A stretch of 64,000 bases of DNA, from NCBI GenBank assembly GCA_932294295.1, contig OW028574.1, forward strand, positions 28,714,145 to 28,778,144, given 5' to 3'. Positions 1-64,000 of this stretch are shown here, in pieces (positions within the stretch are counted from its first letter, which is position 1; every line of letters begins with the position of its first letter). Made by a program: the position numbers and the translations under genes. This DNA comes from Alitta virens (lineage: Eukaryota > Annelida > Polychaeta > Phyllodocida > Nereididae). The notes under the pieces were generated by a model. The model was not told the DNA's origin, did not search any database, and saw only the letters and a list, made by a program, of their open reading frames with translations.

Positions 1-516
1 CCTATTTTTGAATGAAGGTCACAGGGGTCAAACCTGTTGCAAACCTTGTAGAAATGGCAACTTCAATTCCAAACCTTTAAGAAACAATATCTTCAGATGT
101 GTCTTGATGCTGGGATCATGTAGCATATTCAGTTTATACCTTGCTGATCTTGCGAGCTCAAGTGCGAGTAATTTGTATGGTGCCATCACACGAATCCTTA
201 AATGGGTAAACTGTTAATAAACTGTGTGTGGCTGACCATGGGTTTAACGTGCTTTGCACAATGTTTCTTCAATGGCACTGAAGCTTAAAACAATACGATG
301 TTCAATACAACAATCTAACATTGCCAATGTAGATATATTTGCATTGATTACAATGTCATCTAGGGATTTTAGCATTGTGGGTCCTCAACTATTTTAAATT
401 ATTAAAAATTATTACTAGCCTGAGCCATTTAGTCACCCAGGTGTGTATCATACAGAGCCCTAGCTCAGATCAAAGTTCTAAGAATGTTTGCTAAAATTCA
501 CCTTTTAATTTTACAG

Positions 517-3500
517 AGCGGCCGGAAGTAGATGAACAGGCTGAGAAAGGTTGGTCGTGTGAATTATGAAATTTGTAATACCAGCTTAGAGAGGGAGTTG
601 TTGGTCAAAAACTACAGGTGGCAATACAAATCTGCAATTTAACAATCTTCACAAAACCGGGATAAAGTTGATTAAATTAGACTGCAGTATACATGTATCA
701 TAATCCATAATGAGTATTGATAAAAATAGGATACCTTGAAGATTTAGATTCTGATACGAAGAATGCATGACATAATATTGTCAGTGTATATATAATTATG
801 CATTGTACTATATAAGTTACTTTACTTCTTTTTTTTTTTGAAAGACTACCAGTTCGACAAATTATATAAAAAGATGGCATCGAAGAAAAAGAAAGTGAGC
901 AGTGTGCAGGTACATTTTATTTATACTATTAAACAATGTGGTGTCACAAATTGTATTAGAATCTTTCACTTTAACAGTATCTGGGCTAACGGGGCGAATC
1001 GTGGTGCATCTGTACACTGTTTGGGGATGCACCTAGCTTTAGATGGCATCATTTCGCTGACCCATCTTTGGCATGACTCACATTTAATTTTTATTCAGAA
1101 GGTTTGCGGAGCAAATTCAGGATATTGTCAAATACGAGCTGTTCGAGCAAAGATTTTTTCAAATGAATAAACTCAGCAGATACTGAGCCAAGCAGTGTCA
1201 CATAGAGCTCAGCATACTTTAAATTGCATTGTGCAACAATAATCAGCTCGTTTTTTAGGAAGGATAAGAATAGTTTTCTAAAAAATGCACTTGAGGGTCC
1301 CGGGCAGAGACAGGGCCGTTTCTGAGGAGTAGTGAGTGTAGGAAGTCCATTAAGCTTTTGGGCAACTCCAGACTAACGTAGTACCAGTTGCCACCACCAG
1401 GGGCGCAATGTACGTATACCTCGAAGGCCACTCTGATCGTCGCGTAAATGGTTCTTCTCCCAGTATGCAACCTGCAGCTAAATGGCGGGAAATGTCGTGA
1501 TTTGGATAATCAGTGATCCAAGACTCGCCACAACATAGGTAGCACTGGAACCGCAGTCTCCTACACTGTAGTGAGACTGGTCGCTAGCATTTCTTTCATG
1601 GCTTGAGATTGGCAGAGGATAAGCAGGGCTATGATTGGTCATTGCGTCGTGCTCTCTTGTAGGTTGACTTGGACACGCCCCCAAACAATTAGCCAATCAA
1701 ACACCAGACAACAATCAGCCAATCAGAAAACAGTCAAGATCCTGACTGAAAGTCACGTGTTAATGGCGGCCAAGACCGACTCCTATGCACTCGTGCGGAG
1801 GAAGGGACCAACTTACAACATAGGCTATGGTTGTCCACAACTAATGTACAATATCATCACCTTCTGCATTCAGCACCATAAGGCGCTAGTTAGAATATCT
1901 AGGAATTACTTCATAAATGTACAAAAGTTCAGCTGTTACCTTAGCATTCTAAAACCATTAGCTTTCTATAGTTTTAATGTCATTAAGGTCATAAGTAAGC
2001 ACCTTTCCAATTGAATCTTACTTCATACTGTTGGCAACATCTACCTTAAGCATCAGCAACAAATTTTTTTGGCTGGTCATTAGTTCTATAAATAGGTTTA
2101 GCTTTTCTAAATTCATGATGTCTGGTATTGCATTAGAATTATTTTGATACATTATTACTCTCTCATCTACACATTTAGGACATTGTAACTTTAAATATTA
2201 TTCTTTTTCAATCTGATTATCGTTGCAGTGTATACTGCTTCTATCATTTACTGGGGTACCTGCCATTTTTTATTGCTGAATTACTAGAACTGATAAATCT
2301 TGTTAAAGCCAGCATATGGTTGATATTCTTAGATTTTGAACTGTTTGCATGTTCTAAGTTTTGGATTTAAGTCGAATTTATTTATTTCACGTAAGCTGGG
2401 TATGCTTGAATATGTTCATGCATTAAATGCTTTACTAGGGTATTTCTTAAATATATACTCTCTCCAGGATTTCAACAACTTATGAGATGTATTTTTCAGA
2501 TTAAAGTTGGCGTTCTAAAAATTGGTAGAAGTGGTCTAGTGCCTAAAGTAGGACAGCTTGGAGTTGAAGTCCCTGTTAGTGCAGGAAGTGAAGAAATTTT
2601 AACAGCAGCACTGGCGAGACACACTTTGTACTCAGATATTGATTCAACTGATGATTATCGTCTCTTATATCCTAACCATCAAGAGGTTAAGGTCTTGCCA
2701 GGGACAAACTCCACTTTCATTCTTAACAAGTATAAAGAAGACCTGGGGAAGTCTTACACCAAGATAGTATTCTACCTTTGTCCTGAAAAGGACTATTTAG
2801 GTACGTATTGCAAAAGATATATATATATATATGGAATTTATACTGCATCATGGCAAAACGAAATTAAGGAGATATCACATTAAAACATAACTGTACATTC
2901 AAAAGTATTATGGAGCTGATTCTTTCATGTATAGAATACATAATAGAAGTGAAAGATCTCTACTTAGTCAGTTTCGTTTTGGTGTACTTCCCTGAAAAAT
3001 AAAGATACACCCAAGTCCCACCAGAGTATAGATTATGTTTCTTTTGTGAAGGTGACAAAATGGAAAATGAGCAGCACTTTTCCTTTGAACGTTCGCTTAA
3101 TAATGAACTTTCCTTTCCTAAATAATGAAGAAAAACTGGAAATATGTATGAACAGTGTTAAAATTAGTCCACAGCAAATTATATCAACTAAGCGTCCGTC
3201 TTTACTTTACAATTCGTTGTATTTCTCACTAATCTTATTTATCTTGTTTGATTCTTATTCCGTGACTCATAAGCCTGCAATCAGCTGGATGTATTAACAT
3301 GATTCACGTTAATAAAAAAACTAAAACTGAAACTATATGGCCCAACTTTCTAATGTATAATCGTATCTAAATTACAATGGGGAAAAAATTACTGTTACAG
3401 ACTATTCACATTCAGACGAGGATGAGGTGGATTCAGATGACTTGCCAACTATACACGCCTCCAACAAAAGGCAAAAGAAGCAGAATACAAGGGAAGCGGA

Positions 3501-6500
3501 GACCAATCAAGCAGAGTTAGTATTATTATGAAATATACACTGAACCTCCTAAAAATCAAATTATAATGGACCATCTAACTTTATTCAAGTTAGATGAAAT
3601 GTCCCTTTGCATACAGACATCCTTTCACAATGAGTTTATGCCTACAGTTGTCAAAATTGCTAGTTATTCACCAGTAAATAGTTTATTTATTATTTGTGAC
3701 TTATTATTATTATTTACTTATCAGTCTGACTAATTTTGTGTATCTTAGGGGTGGACTTGAAAATGTTCAGACCCTGCCCTACCCGCATTATGTTTTTTAA
3801 AGATATTAAGAAAATGCTGGTCAACCACCACCCCTCCCCTGATATCAGTATTCCCCAGACCCCTCCCCCCCCCCCCTCTTTTTTTTTTAAATGGAACCGC
3901 CCATAGTGATTTCCATCATCGTTAGTGAACCTCCCAACTAAAACAGAATAATCTCTGCAACTATTTTCAAGAACATTTGTGTATAATGAATACTTATAAT
4001 ATGACTTCTTTATTGCAGTGTTATAATGAAGATTGAAAGTGATGAAGATGATTCTTTGCCAGTTCTAGGTATATGTTCAGGTGCATGGACCATGACTTAT
4101 CATGCTTATTGTTTTAAGAATTTACAAAGTTTATTTGAAAAGTAGGACACAGAAACTGTGGTGTAACTGAGGGGGTATTTAACCATTTGTATCCATGAAA
4201 CGTGGCGTTAATATTTTTTAATCATTTTACCATTTAGCAATTGACAGCTCTGTAAGTATCTCCACAAAACAATTCCAAAGACTTGTCAAGGAGTTCTGCA
4301 GTTATTGTTGAATTTATAATTCCATTGGCCATTATTTCATGTTTGTTGTTGTTACCGAGTTAATATTTACAACTTTCCACTAACTTGCAGTTATGTGACA
4401 TATCTTATTAAGATATTTCATAATTATATTCATCGATATATTATTATAAGTAGTTGCTTGTTCAGTGGTCATGCATTAGACTGCCAACCTCTGCTGCAGG
4501 TTTGAATACCACTCAGGCTCCACTTCATCTCATTGCCTAGTAGATGGCCTTTCCTGTCAGCACTAGTATACAAAAACCTGGACCTCTACATTCAACAAAT
4601 CAGCATTCAATTACATTGTAACAACTTCTGTAAATAAAATACATGTAATCTTTCAGACTGTTGCTACCAGTGCAGTAGACCGATCTGAATGTACGTCACT
4701 TACTCAGCTGAGACCAAAACCACAGGAGGTTTGTTCACATAAAATTCTTTAATTAATGCTTTATTGTATTCTATTGTTTCAAATACAATATCAGGTACTT
4801 TATATGTTGTATCAGCCAGCATAATGTTACCTACATTAACCAGAAGATGATTAACAATTAAATAATTTGAGTTAAATAAAGGTAATGTGAAATTCTTTTC
4901 AACTATAATAAAATACATGTAATCTTTCAGACTGTTGCTACCAGTGTAGTAGACCGATCTGAATGTACGTCACTTACTCAGCTGAGACCAAAACCACAGG
5001 AGGTTTGTTCACATAAAATTCTTTAACCCTCAGTGAACAGCACTTTTTCAAGCTACTCAGATGTTCTGTTCAGCTTAAATGTGTAATTCAGTGAAATGGT
5101 AATGACAATTAATAATGATTCCTTTATAATTACACCTGTCATTGTTTGACACTAGTAGAATTCCAATAAAATGTCCATCTTTTTCCATACAATGTATCCA
5201 ACCGGTTTTTTAATACATCTTTTCGTAAACAATTTTTTTGCTGCTGGTGGATAATGTGGCCTTTCGCTAAGGGTTTGCTGCTGTTGAATCTATGTTTTAA
5301 ATTAATGCTTTCGTCACGTTCAACTTTTTGTAATGTGTAACCTAGTACACTAAATTTGTTATCCCAACCAGTCAATTATCTGTAACTACAGTTTGCATAA
5401 TGTTGCCTACATTCACCAGGATATTTTTAACTTTTACAGCTTTGCAATGACAGCAATGAGAACTTTGAGAAGTATGTCTGGTTCGGAAGCCCTGAGGTAT
5501 TGGCTATATTATATATCACACCAAATACTTAGTTAACTTCTTGAACATAATTTCAATCTTTTGTTTCATGAAAGTCATTGAACTTGACTTCAATTAAAGG
5601 TTTTTGTTTATGTACTTTTTATGCAGGTTTCTTTAAGGTTTCCCAAAGAGGGTGTGCCAGTGATTGATCATGACTATTGTGCATTACCATATGGTAAATG
5701 AATTAATATTGCACATCAACATTTGATAATAACTTTTTTCCTAAAACTTAACTCTCTGAATGATAATTCTGCAAATGTAATTTTTGCAGGAAAGGCATCT
5801 ATCTGCATCTTCAGATAATGATATTTGCCCAGTGTGCAAGGAAATGGTGCCCCATTCTGAATCATTCAATGAGCATGTCAACAATTGCTTAGACTCGTCA
5901 GTGTAAGTAAATTGCAGCATCTACTTCACAATTTGCATACTGTTCATGGTATCTAAACGTAAAGAACCTATTTCATTTGAATATGGCAATGTTTCCTCTC
6001 TCCTGCCACAGTTGTTTGTGCTGTGGCTGAATATAAAGGGCAAGAATAAATGTTCACTTGCAACACTTGCAATTTAAGTAATTTGTTCAGCCTGATTGTG
6101 ATATGTCCAATACACATGTAATAAAATGTAATTTTTCATTATTGTTGTAGCCCTGATGACAAGCCCAAGTCTTTGGAAGAACATCTAGAACGAGTAAAGC
6201 AAAAACTGGTTAAAGCTGGAACATGGGACATTCATGTGTTACGAGAAAACTTGATTGAGACAGCATTAGAGGAGCTTGGAGATCAACATTTTAATCAATT
6301 TGCCAAAATTCATTTCATAGGAGAGGCAGGTGCAGATGACGGGGGGCTTACGAGGGACTTCTTTACCAATTTTTTCAATTTGGTGCCTTTGTTTGAGGGG
6401 AATGCCTTTGCATATGATGTAAAAGCTCTACAAAGTCAACAATTCATCCATCTGGGGCAAGTGGTTGCGTATGCACTTGTTCTAGGCCATCCGGGTATGT

Positions 6501-9232
6501 GTAGCTTTATTTAGATTGATGTAAATGTGACCAAAAGTTGCACTTAGCCATTATAAAAGCAGCAAACATGAAATGATGAACATGAAACTTGTGAACACTT
6601 AACAATTAATTGATTAATTTTTTTTTATTAAGTATTATATAAATATTAAATTGCTAAATATGCACACAATGATAGTCTTGCTCTAAATGGCAATTGATTT
6701 TCATAGGGCCACAGAGATTGCACCAATCTATCGTTTCGATGCTGCTGACAGGCGCCTCCACACTTCCTAAAATAATCCCGCTGATGTTGAGCATGAGGGA
6801 GCACAAACTTTCATCTCTTCTGTAAGTCATTTAATTTATATATATGTTAATTTTTTTTTATGGTATCTTTCACATTGCCATGGTACCTTCTTATTTTCAA
6901 TATCCATATCTTTTTTGCATTTTCCTAAGGTTCTCCATGATAATTATTTAGTATAAATAATTTGTGTTATATCGACATTCAACATAATAGTCTTTGAATC
7001 ATTGCAGGTTCAAAAAGAGAATGCAGACTTGAAAGCATTATTCAACAACCATATCGATCTATTGTCAGACTGTGGGGTGACTGAGAAACTTAATGCTGAC
7101 AATGTACAGGAGATGTGCTGTATTGTGGCAACACATTATGTATTAACAATAAACATGGCCGCCATTCGCCAGTTCACTGAAGGTATGGCAGTAACAAATC
7201 TCGTCATCCTTGGTGTTGATATACACAAATCACAAACATAATTGCAACAGACTCAGACTTTGCATTTATTTGGCATTCATTGTAAATAAACAAAACAAGT
7301 ATAGACATTTAACAAAAAAATAAATTATAATACTAATAAAAAATGATAATAAAAAAATTTTAATGCCGGGAGATGCAACAGCAATCAAACTTATGGCTTA
7401 CATGCTCCGTGGCATTTTATTTTGCTGTGGTTACCTGGATTTCCTTCCCACCAAGCATATGGGTTTTGAATTGCCGCAATTACATATTATAGTTATATAT
7501 GTAGCAGTGTTGGCCCCAGGACCAACGAGTAACTCTTTGATATAATGGTTAACTGGCTCGCCTCTTGTGCATGGGACCCAGGTTGGGGCACCTCCACAAG
7601 ACTACATATATATAGTACTGAGAAACATGAACATGAAGCAAAGATTTAATTGAACAATTGCATACTGGTCATTGGACATCTTCTAGATCAGATCTCTAAC
7701 TTTGTACTTTCAGGCCTCAAACTCCATGGCGTCCTGACCTACTTAAAATCGGATGACAAAGCTGCAAGATTGGCATTGCAAACTGGTCAGAAGGTAACGG
7801 CAGAAGAGGTCATTCAATTTTTCAAGCCAGAGTTTAGTCCAGATGAAGAATTGAAAAGAAAAGAAACAAAAGTTGTGTACCAGTTTCAACGTTTTTTGAA
7901 GAGAGCTAGAGGTGAGTTATATGTAGCTTTTACAGTGGTCGAAATGTTGTGACTTTCTTTGGATGATTTAGCATCAGGAGCCACTTGAGGCTGGTCTGGA
8001 GCCAATCTTACTGTTTCCAATCATGAAATGTACAGAGACAGCCAATATTAACCTCTTCTTTGGTGCCTTAAGTGGCTCCAGACTGAACTAGGCCCCGGCA
8101 CTTTTTAAGTATTTAACTGGCTCCGGAGCGCCAGGATATTTCGACCACGGAGCTTTTACCATCATGTATCCAGGAATTGACTAGCAAAAAATTCTTTGAC
8201 TTTCTTCGTGACAAATATATTGAATATAAAGAGATATGATAGTGCAATAATGCCATTTCATCAAAATAGGCCAAATTACTCACTGTAAATGATGGTAAAC
8301 TAAGAAAGTTCTGCCAGTTTTTCTTCATGCAAAATTGATGCATGACAGGGCAGGCACTAATTGACGATGCACACGCATGTCTCAGAACTCTCTGGGATAG
8401 CAAAGAATTGTGAGCAAAGTAATATCAGACAGATTTGACATGTAACGTGTCGAGGTTTACTCACGTTGAAAGTTGTAGAAGTGTCAAAAATGAGGAGAAA
8501 TATACATAAGAAAATGAATGTTTGCAGGACTTTCTGCAAATACTGTAAACGTTGCATAAGTGTCAAAGTAAAGTCTGTGCACTACTCAAACCAAATGGGT
8601 AGAACATCAGCTTATTCATACTCTATTTAAAATTCTGTGCAAGTCGAATCTTTGGCCTACTTGAATGAAATCAGGTGCTCCATTTGAATTTGAACTATGC
8701 AAGTTTACTGTATTTCACTTTTCCATGACCACGAAGAACATTCCCTAACTTTTTCATGACCTGGAAGAAATTTCACTTTTCCCTGACCACAGAATGTCTT
8801 TGACTTTGTGCATGGGCATGCCCAGACACCAAGCTGCTCTCTTGTGGTCTGTGAGGTCTGGGCACACAACAAAACATTCATCATGATCACCTTTTTTTTC
8901 AGCAAGACCAAGTGTTTTCCTTTATATATCCATTTGGAGGCTATATAATTTGTTTAAATTACTTTCTTTCAGCAGATGGTATCGAGACAACAGGGAACAA
9001 AAGACTGACATTACAGGATGTCTTGACGACCTTGGTGGGTTGCCAAGCCTTACCGCCAGGAATACAATCTGGCATCATAAACTTTCAGCATACAGCAGGA
9101 TTCACCACTTGCAGCACTTGCATTCCTGCCATAACCTTCAGAAGCTTGGATGACTTAGCACAACGAGAAGGTATGGAAGCTCATATGATGGCATTAAGCG
9201 TCGGCACAAATGGCGAGTTCGGTTTGGTTTAG
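517..9232 (+). CDS. HECT-domain E3 ubiquitin ligase, multi-exon (G2/M-phase-specific-ligase-like family)
   Basis: Exons read by GT-AG and phase: 517-549, 845-909, 2500-2800, 3401-3515, 4019-4068, 14-nt microexon 4238-4251, 4657-4728 and its duplicate 4931-5002, 5440-5496, 5627-5693, 5815-5902, 6151-6494, 6707-6821, 7008-7182, 7714-7911, 8973-9232 (stop TAG). A possible start is ATG 874 (MASKKKKVSSVQ); the two earliest exons fit in phase, so the 5' end may lie further left. The product has a conserved N-terminal region (IKVGVLKIGRSG...), an acidic linker, a C2HC finger (CPVCKEMV...HVNNC) and a C-terminal HECT domain (GEAGADDGGLTRDFF; catalytic cysteine in TTCSTCIPAITF). Such ligases take ubiquitin as a thioester on that cysteine and pass it to substrates. 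The 6821/7008 junction is out of phase by one base under canonical splicing, so an alternative splice or a lesion is possible. The family assignment is firm; the substrate is unknown. Confidence 0.82.
1545..1815 (-). repeat. Dispersed repeat copy split by a CCAAT-rich segment
   Basis: The ends, cactggaaccgcagtctcc (1545-1563) and gcggaggaagggaccaactt (about 1796-1815), are the reverse complement of a block at 15268-15332 and of a shorter one at 27254-27302. Here about 210 bp intervene between them. That segment holds three CCAAT-type motifs (gattggtca near 1634, agccaatca near 1691 and 1718), a CACGTG E-box near 1755 and an ATGGCGGCC context near 1764. It sits inside the first long intron of the HECT gene. 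Promoter-like content is seen; activity is inferred and uncertain. Confidence 0.5.
4634..5026 (+). repeat. Tandem duplication of a whole exon with its splice sites
   Basis: A 119-bp block at 4634-4752 recurs at 4908-5026. Each copy holds a polypyrimidine tract and AG, a 72-nt phase-0 exon (4657-4728 and 4931-5002) and a GT donor. I see one difference within the exon, GCA to GTA (Ala to Val). Both exons keep the HECT gene frame alone or together, so mutually exclusive or additive splicing is possible. About 155 bp of unrelated AT-rich sequence separates the blocks. Confidence 0.9.
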
Positions 9233-9284
9233 TTAAATAAGAACAGACTGATAGTTTGTGTTAATTGATTTATGATTTTCATGC

Positions 9285-10885
9285 ATTAGTAAAAGATGCC
9301 TCAAAGTTGTTTATTTGAGGTTTTGTGTTTTATGATGCCAGATTGTCCTAATTTATCAAGTACGCAAAATGTTAGACCTCAATTACTTATTACCAAAGAA
9401 ACTTCTGTACCGAAGTAACTTATGTCATGTAATCAAGTTGTAATTGTAACAAAACATGCATTATTAGTAATCTTTTAGTGTTGTCCTAATTTTCCTAGTA
9501 CAACCAAAATTTTACAGACCTCAGTTTTTGTTACCAAAGAAACTTATATGTTGTGTAAAAAACTGCAAACATGTAAATTAAGTTGTAATGGTAAAACAAC
9601 ATGCATTTATTTGTAACTCTTTATAAATGGTTTGCTTGACAATAAATGAATCTATAAAATGGCATGAGTTCCAATTTCAAGATTAGTTGTTTACATAATA
9701 GATTTAATGAAATTATACATTGTTAAACCATCAAATGCATTTTTGGGAAATTCTGCATCAAAATGTACTAGGATGTAATTGAACAAAATATGAAGAGACT
9801 TATTCTGTACCATGGTGGATTTGTCACAATATCTTCTTAAATACTCGATGTCTGCTGTATCCACAGCCTGAAGCAGTTGTTCACTCCCTGTTTAGGAGAA
9901 TGTGCATGATTTAATATAATATGGAATACCAGTATTTCAACTGTCAGAGGAAAACCAGCATCCCTTTGTGAACTGCTTTACGTTGAATGATAAATTTAGA
10001 AACTAGATAAAGTGAAAAACAATTTGAAAATATTGTCAATTTGGTCTCTATACCAAGTTGTGGATTCATGACGGGACTCACCATATCTCTCGGGAAAAGT
10101 AAATAATATATTTGGTATCCCTGTGGGCACATGCAGTTGGACCTGTCTTCTTACTCTATGGTTATTCCAGTCCTCTTTGTACTGATCCAGCTCCTTCTGG
10201 ATGACCGACATGAAGCAAAATTGCATAAGAGATCTGTAATAGAAAAGCCAGTTAGTAATATGCACTCTGAACATGATACCTTTACTGCATGAAAAAGCTT
10301 GCAAAAGACATTCAGTTAACTTAAACTTACTTATCATAATCATAACTCCTGTCATATTCAAAAGTAGCAAGAAACTGGCGCCACCATTCCGTCCACCCTC
10401 TAAGTAGAGTAGACCAAAATTGTTCGATTCTCTGAAAGTGAATAATGTAATTTGTAAAATGTTTCCATGATGTTACAAAGGTCCATTGCCCTAAAACATA
10501 GTATGCCACTAGATCTTCGATCCTTAACATAATGTAATCCCAAAAAAGTAACTGACGACGAAACAACAAAAATATATTAAAAAAATATAGGCCTACTTGG
10601 TTTCTTATCGACTGGCCAAATGAAACAGATGATTCAACAGCCTCCTCGTGTCTATGGAAAAACATCTGCATAGCAGCCAACAATGTATTTTCCGTCCCTA
10701 GATCTGCTCTTATTTTCATGGGACAACCTGGAATTATTGTAGTCCTCATTGAACATATGCATATCACTGCTTGCCTGAAATTTTCTCAAGTATAACCACA
10801 TGATAACCATGTTTTATGGCACAAAAAGTGATGCACACCATTTACAGCCAAGTTCACTGACAGAGAACTAGTACTATAATGTATG
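9285..10885. repeat. Left arm of inverted segmental duplication
   Basis: This stretch begins just past the HECT stop, covers the 3' flank and the last four exons of the integrase-core gene, and recurs in inverted orientation at about 25180-26850. Boundaries are approximate: matching runs from atgcctcaaagttgttt at 9296 to agttctctgtcagtg (reverse complement) near 10870. The copies differ by scattered substitutions and indels, including a 194-bp intron-like insertion present only in the right arm. Confidence 0.85.
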
Positions 10886-13143
10886 AGGTGTTTGTTTATG
10901 AATTGTTATTCAATTAATGACGTTCTTGTAATTACCCTCCATTTCTTGTATGCTGTCTAGAAAATATGTAGCAATAACTCTGGGGTTGTTATTGGTTGTA
11001 CCAGCCCTCAACCACAACAGCTTCCTAGAGTAACTGAAAACCAATATTGTTACGTATTAAGGGAATAATATCATTGATGGATCAATAAACAATAAATACC
11101 ATATTTACTCGACTCAAGTAGAAGCCCTCCCTTTTATTTGTTAGAGGGCATCTTAGGAGGGCTTTTATTTTAGGTAGGCCTCTATTGGAGGTGGCCTCTG
11201 TTGTTTTAAGGAAGAACTTGCTCACCTCCAAAACTTACCGGAACAAAGTGGCACTGGTGTTGTGGAATGGCTTACCTGCCCACTTATGGAAGATCACATC
11301 AGTGTCAGTTTTCAATTGATAATTGATTTCATTTAAATTAAATTTCATCGATTTTTAGACTTATTTAATCTTTACACTGTCAAGCATTTGAATGTTTTAT
11401 TTGCAGTAAATGTACTATAACACATAATAATAATAATTTTAGGGGGCGTTTATTCGAGTAAGTACGGTACTGAAATTCAGAAACAAGCCAAGTACAAGAT
11501 ACAGTTAGTTTCCTTAAAATCAATCCGTCAATTGAACCTAGACAAAGCTGGACATGTAACCACCCTGTAGTAAAATGGTTCAGGTGCACTGTGAAGTCGG
11601 TCTGTACTGAATAAAAACACTTAATATTACTTTTAATGCTCTGAAATAACAATGATTTTCTCCGTAGTCTTACCCGTCTATGCATCCTGATATGCAGATA
11701 CCATATGGCTTTAACTTGTCATACCTGAAAACATAATTTTTGTTTAAATTACACTGCTTTAGATTTTATTTAAGAATGTTTCTAGTTGATTATGCGGTCC
11801 TGCAAAGGCCTTTCTTTTATAATTAAATTTCATAATGTAGTATTTTTACACTGTCTTGCCAAAGTAAATATGTCAGCTTTATTTTTGCCCAGGACATAAT
11901 GCTACCCATATCAATTCATAACATTATTTCTTATCTTCGGAGTTTTTAGACTCCTTCTCTATGATTGTGAGGCTTTAAAAATAATTGTGGGTACTTATAT
12001 CAAGTTATCTGAAGGCAAGCACTGGTATTGGCTAACTAGTTTGATAAGTTTTAGGGAATAATGCCCCCAAAAGAAACACAATATTAATTTAGATTTTGTC
12101 ATTCCTTCAGATAACTGGAAAGTTCCAAATTTGCCACTATCTTCATGATGCAATATATAGATAGAAACATGCTGTAGCACCACTGACTATGACATCACAC
12201 CGCTGCATGACAAGTTCAAGTAAATTATATTACATACTGTGTAACATAAAAATCCCAATGTATATCAATAGTGTGTGTGTTCTTACCCATCTATGTGCCA
12301 CACTTCGTTGGGGCCCTGAAAAACAAAAAGCCTTATAAGTTATAACACCAATCATGTCCAATCACTACCTGTTAAAAACATTGCTTGTAATATCATAAAA
12401 TATGAATATATTGCGTACAACTCTGTATTTGCATACTTTCAAGAATTACCATGATCCATATCATTATATCAATAGAAATTTAAATACCAAACTGTGATAG
12501 AGTCCTCGCTTGAAACGCCTTCTTTGTCTTCGCTGAACACCTTCGAAATCTTCTTCACGCAAAAGTTGCCTCACTCTTTCTCTGTTACCAAAAATAAAAA
12601 AATTAATTTAGGGTAGTTTAAGTGTTTGAAATAGCTTTTTACAATTCGGTGGCAATTTTCATTAATATATTACCTGGAAACTAGGAAGCCCTTAGCCTTT
12701 AGACTTCTCCAAAGTGTTCTGTAACCGCTGATACGACTCCACGTTAGCAGCTCTTCCTAAAGTGAAAGGACATTACTTTGAAATTGTGTATGCATTGCAA
12801 AGATAAATCCTTTTCATAAAAATAACAGAAATTTTGTTCTTAACTTACTCGGATAGCTTGACGGATGACAGCATCACTATGCCTATGACTTCTGTCCCGG
12901 CCCATTCTTTTAATCCTATACTTAATTTGGCGTATTCTAAAAATGAAAGCTTTGGCAATTAATTTATTCAACATACATAAGAAGCTAGAAGAATATATTT
13001 AGTCTAGGAATTAGATAAAAAAAAAAAAGTTGAAACACTCACGACAGATATGTTCCATTGACAGCCAAAAATCCCTGGATTTCAGCATGCGTATAATTCC
13101 GCATGTGCAATCTGCATATCTCTTCCTCCATTTCCTCGTTCAT
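9691..13143 (-). CDS. Integrase-core (DDE) protein, IS3EU-like transposase or domesticated relative, 374 aa, 11 exons
   Basis: Exons in transcription order (plus-strand coordinates): 13143-13043, 12936-12849, 12756-12674, 12581-12488, 12315-12287, 11724-11674, 11033-10936, 10727-10597, 10431-10331, 10233-10082, 9887-9691. They total 1125 nt, with every junction GT-AG and in phase. The N-terminal part looks helix-turn-helix like (HAEIQGFL, then REELLTWSRISGYR). The core has the expected acidic triad: D in NEVWHIDG, D in KIRADLGTEN, E in QRIEQFWSTL. The sequence matches the widespread animal rva_4 / IS3EU-like integrase-core family, related to bacterial IS3 transposases. It is intact, unlike most mobile sequence here. 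It faces the HECT gene tail to tail, with 458 bp between stop codons. I see no convincing terminal repeats, so active element versus host gene cannot be settled. Confidence 0.85.
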
Positions 13144-13499
13144 ATTATATAGGCCTATGTCTGAAATCAACCGTAAGTGAAAAGCGACACACTTTAAATA
13201 ATATATTTGACACAGCATTTACATATGAGTACATAATAATTTATATAATCATAGTATGCACACATATTACAATATAGAGTGATAATAATCTGTGGCAATG
13301 TGGGCCCAACTTGTCGGGTTTTCAGGGTAGAGAACTACACCATATACATGTACTCCAATTGTACAATTAATGTGTGTTGTTGTCAAACACTTGCCTTAAG
13401 CTAGTCAACGGCCTACATGTCATCAGAGGGATATATTCCATTTCTGTGGATATCCTCTTTTTGGGTAGGATTTCCGGCCTCATAATTGGAGGTCGACAC

Positions 13500-13690
13500 C
13501 CTCAACTCCCGTGCGCAATTCTTGCGTGCCGTTCCGCAATTCTTGCGTGCCGTTCCGCCATTCTTCCGCGCAGCCCCGCAGTTCTCCCGCGCCGTTCCGC
13601 AAGTCTTCCGCGCCGTTCCGAACGTCTCCCGCGCCGTTCTGCAAGTCTCCTGCACCGTTCCGCAAGTCTCCTGCGCAGCTCCGCAGCCTC
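13500..13690. repeat. GC-rich minisatellite
   Basis: Degenerate tandem units of about 18-19 bp built on gttccgcaagtcttccgcgcc. All six frames are open by virtue of the repeat, which produces several spurious Arg-rich ORFs. A shorter array of the same unit lies at 26896-26985. Confidence 0.9.
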
Positions 13691-13702
13691 GCTCCGCTTT
13701 GT

Positions 13703-14588
13703 TACCGTGGCCCAGAAGTACAAAGTAGTGGCCAAAACAGAAATTACTTCCTGCACCCTATTTCATTGTTATTACAATCTGTTTGCTGCGCACTACAAAA
13801 CGGTTGTTGCGCGCTTAAAAACGGTTGCTGCGCACTACAAAACGGTTGTTGCGCGCTAAAAAACGGTTGCTGCGCACTACAAAACAGTTTCTGCGCACTA
13901 CAAAACGGTTGTTGCGCGCTACAAGTAGTGGCGTAGCCATGGGGGGGTTTACAAGGTTTATCAATAATATACACCTATTTACAATTGTTGCTGGTTTATC
14001 ACAATACCAGCTTTTAAAAGTCAGTAAGAATGCATAACGACTAGATTATTTGATATGGACCCTTAAGGTCGTTTTGGCCATGACCAAATATACCTGCACA
14101 GAGTTTCAGAGGGCTGAAATACTAATTTTCTTTGGATATTCCAAGAAATATAATATATAGTTTAAATTACCTATACACTTTTTTGATCTGTACATTCTCT
14201 GCAAAATACTGGCATTTAAAGTTACTAGCATGTTTACAAACATGTTTCCCAGACTAAAATATGTTACCCTGGATAGTTGCAAAAATGGACTCAAATAACA
14301 TTTTCACATTTATAAGTGCTGGAGAGCAATTTAATTTTAGCTCATTTTGGTATTTATCGGTAAAATTGGAATTAACCAACTACAAATGTTCTATCAATCA
14401 CTATGTGGCCTAAAAAGCTGAAACATTAGTGAAGTGATTTTACGCGCAACAACGATTTTTTTCCGTGCAACAACGATTATTTTCAGTGCAACAACGCGTT
14501 TTTCGTGCGCAGCAACGTTTTTCTACAGCACAACATTAATTTTCTACCGTGCAGCTTCACAACTACTTTGTACTTCTGGGCCACGGTA
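13703..14588. mobile_element. 886-bp TIR element with inverted subterminal repeats
   Basis: The termini are 27-bp perfect inverted repeats beginning taccgtggcccagaag (13703-13729 and 14562-14588). It is flanked by the direct repeat CTTTGT (13697-13702, 14589-14594). Subterminal tandem units (aaaacggttgttgcgcgc, 13790-13925) recur inverted at the other end (about 14440-14530). It has no coding capacity. The locus at 26983-27023 shows the uninterrupted sequence with a single CTTTGT, an apparent empty site. The flank itself resembles the TIR, so insertion into a related terminus is possible. The superfamily is not determined. Confidence 0.8.
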
Positions 14589-14611
14589 CTTTGTACTTAT
14601 GGGCCACCGTA

Positions 14612-14810
14612 ATATAGACACGAGGCTTGCTTTCAGCTTCACATTTTTGGAACAGCAAAATGTAAAAAATACATCACTTGAATAAGTGTTGCAACGAAGC
14701 TACGTTTTATCTCTAGGTGGCAGCACCTTACAATATCTTAATACCTCGACTGCACTGTTCGTAGCGGTAACTGTGTGAACTAATTAGAGACCGCCAGCTC
14801 CTATTTATGT
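14612..14810. repeat. Dispersed repeat, inverted partner at 27090-27365
   Basis: The stretch from the aagcctcgtgtc complement to gaactaattagagaccgcc recurs in reverse complement at about 27090-27365. There it is interrupted by a 15268-type block (ttggtcccctccttccgc). It is non-coding. Confidence 0.75.
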
Positions 14811-15267
14811 CTGCGTGATTGTGAAATAAATAATCTGCAGATGTTAGCAATTTCCTGGTTAAACATTATTAAACAGTCAGCCGCAGAAGTGTATTATCAA
14901 TTTATTGTAAAAATAAATATATATGCTTTTAAAACCAGAACAAAATATAGGTAAAGAATTTTGTGATTCAGCACATTTGTCACAAATATTTGCACTGATT
15001 CTTACAATTATTGTTTCATTAAAAAGAGTACCTGTCATTATATTTCCTTTTTAATTGCCAGAATTGCATGTTTACTTTTTCTACAATTAAGAGTTGAAAA
15101 GGATGTAGAATGCATCTCTGATGCTTGTTGGCTGTTATGCCAAAATTGGAATCTGTTATGATTGCATATGATTGTCACTTGTGGCGCCACCGTACAGTGT
15201 ATACGTAGACGCCATCGGTGTTGTAGTGGCAAACGCCAGCGCCACACTGTGTTGAAGACCACATAAA

Positions 15268-15332
15268 GGACATAAGTTGGTCCCCTCCTTCCGCACAAGT
15301 GCATACAGTGTAGGAGACTGCGGTTCCAGTGA
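15268..15332 (+). repeat. Short dispersed repeat block
   Basis: The block runs from ttggtcccctccttccgcac to actgcggttccagtg. It recurs at 27254-27302 in direct orientation and, split, at 1545-1815 in inverted orientation. No other feature is seen in 15333-16314. Confidence 0.75.
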
Positions 15333-16314
15333 TAATAAAGGACATAACAGAATCGTTCAATAATCATGATGTATTTTGGCTTCTTTCCATAATATTATGT
15401 TATATCTGCAGGAGTTTCAAAAGACTCATGTCGAGTTTTTTTTATTTTTTTATTTTTGTTAATTCAATGAGAAAATGGAAAATAATATGTTTCCAAGCAA
15501 AAGAATTGGTTTAAATGCATTTTCACCACCGATTTTTTACCACTATTTTGTGAATACTTGCTGAGCCTTCAGAATCTGTCTCAACGGCGCTTTTCGTAAT
15601 TCTCACAAGAGGGCGCATGTGTGTTTATGACGATCTACACAATGTGGCGCTGATGATACCCGTATTTGTCTTTAACGCTAGGTGACGCTTTTGGTCTTAT
15701 TAGACGAATACGCTCCCTGTGGGATTTTGGTGAAACTAAAAGATGTAGATCCGTGTTGCCAAGCTAATAAACAATTTAGTTAATAATCTCTTCGGCCTAA
15801 AAACCTTTATAAAGTATTTATAATCATCTAAACTATAATTTAAATGGTACTGCAGAATTTTATAGCAGCTTTAAACCACTTTTAAGCCCGCCCGAAAATA
15901 GAACTATTTGTGACCTGATCGTTAAAAAGAGGTATTCATACTCCGAAAGTTGGGAAGGGAGATCCTGAGATGCGAAAACGGTTTTAATGAGAGCCTAAAC
16001 AATGGCACAAAGTGTGGTGAGTTTCCCAAATTGATTGAAAACTAGTCCTAAACAGGCGAAGTCCATTTTAGATGTATTTCAAGAAGTGTCATCATGATTT
16101 TCTAGCCTTTCAGGCGCTTCAAAGTTTGCGTGTTTTACAAGTGCTGGGATCAAGCCCTGTCACAGTTGCTTTCTACCCTTCGGAAATATTTAGTATTTAG
16201 CTCTATCCCATTTATTTAGCCAGACCAATTCACTAACCAATACCAAGGGTTCAGAGTATAAATGTCAAATCCACAACTGTCAAATTGCATGTCAACAATT
16301 AATTAGAGGGTTCA

Positions 16315-18112
16315 TATAGGGTCATTCCATGTCAAATCATCCAGATCACATGTGCTTGTCTACCCATAGCAGTGTTCAAGACTCGTCAAATTTAGTACTG
16401 GTCCACACGGACCAGTAAGTCCAACAAGGTGTTGGTCCGTTCACATTGTTACTGGTCCATAACTAAGCGCAACCCCTAGTACTGAGTACTTCTGGCACAT
16501 CAGTGTTCATTATCTTACTCAAGATTATTAACTTTCAAAATTGGCAGGAATGATATTTTTATATCAGAATCTACAGGAAGGGATGCTTATAATTATAAAT
16601 CAATAGTACCCATGTTACCACAAACTACATATGATTAACTTCTACTTTTCCAGTAAAATGCACCCTCCTGCCCACACGGCAATTACTTTAATAATAATTT
16701 ATACATGTGGTACATGTATGAATATAAATATAAAATGTAATATTATTCATATTTACTAAAGCAGTAATTAAAATCACAAAATTAAAGTGGAATAGATCTA
16801 CAAAGCTATTGTTGAAAGACTTAGCAGCCTTTGAGCAGTCAATTGCACTTAGGCCTAAAGCATGGGGGACTTGACACTTCCATTGACTGGTGAAGATGCC
16901 ACAGAGTCAATTACAATCTGTGTGCTCCACTTCTATGAATTATGCCTTTGACCAATATTGCAATCAAATAGTTAACATAACTGACAGATTGGAGGCAAAA
17001 TAAAGCCCATTTAATTGGCTACTCGCTCACACGGACCAGTGCTATCCTTATCCTGCTCGCCCGTGCGCCAAGAAAGTCGGGTCGGGCGAGCGGGCGAGCG
17101 TCTAATGCGAACACTGCATAGTTGGAAAAACTGCCAAATATTAGGTCTATATCTCAATTAGTTTTCGTTTTACAGCCCTTTCAAAGTTAATTAATTTATT
17201 TAGTTTTTTCGTCAATGCATTTTCGGGCAACTTTGGCTGCTTATAGCTGCACTCTAAATGCTAGTGTAAGGCTGAAATTTGCTGCACCGACTATATCCAT
17301 CCCAAGGAATTCGAAAATGGTCTCAAATCAAATGTATCTCCAGTTTATTTTGCATGGTTGGGCTACAAAATTAGTCGAAAAACCAATATAATAAAAAACG
17401 AGGCTTTATTTAATAAGCCATAGCTCCAAGACCAATCATGATATGGTTCTGATTTTTTTTTTTAATTTCCTATGATATTTTTGTCTGTATAAAACAACAT
17501 TAATTTTGCTTAAATCTTTAGTAGATCTCCTGTAATAAATATTTATATATATAATTGTATGTGGTTTTTTTCGATTTTGCAAAAATAAAAAACGCTATAT
17601 TTTGCATCATTGTTTGACCATGTAACCAGTTATTCACCTCTTTCAAATTTTTACCATGTATTTCTACACATCTGAACATATCTAGAAATTTTTGTTTTTT
17701 GCAAAATCGAAAAAATCCACATATAAATTTATTTATTAGAGGTTATCTTTTTTTTACAGAGAAATATCATAGGGAACTTTAAAAAAAAAATTCAGCACCA
17801 TATCATGATTAGTCTTGGAGCTATGGTTTATTAAATAAATCCTCGTTTTTTGCTATATTATAGTTTTTCGACTTACACTAGCATTTAGTGTGCAGCTATA
17901 AGCTGCCAAAGTTGCCCTAAAATGCATTGGCGAAAAAACTAAAAAAAATGATTAAATTTCAAAGGGCTGTAAAACGAAAACTAATTGAGATATAGACCTA
18001 ATATTTGGCAGTTTTCATACTATGGGTAAATAAGCACATATGAATTTTTTTCAGGGCATTCTGGGGGGTCACCTGGCACCCCCTGGATGATTTGACGCGG
18101 AATGACCCTATA
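16315..18112. mobile_element. Long foldback (near-palindromic) element
   Basis: The ends are tatagggtcattcc (16315) and ggaatgaccctata (18112). The arms stay recognisably complementary inward: ttaggtctatatctcaatta near 17140 pairs near 17990; atgctagtgtaag at 17258 pairs at 17876; the cgaggctttatttaataagcc region pairs near 17840. The centre is about 17600-17700. After removing a nested insertion the arms are roughly 500 bp each. The target was probably TATA or TA. It has no ORF, so it is probably a non-autonomous DNA element able to form a long hairpin. Confidence 0.8.
16370..17116. mobile_element. Nested 747-bp hAT-like non-autonomous element
   Basis: The ends are CAGTGTTC and GAACACTG, flanked by a 5-bp duplication CATAG (16365-16369, 17117-17121). 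The opposite foldback arm reads straight through the site (tacccatagtatgaaaactg), an internal empty-site control. Mirrored motifs ggtccacacggacc (left end) and cacacggaccagtgc (right end) lie inside. CAGTG termini fit hAT; a 5-bp duplication is known for part of that superfamily. It is non-coding. Confidence 0.75.
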
Positions 18113-18602
18113 TTTAATAAAAGCTTCCATTGGGAAATTAAACTTTCTATTTGTCGTAGTCCTCCATCCGAAGTAGGCTCATTTTAAATAACAGTCAACC
18201 TCAGTATTACGTTTGGTAAAGCCTAAGAAAAATTACACAATAAGAAGTCATTTAATTAAGTTGTATTTAGAGAGCCCAAAACGTTACATATACCCAAATG
18301 AGTGTACTAAAGCTAACGCAAACTCTACATTCTCAGTTCAATCTTATTGTCTCAGACTAGAATGTTATAATATTACATTTTCTCAAAGTCTATGCAATTT
18401 GGTAAGGATTGGTGAAATAAATAGTTTAGAAAAATATGGAGGACTAAACTTGGTTATTTCTCAGGTTTTTATCATGTGCTGCTATGTTGTTATAGAAGCA
18501 TGTATATCATGTAATAACTCAGCTTTATCAATTGCTGACGGTATTTTCATGTGTTTTGTATAAGGCTGTTGGTTATCCTGGTGGTTTTACTTTCAGCATA
18601 AA

Positions 18603-19414
18603 ATGTTCCGTACACCAAGAAAAGGTCGGAAAAGATTACGTGTTGTCACAGGGTTGACACCAAAGGCTAAAGCTCTACCTAAGCCCTTGACTCCTAAAAG
18701 AAAGGTAATGAGTGTAATGCTACTAAATATGAATTGAGAATTTTAAGGTGGCTTAGTCATTGAATGTTTAACTGACTTTTTCATTTTTTCCCAGATATGT
18801 AGTAAATGGACACAGGAGGAGAAGATTGATCTGCACAGTTACATTTCTTTGTTGATTGAAAAACCAGATTGGCAAAAGTGTGCTCTTTACTTAAATGCAA
18901 AGCACAAAAATAATAGAGCTGGTAATATATATAAATATATGGTTTTTATTACTACTTTTTAACATTATTCGTAATTGTTATGACAATAATTGCACTGTAT
19001 AATTATTGGCTATACACAAATATTGAAATTTTTCTATTCTTTCAGCCAAAACATGTCAACAAGTCTACAAGACGCTCCATGACAAACCTATCACTGATGG
19101 CTTCAGGATATTGTGTGAGGAAGCTGCCGCTCTTGGTCAACAAACTTTCGCAGGCAAAAGTGTATCAGATGGCTCCACCCAAACCGATGTTACATTTAGA
19201 CCTAGGTAAGTATCTGTTTGCACCTATCCTGTCATCTGTAAATTTCTTATATAATAATACATATTAAATATAATGACATTGATATATTTGTTGGCTTATT
19301 ATTAGGTCTGTTGTGTCCTACTTTACAAATGAATTGGACAGCCCAGAAAAGGATGAAAACCCTGTTCCAAAGACGCCAAAACCTGAAAGAAGCACTAAAA
19401 GACGCCTGATATGA
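18603..19414 (+). CDS. Small SANT/Myb-like protein, 165 aa, four exons
   Basis: Exons 18603-18704, 18795-18921, 19046-19205 and 19306-19414 join in phase with GT-AG borders (498 nt including TGA). The basic N-terminus is MFRTPRKGRKRLR. The second exon begins a tryptophan-spaced helical segment, KWTQEEKIDLHSYISLL...PDWQKCALYLN, resembling a SANT/Myb-like or trihelix DNA-binding fold. The third holds KTCQQVYKTLHDKP. The C-terminus is Lys/Pro-rich. Nuclear DNA binding is an inference. It lies between the foldback element and a decayed repeat gene, and could be a host gene or an accessory gene of a DNA transposon. Confidence 0.6.
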
Positions 19415-19493
19415 TCAAATAACAGTGACTGCATTTTATTGATCGCATGATGTTCAATAGACCGTCGCTGTTACATTTGTTTTTGTTTTGCAG

Positions 19494-22400
19494 TTTCCCC
19501 AGCATAATGATGAACCAGTTTATAATACAGAAATCTGCAAAAGCCCAAACATTGGATGGCCTGAGGTATGTAACAATTTCAATGCAAATGTCAAAGCCTT
19601 ATGAACCATCGTCTGGGGAGGATTTGAATTTAGTTCTGACCTTTTTATGTATGTTTTAAGAAATTCTTATTGATACGTTTATCAAAGATAAAGTGTTAAT
19701 GATTTCTTTCCATGCTTGCAGAGATCCTACCCAAACTGTCATGACCAGGAGATTTTGCCTGCTGTGAATGATATCAATGACGAGTCCCTCATTACAACAT
19801 CACCTGTCATTTTGCCTATGAGTAAAGACAGTTGGACATCCACCAAAGCACCTTGCTCGCTGAGGCAACTGTTGGTAAGTGTTCATGAATAGCCCTGTTT
19901 TTTTAACAACAATAATTGTTGAATAATTATTATCTCTGCCCCCGGAGGGGCAGAGGTTTTGTTATTACTAATGACTAATGTTGCTGTTGCTTGCTTAGCT
20001 TTAGTTGCTCTTCTTTTTCAGGTCATCAGTGATGGTGCATGAATATTAGTCATAGTAATAGTAATGGTGGTGGTGTACACATTTGCGATGACATTGTCTG
20101 CATGCTGAACTACTTAGAACTAGCATAATGGAAAAAACATTCAATTTTTTTAATCCCAACGGAGCTTCACAAGATGTCTCCCAACAAAAAAGTACAGACT
20201 GGGAAAAGTGTTTCATTTGCCAAGCAGACAAAGAAGCACCCTTGCAATGTCCTGCAGAAAGTAAATAGAAGGATGCTGGTATAGGATATGATTCTTTTGC
20301 AAAAAAATCTTGAACAGTTCTTAGAATGCAATGACTTCCCTACTCAAATAGATGTTGGCAGACTTGATGAAGGAAATGGCATCCAGGAAACATTAAGGGC
20401 AAGGAAGGCAAGATGGCACAAGATCTGTAGACTGAAATTTAGCAACACTCAAAAGGACATAAACAAAAAGATTGAAGAGACAAAATGCTGATTACGGTGC
20501 AAGTTCAACACAGCCTAAGTATACCAGGCAGAGGGCCGGGCACGATAAAACTTTGTACAGGTCTTGAAGATGCTAACCCGTGCTTCTTCTCTGATCAGCC
20601 GGCTAACAGCAAAGACAGAAAACAGGGAGGCATCAACTTTCCAGCTTGATGAGAGAGTCAGACATTGCGCTGTTATTTTGCAGGATGATAAGCTTCTGGC
20701 AAAACTTAGTGCCGGAGATTTGGTGGCACTAGAAGCGAAATACCATGCTGTTTGTCTGGCCTCACTGTACAATAAAGCTACTTCTGTAGAAAGAAACGAA
20801 AATGTCGATGATCAAGAAAAAATCAGTCTGAACTCTTGCTGAACTGTTAGCCTACATTGAAGATGCAAGGCATAATGAAGATCATTCCACTGTTTATAAA
20901 CTTGCAGATCTTAATAACATGTACCAGTTTTACGTGTCAGTGAGAACAAAGTTGAACTCTTCCGTTTCCTTGCAAGCCAGATTGACAAAATTGCAACAGA
21001 CAAGTCCTTTTAACAACTTATGGCGAGAATGTCCTATCCAAGAATGTGGATTCAGGCGGACTTCATCCTTGTAACCTTGAAGAATCTGATACAAAGATGA
21101 TGATTCACACAGCTGATGCCAGTAAGAAAGGTTGCAAAACAGTCTCTATCAGAGTTGACACTGATGTTGTTGTGCTGGCAGTCCACGTTTTCCACACAAC
21201 AGAGCTAGATGAACTTTGGATTACATTTGGAGTTGGACAGAAGCTGAGGTATATCCCAGTCCACACAATTTGACAAAGTTTAGGGTATGAGAAATGTGCC
21301 AGTTTGCCGATGTTTCACGCCTTTACGGGTTCGGATACACTTCAGGATTTTGTGGCATCGGTAAGAAAACTGCCTGGGATGTTTGGTTCACATTTGATGA
21401 CGTTACCAAGGCTTTCCAAGCTCTCTCACTCAGGCCAGATCAAATTTCAGAGGACTGCCTCACCCTTCTGGAATGATACACTGTTTTACTTTATGACAGA
21501 ACTAGTGAACTTGACACTGTAGATGCAGCCAGGATGCACTTGTTTGCTGCAAAGGGAAGAACAATGGAACACATTCCATCTACTAGGGACACTCTGGAAT
21601 TACACATCAGACGTGCCACATACCAAGGAGCATTTTGCTGGAGACAAACACTGATTACTGTCATGAATCTTCCAGAACCATCAGATTGGGGATGGTCAAG
21701 AGATAAAGGGGACATTTGGACACCCAAGTGAACTAATTTGCCTGAAGCTAGTTCTTCCTGCAGGGAACTGCTGCAAGAAAGGATGTCAAAGGGCCTGTAA
21801 ATGTCTCAAAGCAGCACTAAAATGCACAGCATTATGTGCCTGTGCTGGAACAGGTTAATCCTAAGTTATAAACAATGGAGTGTATTTGATTTTAGTTGTA
21901 TTTTAGAAGACTTTATTGGAATCAAGTCTGTTTCACCAGTTTTAGTATAAGTTTATTATAAATTTGTTACATTTATTGATGTTCTGCTCACTGATAGTTA
22001 GACTGAAAGATTAAGAACCTTTAATAGCATTTTAAGAGATCCTCACTGCCCAATATATACTCTATAGACTTCTAAAACATGCTTAATTCATCATAATATT
22101 AAATTGAATCATCTTTGCTTGAACGTTTGACTAGTTTGCTGTGCAATTCGTCGGATACTTGTAGTATAGTATATCAAATGATGTATATGTTAGTCTAATG
22201 ATGTTTTATATATGAATATGTAATGTGGTACCCTAATTGTGTGTGCCACATGTGCAGTCAGTTCCAGTGGATGAACATTTTTGGATATGGAGCCATACAT
22301 CCACTGGAACTGACTGCACATGTGGCACACACAATTAGGGTACCACATTACATATTCATATATAAAACATCAACTTTGACAGCAGTAACATTAGTCGTTG

Positions 22401-23237
22401 TAATAATTTGTAAAAAAAAGGCATTTATTAAAAGATTTTATTGGATTATGATACCATGATCCATTAACATCAATTATAAATGTGTTTTGTCTTCTTTTAT
22501 AGCTGATTTGAAGGTTGACATCTAATGAAAATTAGAAATTCAATATATTAAACTGTTTAAACTGTATGTTCGATGGCTGCCATTTTCCAATATGGCCGCT
22601 GTTCCCAAGACACCCTCATTATTGAATGGCTCCATATCCAAAAATGTTCAATATATATATGTCAACAATTGTGCCAAGTTTCATGCTTGTATGACAATTT
22701 GCAGAACCCTTCACCTATCTCTCTCACTAATAGTTCAGTCTTCATGCTCACCTAATCCATCATGAATGTATGACATCATTCACTTTCCATTCTACATGTC
22801 CGCATATAGCTTATATTTATTTTCAGACAAGCACAATCGTGTTTAAGTCTAGTCAAGTAGCCGACACCCTTTCCGATCATCAATACTCGATCAGTGATGG
22901 TGCGAATGTTCCTATGGTACAGGACAGCTATTGTAAGGTATGCTTTAGTAATGCTAATAATTATGACGTCTTCACTTCAACCATGCCGCCAAATTGCACA
23001 TCCTGTGTGCCATTCTGTACTTATAAATAATATTATGAAATAAGTTGGTGTTTTGGTGTTAGCATTAAAAAAAATTTCTTTTTGCAGTTTCCTAAAACTG
23101 GAATATTTCAACCAGAAGTGACCAGGATTCCTCCCAGGAACATACGCGCTGTGGATCATATGTGTGAAATGCCAGTCAGCCACCAAAAAGAAAAGGAAAC
23201 CAAAGAAGAAGACAAAGAAACAGAACACAGGCAGTGA
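19494..23237 (+). CDS. Possible phase-0 exon series, function unknown
   Basis: Four open segments have good splice signals and are all phase 0: 19494-19565, 19722-19874, 22827-22937, and 23088 to a TGA at 23235-23237. Pieces read FPQHNDEPVYNTE, RSYPNCHDQEILPAV, TSTIVFKSSQVADTL and FPKTGIFQPEVTR, ending in a charged tail. No domain is recognised and no start is found. They may be alternative 3' exons of the SANT-like gene, but the phase does not fit its third exon directly. The 2.9-kb gap between the second and third segments holds the decayed CXC gene and the palindrome. Confidence 0.35.
20128..21858 (+). pseudogene. Decayed multi-copy gene with C-terminal CXC (tesmin/TSO1-like) cysteine tail
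   Basis: A recognisable protein is spread over several frames with stops. It starts MEKTFNFFNPNG with a CFICQAD cysteine pair, then FLECNDFPTQID (20300s), LEESDTKMMIHTADAS (21070s), MFHAFTGSDTLQDF (21305), HLFAAKGRTMEHIPSTRDTL (21540), WGWSRDKGDIWTP (21690), and a Cys-rich tail NCCKKGCQRACKC...LCACAG to TAA 21856-21858. The order is collinear with an uncharacterised family repeated in many invertebrate genomes. There are at least three frame changes plus in-frame stops, so it is inactive. Confidence 0.7.
22199..22372. repeat. Perfect palindrome: 75-bp arms, 24-nt loop
   Basis: Arm 22199-22273 and arm 22298-22372 are exact reverse complements, beginning tgatgttttatatatg and ending ccagtggatg at the loop. 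The loop (aacatttttggatatggagc...) is the reverse complement of a unique stretch at about 22627-22650. It could extrude a cruciform or form a long RNA hairpin. Confidence 0.95.
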
Positions 23238-23439
23238 GACATACCAAGAATATGGAATATTGAATTATATTTTAAAAACAAATAGTCCTCTCATGAAGTC
23301 TGCAAGTAGCAAGCTAAAGGCAGTTGTTAATTATACAACAAGTTCAGAACTGGTGGCAGCCGCTGTGCTCTCTATTTCCCGAATGAAAGCCGAGATTCTC
23401 ATTCAATTATTTCGAACCATGAACACAAGAGCGAAGTTC

Positions 23440-25167
23440 ATGGGTGGAGGAAAGCACACTACAGTCACAGCTGAGTTGCCTACTTCTTCTCCTGACTTGC
23501 TCACAACCTGACCGATAGACGGTAGCTAAGTCAACTGATTACTGTCTGAAAACCGCTCGAACCCCCTTAATTTCTGCCCTCCTGGCCATTATAAATGAAA
23601 CCTTAAACCTGCATCCTATGGGGTACTGGGCAGGGCCAATCAGGTGTGGTTGCCAAGTAGGCCAAAGCCTCAGCCTGTCCAGCCACCTGCCTCTGAACCA
23701 ATGGGCCGAATCCAGGGTATGTCCTATGCAAAAATGAGGAGCTGCCAGATTGATTGACAGAGCCGACTTGCCATATATGGTAAGCTTGGGTTGCCTGATC
23801 TACATATCGATTCAGAACCCCAATCATCTCTCACGTGACTTGGTGCCTGGTCAGTTTATGATCCCTACGGTTGAACAGTCCCAGCACCCATGAGTCACTG
23901 TGGCTTGTCCTTTCGTGATCTCATCTGTCAGCTCCATTACCAGATTACCCAACTCGGATCCCCATAGTTTGCAATAAAGTTTCCAATTTGTGCCATAAAA
24001 CTCCAATTTTTATTGTACCTCTCTCTTATTCAGTTGCCCATTTTCCTGTGATTGTATAGCAGGGCACCATGCGCTTCGTCGGACTTCATTAGTTGATTGA
24101 CTTTTCATGTGCCTTTGTTTGCTGTGAGATATGCTCTTTATTTTCCATGCCAAAATCTGGTATCTTATTTCACACATCTAATGCTTTTACTCTTTTACTT
24201 ACTAACCCTATCTTTTCGATCCCAATTGTTCCCTGGCGATTTTGTCTATCTGTGTGAGCCTACCTGTCATCTTGACTTACAATCTTGTTCTTTCCCTGTC
24301 AGTTTCTAGTCTATCAACCCTATCTATACATAATTGTACATAATACTATTGTACACAGTATCTGAGTAACTCTTGCTTGAGTGTAGTGTCTCTTTTCATC
24401 ATATTCAGCCAGTGTTCATTTCGTGTTGATGACAGATTGGCTTGGTTCTATGTAGGTCAAGTTGGGGTCATGTTGATGTACTTTCTGCTCTTCTCACCAG
24501 GTGGTGCTGTATGTAGGTCATGTTGGGGGTCATCTTTAAATAGGTCAAGTTGGATCTCTTTCCCTTCTATATGGGTCAGTTGAGGTCAGCTCTGTCACTT
24601 CTCACTAGGTGGTGCTGATGGTTATTGTTCCTCAATGTTGGTTGGCTGGGAACTGCCTAAGCGTAAACGCAATAGGTAGGTCGGTGCTGTCCATCTCCCA
24701 TGGCTGATTGGCCAAGCACTGAATTTTCTGATTGGCTGTGCTATTTTTAGACTGGGGAACACGTTCCGGTCCAGGCATTTTCAATGTTAAAGCCTAGGAT
24801 GCGCACGCACGCTACCGGGAGGAATCCCTCCTGGCTAATGGCAGCCCCTACCTCATACTGCGTCAGCTATTCGCAGCGGGCCAGCGAACAATGTTGGCTG
24901 CTGCTGCTGCTCCATGGCATGCTCATCATTGATTTTTCCATGTCCATGGCATTCATTCCTGTCTATCTCCCCAGGTGGTTCTGGTGCTGTGTACTGTAGT
25001 TGTCCTCTGCCTCTTTTTATACTCAATCTCACATCAATTATTACTCAGAGTTACCTTAAATACTTGTACCATAGTTCTTTTGAAAGTGTACTCAGGTTAT
25101 TGGCTTTCTCATTCATCACTATACCTTGGCATGGCCACTTACATTGCAACCTGCAAGCCACATGACA
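23440..25167 (-). mobile_element. Solo or partial LTR, same family as the LTR at 52.8-54.4 kb
   Basis: It matches 52818-54356 in direct orientation. Shared landmarks are the gagttgcctacttct start, accgatagacggtagctaag, gcaataaagtttc, an AGGTCA-rich stretch near 24450-24590, and the end ccacatgaca at 25167. Read on the minus strand it starts TGTCATGTGG, as an LTR should. About 250 bp (24640-24893), with CCAAT motifs and GC-rich sequence, are absent from the other copy. A fragment of this extra segment recurs at 27022-27067. I could not find a target duplication. Confidence 0.65.
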
Positions 25168-25179
25168 ATACACACGTAG

Positions 25180-26850
25180 GAATTATAGTAGGCTACAAGT
25201 TCTCTGTCAGTGAGCTTGGCTGTAAATGGTGTGCATCACTTTTTGTGCCATATGGTTATCATGTGGTTATACGAGAAAATTTCAGGCAAGCAGTGATATG
25301 CATATGTTCAATGAGGACTACAATAATTCCAAGTTGTCCCATGAAAATAAGAGCAGATCTAGGGTAGGAAAAATACATTGTTGGCTGCTATGCAGACATG
25401 TTTTCCAGACACGAGGAGGCGGTTGAGTCATGTTTCATTTGGCCAGTCAATAAGAAACCAAGTATATTTTTTAATATATTTTTGTATTTTCGTCGTCAGT
25501 TACTTTTTTGGGATTACATTATGTTAAGGATCGAAGATCTAGTGGCATACTATGTTTAGGGCAATGGACCTTTGTAACATCACGGAAACATTTTACAAAT
25601 CAATTATTCAATTTCAGAGAATCGAACAATTTTGGTCAACTCTACTTAGAGGGTGGACGGAATGGTGGTGCCAGTTTCTTGCTACTTTTGAATATGACAG
25701 GAGTTATGATTATGATAAGTAAGTTTAAGTTAACTGAATGCCTTTTGCAAGCTTTGTCATGCAGTAAAGGTATCATGTTCAGAGTGCATATTACTAACTG
25801 GCTTTTCTATTACAGATCTCTTATGCAATTTTGCTTCATGTCAGTCATCCAGAAGGAGCTGGATCAGTACGAAGAGGACTGGAATAACCATAGAGTAAGA
25901 AGACAGGTTGTTAAGCTGTGATCGCTTATTAAATGTAATTTCCGCCAGGTGGCGAATCTGTTGATTTAGACTGTCATACCATCTTGTGTAAGAACAATAA
26001 AGTATTTAGTTGAGAAGAATGCACATGTTGTGTGTTGCAGTGAATTTGAACTAATTTTTCCTCAACTATGGCAGATAATATGGATCAAATGTCAACACAG
26101 GTCCAACTGCGTGTGCTCACAGGGATAACAAATATATTATTTACTTTTCCCGAGAGATATGGTGAGTCCCGTCATGAATCCACAACTCGGTATAGAGACC
26201 GAATTGACAATATTTTCAAATTGTTTTTCACTTTATCTAGTTTCTAAATTGATCATTCAACGTAAAGCAGCTGACAAAGGGATGCTGGTTTTCCTCTGAC
26301 AGTTGAAATACTGGTATTCCATATTATATTAAATCATGCACATTCTCCTAAACAGGGAGTGAACAACTGCTTCAGGCTGTGGATCCAGTAGACATCGAGT
26401 ACTTGAGAAGATATTGTGACAAATCCGCCATGGTACAGAATAAGTCTCTACATATTTTGTTCAATTACATCCTAGTAGGCCTACATTTTGATGCAGAATT
26501 TCCCAAAAATGCACTCGATGGTTTCACAATGTATAATTTCATTAAATCTATTATGTAAACAACTAATCTTGAAATAAGAACTCATGCCACTTTATACATT
26601 CATGAATGGTCAAGCAAACCATTTATTGTCAAGCAAACCATTTATAAAGCGTTACAAATAAATGCATGTTGTTTTACCATTACAACTTGATTTACATGTT
26701 GCAGTTTTTTACACAACATATAAGTTACTTCGGTACAGAAGTTTCTTTGGTAACAAAAACTGAGGTCTGTAAAATTTTGCGTATACATACTTGATAAATA
26801 AGAACAATCTGGCATCATAAAACCTCACATAAACAACTTTGAGGCATCTT
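25180..26850 (+). pseudogene. Inverted, 5'-truncated copy of the integrase-core gene 3' half
   Basis: The last four exons and 3' flank are recognisable: PMKIRADLG near 25340, NFGQLYLEGGRNGG (shifted frame) near 25630, QFCFMSVIQKELDQYEED at 25830, ILFTFPERYG near 26135, EQLLQAVD at 26360. A deletion and frame change follow RADLG, so the core is not continuous. The first seven exons are absent. Compared with the intact gene, 194 bp of GT...AG sequence interrupts the RRQ/VQL join. Confidence 0.8.
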
Positions 26851-26895
26851 TGACTTAAGCACCGGACAAGCGCCCTCTTTTGGTTAGAAATTGCC

Positions 26896-27023
26896 GTTCT
26901 GCAGGTCTCCCGCGCCGTTCCGCAAGTCTCCCGCGCAGCTCCGCAATTCTTCCGCGCCGCTCCACAATTATTCCGTGCCACCCCGCAGCCTCGCTCCGCT
27001 TTGTACTTATGGGCCACCGTAAT
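26896..27023. repeat. Short GC-rich minisatellite and empty insertion site
   Basis: About six units of the 13.5-kb minisatellite are followed by cagcctcgctccgctttgt and acttatgggccaccgtaat, the uninterrupted form of the 13703-14588 insertion locus. Beyond 27023 the sequence switches to an LTR-like fragment (27022-27067). Confidence 0.75.
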
Positions 27024-28867
27024 TTTCTGATTGGCTTTGGCTGTGCTGTTTCAGACTGGGGAACACGTAAGCTGGGCCCCACTCCAGACATACGTAGGAG
27101 CTGGCGGTCTCTAATTAGTTTACACAGTCACCGCTACGAACAGCGCAGTCGAGGCCACAACAGCAATAGATCAGCAAGGTCAATATAATTATTAAGATAT
27201 TGTAAGGTGCTGCCACCTAGAGATAAAACGTAGCTTCGTTGCAACACTTATTCTAAGTTGGTCCCCTCCTTCCGCACAGTGTAGGAGACTGCGGTTCCAG
27301 TGCTACACTTTGCTGTTCCAATAAAAATGTGAAGCTGAAAGCAAGCCTCGTGGTCTATATTGACAAGAAGAAAGCCGCTGTCATGACAAACTCTACAACT
27401 TGCTTTAGCACGGCTGAACTGTGCAACAGGCAGACATATATATCAGTTATGTGAAACCGAAGCAGCTTGAATCTACAGAAAGCAAGGAAAGGAGACTTGT
27501 TTTGTTTCGCTTAAAACTGGGTATGGAAAGCATAGGCGTAGGAGGCACCTTTCTTTTGGGGGGGGGGGGGGGGCAAAGGTCATCTTGCCTGAATTTTAAG
27601 GCTTTTATTAGGATTGTTGGTCCTGTCGTCTAAGGTGAATGTCATCAATTGGTCGTCCAAAAAAAAGTTGACCCGTCTAAAGATCTGGTTCACTCGTCAA
27701 AAATGTTGGTTAACACGTCAAAATTTGTCAAGTCGACAATAATCCTGGTTAATTCGTCAACAACAGATAGCTGCTGCAACTTAACACTAGGTGACGCTAC
27801 CGGCGACATGTGGCGCCATCTAGATCAGCAAACACAGTTCTGTAGCCTTGCTATTCTTTTTTGGTAGAAATACGATCACGACGTTTTACTGAATTTTCCT
27901 CGCTTACTTGTATGCAGATCGATTCTAAAAATGTTTCTATTGCTTGTTTCTTCAAGTTGACGGCTCTGATTGTCTTTTAAGTCACTTAAATGAGCAAAAT
28001 AAGTGGCGAATCGACGATCAAAACAGTGCGTTCGTCAGTATTGTGTGACGTCATCAATTTGCTTGAGGCCCCAAATGGGGGCGTCGTGTGTTAATTATTT
28101 CTGGCGGGAATGCGCAATGCCATGATCAGAGAAGCAGATCGATGCTTACAAAATTATGCATCTAGGAATTGTTCCTAATGTTTTGAAGGCTGGTCATTGC
28201 AAATAAAAATTGTTTTGATAATTGTTGACTATTGACCTAATATAAGCTGACTGAGCTTCGGATCCACTGATAGCTGAACACAGTCAGTTCGTTTCTATGC
28301 TTGTTGAACTGTTTTTCAACTATTCATGATTTTTTTTTTTCATATTATTTTCTATTTAATTATATTTTATGTAAATCATTGGGGATATGTTTAAACCGCA
28401 TTGTTAAGCTGGGAATAATTTCTCTAAATGCTGAAAGGTATATGAGTAGGTCATTGAATTTGGTCAGGATCTCGAGTTGGAGCTGGACTTATTGTCATGT
28501 TTATCTTAATTAGTATAATTCATATCTCCCATCTTTAAAAAAAATCCTGCCCCAAGTCAAACATTTTAATATAGACCTTTATAAACTATTTAATGGGGGG
28601 GGGGGGCACACACTAAGAATTGTACTGCAATATAATTTTGCATTGGACCACAGTATAGATACTAATTAAGGAAATACCAAGCCATATAATCTCATTATTA
28701 CATCTGCCTCTGGCAGCTGGTCATATAAGCTGAGACATTGACATTTACCTGTAGACCCATCACAAGTCAAAATAAAGTTTGAGTCGGCCACTGCTTTTTC
28801 CCTTTCTGAAATTTAGACCCTGGAATTAAAGCACATCTAAATAAAACTTTATCAAGTTAATAACATT

Positions 28868-29180
28868 TGGCCAATGGCTGATCAGCCCTCTGTCAGAATT
28901 GGCAAAATGACATGTCAGCCTAATTTCATTCTAATATAGGCCAATATCAAATGGGCCTTTTTTTTTGGCCCACTGTCAGACTGGCTCACCCTTGTCAAAA
29001 TGACATGTCAACCCAAAGTCTGCTAATGTTGGCCCAATGTCAGTTCAACCTAAAGTTGGCTAAATGTTGTCCTAATGTTGGCTTTGGTCCACATTTGGCC
29101 AAATGTAGGTTGGACTATTGTCAGACAAGCCAAATGTTGGCCAAATTAAGATTTTACACTAAGGCCAAATTCATGGTTTG
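28868..29180. repeat. Degenerate TTGGC/ATGTCA minisatellite
   Basis: There are many loosely spaced copies of ttggcc, aatgttggc and tgacatgtca, including the partly palindromic tttggccaaat. The unit length drifts at about 15-20 bp. It is non-coding. Confidence 0.6.
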
Positions 29181-30234
29181 ATTTTCTTAAATTTGCCAAG
29201 GGTATGCTACTGCAGCAGTCTATGTTTACTAAGGGTTGTTCCATTTAAAAAAGGGGGGGGGGGGTGTACCTGGAAATTTTCAGACCCATCCCCACTATTT
29301 GTTTTTTGACAGACCAACCCCTATTTTCTTTATCCCCCCCCCCCCCCAACTTTTCTCCATAATGATTACATTAAGAGCACTGCGGTGAGCATTTTAGCTG
29401 CAATTTACAGCAATTGAGGGTGAGTGATTTCAAGATAGATTAGCTTCAAAGATGTCAGTTTGACCAATCTTAATTGCAATTTGTTTTATTAATAATACAG
29501 TTTAGTCAAAAAGTGGGAACTTGCATACATTTTAGATATCTATTCTTTTTTTTTTTTGTTAAAATATTTTCTTGTTAACTGGGTGTGAACTTTCTTTTAT
29601 GGTCAGTTTCATGGTCCTTACCTACCTCGGCATAATACAGTATAACTTAATAAAGAAATTATACATATTGATATGTGAACCACTTCAATGATTTTTCAAT
29701 CAATATGGAATCCAACTGCATTGAGCTTTAAAAAAATAGTGTTAGCATATAAAAAAATTGGCCATATTATTATTAAATACTATTTATAATTCTTATTGTA
29801 TTATAATATTAGGCAGTTTATGACAAACTGCTAATCGCAAATTAAACCTATCTTGGCCGCTATTCAGCCAGTCCCTGTGAACTATCCCACCCAATTCAAT
29901 TTTTTGTTGACATATCCACAAAATGAAATCAATTCAATTAACAGCTGATTAATTAATGGTATACTACTAAAAGTTTGGTCGTTAAAAAAAGCCAATGGAT
30001 TTTGCCTTGCGGGTTTTCTTAGTTTGTCAGAATTGCTCAAATTTGAATTATCAAGATAATGGTTTGTAGGAGGATGCCCTTGCATCAGCTGCAGGTAAAA
30101 TCAAAACCATGCAGGGTGAATTCTTGCTAAGTCAATGTCCATAATGTCAATGATCTGTGTGACCCCTTTGTTTTGTTTTTTCTCTTTTATTTCCTTATTT
30201 TTTTCTTTCTTACATATAACTACTTCAGAATCTA

Positions 30235-30420
30235 CAGTAGTCTGTCAGTTCAGCCAAGTCAGTCAGTTCAGCCCAATCAGTCAGTACAGCCAAGTTAGGT
30301 TCAGTCAAGTTAATTCAGTCATATATTCAGTCAGTTCAGTCAGTTTAATCAGTCAGTTAAGCTCATCCGTTCAGTCAGTCAGTTCAGTCAAGTCTGTCTG
30401 TCAGTCAGTCAGCACAACAG
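30235..30420. repeat. Imperfect (CAGT)n microsatellite
   Basis: Interspersed cagtcagttcagtcag units of variable register run through this stretch. The spurious Ser/Val-rich ORF across it is a repeat product. Confidence 0.9.
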
Positions 30421-33400
30421 AACATGCCAGCTGACAACTAGTCAGTCATTTAGGCAGCCAGACAGTGGTTTTATTCTTGTACCTTAAATATCACTTGCAA
30501 ATTGTAGATTGATTCAGTGACGTAAACCTCAGGGTTGTCATCAGTATTTCTTTCTCAATAAATTAGGTATTAGTGTATTTTTTTCATTGTGTTGCTTTAA
30601 ATGGACATGGATGATAAGACAGTTGCAAATGAATTATTTAGGAAAAAACCGCATTGTTCTATCATGTATAGAAGCCAAGTAATTGCAAGTTGAAGTTTTG
30701 CATTCCTCCAACATCTTCAGGTGAGTTAAAGATGAATGTCTTTAGTTAAAGAAAGTCAGGTGAGAAGGCCAAGGGAAAAAATGAGCAGTTTCTGAATATA
30801 GGCCAAGGCCAAAGATCTAGGCCAAGGCAAAAAGTGTTTCTCACTGAAGTGTAAACTAAATATAAGGAGTCACTTGTGTGCTTGTGTCATGTTATTAGCT
30901 AAACAGTAAAATAATGATGAATTCCAGGTGTCTAGAAGGAAGAAATTAAATCATTGTTAAATAGTGTTAATTAAAAATACAGCATATTCCTGAGCACCTT
31001 CTTTAAGTATTGTTTTATATTTATAATTTCCCTGTCCTTAACTGTCATTGTGGTCTGATTATTCATGTGGCTATTTTTTTTTTTTTTTAACAAAATAAAT
31101 TGTTCACTGTTGGTCATATTTCAGTACAGGAATTTTCCTGGCATTAGGGAAATATGAGTAAATGATATCTTCCAGTTTTGACAAGGGTGGCTAGCAAAAT
31201 GTCATCATGCTGATGTGACAAACTTGGTTTAGCTTTGAGATTTAAGTCTATTATAATACATATCTGAGGATTAGTTTATTACATTGAATTGCATTGCATT
31301 GAATTGCATTGTGAAAACATGGAGAAATGGCTTGTGAGCCACATTGTGAGTTATATCTCTGGCATGAATTTATTTTGAATATGTGAGGTGTGGATGACAG
31401 ATATATATTATCATGGGTAAATATGCAGAAATAATGTGGCATTCTTCTGAAGTTATTCAGTTGCATTTATTGGTCAGCTGTCATGACTAGACTGCTTGAT
31501 AAACAATTAGACTTGATTGTCTATTCAGTTGAAGTTGCTACATTTAGTTGATGTTTTGACTGAGCCCGCTAAATGTTACGTAATCGTTGGGGGGCGGAGC
31601 TTATATTTGATTGACATCCTACTATGCTTCTGATTTTTTGGTACTGGTTGCAGATCAGCTGTCATCACTAGTTTTCAAGTATATAAATACATTAATTTAC
31701 ATGACTAGTTCTGGCAATATTTGGTCAATAAATTAACAGCTACAAAATCAGTTTTCAAGACCTGTTCTCAAAATTAAATTTTATGCCACATGTTTATTTC
31801 TGAGATTTGATTTATGGTGCTATTTTGTGCTCATATATACCTCATAGACATCATCATGTTTATGTTTTATTGTGGTTATTGCAGTTCAGTGTACTGCATT
31901 ACAGGAATATTTCTGTGGTTTATTTTCACTGCTCATTTGTGCTTGGCTCAGTGGTTTGAGAGTCTGACTCTGAGGTGCAGGTTTTGGATTTACAAAAATG
32001 TATGACTAAAAAAAAATTAAAAAAATTAGATAATAAATAACATTAATTGTGACCTATCATAATCTGTCAGCATATTTCTCATCATATCTCAACGGATTCT
32101 GGAAAGCTACAAATTTTAAAATTAAGTGTCACATCTTAAGTCCAATCAGCTGATAATTGCAAATTTGTAATTCACATACTTACGCCTTTATGATTTAATT
32201 TAATTGTTTACACTACAGTACCATTCAAAATAAAGATCCACCTTTTCTTTTTAATTATCTTTTGCTACACTTGGTCCATGTCTTTCCAGAGTATTACTTT
32301 AAATTTTTGTATGATAAATGCAGTCATCCAATTTTTCACTGCGCAGCTTTGCGTAAAAAATATAAATAAGTATACCATGTTTGGTATCATTTTGCATGTA
32401 TTTTTATGACAAATGGTAAGGTGATGTTTAATAATTACTATCTACATGTCCCATGAAGTTTAATACTTGAACTACAGTGTTTAAACAACACTTAAATGGA
32501 TCCATATGTTGCCCAGTTGTAACTGGCCATGCTTGGCTGATCGCAAGGCCTAGGCTCAGGTGAGGGAAGGGGGCACTCCAAAATGTCTCAATTCTATTAC
32601 TTGTATTTTAGACCATATAAACATTAGCACAAAATGGACAGAAATGTTGCTAATAAACCCAACTTTCTATATATTACATTTAAGTTTCCTGTTTTTACAA
32701 TGATAATTTTTGGCTCTATGAAATGATAATTAAATATAATACATGCATAATATGCATTATTAAGCATGGCTAGTCTGAAATGTTTATATTATGAATCATA
32801 AAGTCGTCTAAACGAATCTGTTGAATCCTCACATTTGAAATAAAATTAAAAAATTTCCTACCTGACCAAACACGCTTTCGTTTTTTGCGAACCCCCCCCC
32901 CCCCCCCCAAATAAATAGCACTTTTCGTGCCATATGGTTATTTTGATTGCTTGATCAAGCTGGCACATGCTAATACCATTCAAAAATTATTACTATATGA
33001 CGGAGTGTGACTCCAATGTGCCATCGCGAGTCATGTTTGGGGCTAAGGCTTAGTTCACACAATTCTGGCGGGAATTACGTCATTGCTTGCCCCCATCAGG
33101 ACCTCATGAGCCCTTATGACGTCACTCAATATCATGCGTGCGCATCAAAACAACGGCGGCCATAACTTTTCCTCTCACCGCTTCGAAGTTTCCTCTGCAT
33201 TTTACAGTTATTGTTATGTAATCATATCATAGAGTATATCAGTACATAGATATCTCTATATATATATATGTCTTTAGTTCATATATCTATGGAATCCCTT
33301 TGTTTGGGATCCATCCTTTGTGTTGGCCTCCAGCTGCTCTAGCTGGAGCTCATTTATTATTAATAGGCTTGGGCCATCTGCAGCCCTGCCATGACCAACT

Positions 33401-33868
33401 CCTTTGTTAGATCCAGTTGGATCCTGTTTGATTATGTAACCACCACTATATATACTGGGAATCCTAGCCATAGGATTCATATTGTATCCAGCTCCTGACT
33501 TGATTAAAAGGCTTCATCTTCATCACACTGCTGACTTCATCCTTACAGTATGACTCATATGGAATTGTCCATGTATCGCCGACTTCCGGCGAGACACGGA
33601 ATGTCACGGATTATAACGGGGCATTGCGCTTACCCCCCATGGGATGCCTAATTGCTTTACGGGGCCTTTCTCCGACTTTTGCCGACCTGCGGGGACTGTC
33701 GGGGATATACCCCAACATTTCTTTTATCCCTTTTAACCCCATCAAAACCTTGGGCCCTTTAAGAGCAGGTGTTAGATATCATGGGGGTATATAGATATCA
33801 TCGGCCTTTAATTGCGCAGAGGGGGTTGAAACTTACACCCCTGCAACCCTTTGATCACAGCATCACAG

Positions 33869-34657
33869 CATGGAGACAAGAGTAGAAAACCCCCTTTTAA
33901 GAGTTAAATTCCTCTCCACTAGAGAATTATTTTGGCTTTTTCCCCATGAAAAGATGATTATTCTGAGCCAAAATGCACACTTATTTAGCTAAAAATTTGC
34001 ATTTAAATGAGCAAAAACAGTTGTTGTTTAGCAGAATTCACTGATTTTTTAGGTATGAATAAGTGTAAATGTCACATTTATAAATCAACAATCAATTACA
34101 GCAAATAGTGTAAAAATTATGGCTACATACATTTCAATCCCTGGTTTAAAAAAAAAAACCTTACTTTATGCATGTACAATTTATGCATGCACCTATGTAT
34201 ACATGTATATAGATAATAATATTATTGCAAAGGAAAGGGCTTAATTCTTACACTTCCATGATATATTAAGCAGTTTGGTAATGCTTACCACACTGAAATT
34301 TATATAAAAAATACATGTATACTGTTTCCATCACAATTAAACCTGGTGATTTAATCTTTTTACATTGTATATGATTTACTATATTTCCGAATTTTAATGA
34401 TCAAGATTTCAAATTATTAAAACCTTGTATTATCTCTGATTTAAGCGGAATGTATCATAACATTTTAGGATATATTAAACTTCGAGGGTTTTCAATGCAA
34501 AGTCACTGCAACAAGGGTGTATAATCACCCTGTCAGTGCCACAGTGAGGTATGTGACGGTCATTTAGGGGGTGATTTGTGGTAATAAAAGGGGTGATAAA
34601 CAAGATAATGTGAAATTTCAGTGCCCGGTTTCCACTCCTTCTACTCTTGTCTCCATG
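33869..34657. mobile_element. 789-bp MITE nested in the TIR element
   Basis: 19-bp terminal inverted repeats start catggagacaagagtag (33869) and end ctactcttgtctccatg (34657). The flanks atcacag (33862-33868) and atcacgg (34658-34664) look like a 7-bp target duplication with one mismatch. It has no ORF. Confidence 0.65.
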
Positions 34658-35215
34658 ATCACGGCCCTTGATTGTTCATAGTAAGATCAAAGGGTGCTGT
34701 TTCTACTATTCTTGAGTCACAACAATAATTTTTCTCCCTCTTCATTTGATGTAAGTGACACTATTTGTATTGGGTAGCTTTTATCTTCTGGATTAAGACC
34801 ATGTAAATTTCATTGCAATGTGATCAGTAGATCCTGAGATATCTTTATTATCAATAAATTTAAATACATTAAACATCATCTTTACCCAGTTCAAGCAAGA
34901 TTATACGAAGTGATAACTGCGTTATTATTATTTAGAAATACATAGTTTAAACTATCATGCGATGTTTGTGTGATTGAATAAAGTTATGTTATCTTGAACA
35001 ATCACAATATAAATACAATCTCACTAATAAAACCACTATCAAGACCACCTCTCTATTAACACCGTGTCACAATAGCTCCCAATTATCCACTGTTCAATCA
35101 AGACTACTGAACATATATATTAAAACCACTAATAACATCTCCTCACAATTAAGACCATACAATTTCGGAACTGTCAGCATTGTTATTTATGACGGCTACT
35201 TTGACTTTTTGTATT

Positions 35216-35343
35216 AGATAGACAGACAGACAGACCAACAGCTCGACCAACAGACAGCACGACAGACAGACAGCACGACAGACAGCACGACAGACAGCAC
35301 GACAGACAGCACGACAGACAGCACGACAGGCAGCACGACAGGC

Positions 35344-35423
<80 letters not shown>

Positions 35424-35440
35424 CATGTAGATAGATAGAT
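35216..35440. repeat. Compound microsatellite (GACA)n / (GACAGCAC)n / (GATA)n
   Basis: Runs of gacagacag, then several gacagcac units, then gatagata. Cys-, Leu- and Ser-rich ORFs on the minus strand are repeat products. Confidence 0.95.
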
Positions 35441-35615
35441 AGAAAAAACTTCATCATAACTATGGTTGCTATAGCAACGGCAAAGACAGAGATCAGAGAT
35501 AGAGAGGAGTAATAGCCTGACTAATAATTTTGTGACTGACCAGCGACCAATGGAGTCTCTTAATTGTGACTCCATGAACTGACTATATATGTGATATACT
35601 GACTATATACAGCCT

Positions 35616-35750
35616 ATATGAATGAATGAATGAATGAATGATTGAATGAGTGAATGAGTGAATGAATGAATGAATGAATGAATGAGTAATACAGACTCCA
35701 TTTGTTATAAACAGCACTTGACAAACAATTGACACCTGTTTCCTGCATAA

Positions 35751-35802
<52 letters not shown>

Positions 35803-36345
35803 ACATTCAGGCAAGAGACCTACATTATTTTTCAAGTGAACTATAGTTGAACAAACAGCCAACTTGCTGTGATCTATGACACACTATATTATTTCAGACA
35901 AAAAAAAAAAGTTTTTCTGATTCTCCAACTTGGTTGTCTTCATTTGAGATTCAGTGACACAATATGGCTGATATAATCCCCATGGCATCCATCTAATGGT
36001 AAATCCATGAGTTTGTTTAGTACTAGTTTTGTTTACAAGGAAAAATGAGGTCAATCCTGACCAAACAACTGCTGAGTGCAAAATGACCTAGAAATAGTTT
36101 GCCCTAATCAGGTCACCCTTTCTTTAACACCCTATGCCCACCCCATGCCCTTCCCTGATACTGGCCCACCCTCTACCATCATGACCTACTAGCTCCATAG
36201 TATTGACTGCACCAAAGCCCCTATCTAGTCAGTTAGTCAGTCAGTCAGTCAGTCAGTAATTGACTGCACCAAAGCTTGTTTAAAATTCTTTGCTAGCATT
36301 ATTGATACAGCAGTCAGTCAGTCAGTCAGTCAGTCAGTCAGTCGG
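35616..36345. repeat. Cluster of tetranucleotide microsatellites
   Basis: (TGAA)n lies at 35616-35690, (TCAA)n at 35752-35800, and (CAGT)n at 36230-36256 and 36310-36344. It is non-coding. Confidence 0.95.
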
Positions 36346-37818
36346 TGTTATAATATAGCTCTACTTATTTAATTTAACTGTTGATCCATTTATTTCCATT
36401 AACTTTTTTTTAAATTTGTTTTTTTTTTGCCATTTATTATTTTGTCATGCTGACACATGTATCAATTTGATATTTTTCTGTCAATAAAAGTCTATAAAAA
36501 TCTATATATAATATTAAACAATAATTCAGGAATGTGAACAAACTTTTTTAAGGATTATTTTTTAATTTTTTAAATGCAATAAAATGTGTTTAATGTGAAA
36601 TTCAGGGTGAAAAGGAATAAATACTGACAAATGATAATGCAGCAATATACATCGTATGTGACCTACAACTCAATAAGGTCACACATTTTCTGTTTTCTCT
36701 TGCCATGGGGGGGGGGGGGTTACTGGTCAAATTGCTTGGCCCAGAAAGCCCATGAATTTCTTTTAAACGTTAAAAATAAACTATACTTAATTTTAAAATA
36801 TTGTACACTAGACCTACTTATGGACTCTGAAGGTCACTTAAATGTTAGTCTTTTCTTAGTTCTGAAACTTTTGTTAGTTTATCTTTGTATTGCTTTTAGC
36901 TTGCACATTATTATGTTCTATGCACTTTATATTTTATTGTGTTGTGTGACTTAATATCTGTATTGATAATCTTTAAAGATGCACATGTGTTTATGCGTTT
37001 TTGGGGCCTTATCTATTTAATTGGCGTCCCTTGGCCTGGGGTCAGCTCACCCCCTCTCTGCTCAGTGCATTGTCAGCAGCGGCAGCATCTCAAAAAATTC
37101 ACCCCCTTCCATACCATTACACAGATTTACTTTAAATGTATCTACAGTGTTCTTAATGATTACCTTTTATTTGTTTGCCTTGGTTAAATAAAAGCCTCAA
37201 TTAAGAAAAAAAAAAGAAAAGAAGGCAGTTCAGTACTGATCGAGCCAACCTTTAAATATATTCAATAAATAAACATATAACAAACATAATGCCTAGTATG
37301 TTTTGATCACTGTTAATAATCCAATTTCTCATGTCTACACAACAGATCATGTTAGACAAAATAAGAAGGCTGAATTATGATGTCATATCTCTGTATCTTG
37401 TGAATGTAAGTAGTCTAAAGCAGTGTAATAAAATTTCTGTGCTTTATAACAGAACTCCAATAATGCAAAATTAACCCTTGAAATTTGTAAAGTCATGGAG
37501 TCATGCATTTTACCCCTGCATTTAAAGTTATCGGAATGTAATAAAATGGAAATCTGACACAGATTAGAAACACATGTGGCTGATAAGGGAAAAGGGCTGC
37601 TGACCAGCCTCCACAGCAGCCCACCATCGTCATATCCGTGACAAGGGGCAAGGAGGCGCGACGAGCCGCTACAGGCCGACACCATCCGCCAATCAATTAT
37701 AGCCAATTAGTTAGGAATGTCTATCAGCTTTGCGGGGCCTTTCGCCGTGTGTTGGGGCGTTTTGGGGTGATGTCGGCGAAATATGGACAATTCCATATGA
37801 GTCATACTGTATTCTATA

Positions 37819-37842
37819 TGGTGGAAGAATCCATGATCCTGG
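37819..37842 (+). promoter_or_regulatory. Probable primer-binding site
   Basis: It begins TGGTGGAAGAATCC immediately after the LTR end ...ttctata. The TGG is the expected complement of a tRNA 3' CCA. The cognate tRNA is not identified. Confidence 0.6.
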
Positions 37843-38251
37843 ACATCACAGCAATACAGCAACAGCAGACTGACAGCAGACTTCAAAATTCATCTCTGCA
37901 TTCAACATACTTGAAGGTACAGTGAGCTCTAGAAAATTAATGCCATGATACTTTGATATGTTTTATGATTATCACTTTTGAGAAGCCAGTACGTTTTGTA
38001 TATATATATATGGTACCATTTTACAGTACCAGTTTACACTCACCACTGATATTTTGAACAAGCCACTCTGCAGTAATTTTACATACTACAGAAATTGCAT
38101 TTTTTACTAAGTTACATGTTGCATTATAGACTTTAAAGACTGTTAATTCTTCATAGTTATAAATTTATCAGCAATCAAGTATTTATCGACAGAAAAACGT
38201 CTACTAGCATTTGTTTAAACATTTTGTGTATAGTGGAAAGGTAAATAAGTC

Positions 38252-39310
38252 GTGATCATGGCAACACAATATTTTTTACAAAATGATCAATCGCCGCCAT
38301 CTTTTACTGGTGAACCGAGCGAGAGCGCCTCAGTGCATCTCCTCAGGTATAATGACTATTTAGCTGAAAATAAGATTACTGAAGCTAAGAAACAGGTGGA
38401 AAGGTTCCGCTTGTATCTAGGTGCTACACCTAGAAAATGGTATGAAGACCACAAGGCTGAATTCGGAGAGGACTTCGAGAAATTAAAACAGATGTTTAGA
38501 GCCAGATTTGGAAAGAGCATCCCACAGTGCGACAGAATTCGCGCTTTCAGATCAACATCATATAAGCAAGGTGAATTTCTAACGGCTTATAAAAACAGAA
38601 TTGCGACCAATGCAACAAAGGCAGGAACAACAGATCCGGAATCCATAAAATTCCAGTTCATTGAAGGGCTACCCATTCACATAAGAGGCCCCATGAGAGC
38701 TAAAAGAGACGCAAGTCTCGATGACTGTTTTCTCACCGCCCAAGCGCTACTTGCAGAAGACACTACCAGCGCACCAGGACACCAAGTTCTAGTAGCTCAA
38801 GAGCTTGGAGCTAAAGCCTTGGACGACATGCAGGACACCCTGATGGCCAAAATGGAGAATCTGATGCTGACAGTACAGAAGGAAGAAAGACAAGAAAGAC
38901 CACCTTCCACAAACAGATACGACCGAAATAGGTCCATCTCCAGAGACAGAGGCAGAGACAGGTCCGCAAACCGATATAATAGCAATAGGTATGATAACCG
39001 ATCAAGCCGAGACAACCGCCCAAATTACAGATCGAGCCAAGACAACCGCTCTAGAAGGGACAGGTCTACAAACCGCTCACAATGGGACAGATCAAACAGC
39101 CGTTCAAGATGGGACAGGTCAGACAGCCGCTCAAAATCAAGGTCAGCATCAACTGACAGAAGAGGCTACAGAGGAAAATCTCCAGCCCCACAACGACAAG
39201 TATCATTTAATTTGATCTGCGATTACTGTCAAAAACCAGGCCACAAAATACTCCAATGCAGAAGGCTGAAACAGCAAATGGAGGATGCTGAACAACAACA
39301 GCATTTTTAG
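38252..39310 (+). CDS. gag: Gag, 352 aa
   Basis: This is the capsid/nucleocapsid precursor of the plus-strand retroelement. Residues about 20-150 match a Ty3/gypsy retrotransposon Gag core (WYEDHKAEFGEDFEKLKQMF, ARFGKSIPQCDR). Residues about 215-305 form an RS/RD-rich basic tract. Residues near 325-338 form a CCHC zinc knuckle, CDYCQKPGHKILQC (C-x2-C-x4-H-x4-C). It ends ...CAT TTT TAG, and the protease-RT frame is open in the -1 register across this stop. Confidence 0.93.
   Translation: MIMATQYFLQNDQSPPSFTGEPSESASVHLLRYNDYLAENKITEAKKQVERFRLYLGATPRKWYEDHKAEFGEDFEKLKQMFRARFGKSIPQCDRIRAFRSTSYKQGEFLTAYKNRIATNATKAGTTDPESIKFQFIEGLPIHIRGPMRAKRDASLDDCFLTAQALLAEDTTSAPGHQVLVAQELGAKALDDMQDTLMAKMENLMLTVQKEERQERPPSTNRYDRNRSISRDRGRDRSANRYNSNRYDNRSSRDNRPNYRSSQDNRSRRDRSTNRSQWDRSNSRSRWDRSDSRSKSRSASTDRRGYRGKSPAPQRQVSFNLICDYCQKPGHKILQCRRLKQQMEDAEQQQHF
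39303..39310 (+). promoter_or_regulatory. Probable -1 frameshift site at the gag stop
   Basis: A run of five T (39304-39308) spans the last sense codon TTT and the stop TAG. A one-base backward slip of the P-site codon keeps TTT pairing and places TTA GAA next, entering the pol frame, which is open from before 39301. Ty3/gypsy elements commonly join Gag and Pol by -1 shifting; use here is inferred. Confidence 0.55.
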
Positions 39311-39540
39311 AAGGGGAACAGACAGGAAGCACCAGCCTCTTTGTAAACCCCGATAGTATAGATAGATCCAATAATGATGAAATATGTTTTAATGTTGTAC
39401 CTTGTATTAGCCAAGTAGATGCCATAGATAGTTTTCAAAATGTCAAATCACAAAATTCATCCTTTCATGCCACCTCACCAATCGACACAGCTCATACTCA
39501 GTCACCAAATCATCTTGTTTCAAACCCAGAACTATCATTC

Positions 39541-42420
39541 ATGGAAACAAGCATATCATCCCTAGCACAGGACAGAGCTCCTGAGCATAGTACAGAAAAA
39601 CATGTATGTCAAAAACCCAATAGGGGTTACAATTGTATTAATGATGATGAAAAATGTATGAATATCACAGGTCCCACTCCACAGACGGAGTCTATCATAC
39701 ATATACCGACGCAAGAGGACACAATGACGTTGCAATTGTCCAAACAAAATATGACAATGGCCGTCCTTCCCAATAGAGAGAAACTACTCACTCTTTTTGA
39801 CTCCGGGGCAACAAAATCACTGATATGTAAGACCTCAATTGAAAATTCCCCATATTTGACAAAATTACAGAAAATTCCAACAACACCAGTCAAATTCAAA
39901 GTTGGCAATGGCCAATATATTACTTCAAATTACGCCATTCAATTTTCATGTAAAATTAGTGGCCATACTTTTGACATTACTGCATTAGCAGTAAATGCAT
40001 TAGGTGGTATCAATTTTATCATTGGCAACGAAGCATTAGAACAGCTTGATGCCAGCCTAGATTTTAAGAAACACAAAGTCTACTTTAAAAGACGTCCAGT
40101 CGCGTTTCAACCACTACACGACGTCATTTTACAATCAGGCCAAACCAAAACTATCACGCTAACTGGCCATCTCCCAAGGCAATTTGCCCACTCCCAAGGA
40201 GTGTTAAAGACAACTAAACGATTCAGTCCCTTTGCACTGCATAAAATGCTAGTGAAATTCAATAATGGAATTGCACAAATTATTGTCACAAATCCATTTA
40301 AGACAGTCCGACGCATCCCTAGACATGCCATTGTCGCCACATTTAATTTCCACAGTGTATTGAACTCTTACAACCATGTCAAATCTGTTAATCAAAATCA
40401 GCAGGACACAACATTACTGTGTTTTACCCTGACAGAACAGACACAACAACGGACACACACAGAGGAGACCACAACAGCGACGACTGACACACAAATGGAC
40501 AGAGACATCTCACGTGCAGAAATGAGAAAGATCAAAGTCAAGAAGTATCCATTTTTGGAACACAATGACATACGACTCGACATGTACGATGACGAAATTA
40601 TCTCTAAAGATGTACTGCTACAGGACAGTATATTGACAGAAACTGACAAGACCAGACTGAAGCAATTACTCAGTCAATATAAAGAGGCATTCAGCCTACA
40701 CAACGAAGTCGGCAATTCCAATCTTACTATTGATTTTAATTTGTCAGACGAAACGCCATTTTTTATCAGGCCATTTACAGTGTCACCAAATGAAAAGCCA
40801 CTGATAGACAAAGAACTCACCAAATTGGTACAAATGGGAGTATTGAAGGAAAACTCATCTCAATATTCGAGTCCCATTATGTTGTTAAACAAGAAAGGTA
40901 CTACAGCTAAAAGGTTAGTCACTGATTTTAGACATTTGAACAAAAGAATAATCAAGAGGAATCTGCCATTTCCCTTGATCAGAGATGCATTACAAGTCAT
41001 AGGCCATGCAGAGCCTACGGTAGTCAGCGTCATCGACTTGAAGCAGGCATACTACTGTTTGCAACTCAGTCAAAAAGCATCTAATTACTGTTCAATAACT
41101 TCATACAGTGGAGGAGCTACCTATAGTTATAAAAGATTACCTATGGGGTTAAATATATCACCATGTGAGTTCCAGAAACACATAAACAACATATTGAACC
41201 AATATAAAACAAAGGAATATTGTATTGGAATTATGGACGACTTGATCGTTTTTTCTAAATCAACCGAGGACCACTTTTTCCATGTGGAAACAATCCTCAA
41301 AGCCTTGCATGATCATGGGCTCAAAGTTGCACCTGATAAGGCTAAATTATTTAGAAGACAAGTTGTTTACATGGGCCATGAAATTGTAATTAATGGTAAC
41401 CATGCTGGCATCCGACCGCTCAAGCAGCGCACGGAAGCAATCATCAAAATGCCCATCCCAGCCACAAAAAGACAACTCAAAGGTTTCATTGGAAAAGTTT
41501 CTTACCTTGCTATGTTTATTCCACAATTGCAAACATTGTTGAGACCATTACATGCAATGACATCCAAGAAATCCGTTTTTAATTGGGTTGAAGAATGCCA
41601 AACTGCTTATGATGAAATCATAAAGCGGCTGACAAAACCACCAGTCTTAGCAATGCCAAACAGCTATGGCAAGTTCAAGTTGTATACTGACACCTCCAAA
41701 GTAGGAGTAGGTGCCAGTCTATGGCAGGTACAAAATAATACAGACAGATTAATTGCGTATTTTTCCAAGTCTCTTCCACCCGCAGTTGCTAATTACAGCA
41801 TCACGGAGATGGAACTTAAGGGTTTAACCCTCGCAACAGAAGCATTTCGTTATCTGCTTAAATGTACTGATTTTGATGTTTTCACGGACCATGCAGCCAT
41901 CCCACAGATTCTGAGATCCAAGAATGAGCCAGCCACAAACCGCATTAAGCGACTCCTTGAGAGACTCTCCAACTACTCCATGGATGTCCATTATGTCAAA
42001 GGTAAATCCTTGGTCATTGCTGACTACCTCTCCAGGTACCCACCGAAATGCAGCGACCCACATGAATGCCATGACATTGCATTTGTTGTCACGCGCAGCC
42101 AAGCTAAAGCTGCTACAAGCGCGACGCCTAATTGCACTCCAGCAGTGCCTCAACAAATCCCAGTCGTTCACTCAACTGCAAAATCACAGCAACCACAACG
42201 ACGAGGTAGACCAAGACGAGACAGAACAACATCACAAGAAATCCCAGTGACTGACTTACGACAGTCCAACCCACAGCCACGCCCAGGTGATGGGGCAGCG
42301 CCCAGCGCTCCCATGCCCCCGCCACAGCAAGCTGAGGGGACAGCACAGCAGTCCCAATCCCAAAGACAAGCTTTTGTCTCCGGATTTAAGACAACAGTCA
42401 ATACAGACCGACTAGACTAG
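39541..42420 (+). CDS. pol: Pol part 1: protease, reverse transcriptase, RNase H (959 aa from first Met)
   Basis: The frame is open from about 39301, so the real product is probably a Gag-Pol fusion. The aspartic protease is at LFDSGATKSLI (about residue 87). RT motifs include VTDFRHLNKR, VIDLKQAYYCLQL and KRLPMGLNISPCEF; the catalytic box reads GIMDDLIVF (D566, D567), with Ile where Tyr or Phe is usual. RNase H carries YTDTSKVG, the ITEMELKGL glutamate, FTDHAAIPQI and IADYLSR. The C-terminus is a Gln/Pro/Arg-rich linker. It ends with two consecutive TAG codons. Integrase is absent from this frame and follows in the -1 frame. Confidence 0.95.
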   Translation: METSISSLAQDRAPEHSTEKHVCQKPNRGYNCINDDEKCMNITGPTPQTESIIHIPTQEDTMTLQLSKQNMTMAVLPNREKLLTLFDSGATKSLICKTSIENSPYLTKLQKIPTTPVKFKVGNGQYITSNYAIQFSCKISGHTFDITALAVNALGGINFIIGNEALEQLDASLDFKKHKVYFKRRPVAFQPLHDVILQSGQTKTITLTGHLPRQFAHSQGVLKTTKRFSPFALHKMLVKFNNGIAQIIVTNPFKTVRRIPRHAIVATFNFHSVLNSYNHVKSVNQNQQDTTLLCFTLTEQTQQRTHTEETTTATTDTQMDRDISRAEMRKIKVKKYPFLEHNDIRLDMYDDEIISKDVLLQDSILTETDKTRLKQLLSQYKEAFSLHNEVGNSNLTIDFNLSDETPFFIRPFTVSPNEKPLIDKELTKLVQMGVLKENSSQYSSPIMLLNKKGTTAKRLVTDFRHLNKRIIKRNLPFPLIRDALQVIGHAEPTVVSVIDLKQAYYCLQLSQKASNYCSITSYSGGATYSYKRLPMGLNISPCEFQKHINNILNQYKTKEYCIGIMDDLIVFSKSTEDHFFHVETILKALHDHGLKVAPDKAKLFRRQVVYMGHEIVINGNHAGIRPLKQRTEAIIKMPIPATKRQLKGFIGKVSYLAMFIPQLQTLLRPLHAMTSKKSVFNWVEECQTAYDEIIKRLTKPPVLAMPNSYGKFKLYTDTSKVGVGASLWQVQNNTDRLIAYFSKSLPPAVANYSITEMELKGLTLATEAFRYLLKCTDFDVFTDHAAIPQILRSKNEPATNRIKRLLERLSNYSMDVHYVKGKSLVIADYLSRYPPKCSDPHECHDIAFVVTRSQAKAATSATPNCTPAVPQQIPVVHSTAKSQQPQRRGRPRRDRTTSQEIPVTDLRQSNPQPRPGDGAAPSAPMPPPQQAEGTAQQSQSQRQAFVSGFKTTVNTDRLD

Positions 42421-42509
42421 TAGATACTATAACACAAGATCTACAACCACACAGTCAACAGACAACTGACTCAACTGACCATATAACTGAGACACACACA
42501 CGTGCACCA

Positions 42510-44372
42510 ATGCACATGACAAATGACTTGGTAACATTGCAACTAAATACGGACAATGTTTGGGCTAAACACCTACCCAAACAGAAGGAAATTGACAAAA
42601 TGGTGAAGAAAATTCAGTCCAAAGTCTTGAAAAATTACCACCTACCGTATAATAAAAGAGAAGTAGCTCGTTTACAAGCAAATTGTGCAAATTTCAAGGA
42701 TATATATGCATATATTACTGAAGGTCTCCTACCACCAGCCAAAGGTGCTGCTAAGAGAATCATGTTGCTATGTGAAGAGTATCTCATTATTGACCATGTA
42801 TTATTCAAAATTTCCAGCAAAGACGATGAGTTACACATTAGATTGGCAGTACCACAAGAATTGGTCCCACTAATTATCTCATTACATCATGACAATCTGT
42901 TGGCATGCCATCAAGGTATCCTCAGAGTAGCTGCCACCATCAAACAAAGGTTCTATTTTCCACACTTGCACCAGCAGGTCACTCAATATATTAGAACTTG
43001 CACTACCTGCCAACAACGTAAGTCACCAATCAATGCTGAAAGACCTTTTGAATTGAATATACCCGTCTCATACGCCCCATATTCCAAAATATACGCAGAT
43101 CTCAAGCAGATGCCTGCTTCTTCTGCAGGGTATAAATACATTCTTGTACTTGTATGTAATATCACAAGATTTGTCACTCTGGTTCCATTACAGAACAAAG
43201 ATTGCGCTTCAGTGGCCGAAGCAGTGTTACAAAAGTGTGCACTCCAATATGGCCCTTGCCAAGAATTTATCACTGACCTTGGTAAGGAATGGGACAACCG
43301 TGTGTTACAATACATGTTCAAAGCGCTAAAGATAGATCACAAATTTGTTTCAGTGGGAAACCACAAGGCAAACAAGTGCGAGCGTTTTATTGGATCAATA
43401 GCCAATCTCATTACAGCATGTCTGACAGAAAATGGACATGAATGGCCATTATATGTCAACTCAGTAGCGTATGCCTACAATTCTTTTTCCAGCCCAGCAT
43501 TAGGTAACATGTCTCCATACTACTTATTGTATTTAAGACAACCACCAACCACATTTCAATGTGGAGAAGTCACCGACATGGCAATGTCGTATAAAGCCTA
43601 TGTTGAGAAACTGAAAAACAGATTGGAAAAAGTAGGAAAAACTATGTTAGATTTACAAGCAAAAGCCCAGAATGAGCAAGCGCGGAGACAGTTAAACAAA
43701 ACTGACAAATTCCCACTCTTTTCTGAGGATATGCTAGTTTATCTATTGGCGCCTAGCGCAAGTGCTTTGCAGACAAACTCTAAGAAAATTCGCTTAGACT
43801 ATGTAGGACCACTAGTAATCAAAGAAATGTTAGACAGGTCCCATGCATTGTTAGAGACACTTGAAGGCCAACGCCTGACTGGTATTTTCCATGTAAATAG
43901 ACTCAAAATAGCATGGCTCCGCACTGATGCAGGCAGCATCAGCAGCGTCAGAGACCTAAGGGCTAAGACAACAAACATTGTCACAAATGAGAAAGGCAAC
44001 AATCTTGCACCACCGCATGCATATTGCAAAGTTAAAACTGCAGCAGCAGACAACCAACATGTATTGCAAAATTGTGTACGCAATGCAAAGCAAAATAACA
44101 ACCTTGCAGCAGCTATTTTGCTAGAATCTGACCACATAGACAGGCTAATAGCCCATACACAACTGTCAGATGGTACTTTTGAGGTCTCCAGAGCCCGTTT
44201 TAAAAATGGATGTTTACAAGTGCTAGTTCAACTAGACAACAGTGGTAAACACGCTTGGATTGATCTTAGTACACATCCGCAGTACACGGATGGAATGCAA
44301 AATAAAATCTTAGAGAATAGACACATCAGAGTGTGTGGATCTAAGAAATATTTTGCTCACAGCTTTCTTTAA
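42510..44372 (+). CDS. pol: Pol part 2: integrase, separate ORF (620 aa)
   Basis: The frame is -1 relative to the RT ORF and open from 42390, overlapping it by about 30 nt; the first Met is at 42510. The HHCC zinc domain runs about residues 125-172 (HHDNLLACHQG, CTTCQQRK). The catalytic triad is D in IYADLKQM, D in FITDLGKEWD and E in NKCERFIGS, with 34 residues between the second D and E. The GPY/F module DYVGPLVIKEML lies near residue 428. A C-terminal extension of about 170 residues has no recognised fold. An integrase outside the RT frame is unusual for Ty3/gypsy. Expression by frameshift, re-initiation or splicing is not resolved. Confidence 0.92.
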   Translation: MHMTNDLVTLQLNTDNVWAKHLPKQKEIDKMVKKIQSKVLKNYHLPYNKREVARLQANCANFKDIYAYITEGLLPPAKGAAKRIMLLCEEYLIIDHVLFKISSKDDELHIRLAVPQELVPLIISLHHDNLLACHQGILRVAATIKQRFYFPHLHQQVTQYIRTCTTCQQRKSPINAERPFELNIPVSYAPYSKIYADLKQMPASSAGYKYILVLVCNITRFVTLVPLQNKDCASVAEAVLQKCALQYGPCQEFITDLGKEWDNRVLQYMFKALKIDHKFVSVGNHKANKCERFIGSIANLITACLTENGHEWPLYVNSVAYAYNSFSSPALGNMSPYYLLYLRQPPTTFQCGEVTDMAMSYKAYVEKLKNRLEKVGKTMLDLQAKAQNEQARRQLNKTDKFPLFSEDMLVYLLAPSASALQTNSKKIRLDYVGPLVIKEMLDRSHALLETLEGQRLTGIFHVNRLKIAWLRTDAGSISSVRDLRAKTTNIVTNEKGNNLAPPHAYCKVKTAAADNQHVLQNCVRNAKQNNNLAAAILLESDHIDRLIAHTQLSDGTFEVSRARFKNGCLQVLVQLDNSGKHAWIDLSTHPQYTDGMQNKILENRHIRVCGSKKYFAHSFL

Positions 44373-45426
44373 CAAAAGCAGTTTGTATATTAGTTGTATA
44401 TAGTCCTAGATTTATGTATTATTATTGTTATTGCTAGATACAGGCGAAGGCCATATGTTGTCCAGTGAGGACACATATCAATGCCTTCAAATGTTAGGAA
44501 TTTCTATGTTTTATAATTTACTGATTGGCCATATGGCAGTCTATGGTAAGACTACATATCATGCCAATACAGTCCACGTTTTGTATGGATCTAAACTGGT
44601 GCAAAAGTTTACTTATGTCATATTACTGGTATATTACCAAGTCATAGCGCAACCTTCCTTGCGCTATTCAAAATATAAATAAGGAATTTATAGGGCCACT
44701 AGCCAGGCGCTATCCAAAACAAATTTTAGGCATTTTAAATAGGGCTTTTCCTAGCGCTATGCAAAAATAAAAGAGGACCATGTTAATAATACAAGCGCTG
44801 TCCCTAGCGTTGCAACATTAATGTTATGAAATAAGGGTTAGTGGTAAGTTTCCAGCCACTACAAATAATTAAAATGGAATATTTTGGCGCATTCACCCTG
44901 ACGCCACTTACATAAAGTATTTAATCAGGGTTTTAGAATGTTTCAAATAAACATCAACCGTCAAAGACGGGATGCATTCACATGTATCAAACTACAATGC
45001 CAATTAGAAGATACAACTTGCATGGCAAGATACTTCTAAGGGCCACATTCTGTTCAATACAATGACAGAGCACAATGCCGTGTCAATAGACGTGCAAAAG
45101 CCACTGTCAATTGACGGCCACGTGTAATTTACACACACGGAACAAAGCAACAAAGCCACTTTGTCTGTTGTGTAAACAGATGCCATCCGCATCTTTGAAC
45201 CAATTTGTAACTTATTCAATGGCATTCCCTAAACAGGAATCCTCAATTACAATTATCGCTCATTACATCCCATCCCATTCTTTCATCTCATTTACCTCAT
45301 TGTGCATTTCAAGCCTTTATGTCACAGATAGTACCAGCAGGGTGATTGTCACCTCACATATAATCCAATTACCAAACAACCACCCAAATGTTAATACCTA
45401 ATTTTCCAATTAGGGCTACATGAAAG

Positions 45427-45600
45427 GGGGTACAAACGTCACTATGACGTAACAATACAGCGACACATGCGCAAACCACCCAGCATCTGATTGGTAGAGG
45501 ACACAGACGCATGCGCAGTCCGGCACATACGGGCACTTCAGGACCCTTTTAAAAAGAGCCCTCAAACCTGGAATTAGGCAGTTCTCTGTAGGACATCACA
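45427..45600 (+). promoter_or_regulatory. Putative internal promoter of env
   Basis: Seen in order: a CRE-like tgacgtaa (45445-45452), acatgcgca (45465-45473), a CCAAT box in reverse (gattgg, 45489-45494), an NRF-1-like gcatgcgcag (45509-45518), and a TATA-like ttttaaaaag (45547-45556). An initiator-like ggcagttc has its CA at 45579-45580, about 32 nt after the TATA start. The env ATG is at 45622. The spacing fits a core promoter; activity is inferred. Confidence 0.55.
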
Positions 45601-45621
45601 ACCTTCTGATCCACCGTCAGC

Positions 45622-47655
45622 ATGTTTGTATTATGCCTGGTACTCGGATTTAGCGCTGCAAATGCCATCTACACAACTAATTTAGTTGTTAGACCAAATG
45701 TAGGCGCGGTCTTCGTAAAAGAAAGGACCATCAATGTGTCTCCAATGGTTTGGCACCACACAATTGCCATTCCATTTTTTCTGACACTACCATCACTCGA
45801 CATAGAACCATGCTGCCCTCCAGACTCAGACGATGCTAACTGCCAGGACGCTCTACGAATGCAAGATTTTTTCAAGCAGATGATCAGCGCCTTGACCTCA
45901 GACGTCCAACAGGTCCAACTTGCGATCAGAGATATGATGACCAGTCGCACGCATCACGAGAGGAAACGTAGAGCCCTAATGAATTTTCTTGGAGACATTG
46001 CCAAGAAGATCATTGGAGTGGCCACCGAAGATGACATCAAGGTACTGCAGGCGCACATCAACCAACTAGCGTCACTAATTGCAACTGAGAAGACCGACCG
46101 CATACATGATGTCATCAAATTGCACTCGATTGAAGTTAAAGTCAATCATAGGATCGACAAAATCGGAAAGCATGTCTTGGACCTCGACAACACACTGACA
46201 GAAATGACCCAACAACTACAAATACTAAGTGAGTACCGACTGTTTACCGATTCTTTGGCAGAGAAAATACACTATAATGCTCAACAGATAAATAACACTA
46301 ACAAATTTATACACTGGGCTAATAATTTCAATATACACATTCACGCACTCACACAATTACACTCATCCATGATGGCTAGCCTTAAAGACATGACAGAGCT
46401 AGTTGCAGGCCGCCTATCGCCAAACATTATTGATCCTGCACATTTAAGTATCATTTTAAAAGATATCAATGACAACCTTCGCAATAACTCTAAAGGTCTC
46501 TTTGTAACCGCTGATATCACCCCGTATTACAGAGACTCCCACCTAGTATCCACCACATATGATTCCACCCACATCTATATTAAAATTCGTATTCCCATTT
46601 CAACAATGTCCTCCCAATTTACCTTATACCATGTAGACATCTTGCCAGTGCCCGCAGCACATCATACTAATGTATATACGATGTTACTGGACGTAAAACC
46701 CTTCTTTGCCATTTCCACATTTAATGACTCATATTTTCTGTTAGACCACCACCAGCTGCCATCTAAGTCACAATTCAACACTAAAAACATCATTCCACAA
46801 TCTACAGCCACACTCACTTGTGCACTCGCTTTATTCTTTGGCTACTCTTCGTCTATCCTTTATTCTTGTAAACACACTTTACTCAATAATCCTCCACTCC
46901 TTAAAGAATTCGTCTATAATCTTCCCACAGGGGGCTACCTAATATACACTCCGAGGCGCGTGTGGAACACCACTTGCCCTCCAAACTCGACCATCTCGCA
47001 TAATGGTCTCTTTACTATTAACTTACAATGTCTTTGCTCTGTCTACTCGTACCAAACTCAGCTTCATGCTGATTCTCTCCAATGCACCACTTCTAACACA
47101 ACAATACAATATAGCGCTAACTACCTTATATATCGCAAACTTTTCAAACATACTTTCTCACACAACCTCACAATAAATGACTACACCTCTGAACAATACA
47201 ACTTTCATCTGCCAAGGTCACTACACGACAAACTCGACCTCACCACAGTCCAATTAAGGGACAAAGACGACGAACTGCTACAAACTGACTTAGACAGCTT
47301 CACAGCTTCCGACACAACTGACACTACAATCACTGTCACCAACTGGCTGGACCATGACAATGCTTCCATCGCATCCGCTTGCGTTGCTTTACTCGTATTG
47401 CTTCTGCAAATAGGATCTGTCGGTGTAATTATGTACTTGTTCCGCACAGTACATCGTCTACAACAGCTGACACTTGCCACAGCAGCCATCGTCGGCACAG
47501 CACAGGCAGTAGAATTTTACCTGCCTACTACAGCCATGCCTACATCAGCCCCAGTAGCAACTGATTCAAGCCCAGTATGGCGTATTGCCATAATTACAAC
47601 GGCACTTCTACTATCAATTATCAATACCATCCTGATAATTGCAGACCGTTTCTAG
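45622..47655 (+). CDS. env: Env-like membrane fusion glycoprotein (F-type), 677 aa
   Basis: The signal peptide is MFVLCLVLGFSAANA. A furin-type site RKRR at residues 114-117 is followed directly by a hydrophobic, Gly-containing segment (ALMNFLGDIAKKIIG) and a long heptad-rich coiled-coil region (about 135-220). This is the arrangement of baculovirus F and errantivirus Env proteins. Cysteines and N-glycosylation sequons fill the ectodomain. Membrane segments lie near residues 583-608 (SACVALLVLLLQIGSVGVIM) and 653-676 (IAIITTALLLSIINTILII). It stops at TAG 47653-47655, but the same frame stays open for another 215 codons. Confidence 0.85.
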   Translation: MFVLCLVLGFSAANAIYTTNLVVRPNVGAVFVKERTINVSPMVWHHTIAIPFFLTLPSLDIEPCCPPDSDDANCQDALRMQDFFKQMISALTSDVQQVQLAIRDMMTSRTHHERKRRALMNFLGDIAKKIIGVATEDDIKVLQAHINQLASLIATEKTDRIHDVIKLHSIEVKVNHRIDKIGKHVLDLDNTLTEMTQQLQILSEYRLFTDSLAEKIHYNAQQINNTNKFIHWANNFNIHIHALTQLHSSMMASLKDMTELVAGRLSPNIIDPAHLSIILKDINDNLRNNSKGLFVTADITPYYRDSHLVSTTYDSTHIYIKIRIPISTMSSQFTLYHVDILPVPAAHHTNVYTMLLDVKPFFAISTFNDSYFLLDHHQLPSKSQFNTKNIIPQSTATLTCALALFFGYSSSILYSCKHTLLNNPPLLKEFVYNLPTGGYLIYTPRRVWNTTCPPNSTISHNGLFTINLQCLCSVYSYQTQLHADSLQCTTSNTTIQYSANYLIYRKLFKHTFSHNLTINDYTSEQYNFHLPRSLHDKLDLTTVQLRDKDDELLQTDLDSFTASDTTDTTITVTNWLDHDNASIASACVALLVLLLQIGSVGVIMYLFRTVHRLQQLTLATAAIVGTAQAVEFYLPTTAMPTSAPVATDSSPVWRIAIITTALLLSIINTILIIADRF

Positions 47656-47709
47656 CCAGCATGTGCATCTCTACATTCCAATACACAACTGGAATCTTTA
47701 CAAACAGAT

Positions 47710-48300
47710 TTGTATATGTGTTTGTACTCCAACGACACATTCATGCACATAAAAATCACAACCCTCCCATACGATCTACAGGCGATTACTTGCATACGCA
47801 ACGTCCGTATTTCGCAATTCCAGACAGTATGGAGGGGACTTTGTGGATTTGTGGCAGTAAATTGGGGTGCCCTAGACCTAGCAACTGATACCGCCCGCAT
47901 ATCACCTTCAGCGGAAACCAGACTTCAGTGGGCCCATTATGCCTCATGCAAGAAATTGTGTAGGGAAGCCCACACAGCCAAAGTTGTCTTGTTGCAGGCC
48001 AACAATGCCTGGACCATTAGTAACTGGTCCAAATTGAAGACCCCAAGAAGCGGTCTACCACTCCCGACATACCGTACGCGCCGCCTGTCGGAATCAGCGG
48101 CGGGATCGCCCTTGATGCCACCGGCCACTGACGGATTAGAGCCAAACAGGGTCCGCTGGCAAGCACCAACGCCATCAACATCGGCAACACTCCCGACAAC
48201 GTCTGTCGAGGCAACATCAGCCTCAAACATCTCAGACGATGAAGAACTACACACGCCCCCCACAGGATTGAACGTTGTAAAACTTATAGTCCAACCATAA
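47710..48300 (+). CDS. Env-tail ORF in frame with env beyond a TAG, 196 aa
   Basis: It is in exactly the same frame as env; only the TAG at 47653-47655 separates them, and no other stop lies between 47656 and 47710. The first half (HIKITTLPYDLQ, WRGLCGFVAVNWGALDL, LQWAHYASCKKLCREAH) aligns without long gaps to the C-terminal part of the 57066-58007 ORF of the other retroelement. The second half is Ser/Thr/Pro-rich. It may be translated by readthrough, by re-initiation, or not at all. I recognise no known family. Confidence 0.6.
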   Translation: MYMCLYSNDTFMHIKITTLPYDLQAITCIRNVRISQFQTVWRGLCGFVAVNWGALDLATDTARISPSAETRLQWAHYASCKKLCREAHTAKVVLLQANNAWTISNWSKLKTPRSGLPLPTYRTRRLSESAAGSPLMPPATDGLEPNRVRWQAPTPSTSATLPTTSVEATSASNISDDEELHTPPTGLNVVKLIVQP

Positions 48301-49441
48301 CATGGAAAGATTGACAATTTTAACTCATAAAGGAACAGTTTTTCTATTATATGAGGACATATTTAGGTAGTAGTAATATATATATATAATGTAGAAATAA
48401 GTTATATCTCTTGTACATGTCACCATGAAATGTCATTTTTGTGCTCCCATGAAAAACAATGGGATAGTGATACCTTGTGATCACAAATTTCTTAGAGCTA
48501 TGCTCACAAATGCGATCTACCAAGAAATTTTATAAGTATTGTCAGCTACAGTCACGACTGTTTTACTTTCCACCACAGAAAGACAAATATGAACGTGTTT
48601 GATATTTATTTGGATTATTCACAATTTATGCAACGAGAAAAAGTTTAGTAAACTAAGAATAATAAAAACAAACTATCTAGTAACTCAAAACCATAAATTT
48701 TCAGGTGTTGTTTTGTTCTTTATCCATGTTGAGTGTACAACTTTGCAACTTGTTCCTAAATTCAAACAGTTGGCTTCTAAAATTGTTCGATGATTTAAAA
48801 TAACATTTGATAAGTTTTAATGGTAATTGATAACTATCTCACTGTTTCTGGAAAGTACTGTGCTCGATCAGTCTCAAAACCCAGATAATTGCTTACTAAT
48901 GCTAGATGCCTAGCCAGTTCTTTTTACAAAGCTAGAAAGACAACAGACAGGCGAGCCCAGCTGAGCCGAAGGAAGGAGTACCCAAGCTGCACCCAGATGA
49001 CATCCACTTCCACCTAGACAGGAAGTAGTCCCAGGAATTCAGAACATCAATTCCACTACAACAGGGCAGCATATCCAGTACCAACCAGGCCATCGCACCC
49101 GCTACAACAGGGCAGCGTATCCAGTACCAACAGGACTCCAGGTATCCAGTACAAACAGGACTCCATGTATCCAGTACAATCAGGACAACATACCAAGGAC
49201 AACGAGGGGTTAATAATTCCCCATGAAAATCAGCAAAACCTCAACAGAAACAAGCACCGAAACTACATCCCTCTACTAGACTAACAACTGATAAAAACAT
49301 CGAAAAGATGATACCAATGAACAATACTGTTACAGAATATAACGAAACCTCAATCAAAGACAATATAAGAAATTACTTGTTCATTTAAAATTATAGTATT
49401 TTATATTCTCTAAAGTAATTTCTTCTACCCTATAAGGGGCA
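48301..49441 (+). other. 3' non-coding region of the plus-strand retroelement, with minisatellite and purine tract
   Basis: There is no gene. Tandem units of about 25 bp around tatccagtaca and caggactcc occupy 49066-49205. The end reads cctataaggggca, a short polypurine tract immediately before the 3' LTR at 49442. Confidence 0.75.
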
Positions 49442-49784
49442 TGTTATGTAATCATATCATAGAGTATATCAGTACATAGATATCTCTATATATATATATG
49501 TGTCTTTAGTTCATATATCTATGGAATCCCTTTGTTTGGGATCCATCCTTTGTGTTGGCCTCCAGCTGCTCTAGCTGGAGCTCATTTATTATTAATAGGC
49601 TTGGGCCATCTGCAGCCCTGCCATGACCAACTCCTTTGTTAGATCCAGTTGGATCCTGTTTGATTATGTAACCACCACTATATATACTGGGAATCCTAGC
49701 CATAGGATTCATATTGTATCCAGCTCCTGACTTGATTAAAAGGCTTCATCTTCATCACACTGCTGACTTCATCCTTATTCTATA
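49442..49784 (+). repeat. 3' LTR of the plus-strand retroelement, 343 bp
   Basis: It starts TGTTATGTAATC and ends atccttattctata, followed by the TTAT duplication (49785-49788). It is identical to the 5' LTR except for a 2-bp gt expansion. The 68-aa ORF inside it is not a gene. Confidence 0.93.
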
Positions 49785-49788
49785 TTAT

Positions 49789-52700
49789 GTCACGGAGCTG
49801 ATTTGACCTTTTAATGGCTTAAAAGATAGATGAAACAATTGCGGATTCAATGAGGTATGCTGAATGTTGCCGATCGTTGGTATAAAGTCGTCAGATTGTG
49901 CTGAACGGCTGAACGATTTCTTCTACCAAGAAAAGATAGGAAGGAAATTGGACTGTGTTATTGGACTAGGCGCCATCGAGTGTTAATTATATTTTATTAT
50001 AAACAAAAAAATATCGTAGCTACATACCATCAAATTTTCTTTATTGTGGAAAGTGGTAATTATTGTAATTATATCATTGCTCTGTATATTACGATCTAAT
50101 TAGTCATAAATAATATAAACATAAATATATAAATACATTTGTGATGACATTACAGACAAATTTAGATAGGGTGGTCAAACCAAATTTTCAATTTTGTCAT
50201 TTTATTACGGGAAGTAGCTCATCTAATAGAGCTTAAGAGGAGCTTTCTAAATCTGTTTTATTTATGAAAATATTTTAATTATTGGCGAAGTTATGGGCAT
50301 TTAAAAGCCTAAAAAAAGGCCATAATTCTGCGTCCTCTGCGCGCCTTCAGTCAGATGTTCTGAAGAAGCCTGTTTAAAGGGCTCTAAAATAAGAAATATG
50401 CAGTATATCTTTATTATTTAAGAGACATTCAAAAGCAACATAGTTCTTTATGACAATGTAGTTAAAAGATTTTAAACTGATCTTATTAATATTTTACAAA
50501 GCTTCAAAAGTGCTTCTTCGGAGCGTTTTATTTGACGCGTATACATCACGCAGGTGTTTCCCAGATAGGCCTACACAAGGTTTGAAACTATATTTCGCAA
50601 AAAGTATAATTATGGTAACATTCATAGTCATTATTTTTCAAATACCCAATGATTACTACTTGAAAAGGTTAAATAATGTTGGAAATACAGTTTTTCCCCA
50701 AAAATATAGTGTATTGAACATGGCTGCAGAGCCCAATTTGGTAAATTCACAAAAATCGACGCGTTTTTGAGTTACCAAAAGGAAAATCCCATTTATGAAC
50801 TCCATTTTCAAGCAATATATACATATAATACATAATTTGAAAACTTATTTCAAGTGTAATACAATAAGATAACTTGCTATAATTATTTTCTAGTAATTAA
50901 TTCTATAGTAGGTATTCAATGCAGTAACTACTGTCATGTAAAAACATGCCCAAGTAAAAGCTTCTGCTTGTAGTGCAAAAATAATATATTGCTGTCTATA
51001 TTTTTTTTAAAGGTGTGGAAAATGGTGCAAAATGACAGTATGAATGCTTAAACTTTACTGCTGTCTCTGGATTGTACAATTGTTTACAGTTCAAAAATGA
51101 TTAACAGCCTCTTTTGTCGATTATCTCAAGTCAGTATCATGTACAATAAATTGCTAAAAATCAACAATTTTGTTACAATTCTGAAATGTACCATATTGCA
51201 ATTGTCCAAAAAATTACTTGACCAAATTTTTTAATTGATACTATAAAAAAGAAACCTTTATTTTAAATTCTTGTATTTTGGTATTAATAGTAATAATGAT
51301 GTGTAACTAAAATAAATTAATAGTATCATTTGCACCGGTATCTGGAGTGTCAACTCAGCTAAATCTGGGGGATCTAGCAAATTAACTCGCGCTGTGAGAA
51401 ACTTTAATAAAAGTCTAATAAAACCATGAAAAATATTCACAATATTTTCCTCAGCACTGCCTTCGACTTGGTATCATATATTAAATGATTGACCACTATA
51501 ACTAGCTCAATATACTGCTAGGTTATTGATAAACTAAATATTAATTTAACAGCCTAACTGCCATGCAACATTAGCTGTCAAACTCAACTCTCATTTATTA
51601 TTTCTGTCCAAAGTTAGTGGAACTATATTTACTGTTCCTCCTCCAATTATCTCTATATACTCTTATGAAGGATATACCTCCCTTCAATATTCACTAGCTT
51701 ACTGGTGCGCACTCAGCAGCTAATCAGTACTTCATAATACTGACCAAAAAATGGAATTATGTTTACTATTCCACTTTTTGGTTCTCTGAATATCTTAAAG
51801 GGATGTACTTCCCAATCTTATCTCCTGGCCCACTGGTCAATACTCAGTGGCCTTTCAGTATACTTCTATGCAAGGATAACTAAGAATTGGTGTAAGATTT
51901 TGGAAATATATTCTGAGAGAATTTACAACAAATAGTAATCTCAAAGGCTTAATTCACACATAATTCACATCAATTTACACAATTATTCAGGTCTCAAGGA
52001 AATCTTTATACTTTCTGGATAATGGTTACTTAACCATTCTACTTCCGAAAGCACAGGCTGACTGTCATTTCACTCAGTACACTCTCAGCCTTTCTCAATA
52101 ATTATCCCTGATTCGACTATACCTGACTTCTACTTTTGCTGAATACACACAAATATATATATATTAAGGGAATACACTTTTCCCACACAAATAATTACAG
52201 CATCTATCTAGCACTTGACCTTTAATTACTGCTCTTAGATCAAGTCAAATTATACTCTTTAATCTTCGCTAAGTTTCGCTATTGATAAATTACACGCACA
52301 TTCTTGATATGATAATTAGTCCAGCAATTAATAACACTTAGCTAGTTTGACTGATCAGGTCCCTATACTCAGTATTCTCAATCTAACTGCTGATCACATA
52401 CATATCATATGTTAACACTTAAAGATAGCACTTAAACATGGACATATCTGTCCTGAGCTCACATATAATTCACACACATAAATACAATGCAATGGCCAAC
52501 AATCAAATCCCCTCCCAATAATTCACTCATAAATCTTATACAGCTGCACTCTATCTGTCCACTAGTCAGATCAGTGTGGTCTTCTATTCTCAAACCACTC
52601 TGTTTCTACTTCTTCTGCTTCAGCAATATGGTCAATTCTAACTCAACTTATTCTTAATATGGTCTAATCAGTTAACCACTCTACTACTACTGCTCCTTCT

Positions 52701-52817
52701 TCTACTATTGTATAGTGTTTGGGTTCAGTGCTTTCACTCCCACTTCTTTCTACTTCTTCTACTACTTCGATTGTACAATATATCTTAACTCCACTTACTG
52801 TCTTAATTCCTGAAAAA
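49789..52817. other. AT-rich non-coding stretch
   Basis: No gene or clear repeat is seen. From about 51560 the sequence becomes pyrimidine-rich with cttctactactt runs, and may be an extension of the adjacent LTR. I could not find a second copy to prove it. Confidence 0.5.
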
Positions 52818-54356
52818 TGCACACTTCAGTCACCACTGAGTTGCCTACTTCTGCTCCTGACTTGCTCACAACCTGACCGATAGACGGTAGCTAAGTCAAC
52901 TGATTACTTTCTGAAAACCGCTCGAACTCCTTAATTTCGGCCCTGCTGGCCATTATAAATGAACCCTTAAACATGCATCCTATGGGGTGCTGGGCAGAGC
53001 CAATCATGGGCAGTTGCCTGGCAGGCCAAAACCTCCCTCAGACCGGCCACCTGTCCCTGAGCCAATGACCCAAGGCTGGAGTATGTCCCTTGCAAAAAGT
53101 GATGAGGTAGCAGATTGATTGACAGGGCTGATTTGCCATATATGGTACGCTTGGGTTGCCTAATTTATGTATTGATTTGGAACCCTTATCCCCCCACGTG
53201 ACTTGGTGCCTGGTTACTTTTATGATCTCTGTAATTGATCAGTCCCAGTGCATATGAGTCACCATGGCTTGTACTTGCGTGATCTCATCAGCCTGATCCA
53301 TTACCCAACTTGGATCCCCATAGTTTGCAATAAAGTTTCAATCTCGTGCAATAAAGCCCCAATTTTTATTGTACCTTTCCTTTAGTCTGCTGCCCATTTT
53401 CCTGTAATTTTATAGCAGGGTACCCGGGTGCTTCGTCCGACTGCATCAGCTAATTGGCGTTTTATGTGCCTTTGTTTGCTGTGAGATATGTTCTTTAGTT
53501 TCCATGCCAAAATCTGGTATCTTATTTCATACATCTAAGCTTATTTTTGTACTTGCTAAATCTCCCTTTTTGATCCCATTTGTCTCACTCTGTTTTGGCT
53601 TAATCTATCTGTGTGAGCATACCTGTCATATTGACTTACAATCTTGTTCATTACCTGTCAATTTTAGTCTAATCATGCTTGTTTACATAATCATACATGC
53701 TTAGTCATGATACTATTGTTCACTTGTGTCTGAGTAACCTTGGCTTGAGTATTGCAGTCTCTTGTCATCATATTCAGCCAGTGTTCATTTTGGGGTTGAT
53801 GACAGGTTGAAATCATCTTAGCTTGGTTCTTTGTAGGTCAGGTTGAGGTCATGTTGATATACTTCCTGCTCTTCTTACCAGGTGGTGCTGTATGTAGGTC
53901 ATGTTGGGGTCATGTTGAAACATGTCAAGTTGAGGTCATGTTGATGTCTTTCCCTTCTATATGGGTTAGTTGAGGTCAGTCTAAAGTAGGTCAAGTTGAG
54001 GTCATGTTGAGTACAGCTTCATTGCTTCCACTAGGTGGTGCTGATGTTATCGTCCCTCAAGGTTGGTTGAAGTTGGTTGCTGCTGCTGCTCTATGGCCTG
54101 TCATCATGTCTCTGGTTTTCATTTCCGTCTTTCTCCCCAGGTGGCTATGGTGTCAGCTGTTGCTGCCCTCTGGTGCTGCATGCTGCAGTTGTCTTCTTCC
54201 TCTTTTCATACTCAACCCCATACAATTGATTACTCAGCACTACCTTCAATTCTTGTACTATGATTCTCTTGACAGTATACTTAGGCTATTGTTCCCATCA
54301 TCCATCATTATACCTCTACATGGTCACTTATATTGCAGTCTACAATCCACATGACA
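52818..54356 (-). repeat. Probable 3' LTR of the minus-strand element
   Basis: It shares about 1.5 kb with 23440-25167. On the minus strand it begins TGTCATGTGGATTG directly after the purine tract GGGAGTAAGGGGGA (54370-54357). The far end is uncertain and could extend to about 51560. The 66-, 63- and 116-aa ORFs inside are not conserved as proteins. Confidence 0.65.
53835..54004 (+). promoter_or_regulatory. Cluster of AGGTCA nuclear-receptor half-sites in the LTR
   Basis: Seven AGGTCA hexamers, all in the same orientation, start at 53835, 53846, 53896, 53933, 53973, 53988 and 53999, plus a GGGTCA near 53907. The 23.4-25.2 kb copy has about four in the equivalent place. AGGTCA is the canonical half-site of many nuclear receptors; function here is inferred. 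Confidence 0.5.
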
Positions 54357-55052
54357 TCCCCCTTACTCCCAAAAAAATTTTGTGTTTGCCACTTAAATGG
54401 CAGACACAAATATTTTAGCAGCAATTTGGTCTGTGTACTAAACCTCATGGGTGAATGGAAGCAGCGTGCCCCCCCCCCCCCCCCGTAAGGTATCGTCACT
54501 TGCTAGGGGGCCCTGAGGTGCTCAGAAGCTGGCCTCTCTTAGTCTGCTTGTATGCGTCCATTAGTTAGTTACCAGGACGCACTCTGGGCGCGCTGTGGTC
54601 GGCTTGTTGGGAGGCTTGCTAGGGGAATTCCACGTGTTGGTATGTGTGCCGGCTGTGACCTGAGACCGATAGACCGCAGGTTAATAGTAGCGGGTCTCAA
54701 ATTGTTTATAATATTCCCCCCCCCCTACTTCCGTATCTCTTAAGTTATATTTTAGTTATGGGTAGGTTGAGCTCATGTGGGAGAAACAGGGGTGCACAGT
54801 GTTAACGTATGTAATTTACAATATGATATGCCCTACGTCAGGAAGAATTATACGTGATGTACCTCGAGAACACTGAAAGCGCGTGTTTTGTCTATGATTA
54901 TTGCATATTTGAAGCGAGCCGATAGTAGAGTGGTATTTAGTCTGGGTATTCAAGGCACCTCCCCCCCCCCTTTTTCGTAATGTGTCTGGGGCTGACCTTT
55001 CACCACATTGGCGTATGGTGAAGTGCCACTCCGATACAAGGACTTGTAGATC

Positions 55053-56292
55053 ATGGCAGCTTTCATTTTTTGTGCCATCTTAATTCAGGCGTTTTTGACA
55101 AATTGCAAAGGTGAGTCACTTATTTGTACTTTAAATTTTTCTTAGTGTGTGATTTTGGCTGATTGAATTTCGGTGGGTGGGTGTGTTCAGCTTGCAAATG
55201 ACGTGTGTAATTCCCACACGTGTTTGCAGGCGGCACCATATGTTTTGATGCTACACTGGTAGTTTCATCCTTATATTTTAAGAATTCCTGAAATATAACA
55301 ATTTGCAATTAAAATACAGGCTTTGACTGCGTCTCTGATGATGAGACTGGCGCTTGCAGTGCTGGTTCAGAAGGTGTCTGCTACGTAAGTATGTTCTACA
55401 TACCTAGGACTTCTCATGGCCTATGTAGCAATCTTATTTTTAGTCTTTTGGAGGTCGAAATGATTATACACGACCCATTCGTTAAAATATTTTGGATATT
55501 CTTTATTACGCCATAATGATGCGTGTTAGTTAATTTACTAGTCTATGTTATTCACTATTACCAGTCTGGGCTGGCCGTCTCGGTAGCGCACAATGTCGTG
55601 CCATGCGCTCGAGAGGTACACCCTCATGGGCCATTCATCGGGGTGGCTGATTGACCGGGCCTCCCTGCAAAATAGGGAAGCAAATGACCAAACATCCGAT
55701 CCATCTACCACTGTACCCCAGTTGCTGAGGTCGGTATTATGCCCTTGGACCATCTTGTAATTTTCGGCCGACCCCTTTTCTTGAGAATCCTGGATCCGCC
55801 TCTGGATATTGAAAAAATGAAATGAGTTATTTTAATTCTAGTTACAGAAATATATATATCACCGTCACCAGGTTATTTTCTTGTTCATAATTTCCACGTG
55901 GTCATCTTTTATACTTTCATTAGTTAAAATTGGTTAATCATTTATTTAATTTTTAGGTCGCCACGCTGGAGACAACTCGTGGCACCCAATCTTTTTCGGG
56001 TTGCGCCGCCAGGTGCCCCCTCTTGGAGAAAGTCAGGGTCACGTGCTGTGACCACTCGTTTTGTAACGGAGCTAGCATCAAGATGGCCAACTGCGACAGT
56101 CTCTTTGTTTTAGCCATATTGGCTATTATTTTGATCATGAGAGAGCGGCCTTGGCTTGGGGCCCTGCTGGCTGTGCTTCTGTGTGTTCTGAGGAATTTCC
56201 CGCCTCTCCGCCTGCTGGCTGAGCCGCGGTTTCACCTCTGGTGGGTTGGCGCTTTCCCTGAGGATTTGCTCCCCCGAGTGGCGGTTTGGTGA
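55053..56292 (+). CDS. Ly6/uPAR (three-finger) domain membrane protein, 152 aa, three exons
   Basis: Exons 55053-55110, 55320-55384 and 55957-56292 join in phase with GT-AG borders. The signal peptide is MAAFIFCAILIQAFL. The Ly6 domain has about ten cysteines (CKGFDC, GAC, GVC, SGCAARC) and ends with the family hallmark CCDHSFCN. A hydrophobic segment follows (SLFVLAILAIILIM), then RERPW and a second hydrophobic stretch (GALLAVLLCVL), so the protein may be membrane-spanning rather than GPI-anchored. A strong donor at 56289 with an acceptor at 56462 gives nearly the same C-terminus. Three C-runs (54472, 54715, 54960) lie upstream. It is antisense to the retroelement, between its Env-tail ORF and its 3' LTR. 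Confidence 0.72.
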
Positions 56293-57065
56293 GTAATTAA
56301 TCATTATTGGCTCATTTGATGTTGAATTAATCTGTGAATTTTTGGTTCTTGGGCCTATCTTAGCTGATAAGCGTTCTGATTTATATATGTCGTAGTGACT
56401 GTCAGGTGATCTCATATTTGTACCGTTCTGGCACTAATTGGTGATAACCTTTTAAATTTCAGATTAGTTATCCAGCGAGTTTGACTATGGTGACGTGAAC
56501 TGGCCTTTATGACGGTGGATTTCTTCGCAGAGTTTGATATCTGAAAGGCTGGATATGATGGTGGCCATGTCAGTTTGACTGAATAGATGTATATATCCAA
56601 GGAATTTTCATAGACTCTATTTTGCTAGTTGCTACTTCGCAGGTTACTGTTATGTAACCCTAGGTGACCGTGTGACCTCCTACTGTGCCAATGCAGGGGG
56701 GTTTCATTAGTTACCCCCTGCTGACCTGCTATTGTGATCACCATCTGGCCTTTACTGGATAATCTGTATGCGAGACACTCGGCTATTCATGACCTTAAAG
56801 AAAAATTTGTTATGTACATAATTTAATCAGATTGCGATCATGTACTGTCAAATATTATTCATTGTCATAAAATGCATGCACATATGTATATTTTTTGCAC
56901 TGTGTGATTAATTAATGTCTTGTAAATATGTTCTATATACTTGTTATTGATCTCATGACGCCTTACAGGCTGATATAAAGTTAATTTTCTTAAATAGGTT
57001 GTCCTTATTTTTTCTTCATTCATAACTACCTGTTGTCCTGGTTTCATTAACAATTTATATTAACC
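56293..57065. other. Non-coding segment between convergent Ly6-like and Env-tail genes
   Basis: No ORF is convincing. It includes tgttatgtaaccc at 56648 and ggtttcattaaca at 57049, which could mimic LTR ends on the minus strand, but no purine tract precedes them. An inverted pair gggggtttcattagttaccccc lies at about 56696-56717. Confidence 0.5.
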
Positions 57066-58007
57066 TCATAGTTCGAATTGGGCCAGGCTGGGCGGTGCGC
57101 TTTGACTTACTGAGCTTGGTAACTGGTGACATATGTCGTAGTCATCGAGGAGCATCGCTGTCACTCGGTGCTGCTGGCGCGAAATTTGCCTTAGTTTGTT
57201 CATGTCACGCCAGGATATCGTGGTTGTGTCTGGGAGTGGCATGTGCATCTTATCGCACCTTAATGATGCGTGGCCAGTTGTACTGAGGGTGAACCCGAGG
57301 GTACCTGTAAATGTGGTCCCCCTAATGCTGACTATTGCTGGGTTTAGGTGGCCGACGAATTCCACTTGGTGAGCTAGTGTGTGTATCCTGGCAATTGGGA
57401 TCACCACGCGTTCATTCGCTGAGTTGATGATGAGTAGCACCGTGAGTCTGGGGTGTTTTGCTCTGCACTCATTTGGCAAAGACATCAACCGTGGCCTCGA
57501 TGTTGCCCTGGCCAGCTTCTTCATTAATTTGTAAATTGCGATTAGTGATAATGCAATTATTAATGTGGCTGCTGCTTGCCATAACACGTCGTCGGTTTGC
57601 AGTGTTCTGCAAACTTGGGCAGGTGACGCATAAGACTCTTGGAATTGGCCCCCCAAAACGCCAGCTGTCACTAAGTTAGAGGTCTTGGCATGTTTATATG
57701 CCGTCCAGGCTGCGAGTATGCATCCACAGGTACCCACAATTGACAGGGTGAAGGATAGGGCAAGTGGCCAAGCCTGGTTCGAGAACAATTTGTCTAAATT
57801 GTCGAAGGATGCTGTGTCCATTGTCTCTGGTTTCATTCCCTCTACTAGGCTTTTTAGCTCAATTTCGAACTGATCTAATGGCGAGTCGTGGATAGCTGCG
57901 TCTTGTATACTTAGGTGTTGCATGTCAGTTGTACCTGCATCCTTCATTATCTGGCTCAATATCTTCCCTTCCCATGCTGCCATGATGCTATCATTTCCCC
58001 CTAACAT
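57066..58007 (-). CDS. Env membrane-anchor and cytoplasmic-tail ORF, 313 aa
   Basis: Its ATG overlaps the end of the Env ectodomain ORF by 7 nt (ATGTTAG, 58007-58001). Residues 1-78 look like a stem. Membrane segments are at about 80-104 (PLALSFTLSIVGTCGCILAA) and 141-160 (VLWQAAATLIIALSLIAIYK), then a basic stretch (KKLARATSRPR) and a globular tail. The stem, two membrane segments and tail reproduce the C-terminal layout of the plus-strand env and its post-TAG ORF. The Env is therefore divided between two frames, coupled by overlap or frameshift. Confidence 0.75.
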   Translation of the reverse strand: MLGGNDSIMAAWEGKILSQIMKDAGTTDMQHLSIQDAAIHDSPLDQFEIELKSLVEGMKPETMDTASFDNLDKLFSNQAWPLALSFTLSIVGTCGCILAAWTAYKHAKTSNLVTAGVLGGQFQESYASPAQVCRTLQTDDVLWQAAATLIIALSLIAIYKLMKKLARATSRPRLMSLPNECRAKHPRLTVLLIINSANERVVIPIARIHTLAHQVEFVGHLNPAIVSIRGTTFTGTLGFTLSTTGHASLRCDKMHMPLPDTTTISWRDMNKLRQISRQQHRVTAMLLDDYDICHQLPSSVSQSAPPSLAQFEL

Positions 58008-59611
58008 GTGTGCTCAATGTTTTGTACTATCAAGTCTGTGAGGGGATTATCAATTGGCCTTATTCTGACCGATGCTGTAGTCATATTGCAGAGCGGCCCC
58101 TTGACATGGAACTCGTGGTCCACCAAGACACAATTACATATTGAATCTTTATCAATCACAGCTGCTTTCTGGCTGTCTATGTACATGGGTATATCCTGGC
58201 CAGTGCACCATAATTGGATCTTCTTTGAGAAGCCATAAACCATGATTGCATGTTTGGTCTCAATAATTTCTGGCATTGTAAATTGAGCCTGGTATATCTT
58301 GAACTCGCAGTCAACGTGTGACTGTCTGTCCATTTTTCTGGACCATATTTTCTCGAAACATGTTTTGTTCCTTCTTTCTACCACTGGCAGTGACGCTGGA
58401 CATACTGTAATCTGCGGGTCCGCGTAGATAGTGTGGCACAACGCCAATTGTGCAGGATTGACTGGCATCATGTAGTTTTTGGAGATTCCCATGTGTTTGA
58501 CTGATGGGTTCCATTTGCTGGACAGTGTGCTGTTAGGACCCAGTGGCACTGGTACCGTTTTTATCCTTATTAGTGTCATTGCTTTTTCCGTGGTTTTTAT
58601 GACCTCCACTGGTATTTGCACCACTAGCCCATCATGGCTGATGGCTATGGCTGACCGGCTGAAAGCGTATATGTCCTCGGCTTGGGTCAACACCAGGTCA
58701 TGGTCTGGGTGCCATTCCTTGAGGTCTTCGCGTGCTTGGGTGAATGCCTGTGACAGTGCTACATAGGGTAGGATACGGTGTCTTACCACGCCGCCCCTTG
58801 CGTCTCGAACGCCTTCTATAGTCTCGCGTAGTATTCCCGCCACTGTGGGCATGTCATGGAGGGTGGCCATTCCCAGTTCGGTCTGGATTTGGTTCAGCTT
58901 TGACAGCACTGATATGGTGTCTGTCTTTGCGTCCATGGTGTCTGCGAAAGCCTCAAGCACGTTCTTTAGTGTGTCTAAATTCTTCTGTGTACCTGTCAGG
59001 TCCTGTCTCAATTGCCTTACCATGCCCTCGGTGTACTGCTGCTGTCTGAGGTTTAGTGCCACGTAGTGGGCGAAATTCCCTTTAACCGATTGCAGGTCCT
59101 CATGTAGTCGTAGGTGCTGGTCTTTCAGGATCTTCAACCCCTTCTTCATATCCTCATTCCTTTTGTAGCTGAGGAATTGGTTGATTCCTTGTCCTACTAG
59201 CCAACTAGCCCCGGATGCTATTAGTGCCCAGGGAAATCGCCTCGCCCGGTGCTGCCTGTCTGCTGTACTTACATGCTGCAATATCAACTCGTTTTTGAGC
59301 CCTCTAATTTCTTTTCTCCACATATCATATCTGTCTACCATTGCTGCAATGGACGGTAGCTGTTGTCTACATACCTGTCGAATGAATTCGTTTGACGCCT
59401 GGTGGCATGTCATGTTTAGTGCCGGGGGGATTGCCATTGCGGGCCAATCATAATCATCAAATTTTATCAGAAAATTAAGAGTGAGAACCTGAGGGCTCAA
59501 GTGTATAATTCCCTGGCCCTCGAGGATCGTCCCGTACTCGGGTATCATCATTTGCTCTGGTTGAGCCCATACTAGTGTGCCTATGTACAATACTACAACT
59601 ACGATGAACAT
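58001..59611 (-). CDS. env: Env-like glycoprotein ectodomain, 536 aa, lacking its own anchor
   Basis: The signal peptide is MFIVVVVLYIGTLVWA. A furin-type site RARR at residues 122-125 is followed by a hydrophobic Gly/Ala segment (FPWALIASGASWLVGQG) and a heptad region to about 240. A Cys-rich second half follows (MTCH, CHTIYADPQITVC, CFEKIW, CNCVLVDHEF, CNMTT). Placement of site and coiled coil matches the plus-strand Env. There is no membrane segment before the stop at 58001, so alone it would be secreted. It begins 35 nt after the LRR gene stop. Confidence 0.8.
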   Translation of the reverse strand: MFIVVVVLYIGTLVWAQPEQMMIPEYGTILEGQGIIHLSPQVLTLNFLIKFDDYDWPAMAIPPALNMTCHQASNEFIRQVCRQQLPSIAAMVDRYDMWRKEIRGLKNELILQHVSTADRQHRARRFPWALIASGASWLVGQGINQFLSYKRNEDMKKGLKILKDQHLRLHEDLQSVKGNFAHYVALNLRQQQYTEGMVRQLRQDLTGTQKNLDTLKNVLEAFADTMDAKTDTISVLSKLNQIQTELGMATLHDMPTVAGILRETIEGVRDARGGVVRHRILPYVALSQAFTQAREDLKEWHPDHDLVLTQAEDIYAFSRSAIAISHDGLVVQIPVEVIKTTEKAMTLIRIKTVPVPLGPNSTLSSKWNPSVKHMGISKNYMMPVNPAQLALCHTIYADPQITVCPASLPVVERRNKTCFEKIWSRKMDRQSHVDCEFKIYQAQFTMPEIIETKHAIMVYGFSKKIQLWCTGQDIPMYIDSQKAAVIDKDSICNCVLVDHEFHVKGPLCNMTTASVRIRPIDNPLTDLIVQNIEHTC

Positions 59612-59646
59612 ACTTACTTAGCTATCTGGCACAGTCTCCCTATCGA

Positions 59647-61371
59647 TCAGAAATCAAACAGATCCCACACACTTTCCGTGTCCTCCTTATCTGAAGAAAG
59701 TAAAGAAATATTGGATTTGAGTGAGTTTACTTGAGTGGTGGTGGTGTCATTAACGTCATCTCCCTGTCTCGGTTCAATTGGTTTGCATCCCTCACAGCCT
59801 GTCATGTTGACCCATACGCCAATTTTCCACAATTTACAGATCATTATTTCATTACACTCTAATCTGTTTCTATCAATGCTAATTGTGGAATTTGGGGCCA
59901 GTTGGGACTGTGCCAGTGGAACCCAAGTGTCTATCTTGTTATTTTGTACTTGTGCTTTGAGTGCCACGTTGGACAAGTCTTTGGTGAATTCTAAATTCAC
60001 CAGTTGATTCTGCTGTATATCCATTATTAATGATGCTGGAGATGAGTTAAATTCAATCTGCATGATATAGTTATTCTGCACCATTAGCTCTATCCGTTCG
60101 TTGTTTGGCAGTGATATCGACAGCTGTGCTATCTTGTTGTGTGCTAAGTCTATTAAGCTAAGGTTGTGGCTCCTTGCCAGGTCTATATTCACTCTGTATA
60201 ACATGTTATTGTTTAGCCTGATTTGTTTTAACGCCCTCAAGTCATATTCGCCAAGGTCATTGACCTGGTTCAGGTGGCTGTGCGATACTTCTAGCTTCTG
60301 CAGATAGATGGTGTTAACCTGTTCTAAGATTACCAATTGTTGAAAGCAGGATCCCTTGATGGCCACGTCTTTTACTCCCATCTTTATGCCTGACTGGTTT
60401 CCAGCGTTTGGGACCACGGCATGACCATATGTTAGGAATGACTCCAATCTTAGTGTCCCTCCCATGTACATGGTCTCTGCCCCACACCGTGCTAGGGTTG
60501 GGTTAGCGCTAGGGTCCATTGACCTTCCCAATTGTACATTTCTTACAAATAAGCCGTCGCCCAATATGTCTGGGGGCAATGCCTGCGCCGAGCGGAGGCT
60601 TAGCTTATCCACTACACATCTCATTGTCTTGTGTGTGCATAGAATTTGCGATAGTGATGGTTTGTCTCCCCACGCGTTCACCTTAATCCTCACGGTCCTG
60701 AAATCAGGACTTGTGAGAAATATTGGGCCTTCGATGTGTATTAGCCGCGGTACTCGCAGTGTAAGGAATCTTATCTTATCACATGATCCCAACATGTATT
60801 TGTTAATAGATGTCAATGCGGTGGCTTCAATGTCCAGGCTCTCAATTGTGCAGTGCCCTTGGAACAGTTGGTGCCTCACCTGCTGTACATGAGGCGCCAC
60901 TATGGCTACCCATTGTACGCCGCTAAAGTGTCTTAGGCTTGACAATGCGGCCTGCTTTGTTTTGACAGCTATTTGCTTTAAGCAACTTACCAGTGATTCT
61001 GGAAGCAGGGCCATATCGTCGACATAGACTCCTATCAGGTGCTGCAGTTCAGTGATAATCGTATTTGTTGCCACCAGGTTTTTAATCAACCTCCAGTTCA
61101 TGAAGAGCGTGTTCACCTTACCGTATCTACTCAGGACATTGCTGATGGACACGTTCGCTTGGCCATTGGTGACTGTCATGCTCAAGTGCGTCACCATTGA
61201 TTCATAACTCGCCTCTCCAGGTTGCATCGGGTACACTTGCGTTGCTCTCAGCACCGGCCTGGCCATGAACTTTTTCTTACATCTAATCTCCTGATTTAGG
61301 GATCCGGTGATCATCACGCTCATTAGAAGGGCAATCCATAACCTGCCTTTGTTCACTGTCACTGTCGCCAT
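59647..61371 (-). CDS. Secreted leucine-rich-repeat protein carried between pol and env, 574 aa
   Basis: The N-terminal hydrophobic signal is LWIALLMSVMITGS. Leucine-spaced segments run through residues about 180-500, clearest at LKQIRLNNNMLYRVNIDL, LSLIDLAHNKIAQLSISL and ALKAQVQNNKID. A Cys-rich cap at about 503-529 (NRLECNEIMICKLW...MTGCEGC) resembles an LRRCT. An acidic, Ser/Thr-rich tail without a membrane segment follows. N-glycosylation sequons are frequent. The context is 35 nt ahead of env and 247 nt after pol. It has no counterpart in the plus-strand element. LRR proteins usually bind proteins; capture of a host Toll/Slit-like ectodomain, or a receptor-binding partner of Env, is inference. 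Confidence 0.7.
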   Translation of the reverse strand: MATVTVNKGRLWIALLMSVMITGSLNQEIRCKKKFMARPVLRATQVYPMQPGEASYESMVTHLSMTVTNGQANVSISNVLSRYGKVNTLFMNWRLIKNLVATNTIITELQHLIGVYVDDMALLPESLVSCLKQIAVKTKQAALSSLRHFSGVQWVAIVAPHVQQVRHQLFQGHCTIESLDIEATALTSINKYMLGSCDKIRFLTLRVPRLIHIEGPIFLTSPDFRTVRIKVNAWGDKPSLSQILCTHKTMRCVVDKLSLRSAQALPPDILGDGLFVRNVQLGRSMDPSANPTLARCGAETMYMGGTLRLESFLTYGHAVVPNAGNQSGIKMGVKDVAIKGSCFQQLVILEQVNTIYLQKLEVSHSHLNQVNDLGEYDLRALKQIRLNNNMLYRVNIDLARSHNLSLIDLAHNKIAQLSISLPNNERIELMVQNNYIMQIEFNSSPASLIMDIQQNQLVNLEFTKDLSNVALKAQVQNNKIDTWVPLAQSQLAPNSTISIDRNRLECNEIMICKLWKIGVWVNMTGCEGCKPIEPRQGDDVNDTTTTQVNSLKSNISLLSSDKEDTESVWDLFDF

Positions 61372-61617
61372 CTTGATGTTGCCTGACTAAATATCGCATG
61401 CGCTCGCTACAGTCTATTGTCATGCTAGTGCATGCGAGGTGGCTTGCTTGGCTTGTTGTCCTACTCGCGACCTGGTGGCTCCCTCTATTGTGTGTTACCT
61501 TCGCTATCTATTTGCACCTAGTCTACCTAATTATACCAATTCTCCCAGCTTAGTTGGTGCTATACATGTATTATGCTAACCTAAATATCTACCTACTCTA
61601 ACTCAATGGTCAATTGT
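61372..61617 (-). promoter_or_regulatory. Spacer upstream of the LRR gene with NRF-1-like motifs
   Basis: Just ahead of the LRR start the minus strand carries two gcatgc-type sites (near 61402 and 61430), the first as gcgcatgcga, then a TATA-like atatttag. The ATG sits in an aagatggcgac context. These resemble motifs upstream of the plus-strand env. Promoter function is inferred. Confidence 0.35.
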
Positions 61618-63375
61618 TCACCTGTCGGCATTCCGCGTTGCCTGAGGCACTGTGTTCAGTGCCTCTAATAACTGCCATATGGTCTCTGCAAAATTGTCTC
61701 GTACCCGCACCTTTGCCACCTTCACACGTCTCAAGTGTATTGGCTGAGTGACCAACTCGTTTTTCAGGGTACTCACCACAATGAATTGGTCCGGCAGTAC
61801 TCTGGTGCACACGAATGGGCCTATATAGTAGAATGAGATCTTTCTACTTAGGAACAGCTTTGACTTGTATTGTGGGGCCCAGATATAACAGAACTGTCCT
61901 TCTACCAATGTCACCGTCTTGGCTGATTTGTTCCTAATTCTTTGGGCACTCATTAGCCTCGGAGCCTGCTTATGGGATGCGACTGCTGTACGCAGTTCAT
62001 CAATCCTCTTGCGTATTCCAGCTATGTAATCATCATAGCTAGTTGGTGCGTCTCCTAATGGCTGTATGTCTACTTCCCTGAGGTCAGTACGATAATTATG
62101 TTTCCTGCCAAAGAAAAGCTCGAATGGGGTCATGCCCTCGGCTGAGGTCATGGTATTTGTGGCCCATACTGCGAAGTGCACCCCATCGACCCAATTCTGC
62201 TCTCTATTTTCCGCGGTGAGGGTGATCAGTCTTTGTTGGATTGAACCTATTGCTCTTAATGCGATTATGCGCTCAGACTCTGAACTCACCTCCTCACCTG
62301 GTGCTATTTGAGACAATACACATCCGATTCCCTCATGCGATGAGTCCACCCGCAGGATGTAATTGTATCCACTGATGGGGACTCTCAGTACCTCGGGGCT
62401 GGCCAGTAGGTCTTTGATGGCTTCGAAAGCAGTCTGGGCGGCGTCACTCCACTGAAACTTAACTTTGTTCCTGGTCAGTTCGTACATTGGCCCGGCCAGT
62501 GTTTGGAAATCAGGTAAGTGGGCCGCTAAGAATGTTGCGAATCCCAGGAATTTTCGCACGCCCTTGCGTGACGTAGGTACTTGTAATTTGGCTGCTGCTT
62601 TGATCTTACTTTCGGGGACTTCCACCTTCAGCCCATTTTCCTCTATGACGTAATTGAAACCCAAGATGGTGGTGCTGTTTGCTGACCACTGTGTTTTCTG
62701 GAGGTTCAGCCGTAGTCCTCGGGTTCTCAGCCGGAACAGCACCTCGTCGAGCGCACTGATGTGACTGTCAAATGTCTCGGTGAAAACGTATACATCGTCC
62801 GCATAGAAGGCCACGTTCTCCCCGTGTTTCAAGTCCTGCATAACCTGGGACAGGGCTTCACTCCACAGGGATAGGCTCGGTTTGGCGCCCATCGGTATTC
62901 TCGAGAGGCGAAAGGACTGTGAAAGTGAATAGAAGGATAGGCCGTATAGTTCCTTGCTTGCTTCATCCAGTTCTATGGAATAGAACGCCTGGGAGATGTC
63001 TAATGCTGTTATAAATTTCACGTTAACCAGACACGCCAACTTGGTGTGCAGTTCTGGTCTAGTGAGCAGAGGGTGGTGCTTGGATTCAGACATTGAATTT
63101 ATTTTCCTTCCATCCAAAATTAACCTGACTTTGTTGGTGTTTGGCTTCTCTCTGACAAATACTGGGGAATAGCAAATCGCCTTTCCCTGCTCCACGATGT
63201 CGTGTAGCATGAGTTTTCTGACTTCACTGTTCATGGCCTTGATGAGCGAGGACGACACTGGGTAAGGCCTCAGTATGAAGGGCCAGAAGTCTGGTGTCAC
63301 CTCGACCTTAGCTTTGTAGCCTGTGAGGCGCCCCACCTCGTCGTAGCAGGCGAACGCCTGAGCGTGGCTGTGCAC
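61618..63375 (-). CDS. pol: Pol: reverse transcriptase with internally deleted RNase H-integrase
   Basis: The frame is open upstream to about 63500, so 63375 (a GTG) is not a real start. RT motifs are VRLILDGRKIN, ITALDISQAFYSIEL, SRIPMGAKPSLSLW and YADDVYVF. RNase H begins (ILRVDSSHEGIGC) but after RIIAL, near 62250-62275, the frame passes directly into the end of an integrase core (VDGVHFAVWATN, MTPFELFFGRKH). The GPY/F-like module (FYYIGPFVCTRV) follows. The HHCC domain and DDE triad are missing, as is most of RNase H, yet the frame is kept. This copy cannot encode its own integration functions as it stands. Confidence 0.88.
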   Translation of the reverse strand: MHSHAQAFACYDEVGRLTGYKAKVEVTPDFWPFILRPYPVSSSLIKAMNSEVRKLMLHDIVEQGKAICYSPVFVREKPNTNKVRLILDGRKINSMSESKHHPLLTRPELHTKLACLVNVKFITALDISQAFYSIELDEASKELYGLSFYSLSQSFRLSRIPMGAKPSLSLWSEALSQVMQDLKHGENVAFYADDVYVFTETFDSHISALDEVLFRLRTRGLRLNLQKTQWSANSTTILGFNYVIEENGLKVEVPESKIKAAAKLQVPTSRKGVRKFLGFATFLAAHLPDFQTLAGPMYELTRNKVKFQWSDAAQTAFEAIKDLLASPEVLRVPISGYNYILRVDSSHEGIGCVLSQIAPGEEVSSESERIIALRAIGSIQQRLITLTAENREQNWVDGVHFAVWATNTMTSAEGMTPFELFFGRKHNYRTDLREVDIQPLGDAPTSYDDYIAGIRKRIDELRTAVASHKQAPRLMSAQRIRNKSAKTVTLVEGQFCYIWAPQYKSKLFLSRKISFYYIGPFVCTRVLPDQFIVVSTLKNELVTQPIHLRRVKVAKVRVRDNFAETIWQLLEALNTVPQATRNADR

Positions 63376-63998
63376 CAGAACCCTAATCCTTTCCCTCTGT
63401 TCCTCGTTGAGTCGTGAGTCTGTGAATTGCTGCTCATCACTCGTGTGAGGGAGCCTCTTACTTGTGAGACTACCACCCCTCGTTCTCCATGGTCCATGTG
63501 GCAGGAATTCACAGCCACTATTGCGTAGACTGGGCGGTACACCACCACCTGCCTCTGTCCCACATTGATTACTGCCCCCAGGTGCGACATGATGTCATTC
63601 CCCATCAACACCAGGTCCTGTGTCATTTGTGTTGCTACATGTACTGGGATGCTTAAGATCACACCTTCTGGTGTTGTTATTCTTACCCTGATGGCGTCCT
63701 TGGATTGCAATTCACCATCGTTCCCTGCAAAGAAAGTTATTGGAGTTATTGGTTCCCTTTTCAGCATGGACAAGTAGGGGCTGGTGGACACAGTGTGTTC
63801 TGACATTAATGTCTTAATGGCCCCCGTGTCAAAGATCACTCTTATCTTCTGCATGCTGTCCCCAATAGAGCACACCACGTCATTCATGGCCCCCAAGTTA
63901 ATGCAAATTTCTTGGCTTAAATCTATGGGGTGCTCAGTGATTTCTTTTACGGCCACTCTTTCATCAAATTTCACATTTTTATTGCTTTGTTTCTTCAT
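63297..63998 (-). CDS. pro: Retroviral-type aspartic protease, N-terminal part beyond window
   Basis: The catalytic motif is RVIFDTGAIKTLM, followed by FFAGNDGE and the hydrophobic LVLMGNDIM loop typical of Ty3/gypsy proteases. The frame is open at the window edge, so the true start, and Gag, lie to the right. It overlaps the RT frame, which is in the -1 register relative to it. The last 50 or so residues in this frame (after HMDHGERG) look like out-of-frame translation of the RT linker. Whether this is a programmed shift or a lesion is unclear. Confidence 0.8.
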   Translation of the reverse strand: MKKQSNKNVKFDERVAVKEITEHPIDLSQEICINLGAMNDVVCSIGDSMQKIRVIFDTGAIKTLMSEHTVSTSPYLSMLKREPITPITFFAGNDGELQSKDAIRVRITTPEGVILSIPVHVATQMTQDLVLMGNDIMSHLGAVINVGQRQVVVYRPVYAIVAVNSCHMDHGERGVVVSQVRGSLTRVMSSNSQTHDSTRNRGKGLGFWCTATLRRSPATTRWGASQATKLRSR

Positions 63999-64000
63999 GG

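What the first reader, a model, noticed from the sequence alone, without database searches (positions are those of the whole stretch)
59647..61371. A retroelement carries a secreted LRR protein gene between pol and env
Ty3/gypsy elements with env normally run gag-pol-env. Here a 574-aa signal-peptide LRR protein with a cysteine cap sits in sense orientation, 35 nt ahead of env. It has no stop codons, unlike the damaged pol, which suggests selection or recent capture. It could be a receptor-binding subunit working with Env or a decoy of host innate LRR receptors. Roles are inference; the order and domain signs are seen.
Basis: partly seen in the sequence, partly recalled or inferred. Interest (0 to 1): 0.88.

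Follow-up and report, generated by a model that had tools for sequence, protein, structure and literature searches.

The report
Retroelement with extra extracellular LRR gene
A damaged animal retrovirus-like element carries, between its copying-enzyme gene and its entry-protein gene, an intact extra gene for a leucine-rich-repeat protein that looks made for export, probably a long-held passenger gene that may have helped the element at the cell surface; sister copies, which would settle this, could not be searched.

Summary
An uninterrupted 574-codon ORF (59647-61371, minus strand) lies in sense between a Ty3/gypsy-type pol and an F-like env. LRR identity is significant: Pfam LRR_8 E=3.8e-8; repeat-chain score reached by 0 of 1000 shuffles. 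AlphaFold without an alignment was uninformative. 'Intact unlike pol' is no evidence of selection: counting three lesions in the neighbouring 5 kb leaves a 0.36 chance of none here; env is itself frame-broken before its membrane anchor. 'Recent capture' is disfavoured: third-position T matches this element's other ORFs (p=0.29), not the second element's (p=3e-7). New: a strong predicted splice acceptor inside the LRR gene's 3' end, 79 nt before the env AUG, would give an env mRNA without the LRR ORF. A second F-env element in the window has no LRR gene. Capture between pol and env has precedent (crocodilian KIT-ligand, PMC4299795). I read this as a resident accessory gene for an extracellular LRR protein, perhaps a partner of Env. 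No second copy could be examined.

The parts
59647..61371 (-). LRR gene: 574-aa intact ORF; putative signal peptide at the N-terminus (by eye), LRR-like repeats clearest at residues 333-505, cysteine-containing C-terminal cap by eye
58001..59611 (-). env ectodomain ORF, 536 aa: hydrophobic leader, RARR site at residue 122, a CxC pair and other cysteines much as in element 2 env; no membrane anchor in this frame
   Evidence: called F-like by analogy with element 2 env, which matches Baculo_F; this env itself had no Baculo_F match at E<=1
57066..58007 (-). ORF3, 313 aa, other frame, overlaps the env end by 7 nt; two hydrophobic helices (residues 82-100, 141-159) and a C-terminal domain similar to the ORF after element 2's env stop
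61618..63375 (-). pol remnant: RT (RVT_1 E=1.1e-22), start of RNase H, then the C-terminal part of integrase; RNase H end, zinc finger and integrase core are missing relative to element 2
63297..63998 (-). protease ORF (RVP E=6.5e-4, 20.4 bits, just below the family cut-off of 20.7; similar to element 2 protease, E=3.5e-12), in a different frame from RT
61372..61617 (-). 246-nt gap between pol end and LRR start; four upstream ATGs, no good predicted acceptor
59691..59711 (-). predicted 3' splice site (pyrimidine tract plus CAG), second best of 733 AGs in 54357-64000; first ATG downstream is env's, 79 nt on
52811..54356 (-). 3' LTR (about 1.55 kb, TG...CA; the CA end is placed by eye, the alignment to the lone LTR stops at 52816), preceded by a purine tract
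23442..25167 (-). diverged lone LTR of the same family (aligned 23451-25167; 81% and 71% identical in its two main blocks; no target-site duplication seen by eye)

Best explanation
Shown: an env-bearing Ty3/gypsy-type element has a single-exon, sense-strand LRR gene between pol and env, with the same strand composition and codon bias as the element's own genes. Inferred: the gene was gained as a spliced cDNA (or from another virus) long ago, was carried through many replication cycles, and makes an exported, soluble LRR protein. Env would be made from a spliced RNA whose acceptor lies in the last codons of the LRR gene, so the two proteins come from different RNAs. Most likely role (inference, about 0.35): an extracellular binding protein that helps particles or producing cells engage a cell-surface ligand, alongside an F-like Env whose N-terminal piece is short (about 125 residues before the cleavage site). 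The present copy is a dead or non-autonomous insertion.
For: ORF and order; LRR; T at third position 92 of 574 codons in the LRR gene against 235 of 1667 in this element's other ORFs (p=0.29), 716 of 2731 in element 2 (p=3e-7) and 138 of 448 in four host-like ORFs whose coding status is not proven; codon-usage correlation with RT-IN 0.77, env 0.74, ORF3 0.68, and 0.32-0.72 with element 2 genes; acceptor at 59691: a site that strong anywhere in 7 of 1000 shuffles, and in the 150 nt before env in 0 of 1000; no 19-residue stretch with mean hydropathy above 1.6, hence no predicted anchor; good AUG context (aagATGg). Precedent: KIT-ligand soluble-form ORF between pol and env in CrocERV29 (PMC4299795, passages).
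Against: One copy only, so neither persistence in the family nor selection is shown. No acceptor of note precedes the LRR ATG (best within 630 nt is 4.2, against 12.8 for env's) and four upstream ATGs lie in the gap, so how it would be translated is unclear. My acceptor score also rates a site in 3' noncoding DNA higher (55665, 13.3) and one inside RT fairly high (62917, 9.9). N-glycosylation sequons are not enriched (8; 84 of 500 shuffles reach that). Composition of real host genes of this species is unknown, and gag of element 2 also correlates 0.72 in codon usage. No relative was found in the protein collection (only the 7995 best word-sharing candidates were scored), IMG/VR or GTDB genomes, so the source is unknown; these hold few animal genomes. 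The role is inferred only from fold, export signal and neighbours.
Confidence: 0.5

Rival explanations
1. Passenger capture: a host LRR mRNA was picked up by copy-choice during reverse transcription and has no function for the element; it is open only because the insertion is young or by luck.
For: Intactness is uninformative (probability 0.36 of no lesion if three lesions are counted nearby); a second F-env element has no such gene; no obvious way to express it.
Against: Composition and codon bias match the element's, which suggests long residence, and 574 codons would hardly stay open for that long without selection in the replicating lineage (inference).
Confidence: 0.22
2. Innate-immunity decoy: the secreted LRR protein binds pathogen patterns or host LRR partners and blunts the host response.
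For: Weak similarity to extracellular LRRs of a Toll-like receptor (E=0.16) and the mosquito immune protein APL1B (E=0.045).
Against: These matches are no better than those to unrelated LRR proteins such as LGR4, LRIG1 and CCR4-NOT; they reflect the repeat, not a family.
Confidence: 0.15
3. The LRR protein is the receptor-binding partner of Env (a split SU), that is, attachment and fusion are on two genes as in paramyxoviruses.
For: Adjacent, same strand; env's piece before the cleavage site is short. F-type and mononegavirus-like envs in retroelements are known (PMC5408684; PMC9040795; passages).
Against: Baculovirus-type F proteins need no separate attachment protein (recalled), and element 2 has F-env with no LRR gene. 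No predicted anchor to hold the LRR protein on a particle. The two proteins show no sequence relation (39 of 300 shuffles reach the score).
Confidence: 0.2
4. Host LRR gene lying in the locus, with retroelement pieces inserted around it.
For: Only one copy seen; pol is deleted and env frame-broken.
Against: Same strand and composition as pol and env, single exon, env's predicted acceptor lies inside it, the gaps to pol and env are only 246 and 35 nt, and no repeat of 60 nt or more was found in 48000-64000.
Confidence: 0.06

Closest known systems
CrocERV29 with KIT-ligand ORF between pol and env (PMC4299795, passages)
   Same: An extra gene for a soluble extracellular protein sits between pol and env without loss of an element domain; intact ORF beside damaged element genes
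   Different: Vertebrate retrovirus lineage; cytokine with an obvious host parent; nine copies with the ORF and a selection test. Here an LRR protein, no parent found, one copy, Ty3-type pol and F-like env
Bdelloid rotifer LTR elements with paramyxovirus-F-like env (TelKA) and captured ORF3s (PMC5408684, passages)
   Same: Invertebrate LTR elements with an F-type env, or with captured non-env ORFs
   Different: Captured ORFs there are of GDSL esterase and DEDDy exonuclease type, downstream of pol; 'leucine' does not occur in that text
Insect errantiviruses / iERVs (PMC12992720, passages)
   Same: F-type env with signal peptide, furin site, fusion peptide; env from a spliced subgenomic RNA
   Different: No LRR gene mentioned; 'leucine-rich' and 'accessory' do not occur in that text
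Element 2 in this window, 33212-49777 (+)
   Same: Ty3-type pol (25% identical over 376 columns of RT), F-type env (Baculo_F E=2.9e-6), two hydrophobic helices and a further domain after env
   Different: No LRR gene in its 1.2-kb pol-env gap; different LTRs and composition
Extracellular LRR proteins (LRIG1, LGR4, Toll-like receptor, APL1B)
   Same: Leucine-rich repeats
   Different: Only repeat-level similarity (E 1e-4 to 0.2); N-terminal half irregular

Membership tests
Ty3/gypsy (Metaviridae) | pol with PR, RT, RNase H and integrase in that order | tested here: met
   RVT_1 and RT_RNaseH_2 by Pfam; PR and integrase end by similarity to element 2, whose integrase matches Pfam; the middle of pol is missing in this copy. 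RT tree with all 19 hits gives no resolved place
Ty3/gypsy (Metaviridae) | two LTRs, primer-binding site, gag | not testable with these tools
   The 5' half lies outside the window and the genome search did not complete; 3' LTR and purine tract seen
Baculovirus-F / errantivirus type Env | significant match to the Baculo_F profile | tested here: not met
   No Baculo_F match reported for this env at E<=1, whereas element 2 env matches at 2.9e-6
Baculovirus-F / errantivirus type Env | leader, RxRR site, fusion peptide, coiled coil, cysteine pattern, TM anchor | tested here: inconclusive
   Leader, RARR and a CxC pair met; fusion peptide and coiled coil by eye only; anchor only in another frame; similarity to element 2 env weak (E=1.2; 5 of 300 shuffles; no hit at E<=1 with BLOSUM45)
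Extracellular LRR protein | tandem LRRs | tested here: met
Extracellular LRR protein | LRRNT/LRRCT cysteine caps | tested here: inconclusive
   Four C-terminal cysteines by eye; no LRRCT or LRRNT profile reported (C part)
Extracellular LRR protein | LRR solenoid in a confident structure | tested here: inconclusive
   AlphaFold single-sequence mean pLDDT 33 and 37
Extracellular LRR protein | signal peptide | tested here: inconclusive
   By eye; hydropathy below the cut used; no predictor on hand
Element-resident accessory gene | present in the same place in several copies, dN/dS < 1 | not testable with these tools
   Genome search did not complete (8 attempts); IMG/VR and GTDB gave no copy

The most novel reading that the evidence does not exclude
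A retroelement lineage with a two-gene entry machine: an F-type fusion protein plus a separate LRR attachment protein, analogous to the attachment/fusion pair of paramyxoviruses but built on a leucine-rich-repeat scaffold.
Probability: 0.2. Interest if true: 0.85.

Novelty: new variant of a known kind. Interest (0 to 1): 0.55.

Why it matters
Capture of cellular genes between pol and env is known, but the examples whose passages I read are a cytokine (KIT-ligand), a cell-adhesion protein in place of env (nectin3), and enzyme-like ORFs. An LRR binding protein beside a fusion protein would be a new cargo class. If kept by selection it could show how Ty3-type elements gain cell targeting or evade host recognition when they turn infectious. 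Four literature searches joined retroelement or virus terms with leucine-rich repeat or LRR: 20 of 35 papers listed; 2 of 2; 1 of 1; 5 of 5. None of the listed titles and abstract starts describes such a gene; I opened none of those 28 papers, and the library lacks most subscription papers.

Tried and rejected
Structure: two AlphaFold jobs without alignment (whole protein; residues 340-540) gave mean pLDDT 33 and 37; the strand spacing looked LRR-like but I draw nothing from it and ran no fold search. Homologues: LRR protein, env and pol in the 5.8-billion protein set gave 0, 0 and 19 hits (in only about 8000 candidates sharing most words were scored); the 19 pol hits are 30% identical or less and the tree did not place the element (all 19 used, the tool warned of long branches). 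IMG/VR with four queries and GTDB genomes with one: none. Solved structures with env: nothing of use. NCBIfam: nothing of use. Rfam and tRNA: none. Selection from intactness: rejected. Glycosylation enrichment: not significant. env against LRR protein: no similarity (39 of 300 shuffles reach the score). ORF3 against element 2 env: weak (31 of 300 shuffles for the whole, 4 of 300 for the helix-bearing parts). Literature searches on errantivirus env (no paper held all terms) led to the papers named below.

Papers: PMC6431247, PMC5408684, PMC8220671, PMC4299795, PMC11673190, PMC9040795, PMC12992720 and PMC11952523 were seen as find passages only; PMC12440569 as outline with abstract and passages; all others only as search listings.

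Full report
CHECK. The minus-strand ORF 59647-61371 encodes 574 aa without a stop. The pol remnant ends at 61618 and env begins at 59611, so the gaps are 246 and 35 nt. The chance of such an open frame from base composition is about 2e-15. The other two sense frames hold 63 and 40 stops.

IS IT AN LRR PROTEIN? Pfam LRR_8 matches at E=3.8e-8, above its cut-off. Two parts scanned apart give sub-threshold LRR matches in each (residues 78-330: LRR_5 E=0.004; residues 331-574: LRR_8 E=1.4e-4). The C part matches LRIG1 at E=1.2e-4 and the N part LGR4 at E=1.7e-3. A simple repeat-chain score of my own gives 73.3 against a shuffle mean of 40.6 (sd 5.3), 0 of 1000 shuffles reaching it. The same score for four control proteins of the two elements was reached by 186, 9, 66 and 80 of 300 of their own shuffles; the control with 9 is this element's RT-IN, so the score is not perfectly clean. 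Two AlphaFold runs without alignment were uninformative. The leader peptide is read by eye; no membrane anchor is predicted by simple hydropathy.

THE ELEMENT. Upstream are protease and RT with the start of RNase H. Against the second element in the window, this pol runs from RT and early RNase H straight to the last part of integrase; the rest of RNase H, the zinc finger and the integrase core are absent, and protease and RT lie in different frames. Downstream, the 536-aa env has a leader, an RARR site and a CxC pair among its cysteines much as in the second element's env, which matches Baculo_F. Direct similarity between the two is weak (E=1.2; 5 of 300 shuffles; no hit at E<=1), and this env itself has no Baculo_F match at E<=1, so 'F-like' is an analogy. 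Two hydrophobic helices, which in the second element lie inside env, are here in the next ORF, in another frame (57066-58007); its C-terminal domain resembles the ORF just after the second element's env stop (E=8.7e-4; 1 of 300 shuffles). So env, like pol, seems interrupted in this copy, unless the shift is programmed, which I cannot test. A 1.55-kb 3' LTR lies at 52811-54356 and a diverged lone LTR of the family at 23442-25167 (outer ends by eye). The 5' half of the element is outside the window.

HOW LONG HAS THE GENE BEEN THERE? This element is T-poor on its coding strand. Third-position T is 16.0% in the LRR gene (92 of 574), 14.1% in the element's other four ORFs (235 of 1667; p=0.29), 26.2% in the second element (716 of 2731; p=3e-7) and 30.8% in four host-like ORFs (138 of 448; their coding status is not proven). 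Codon usage correlates best with this element's RT-IN (0.77) and env (0.74), though gag of element 2 reaches 0.72. This favours long residence over recent capture. It does not prove it, since the host's own LRR genes could not be compared.

IS IT UNDER SELECTION? Not shown. Counting three lesions (protease/RT frame change, pol deletion, env frame change) in 5001 nt of the other ORFs, 1.03 would be expected in the LRR gene and none has probability 0.36 (0.50 for two lesions, 0.25 for four).

EXPRESSION. Of 733 AG dinucleotides in 54357-64000, the second-best acceptor-like site (12.8) is at 59691, inside the last codons of the LRR gene; the best (13.3) is at 55665 in noncoding DNA and the third (9.9) inside RT at 62917. 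The first ATG after 59691 is env's, 79 nt on. A site this strong arises anywhere in 7 of 1000 Markov shuffles, and in the 150 nt before env in 0 of 1000. The scoring matrix is my own, from recalled metazoan acceptor composition. [quoted passage not shown] The LRR gene has a good start context but no good acceptor nearby, and four upstream ATGs lie in the gap: how it is translated is the main open point.

COMPARISON. Gene capture between pol and env is known: a review says so in general (PMC6431247, passages) and CrocERV29 carries a KIT-ligand soluble-form ORF there, with codon tests pointing to purifying selection (PMC4299795, passages). LTR elements with F-type env and with captured ORFs are known from rotifers (PMC5408684, passages). 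None of the passages I saw mentions an LRR gene in that place. The second element here shows that an F-env element need not have one.

VERDICT. Real feature, new variant of a known kind: an accessory gene for an extracellular-type LRR protein in an env-bearing Ty3-type element. Role unproven; my best guess is a cell-surface binding aid, possibly an attachment partner of Env. The test that matters, other copies, could not be run: eight genome searches did not complete.

Noticed in passing
33212-49777 (+): A second env-bearing Ty3-type element with 99.4% identical repeats at its ends over 336 columns: gag-position ORF 38249-39307, pol 39292-44369, F-type env 45610-47652 (Baculo_F E=2.9e-6), long leader and a 1.2-kb pol-env gap without a long ORF.
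   Followed up: partly
47656-48297 (+) and 57066-58007 (-): In both elements a similar domain follows the env hydrophobic helices: after an in-frame stop in element 2, in a separate frame in element 1. A shared Env C-terminal domain or downstream gene of unknown role.
   Followed up: partly
9282-10873 and 25194-26861: Inverted pair of a transposon remnant with sub-threshold integrase-core (rva_4) matches, 76-94% identical in its three aligned blocks.
   Followed up: no
54357-57065 (-): 2.7 kb with no ORF over 111 codons between ORF3 and the 3' LTR, holding the best-scoring acceptor-like site of the region (55665).
   Followed up: no
13514-13924 and 26893-26987: 21-bp minisatellite arrays about 13 kb apart, some copies related.
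   Followed up: no
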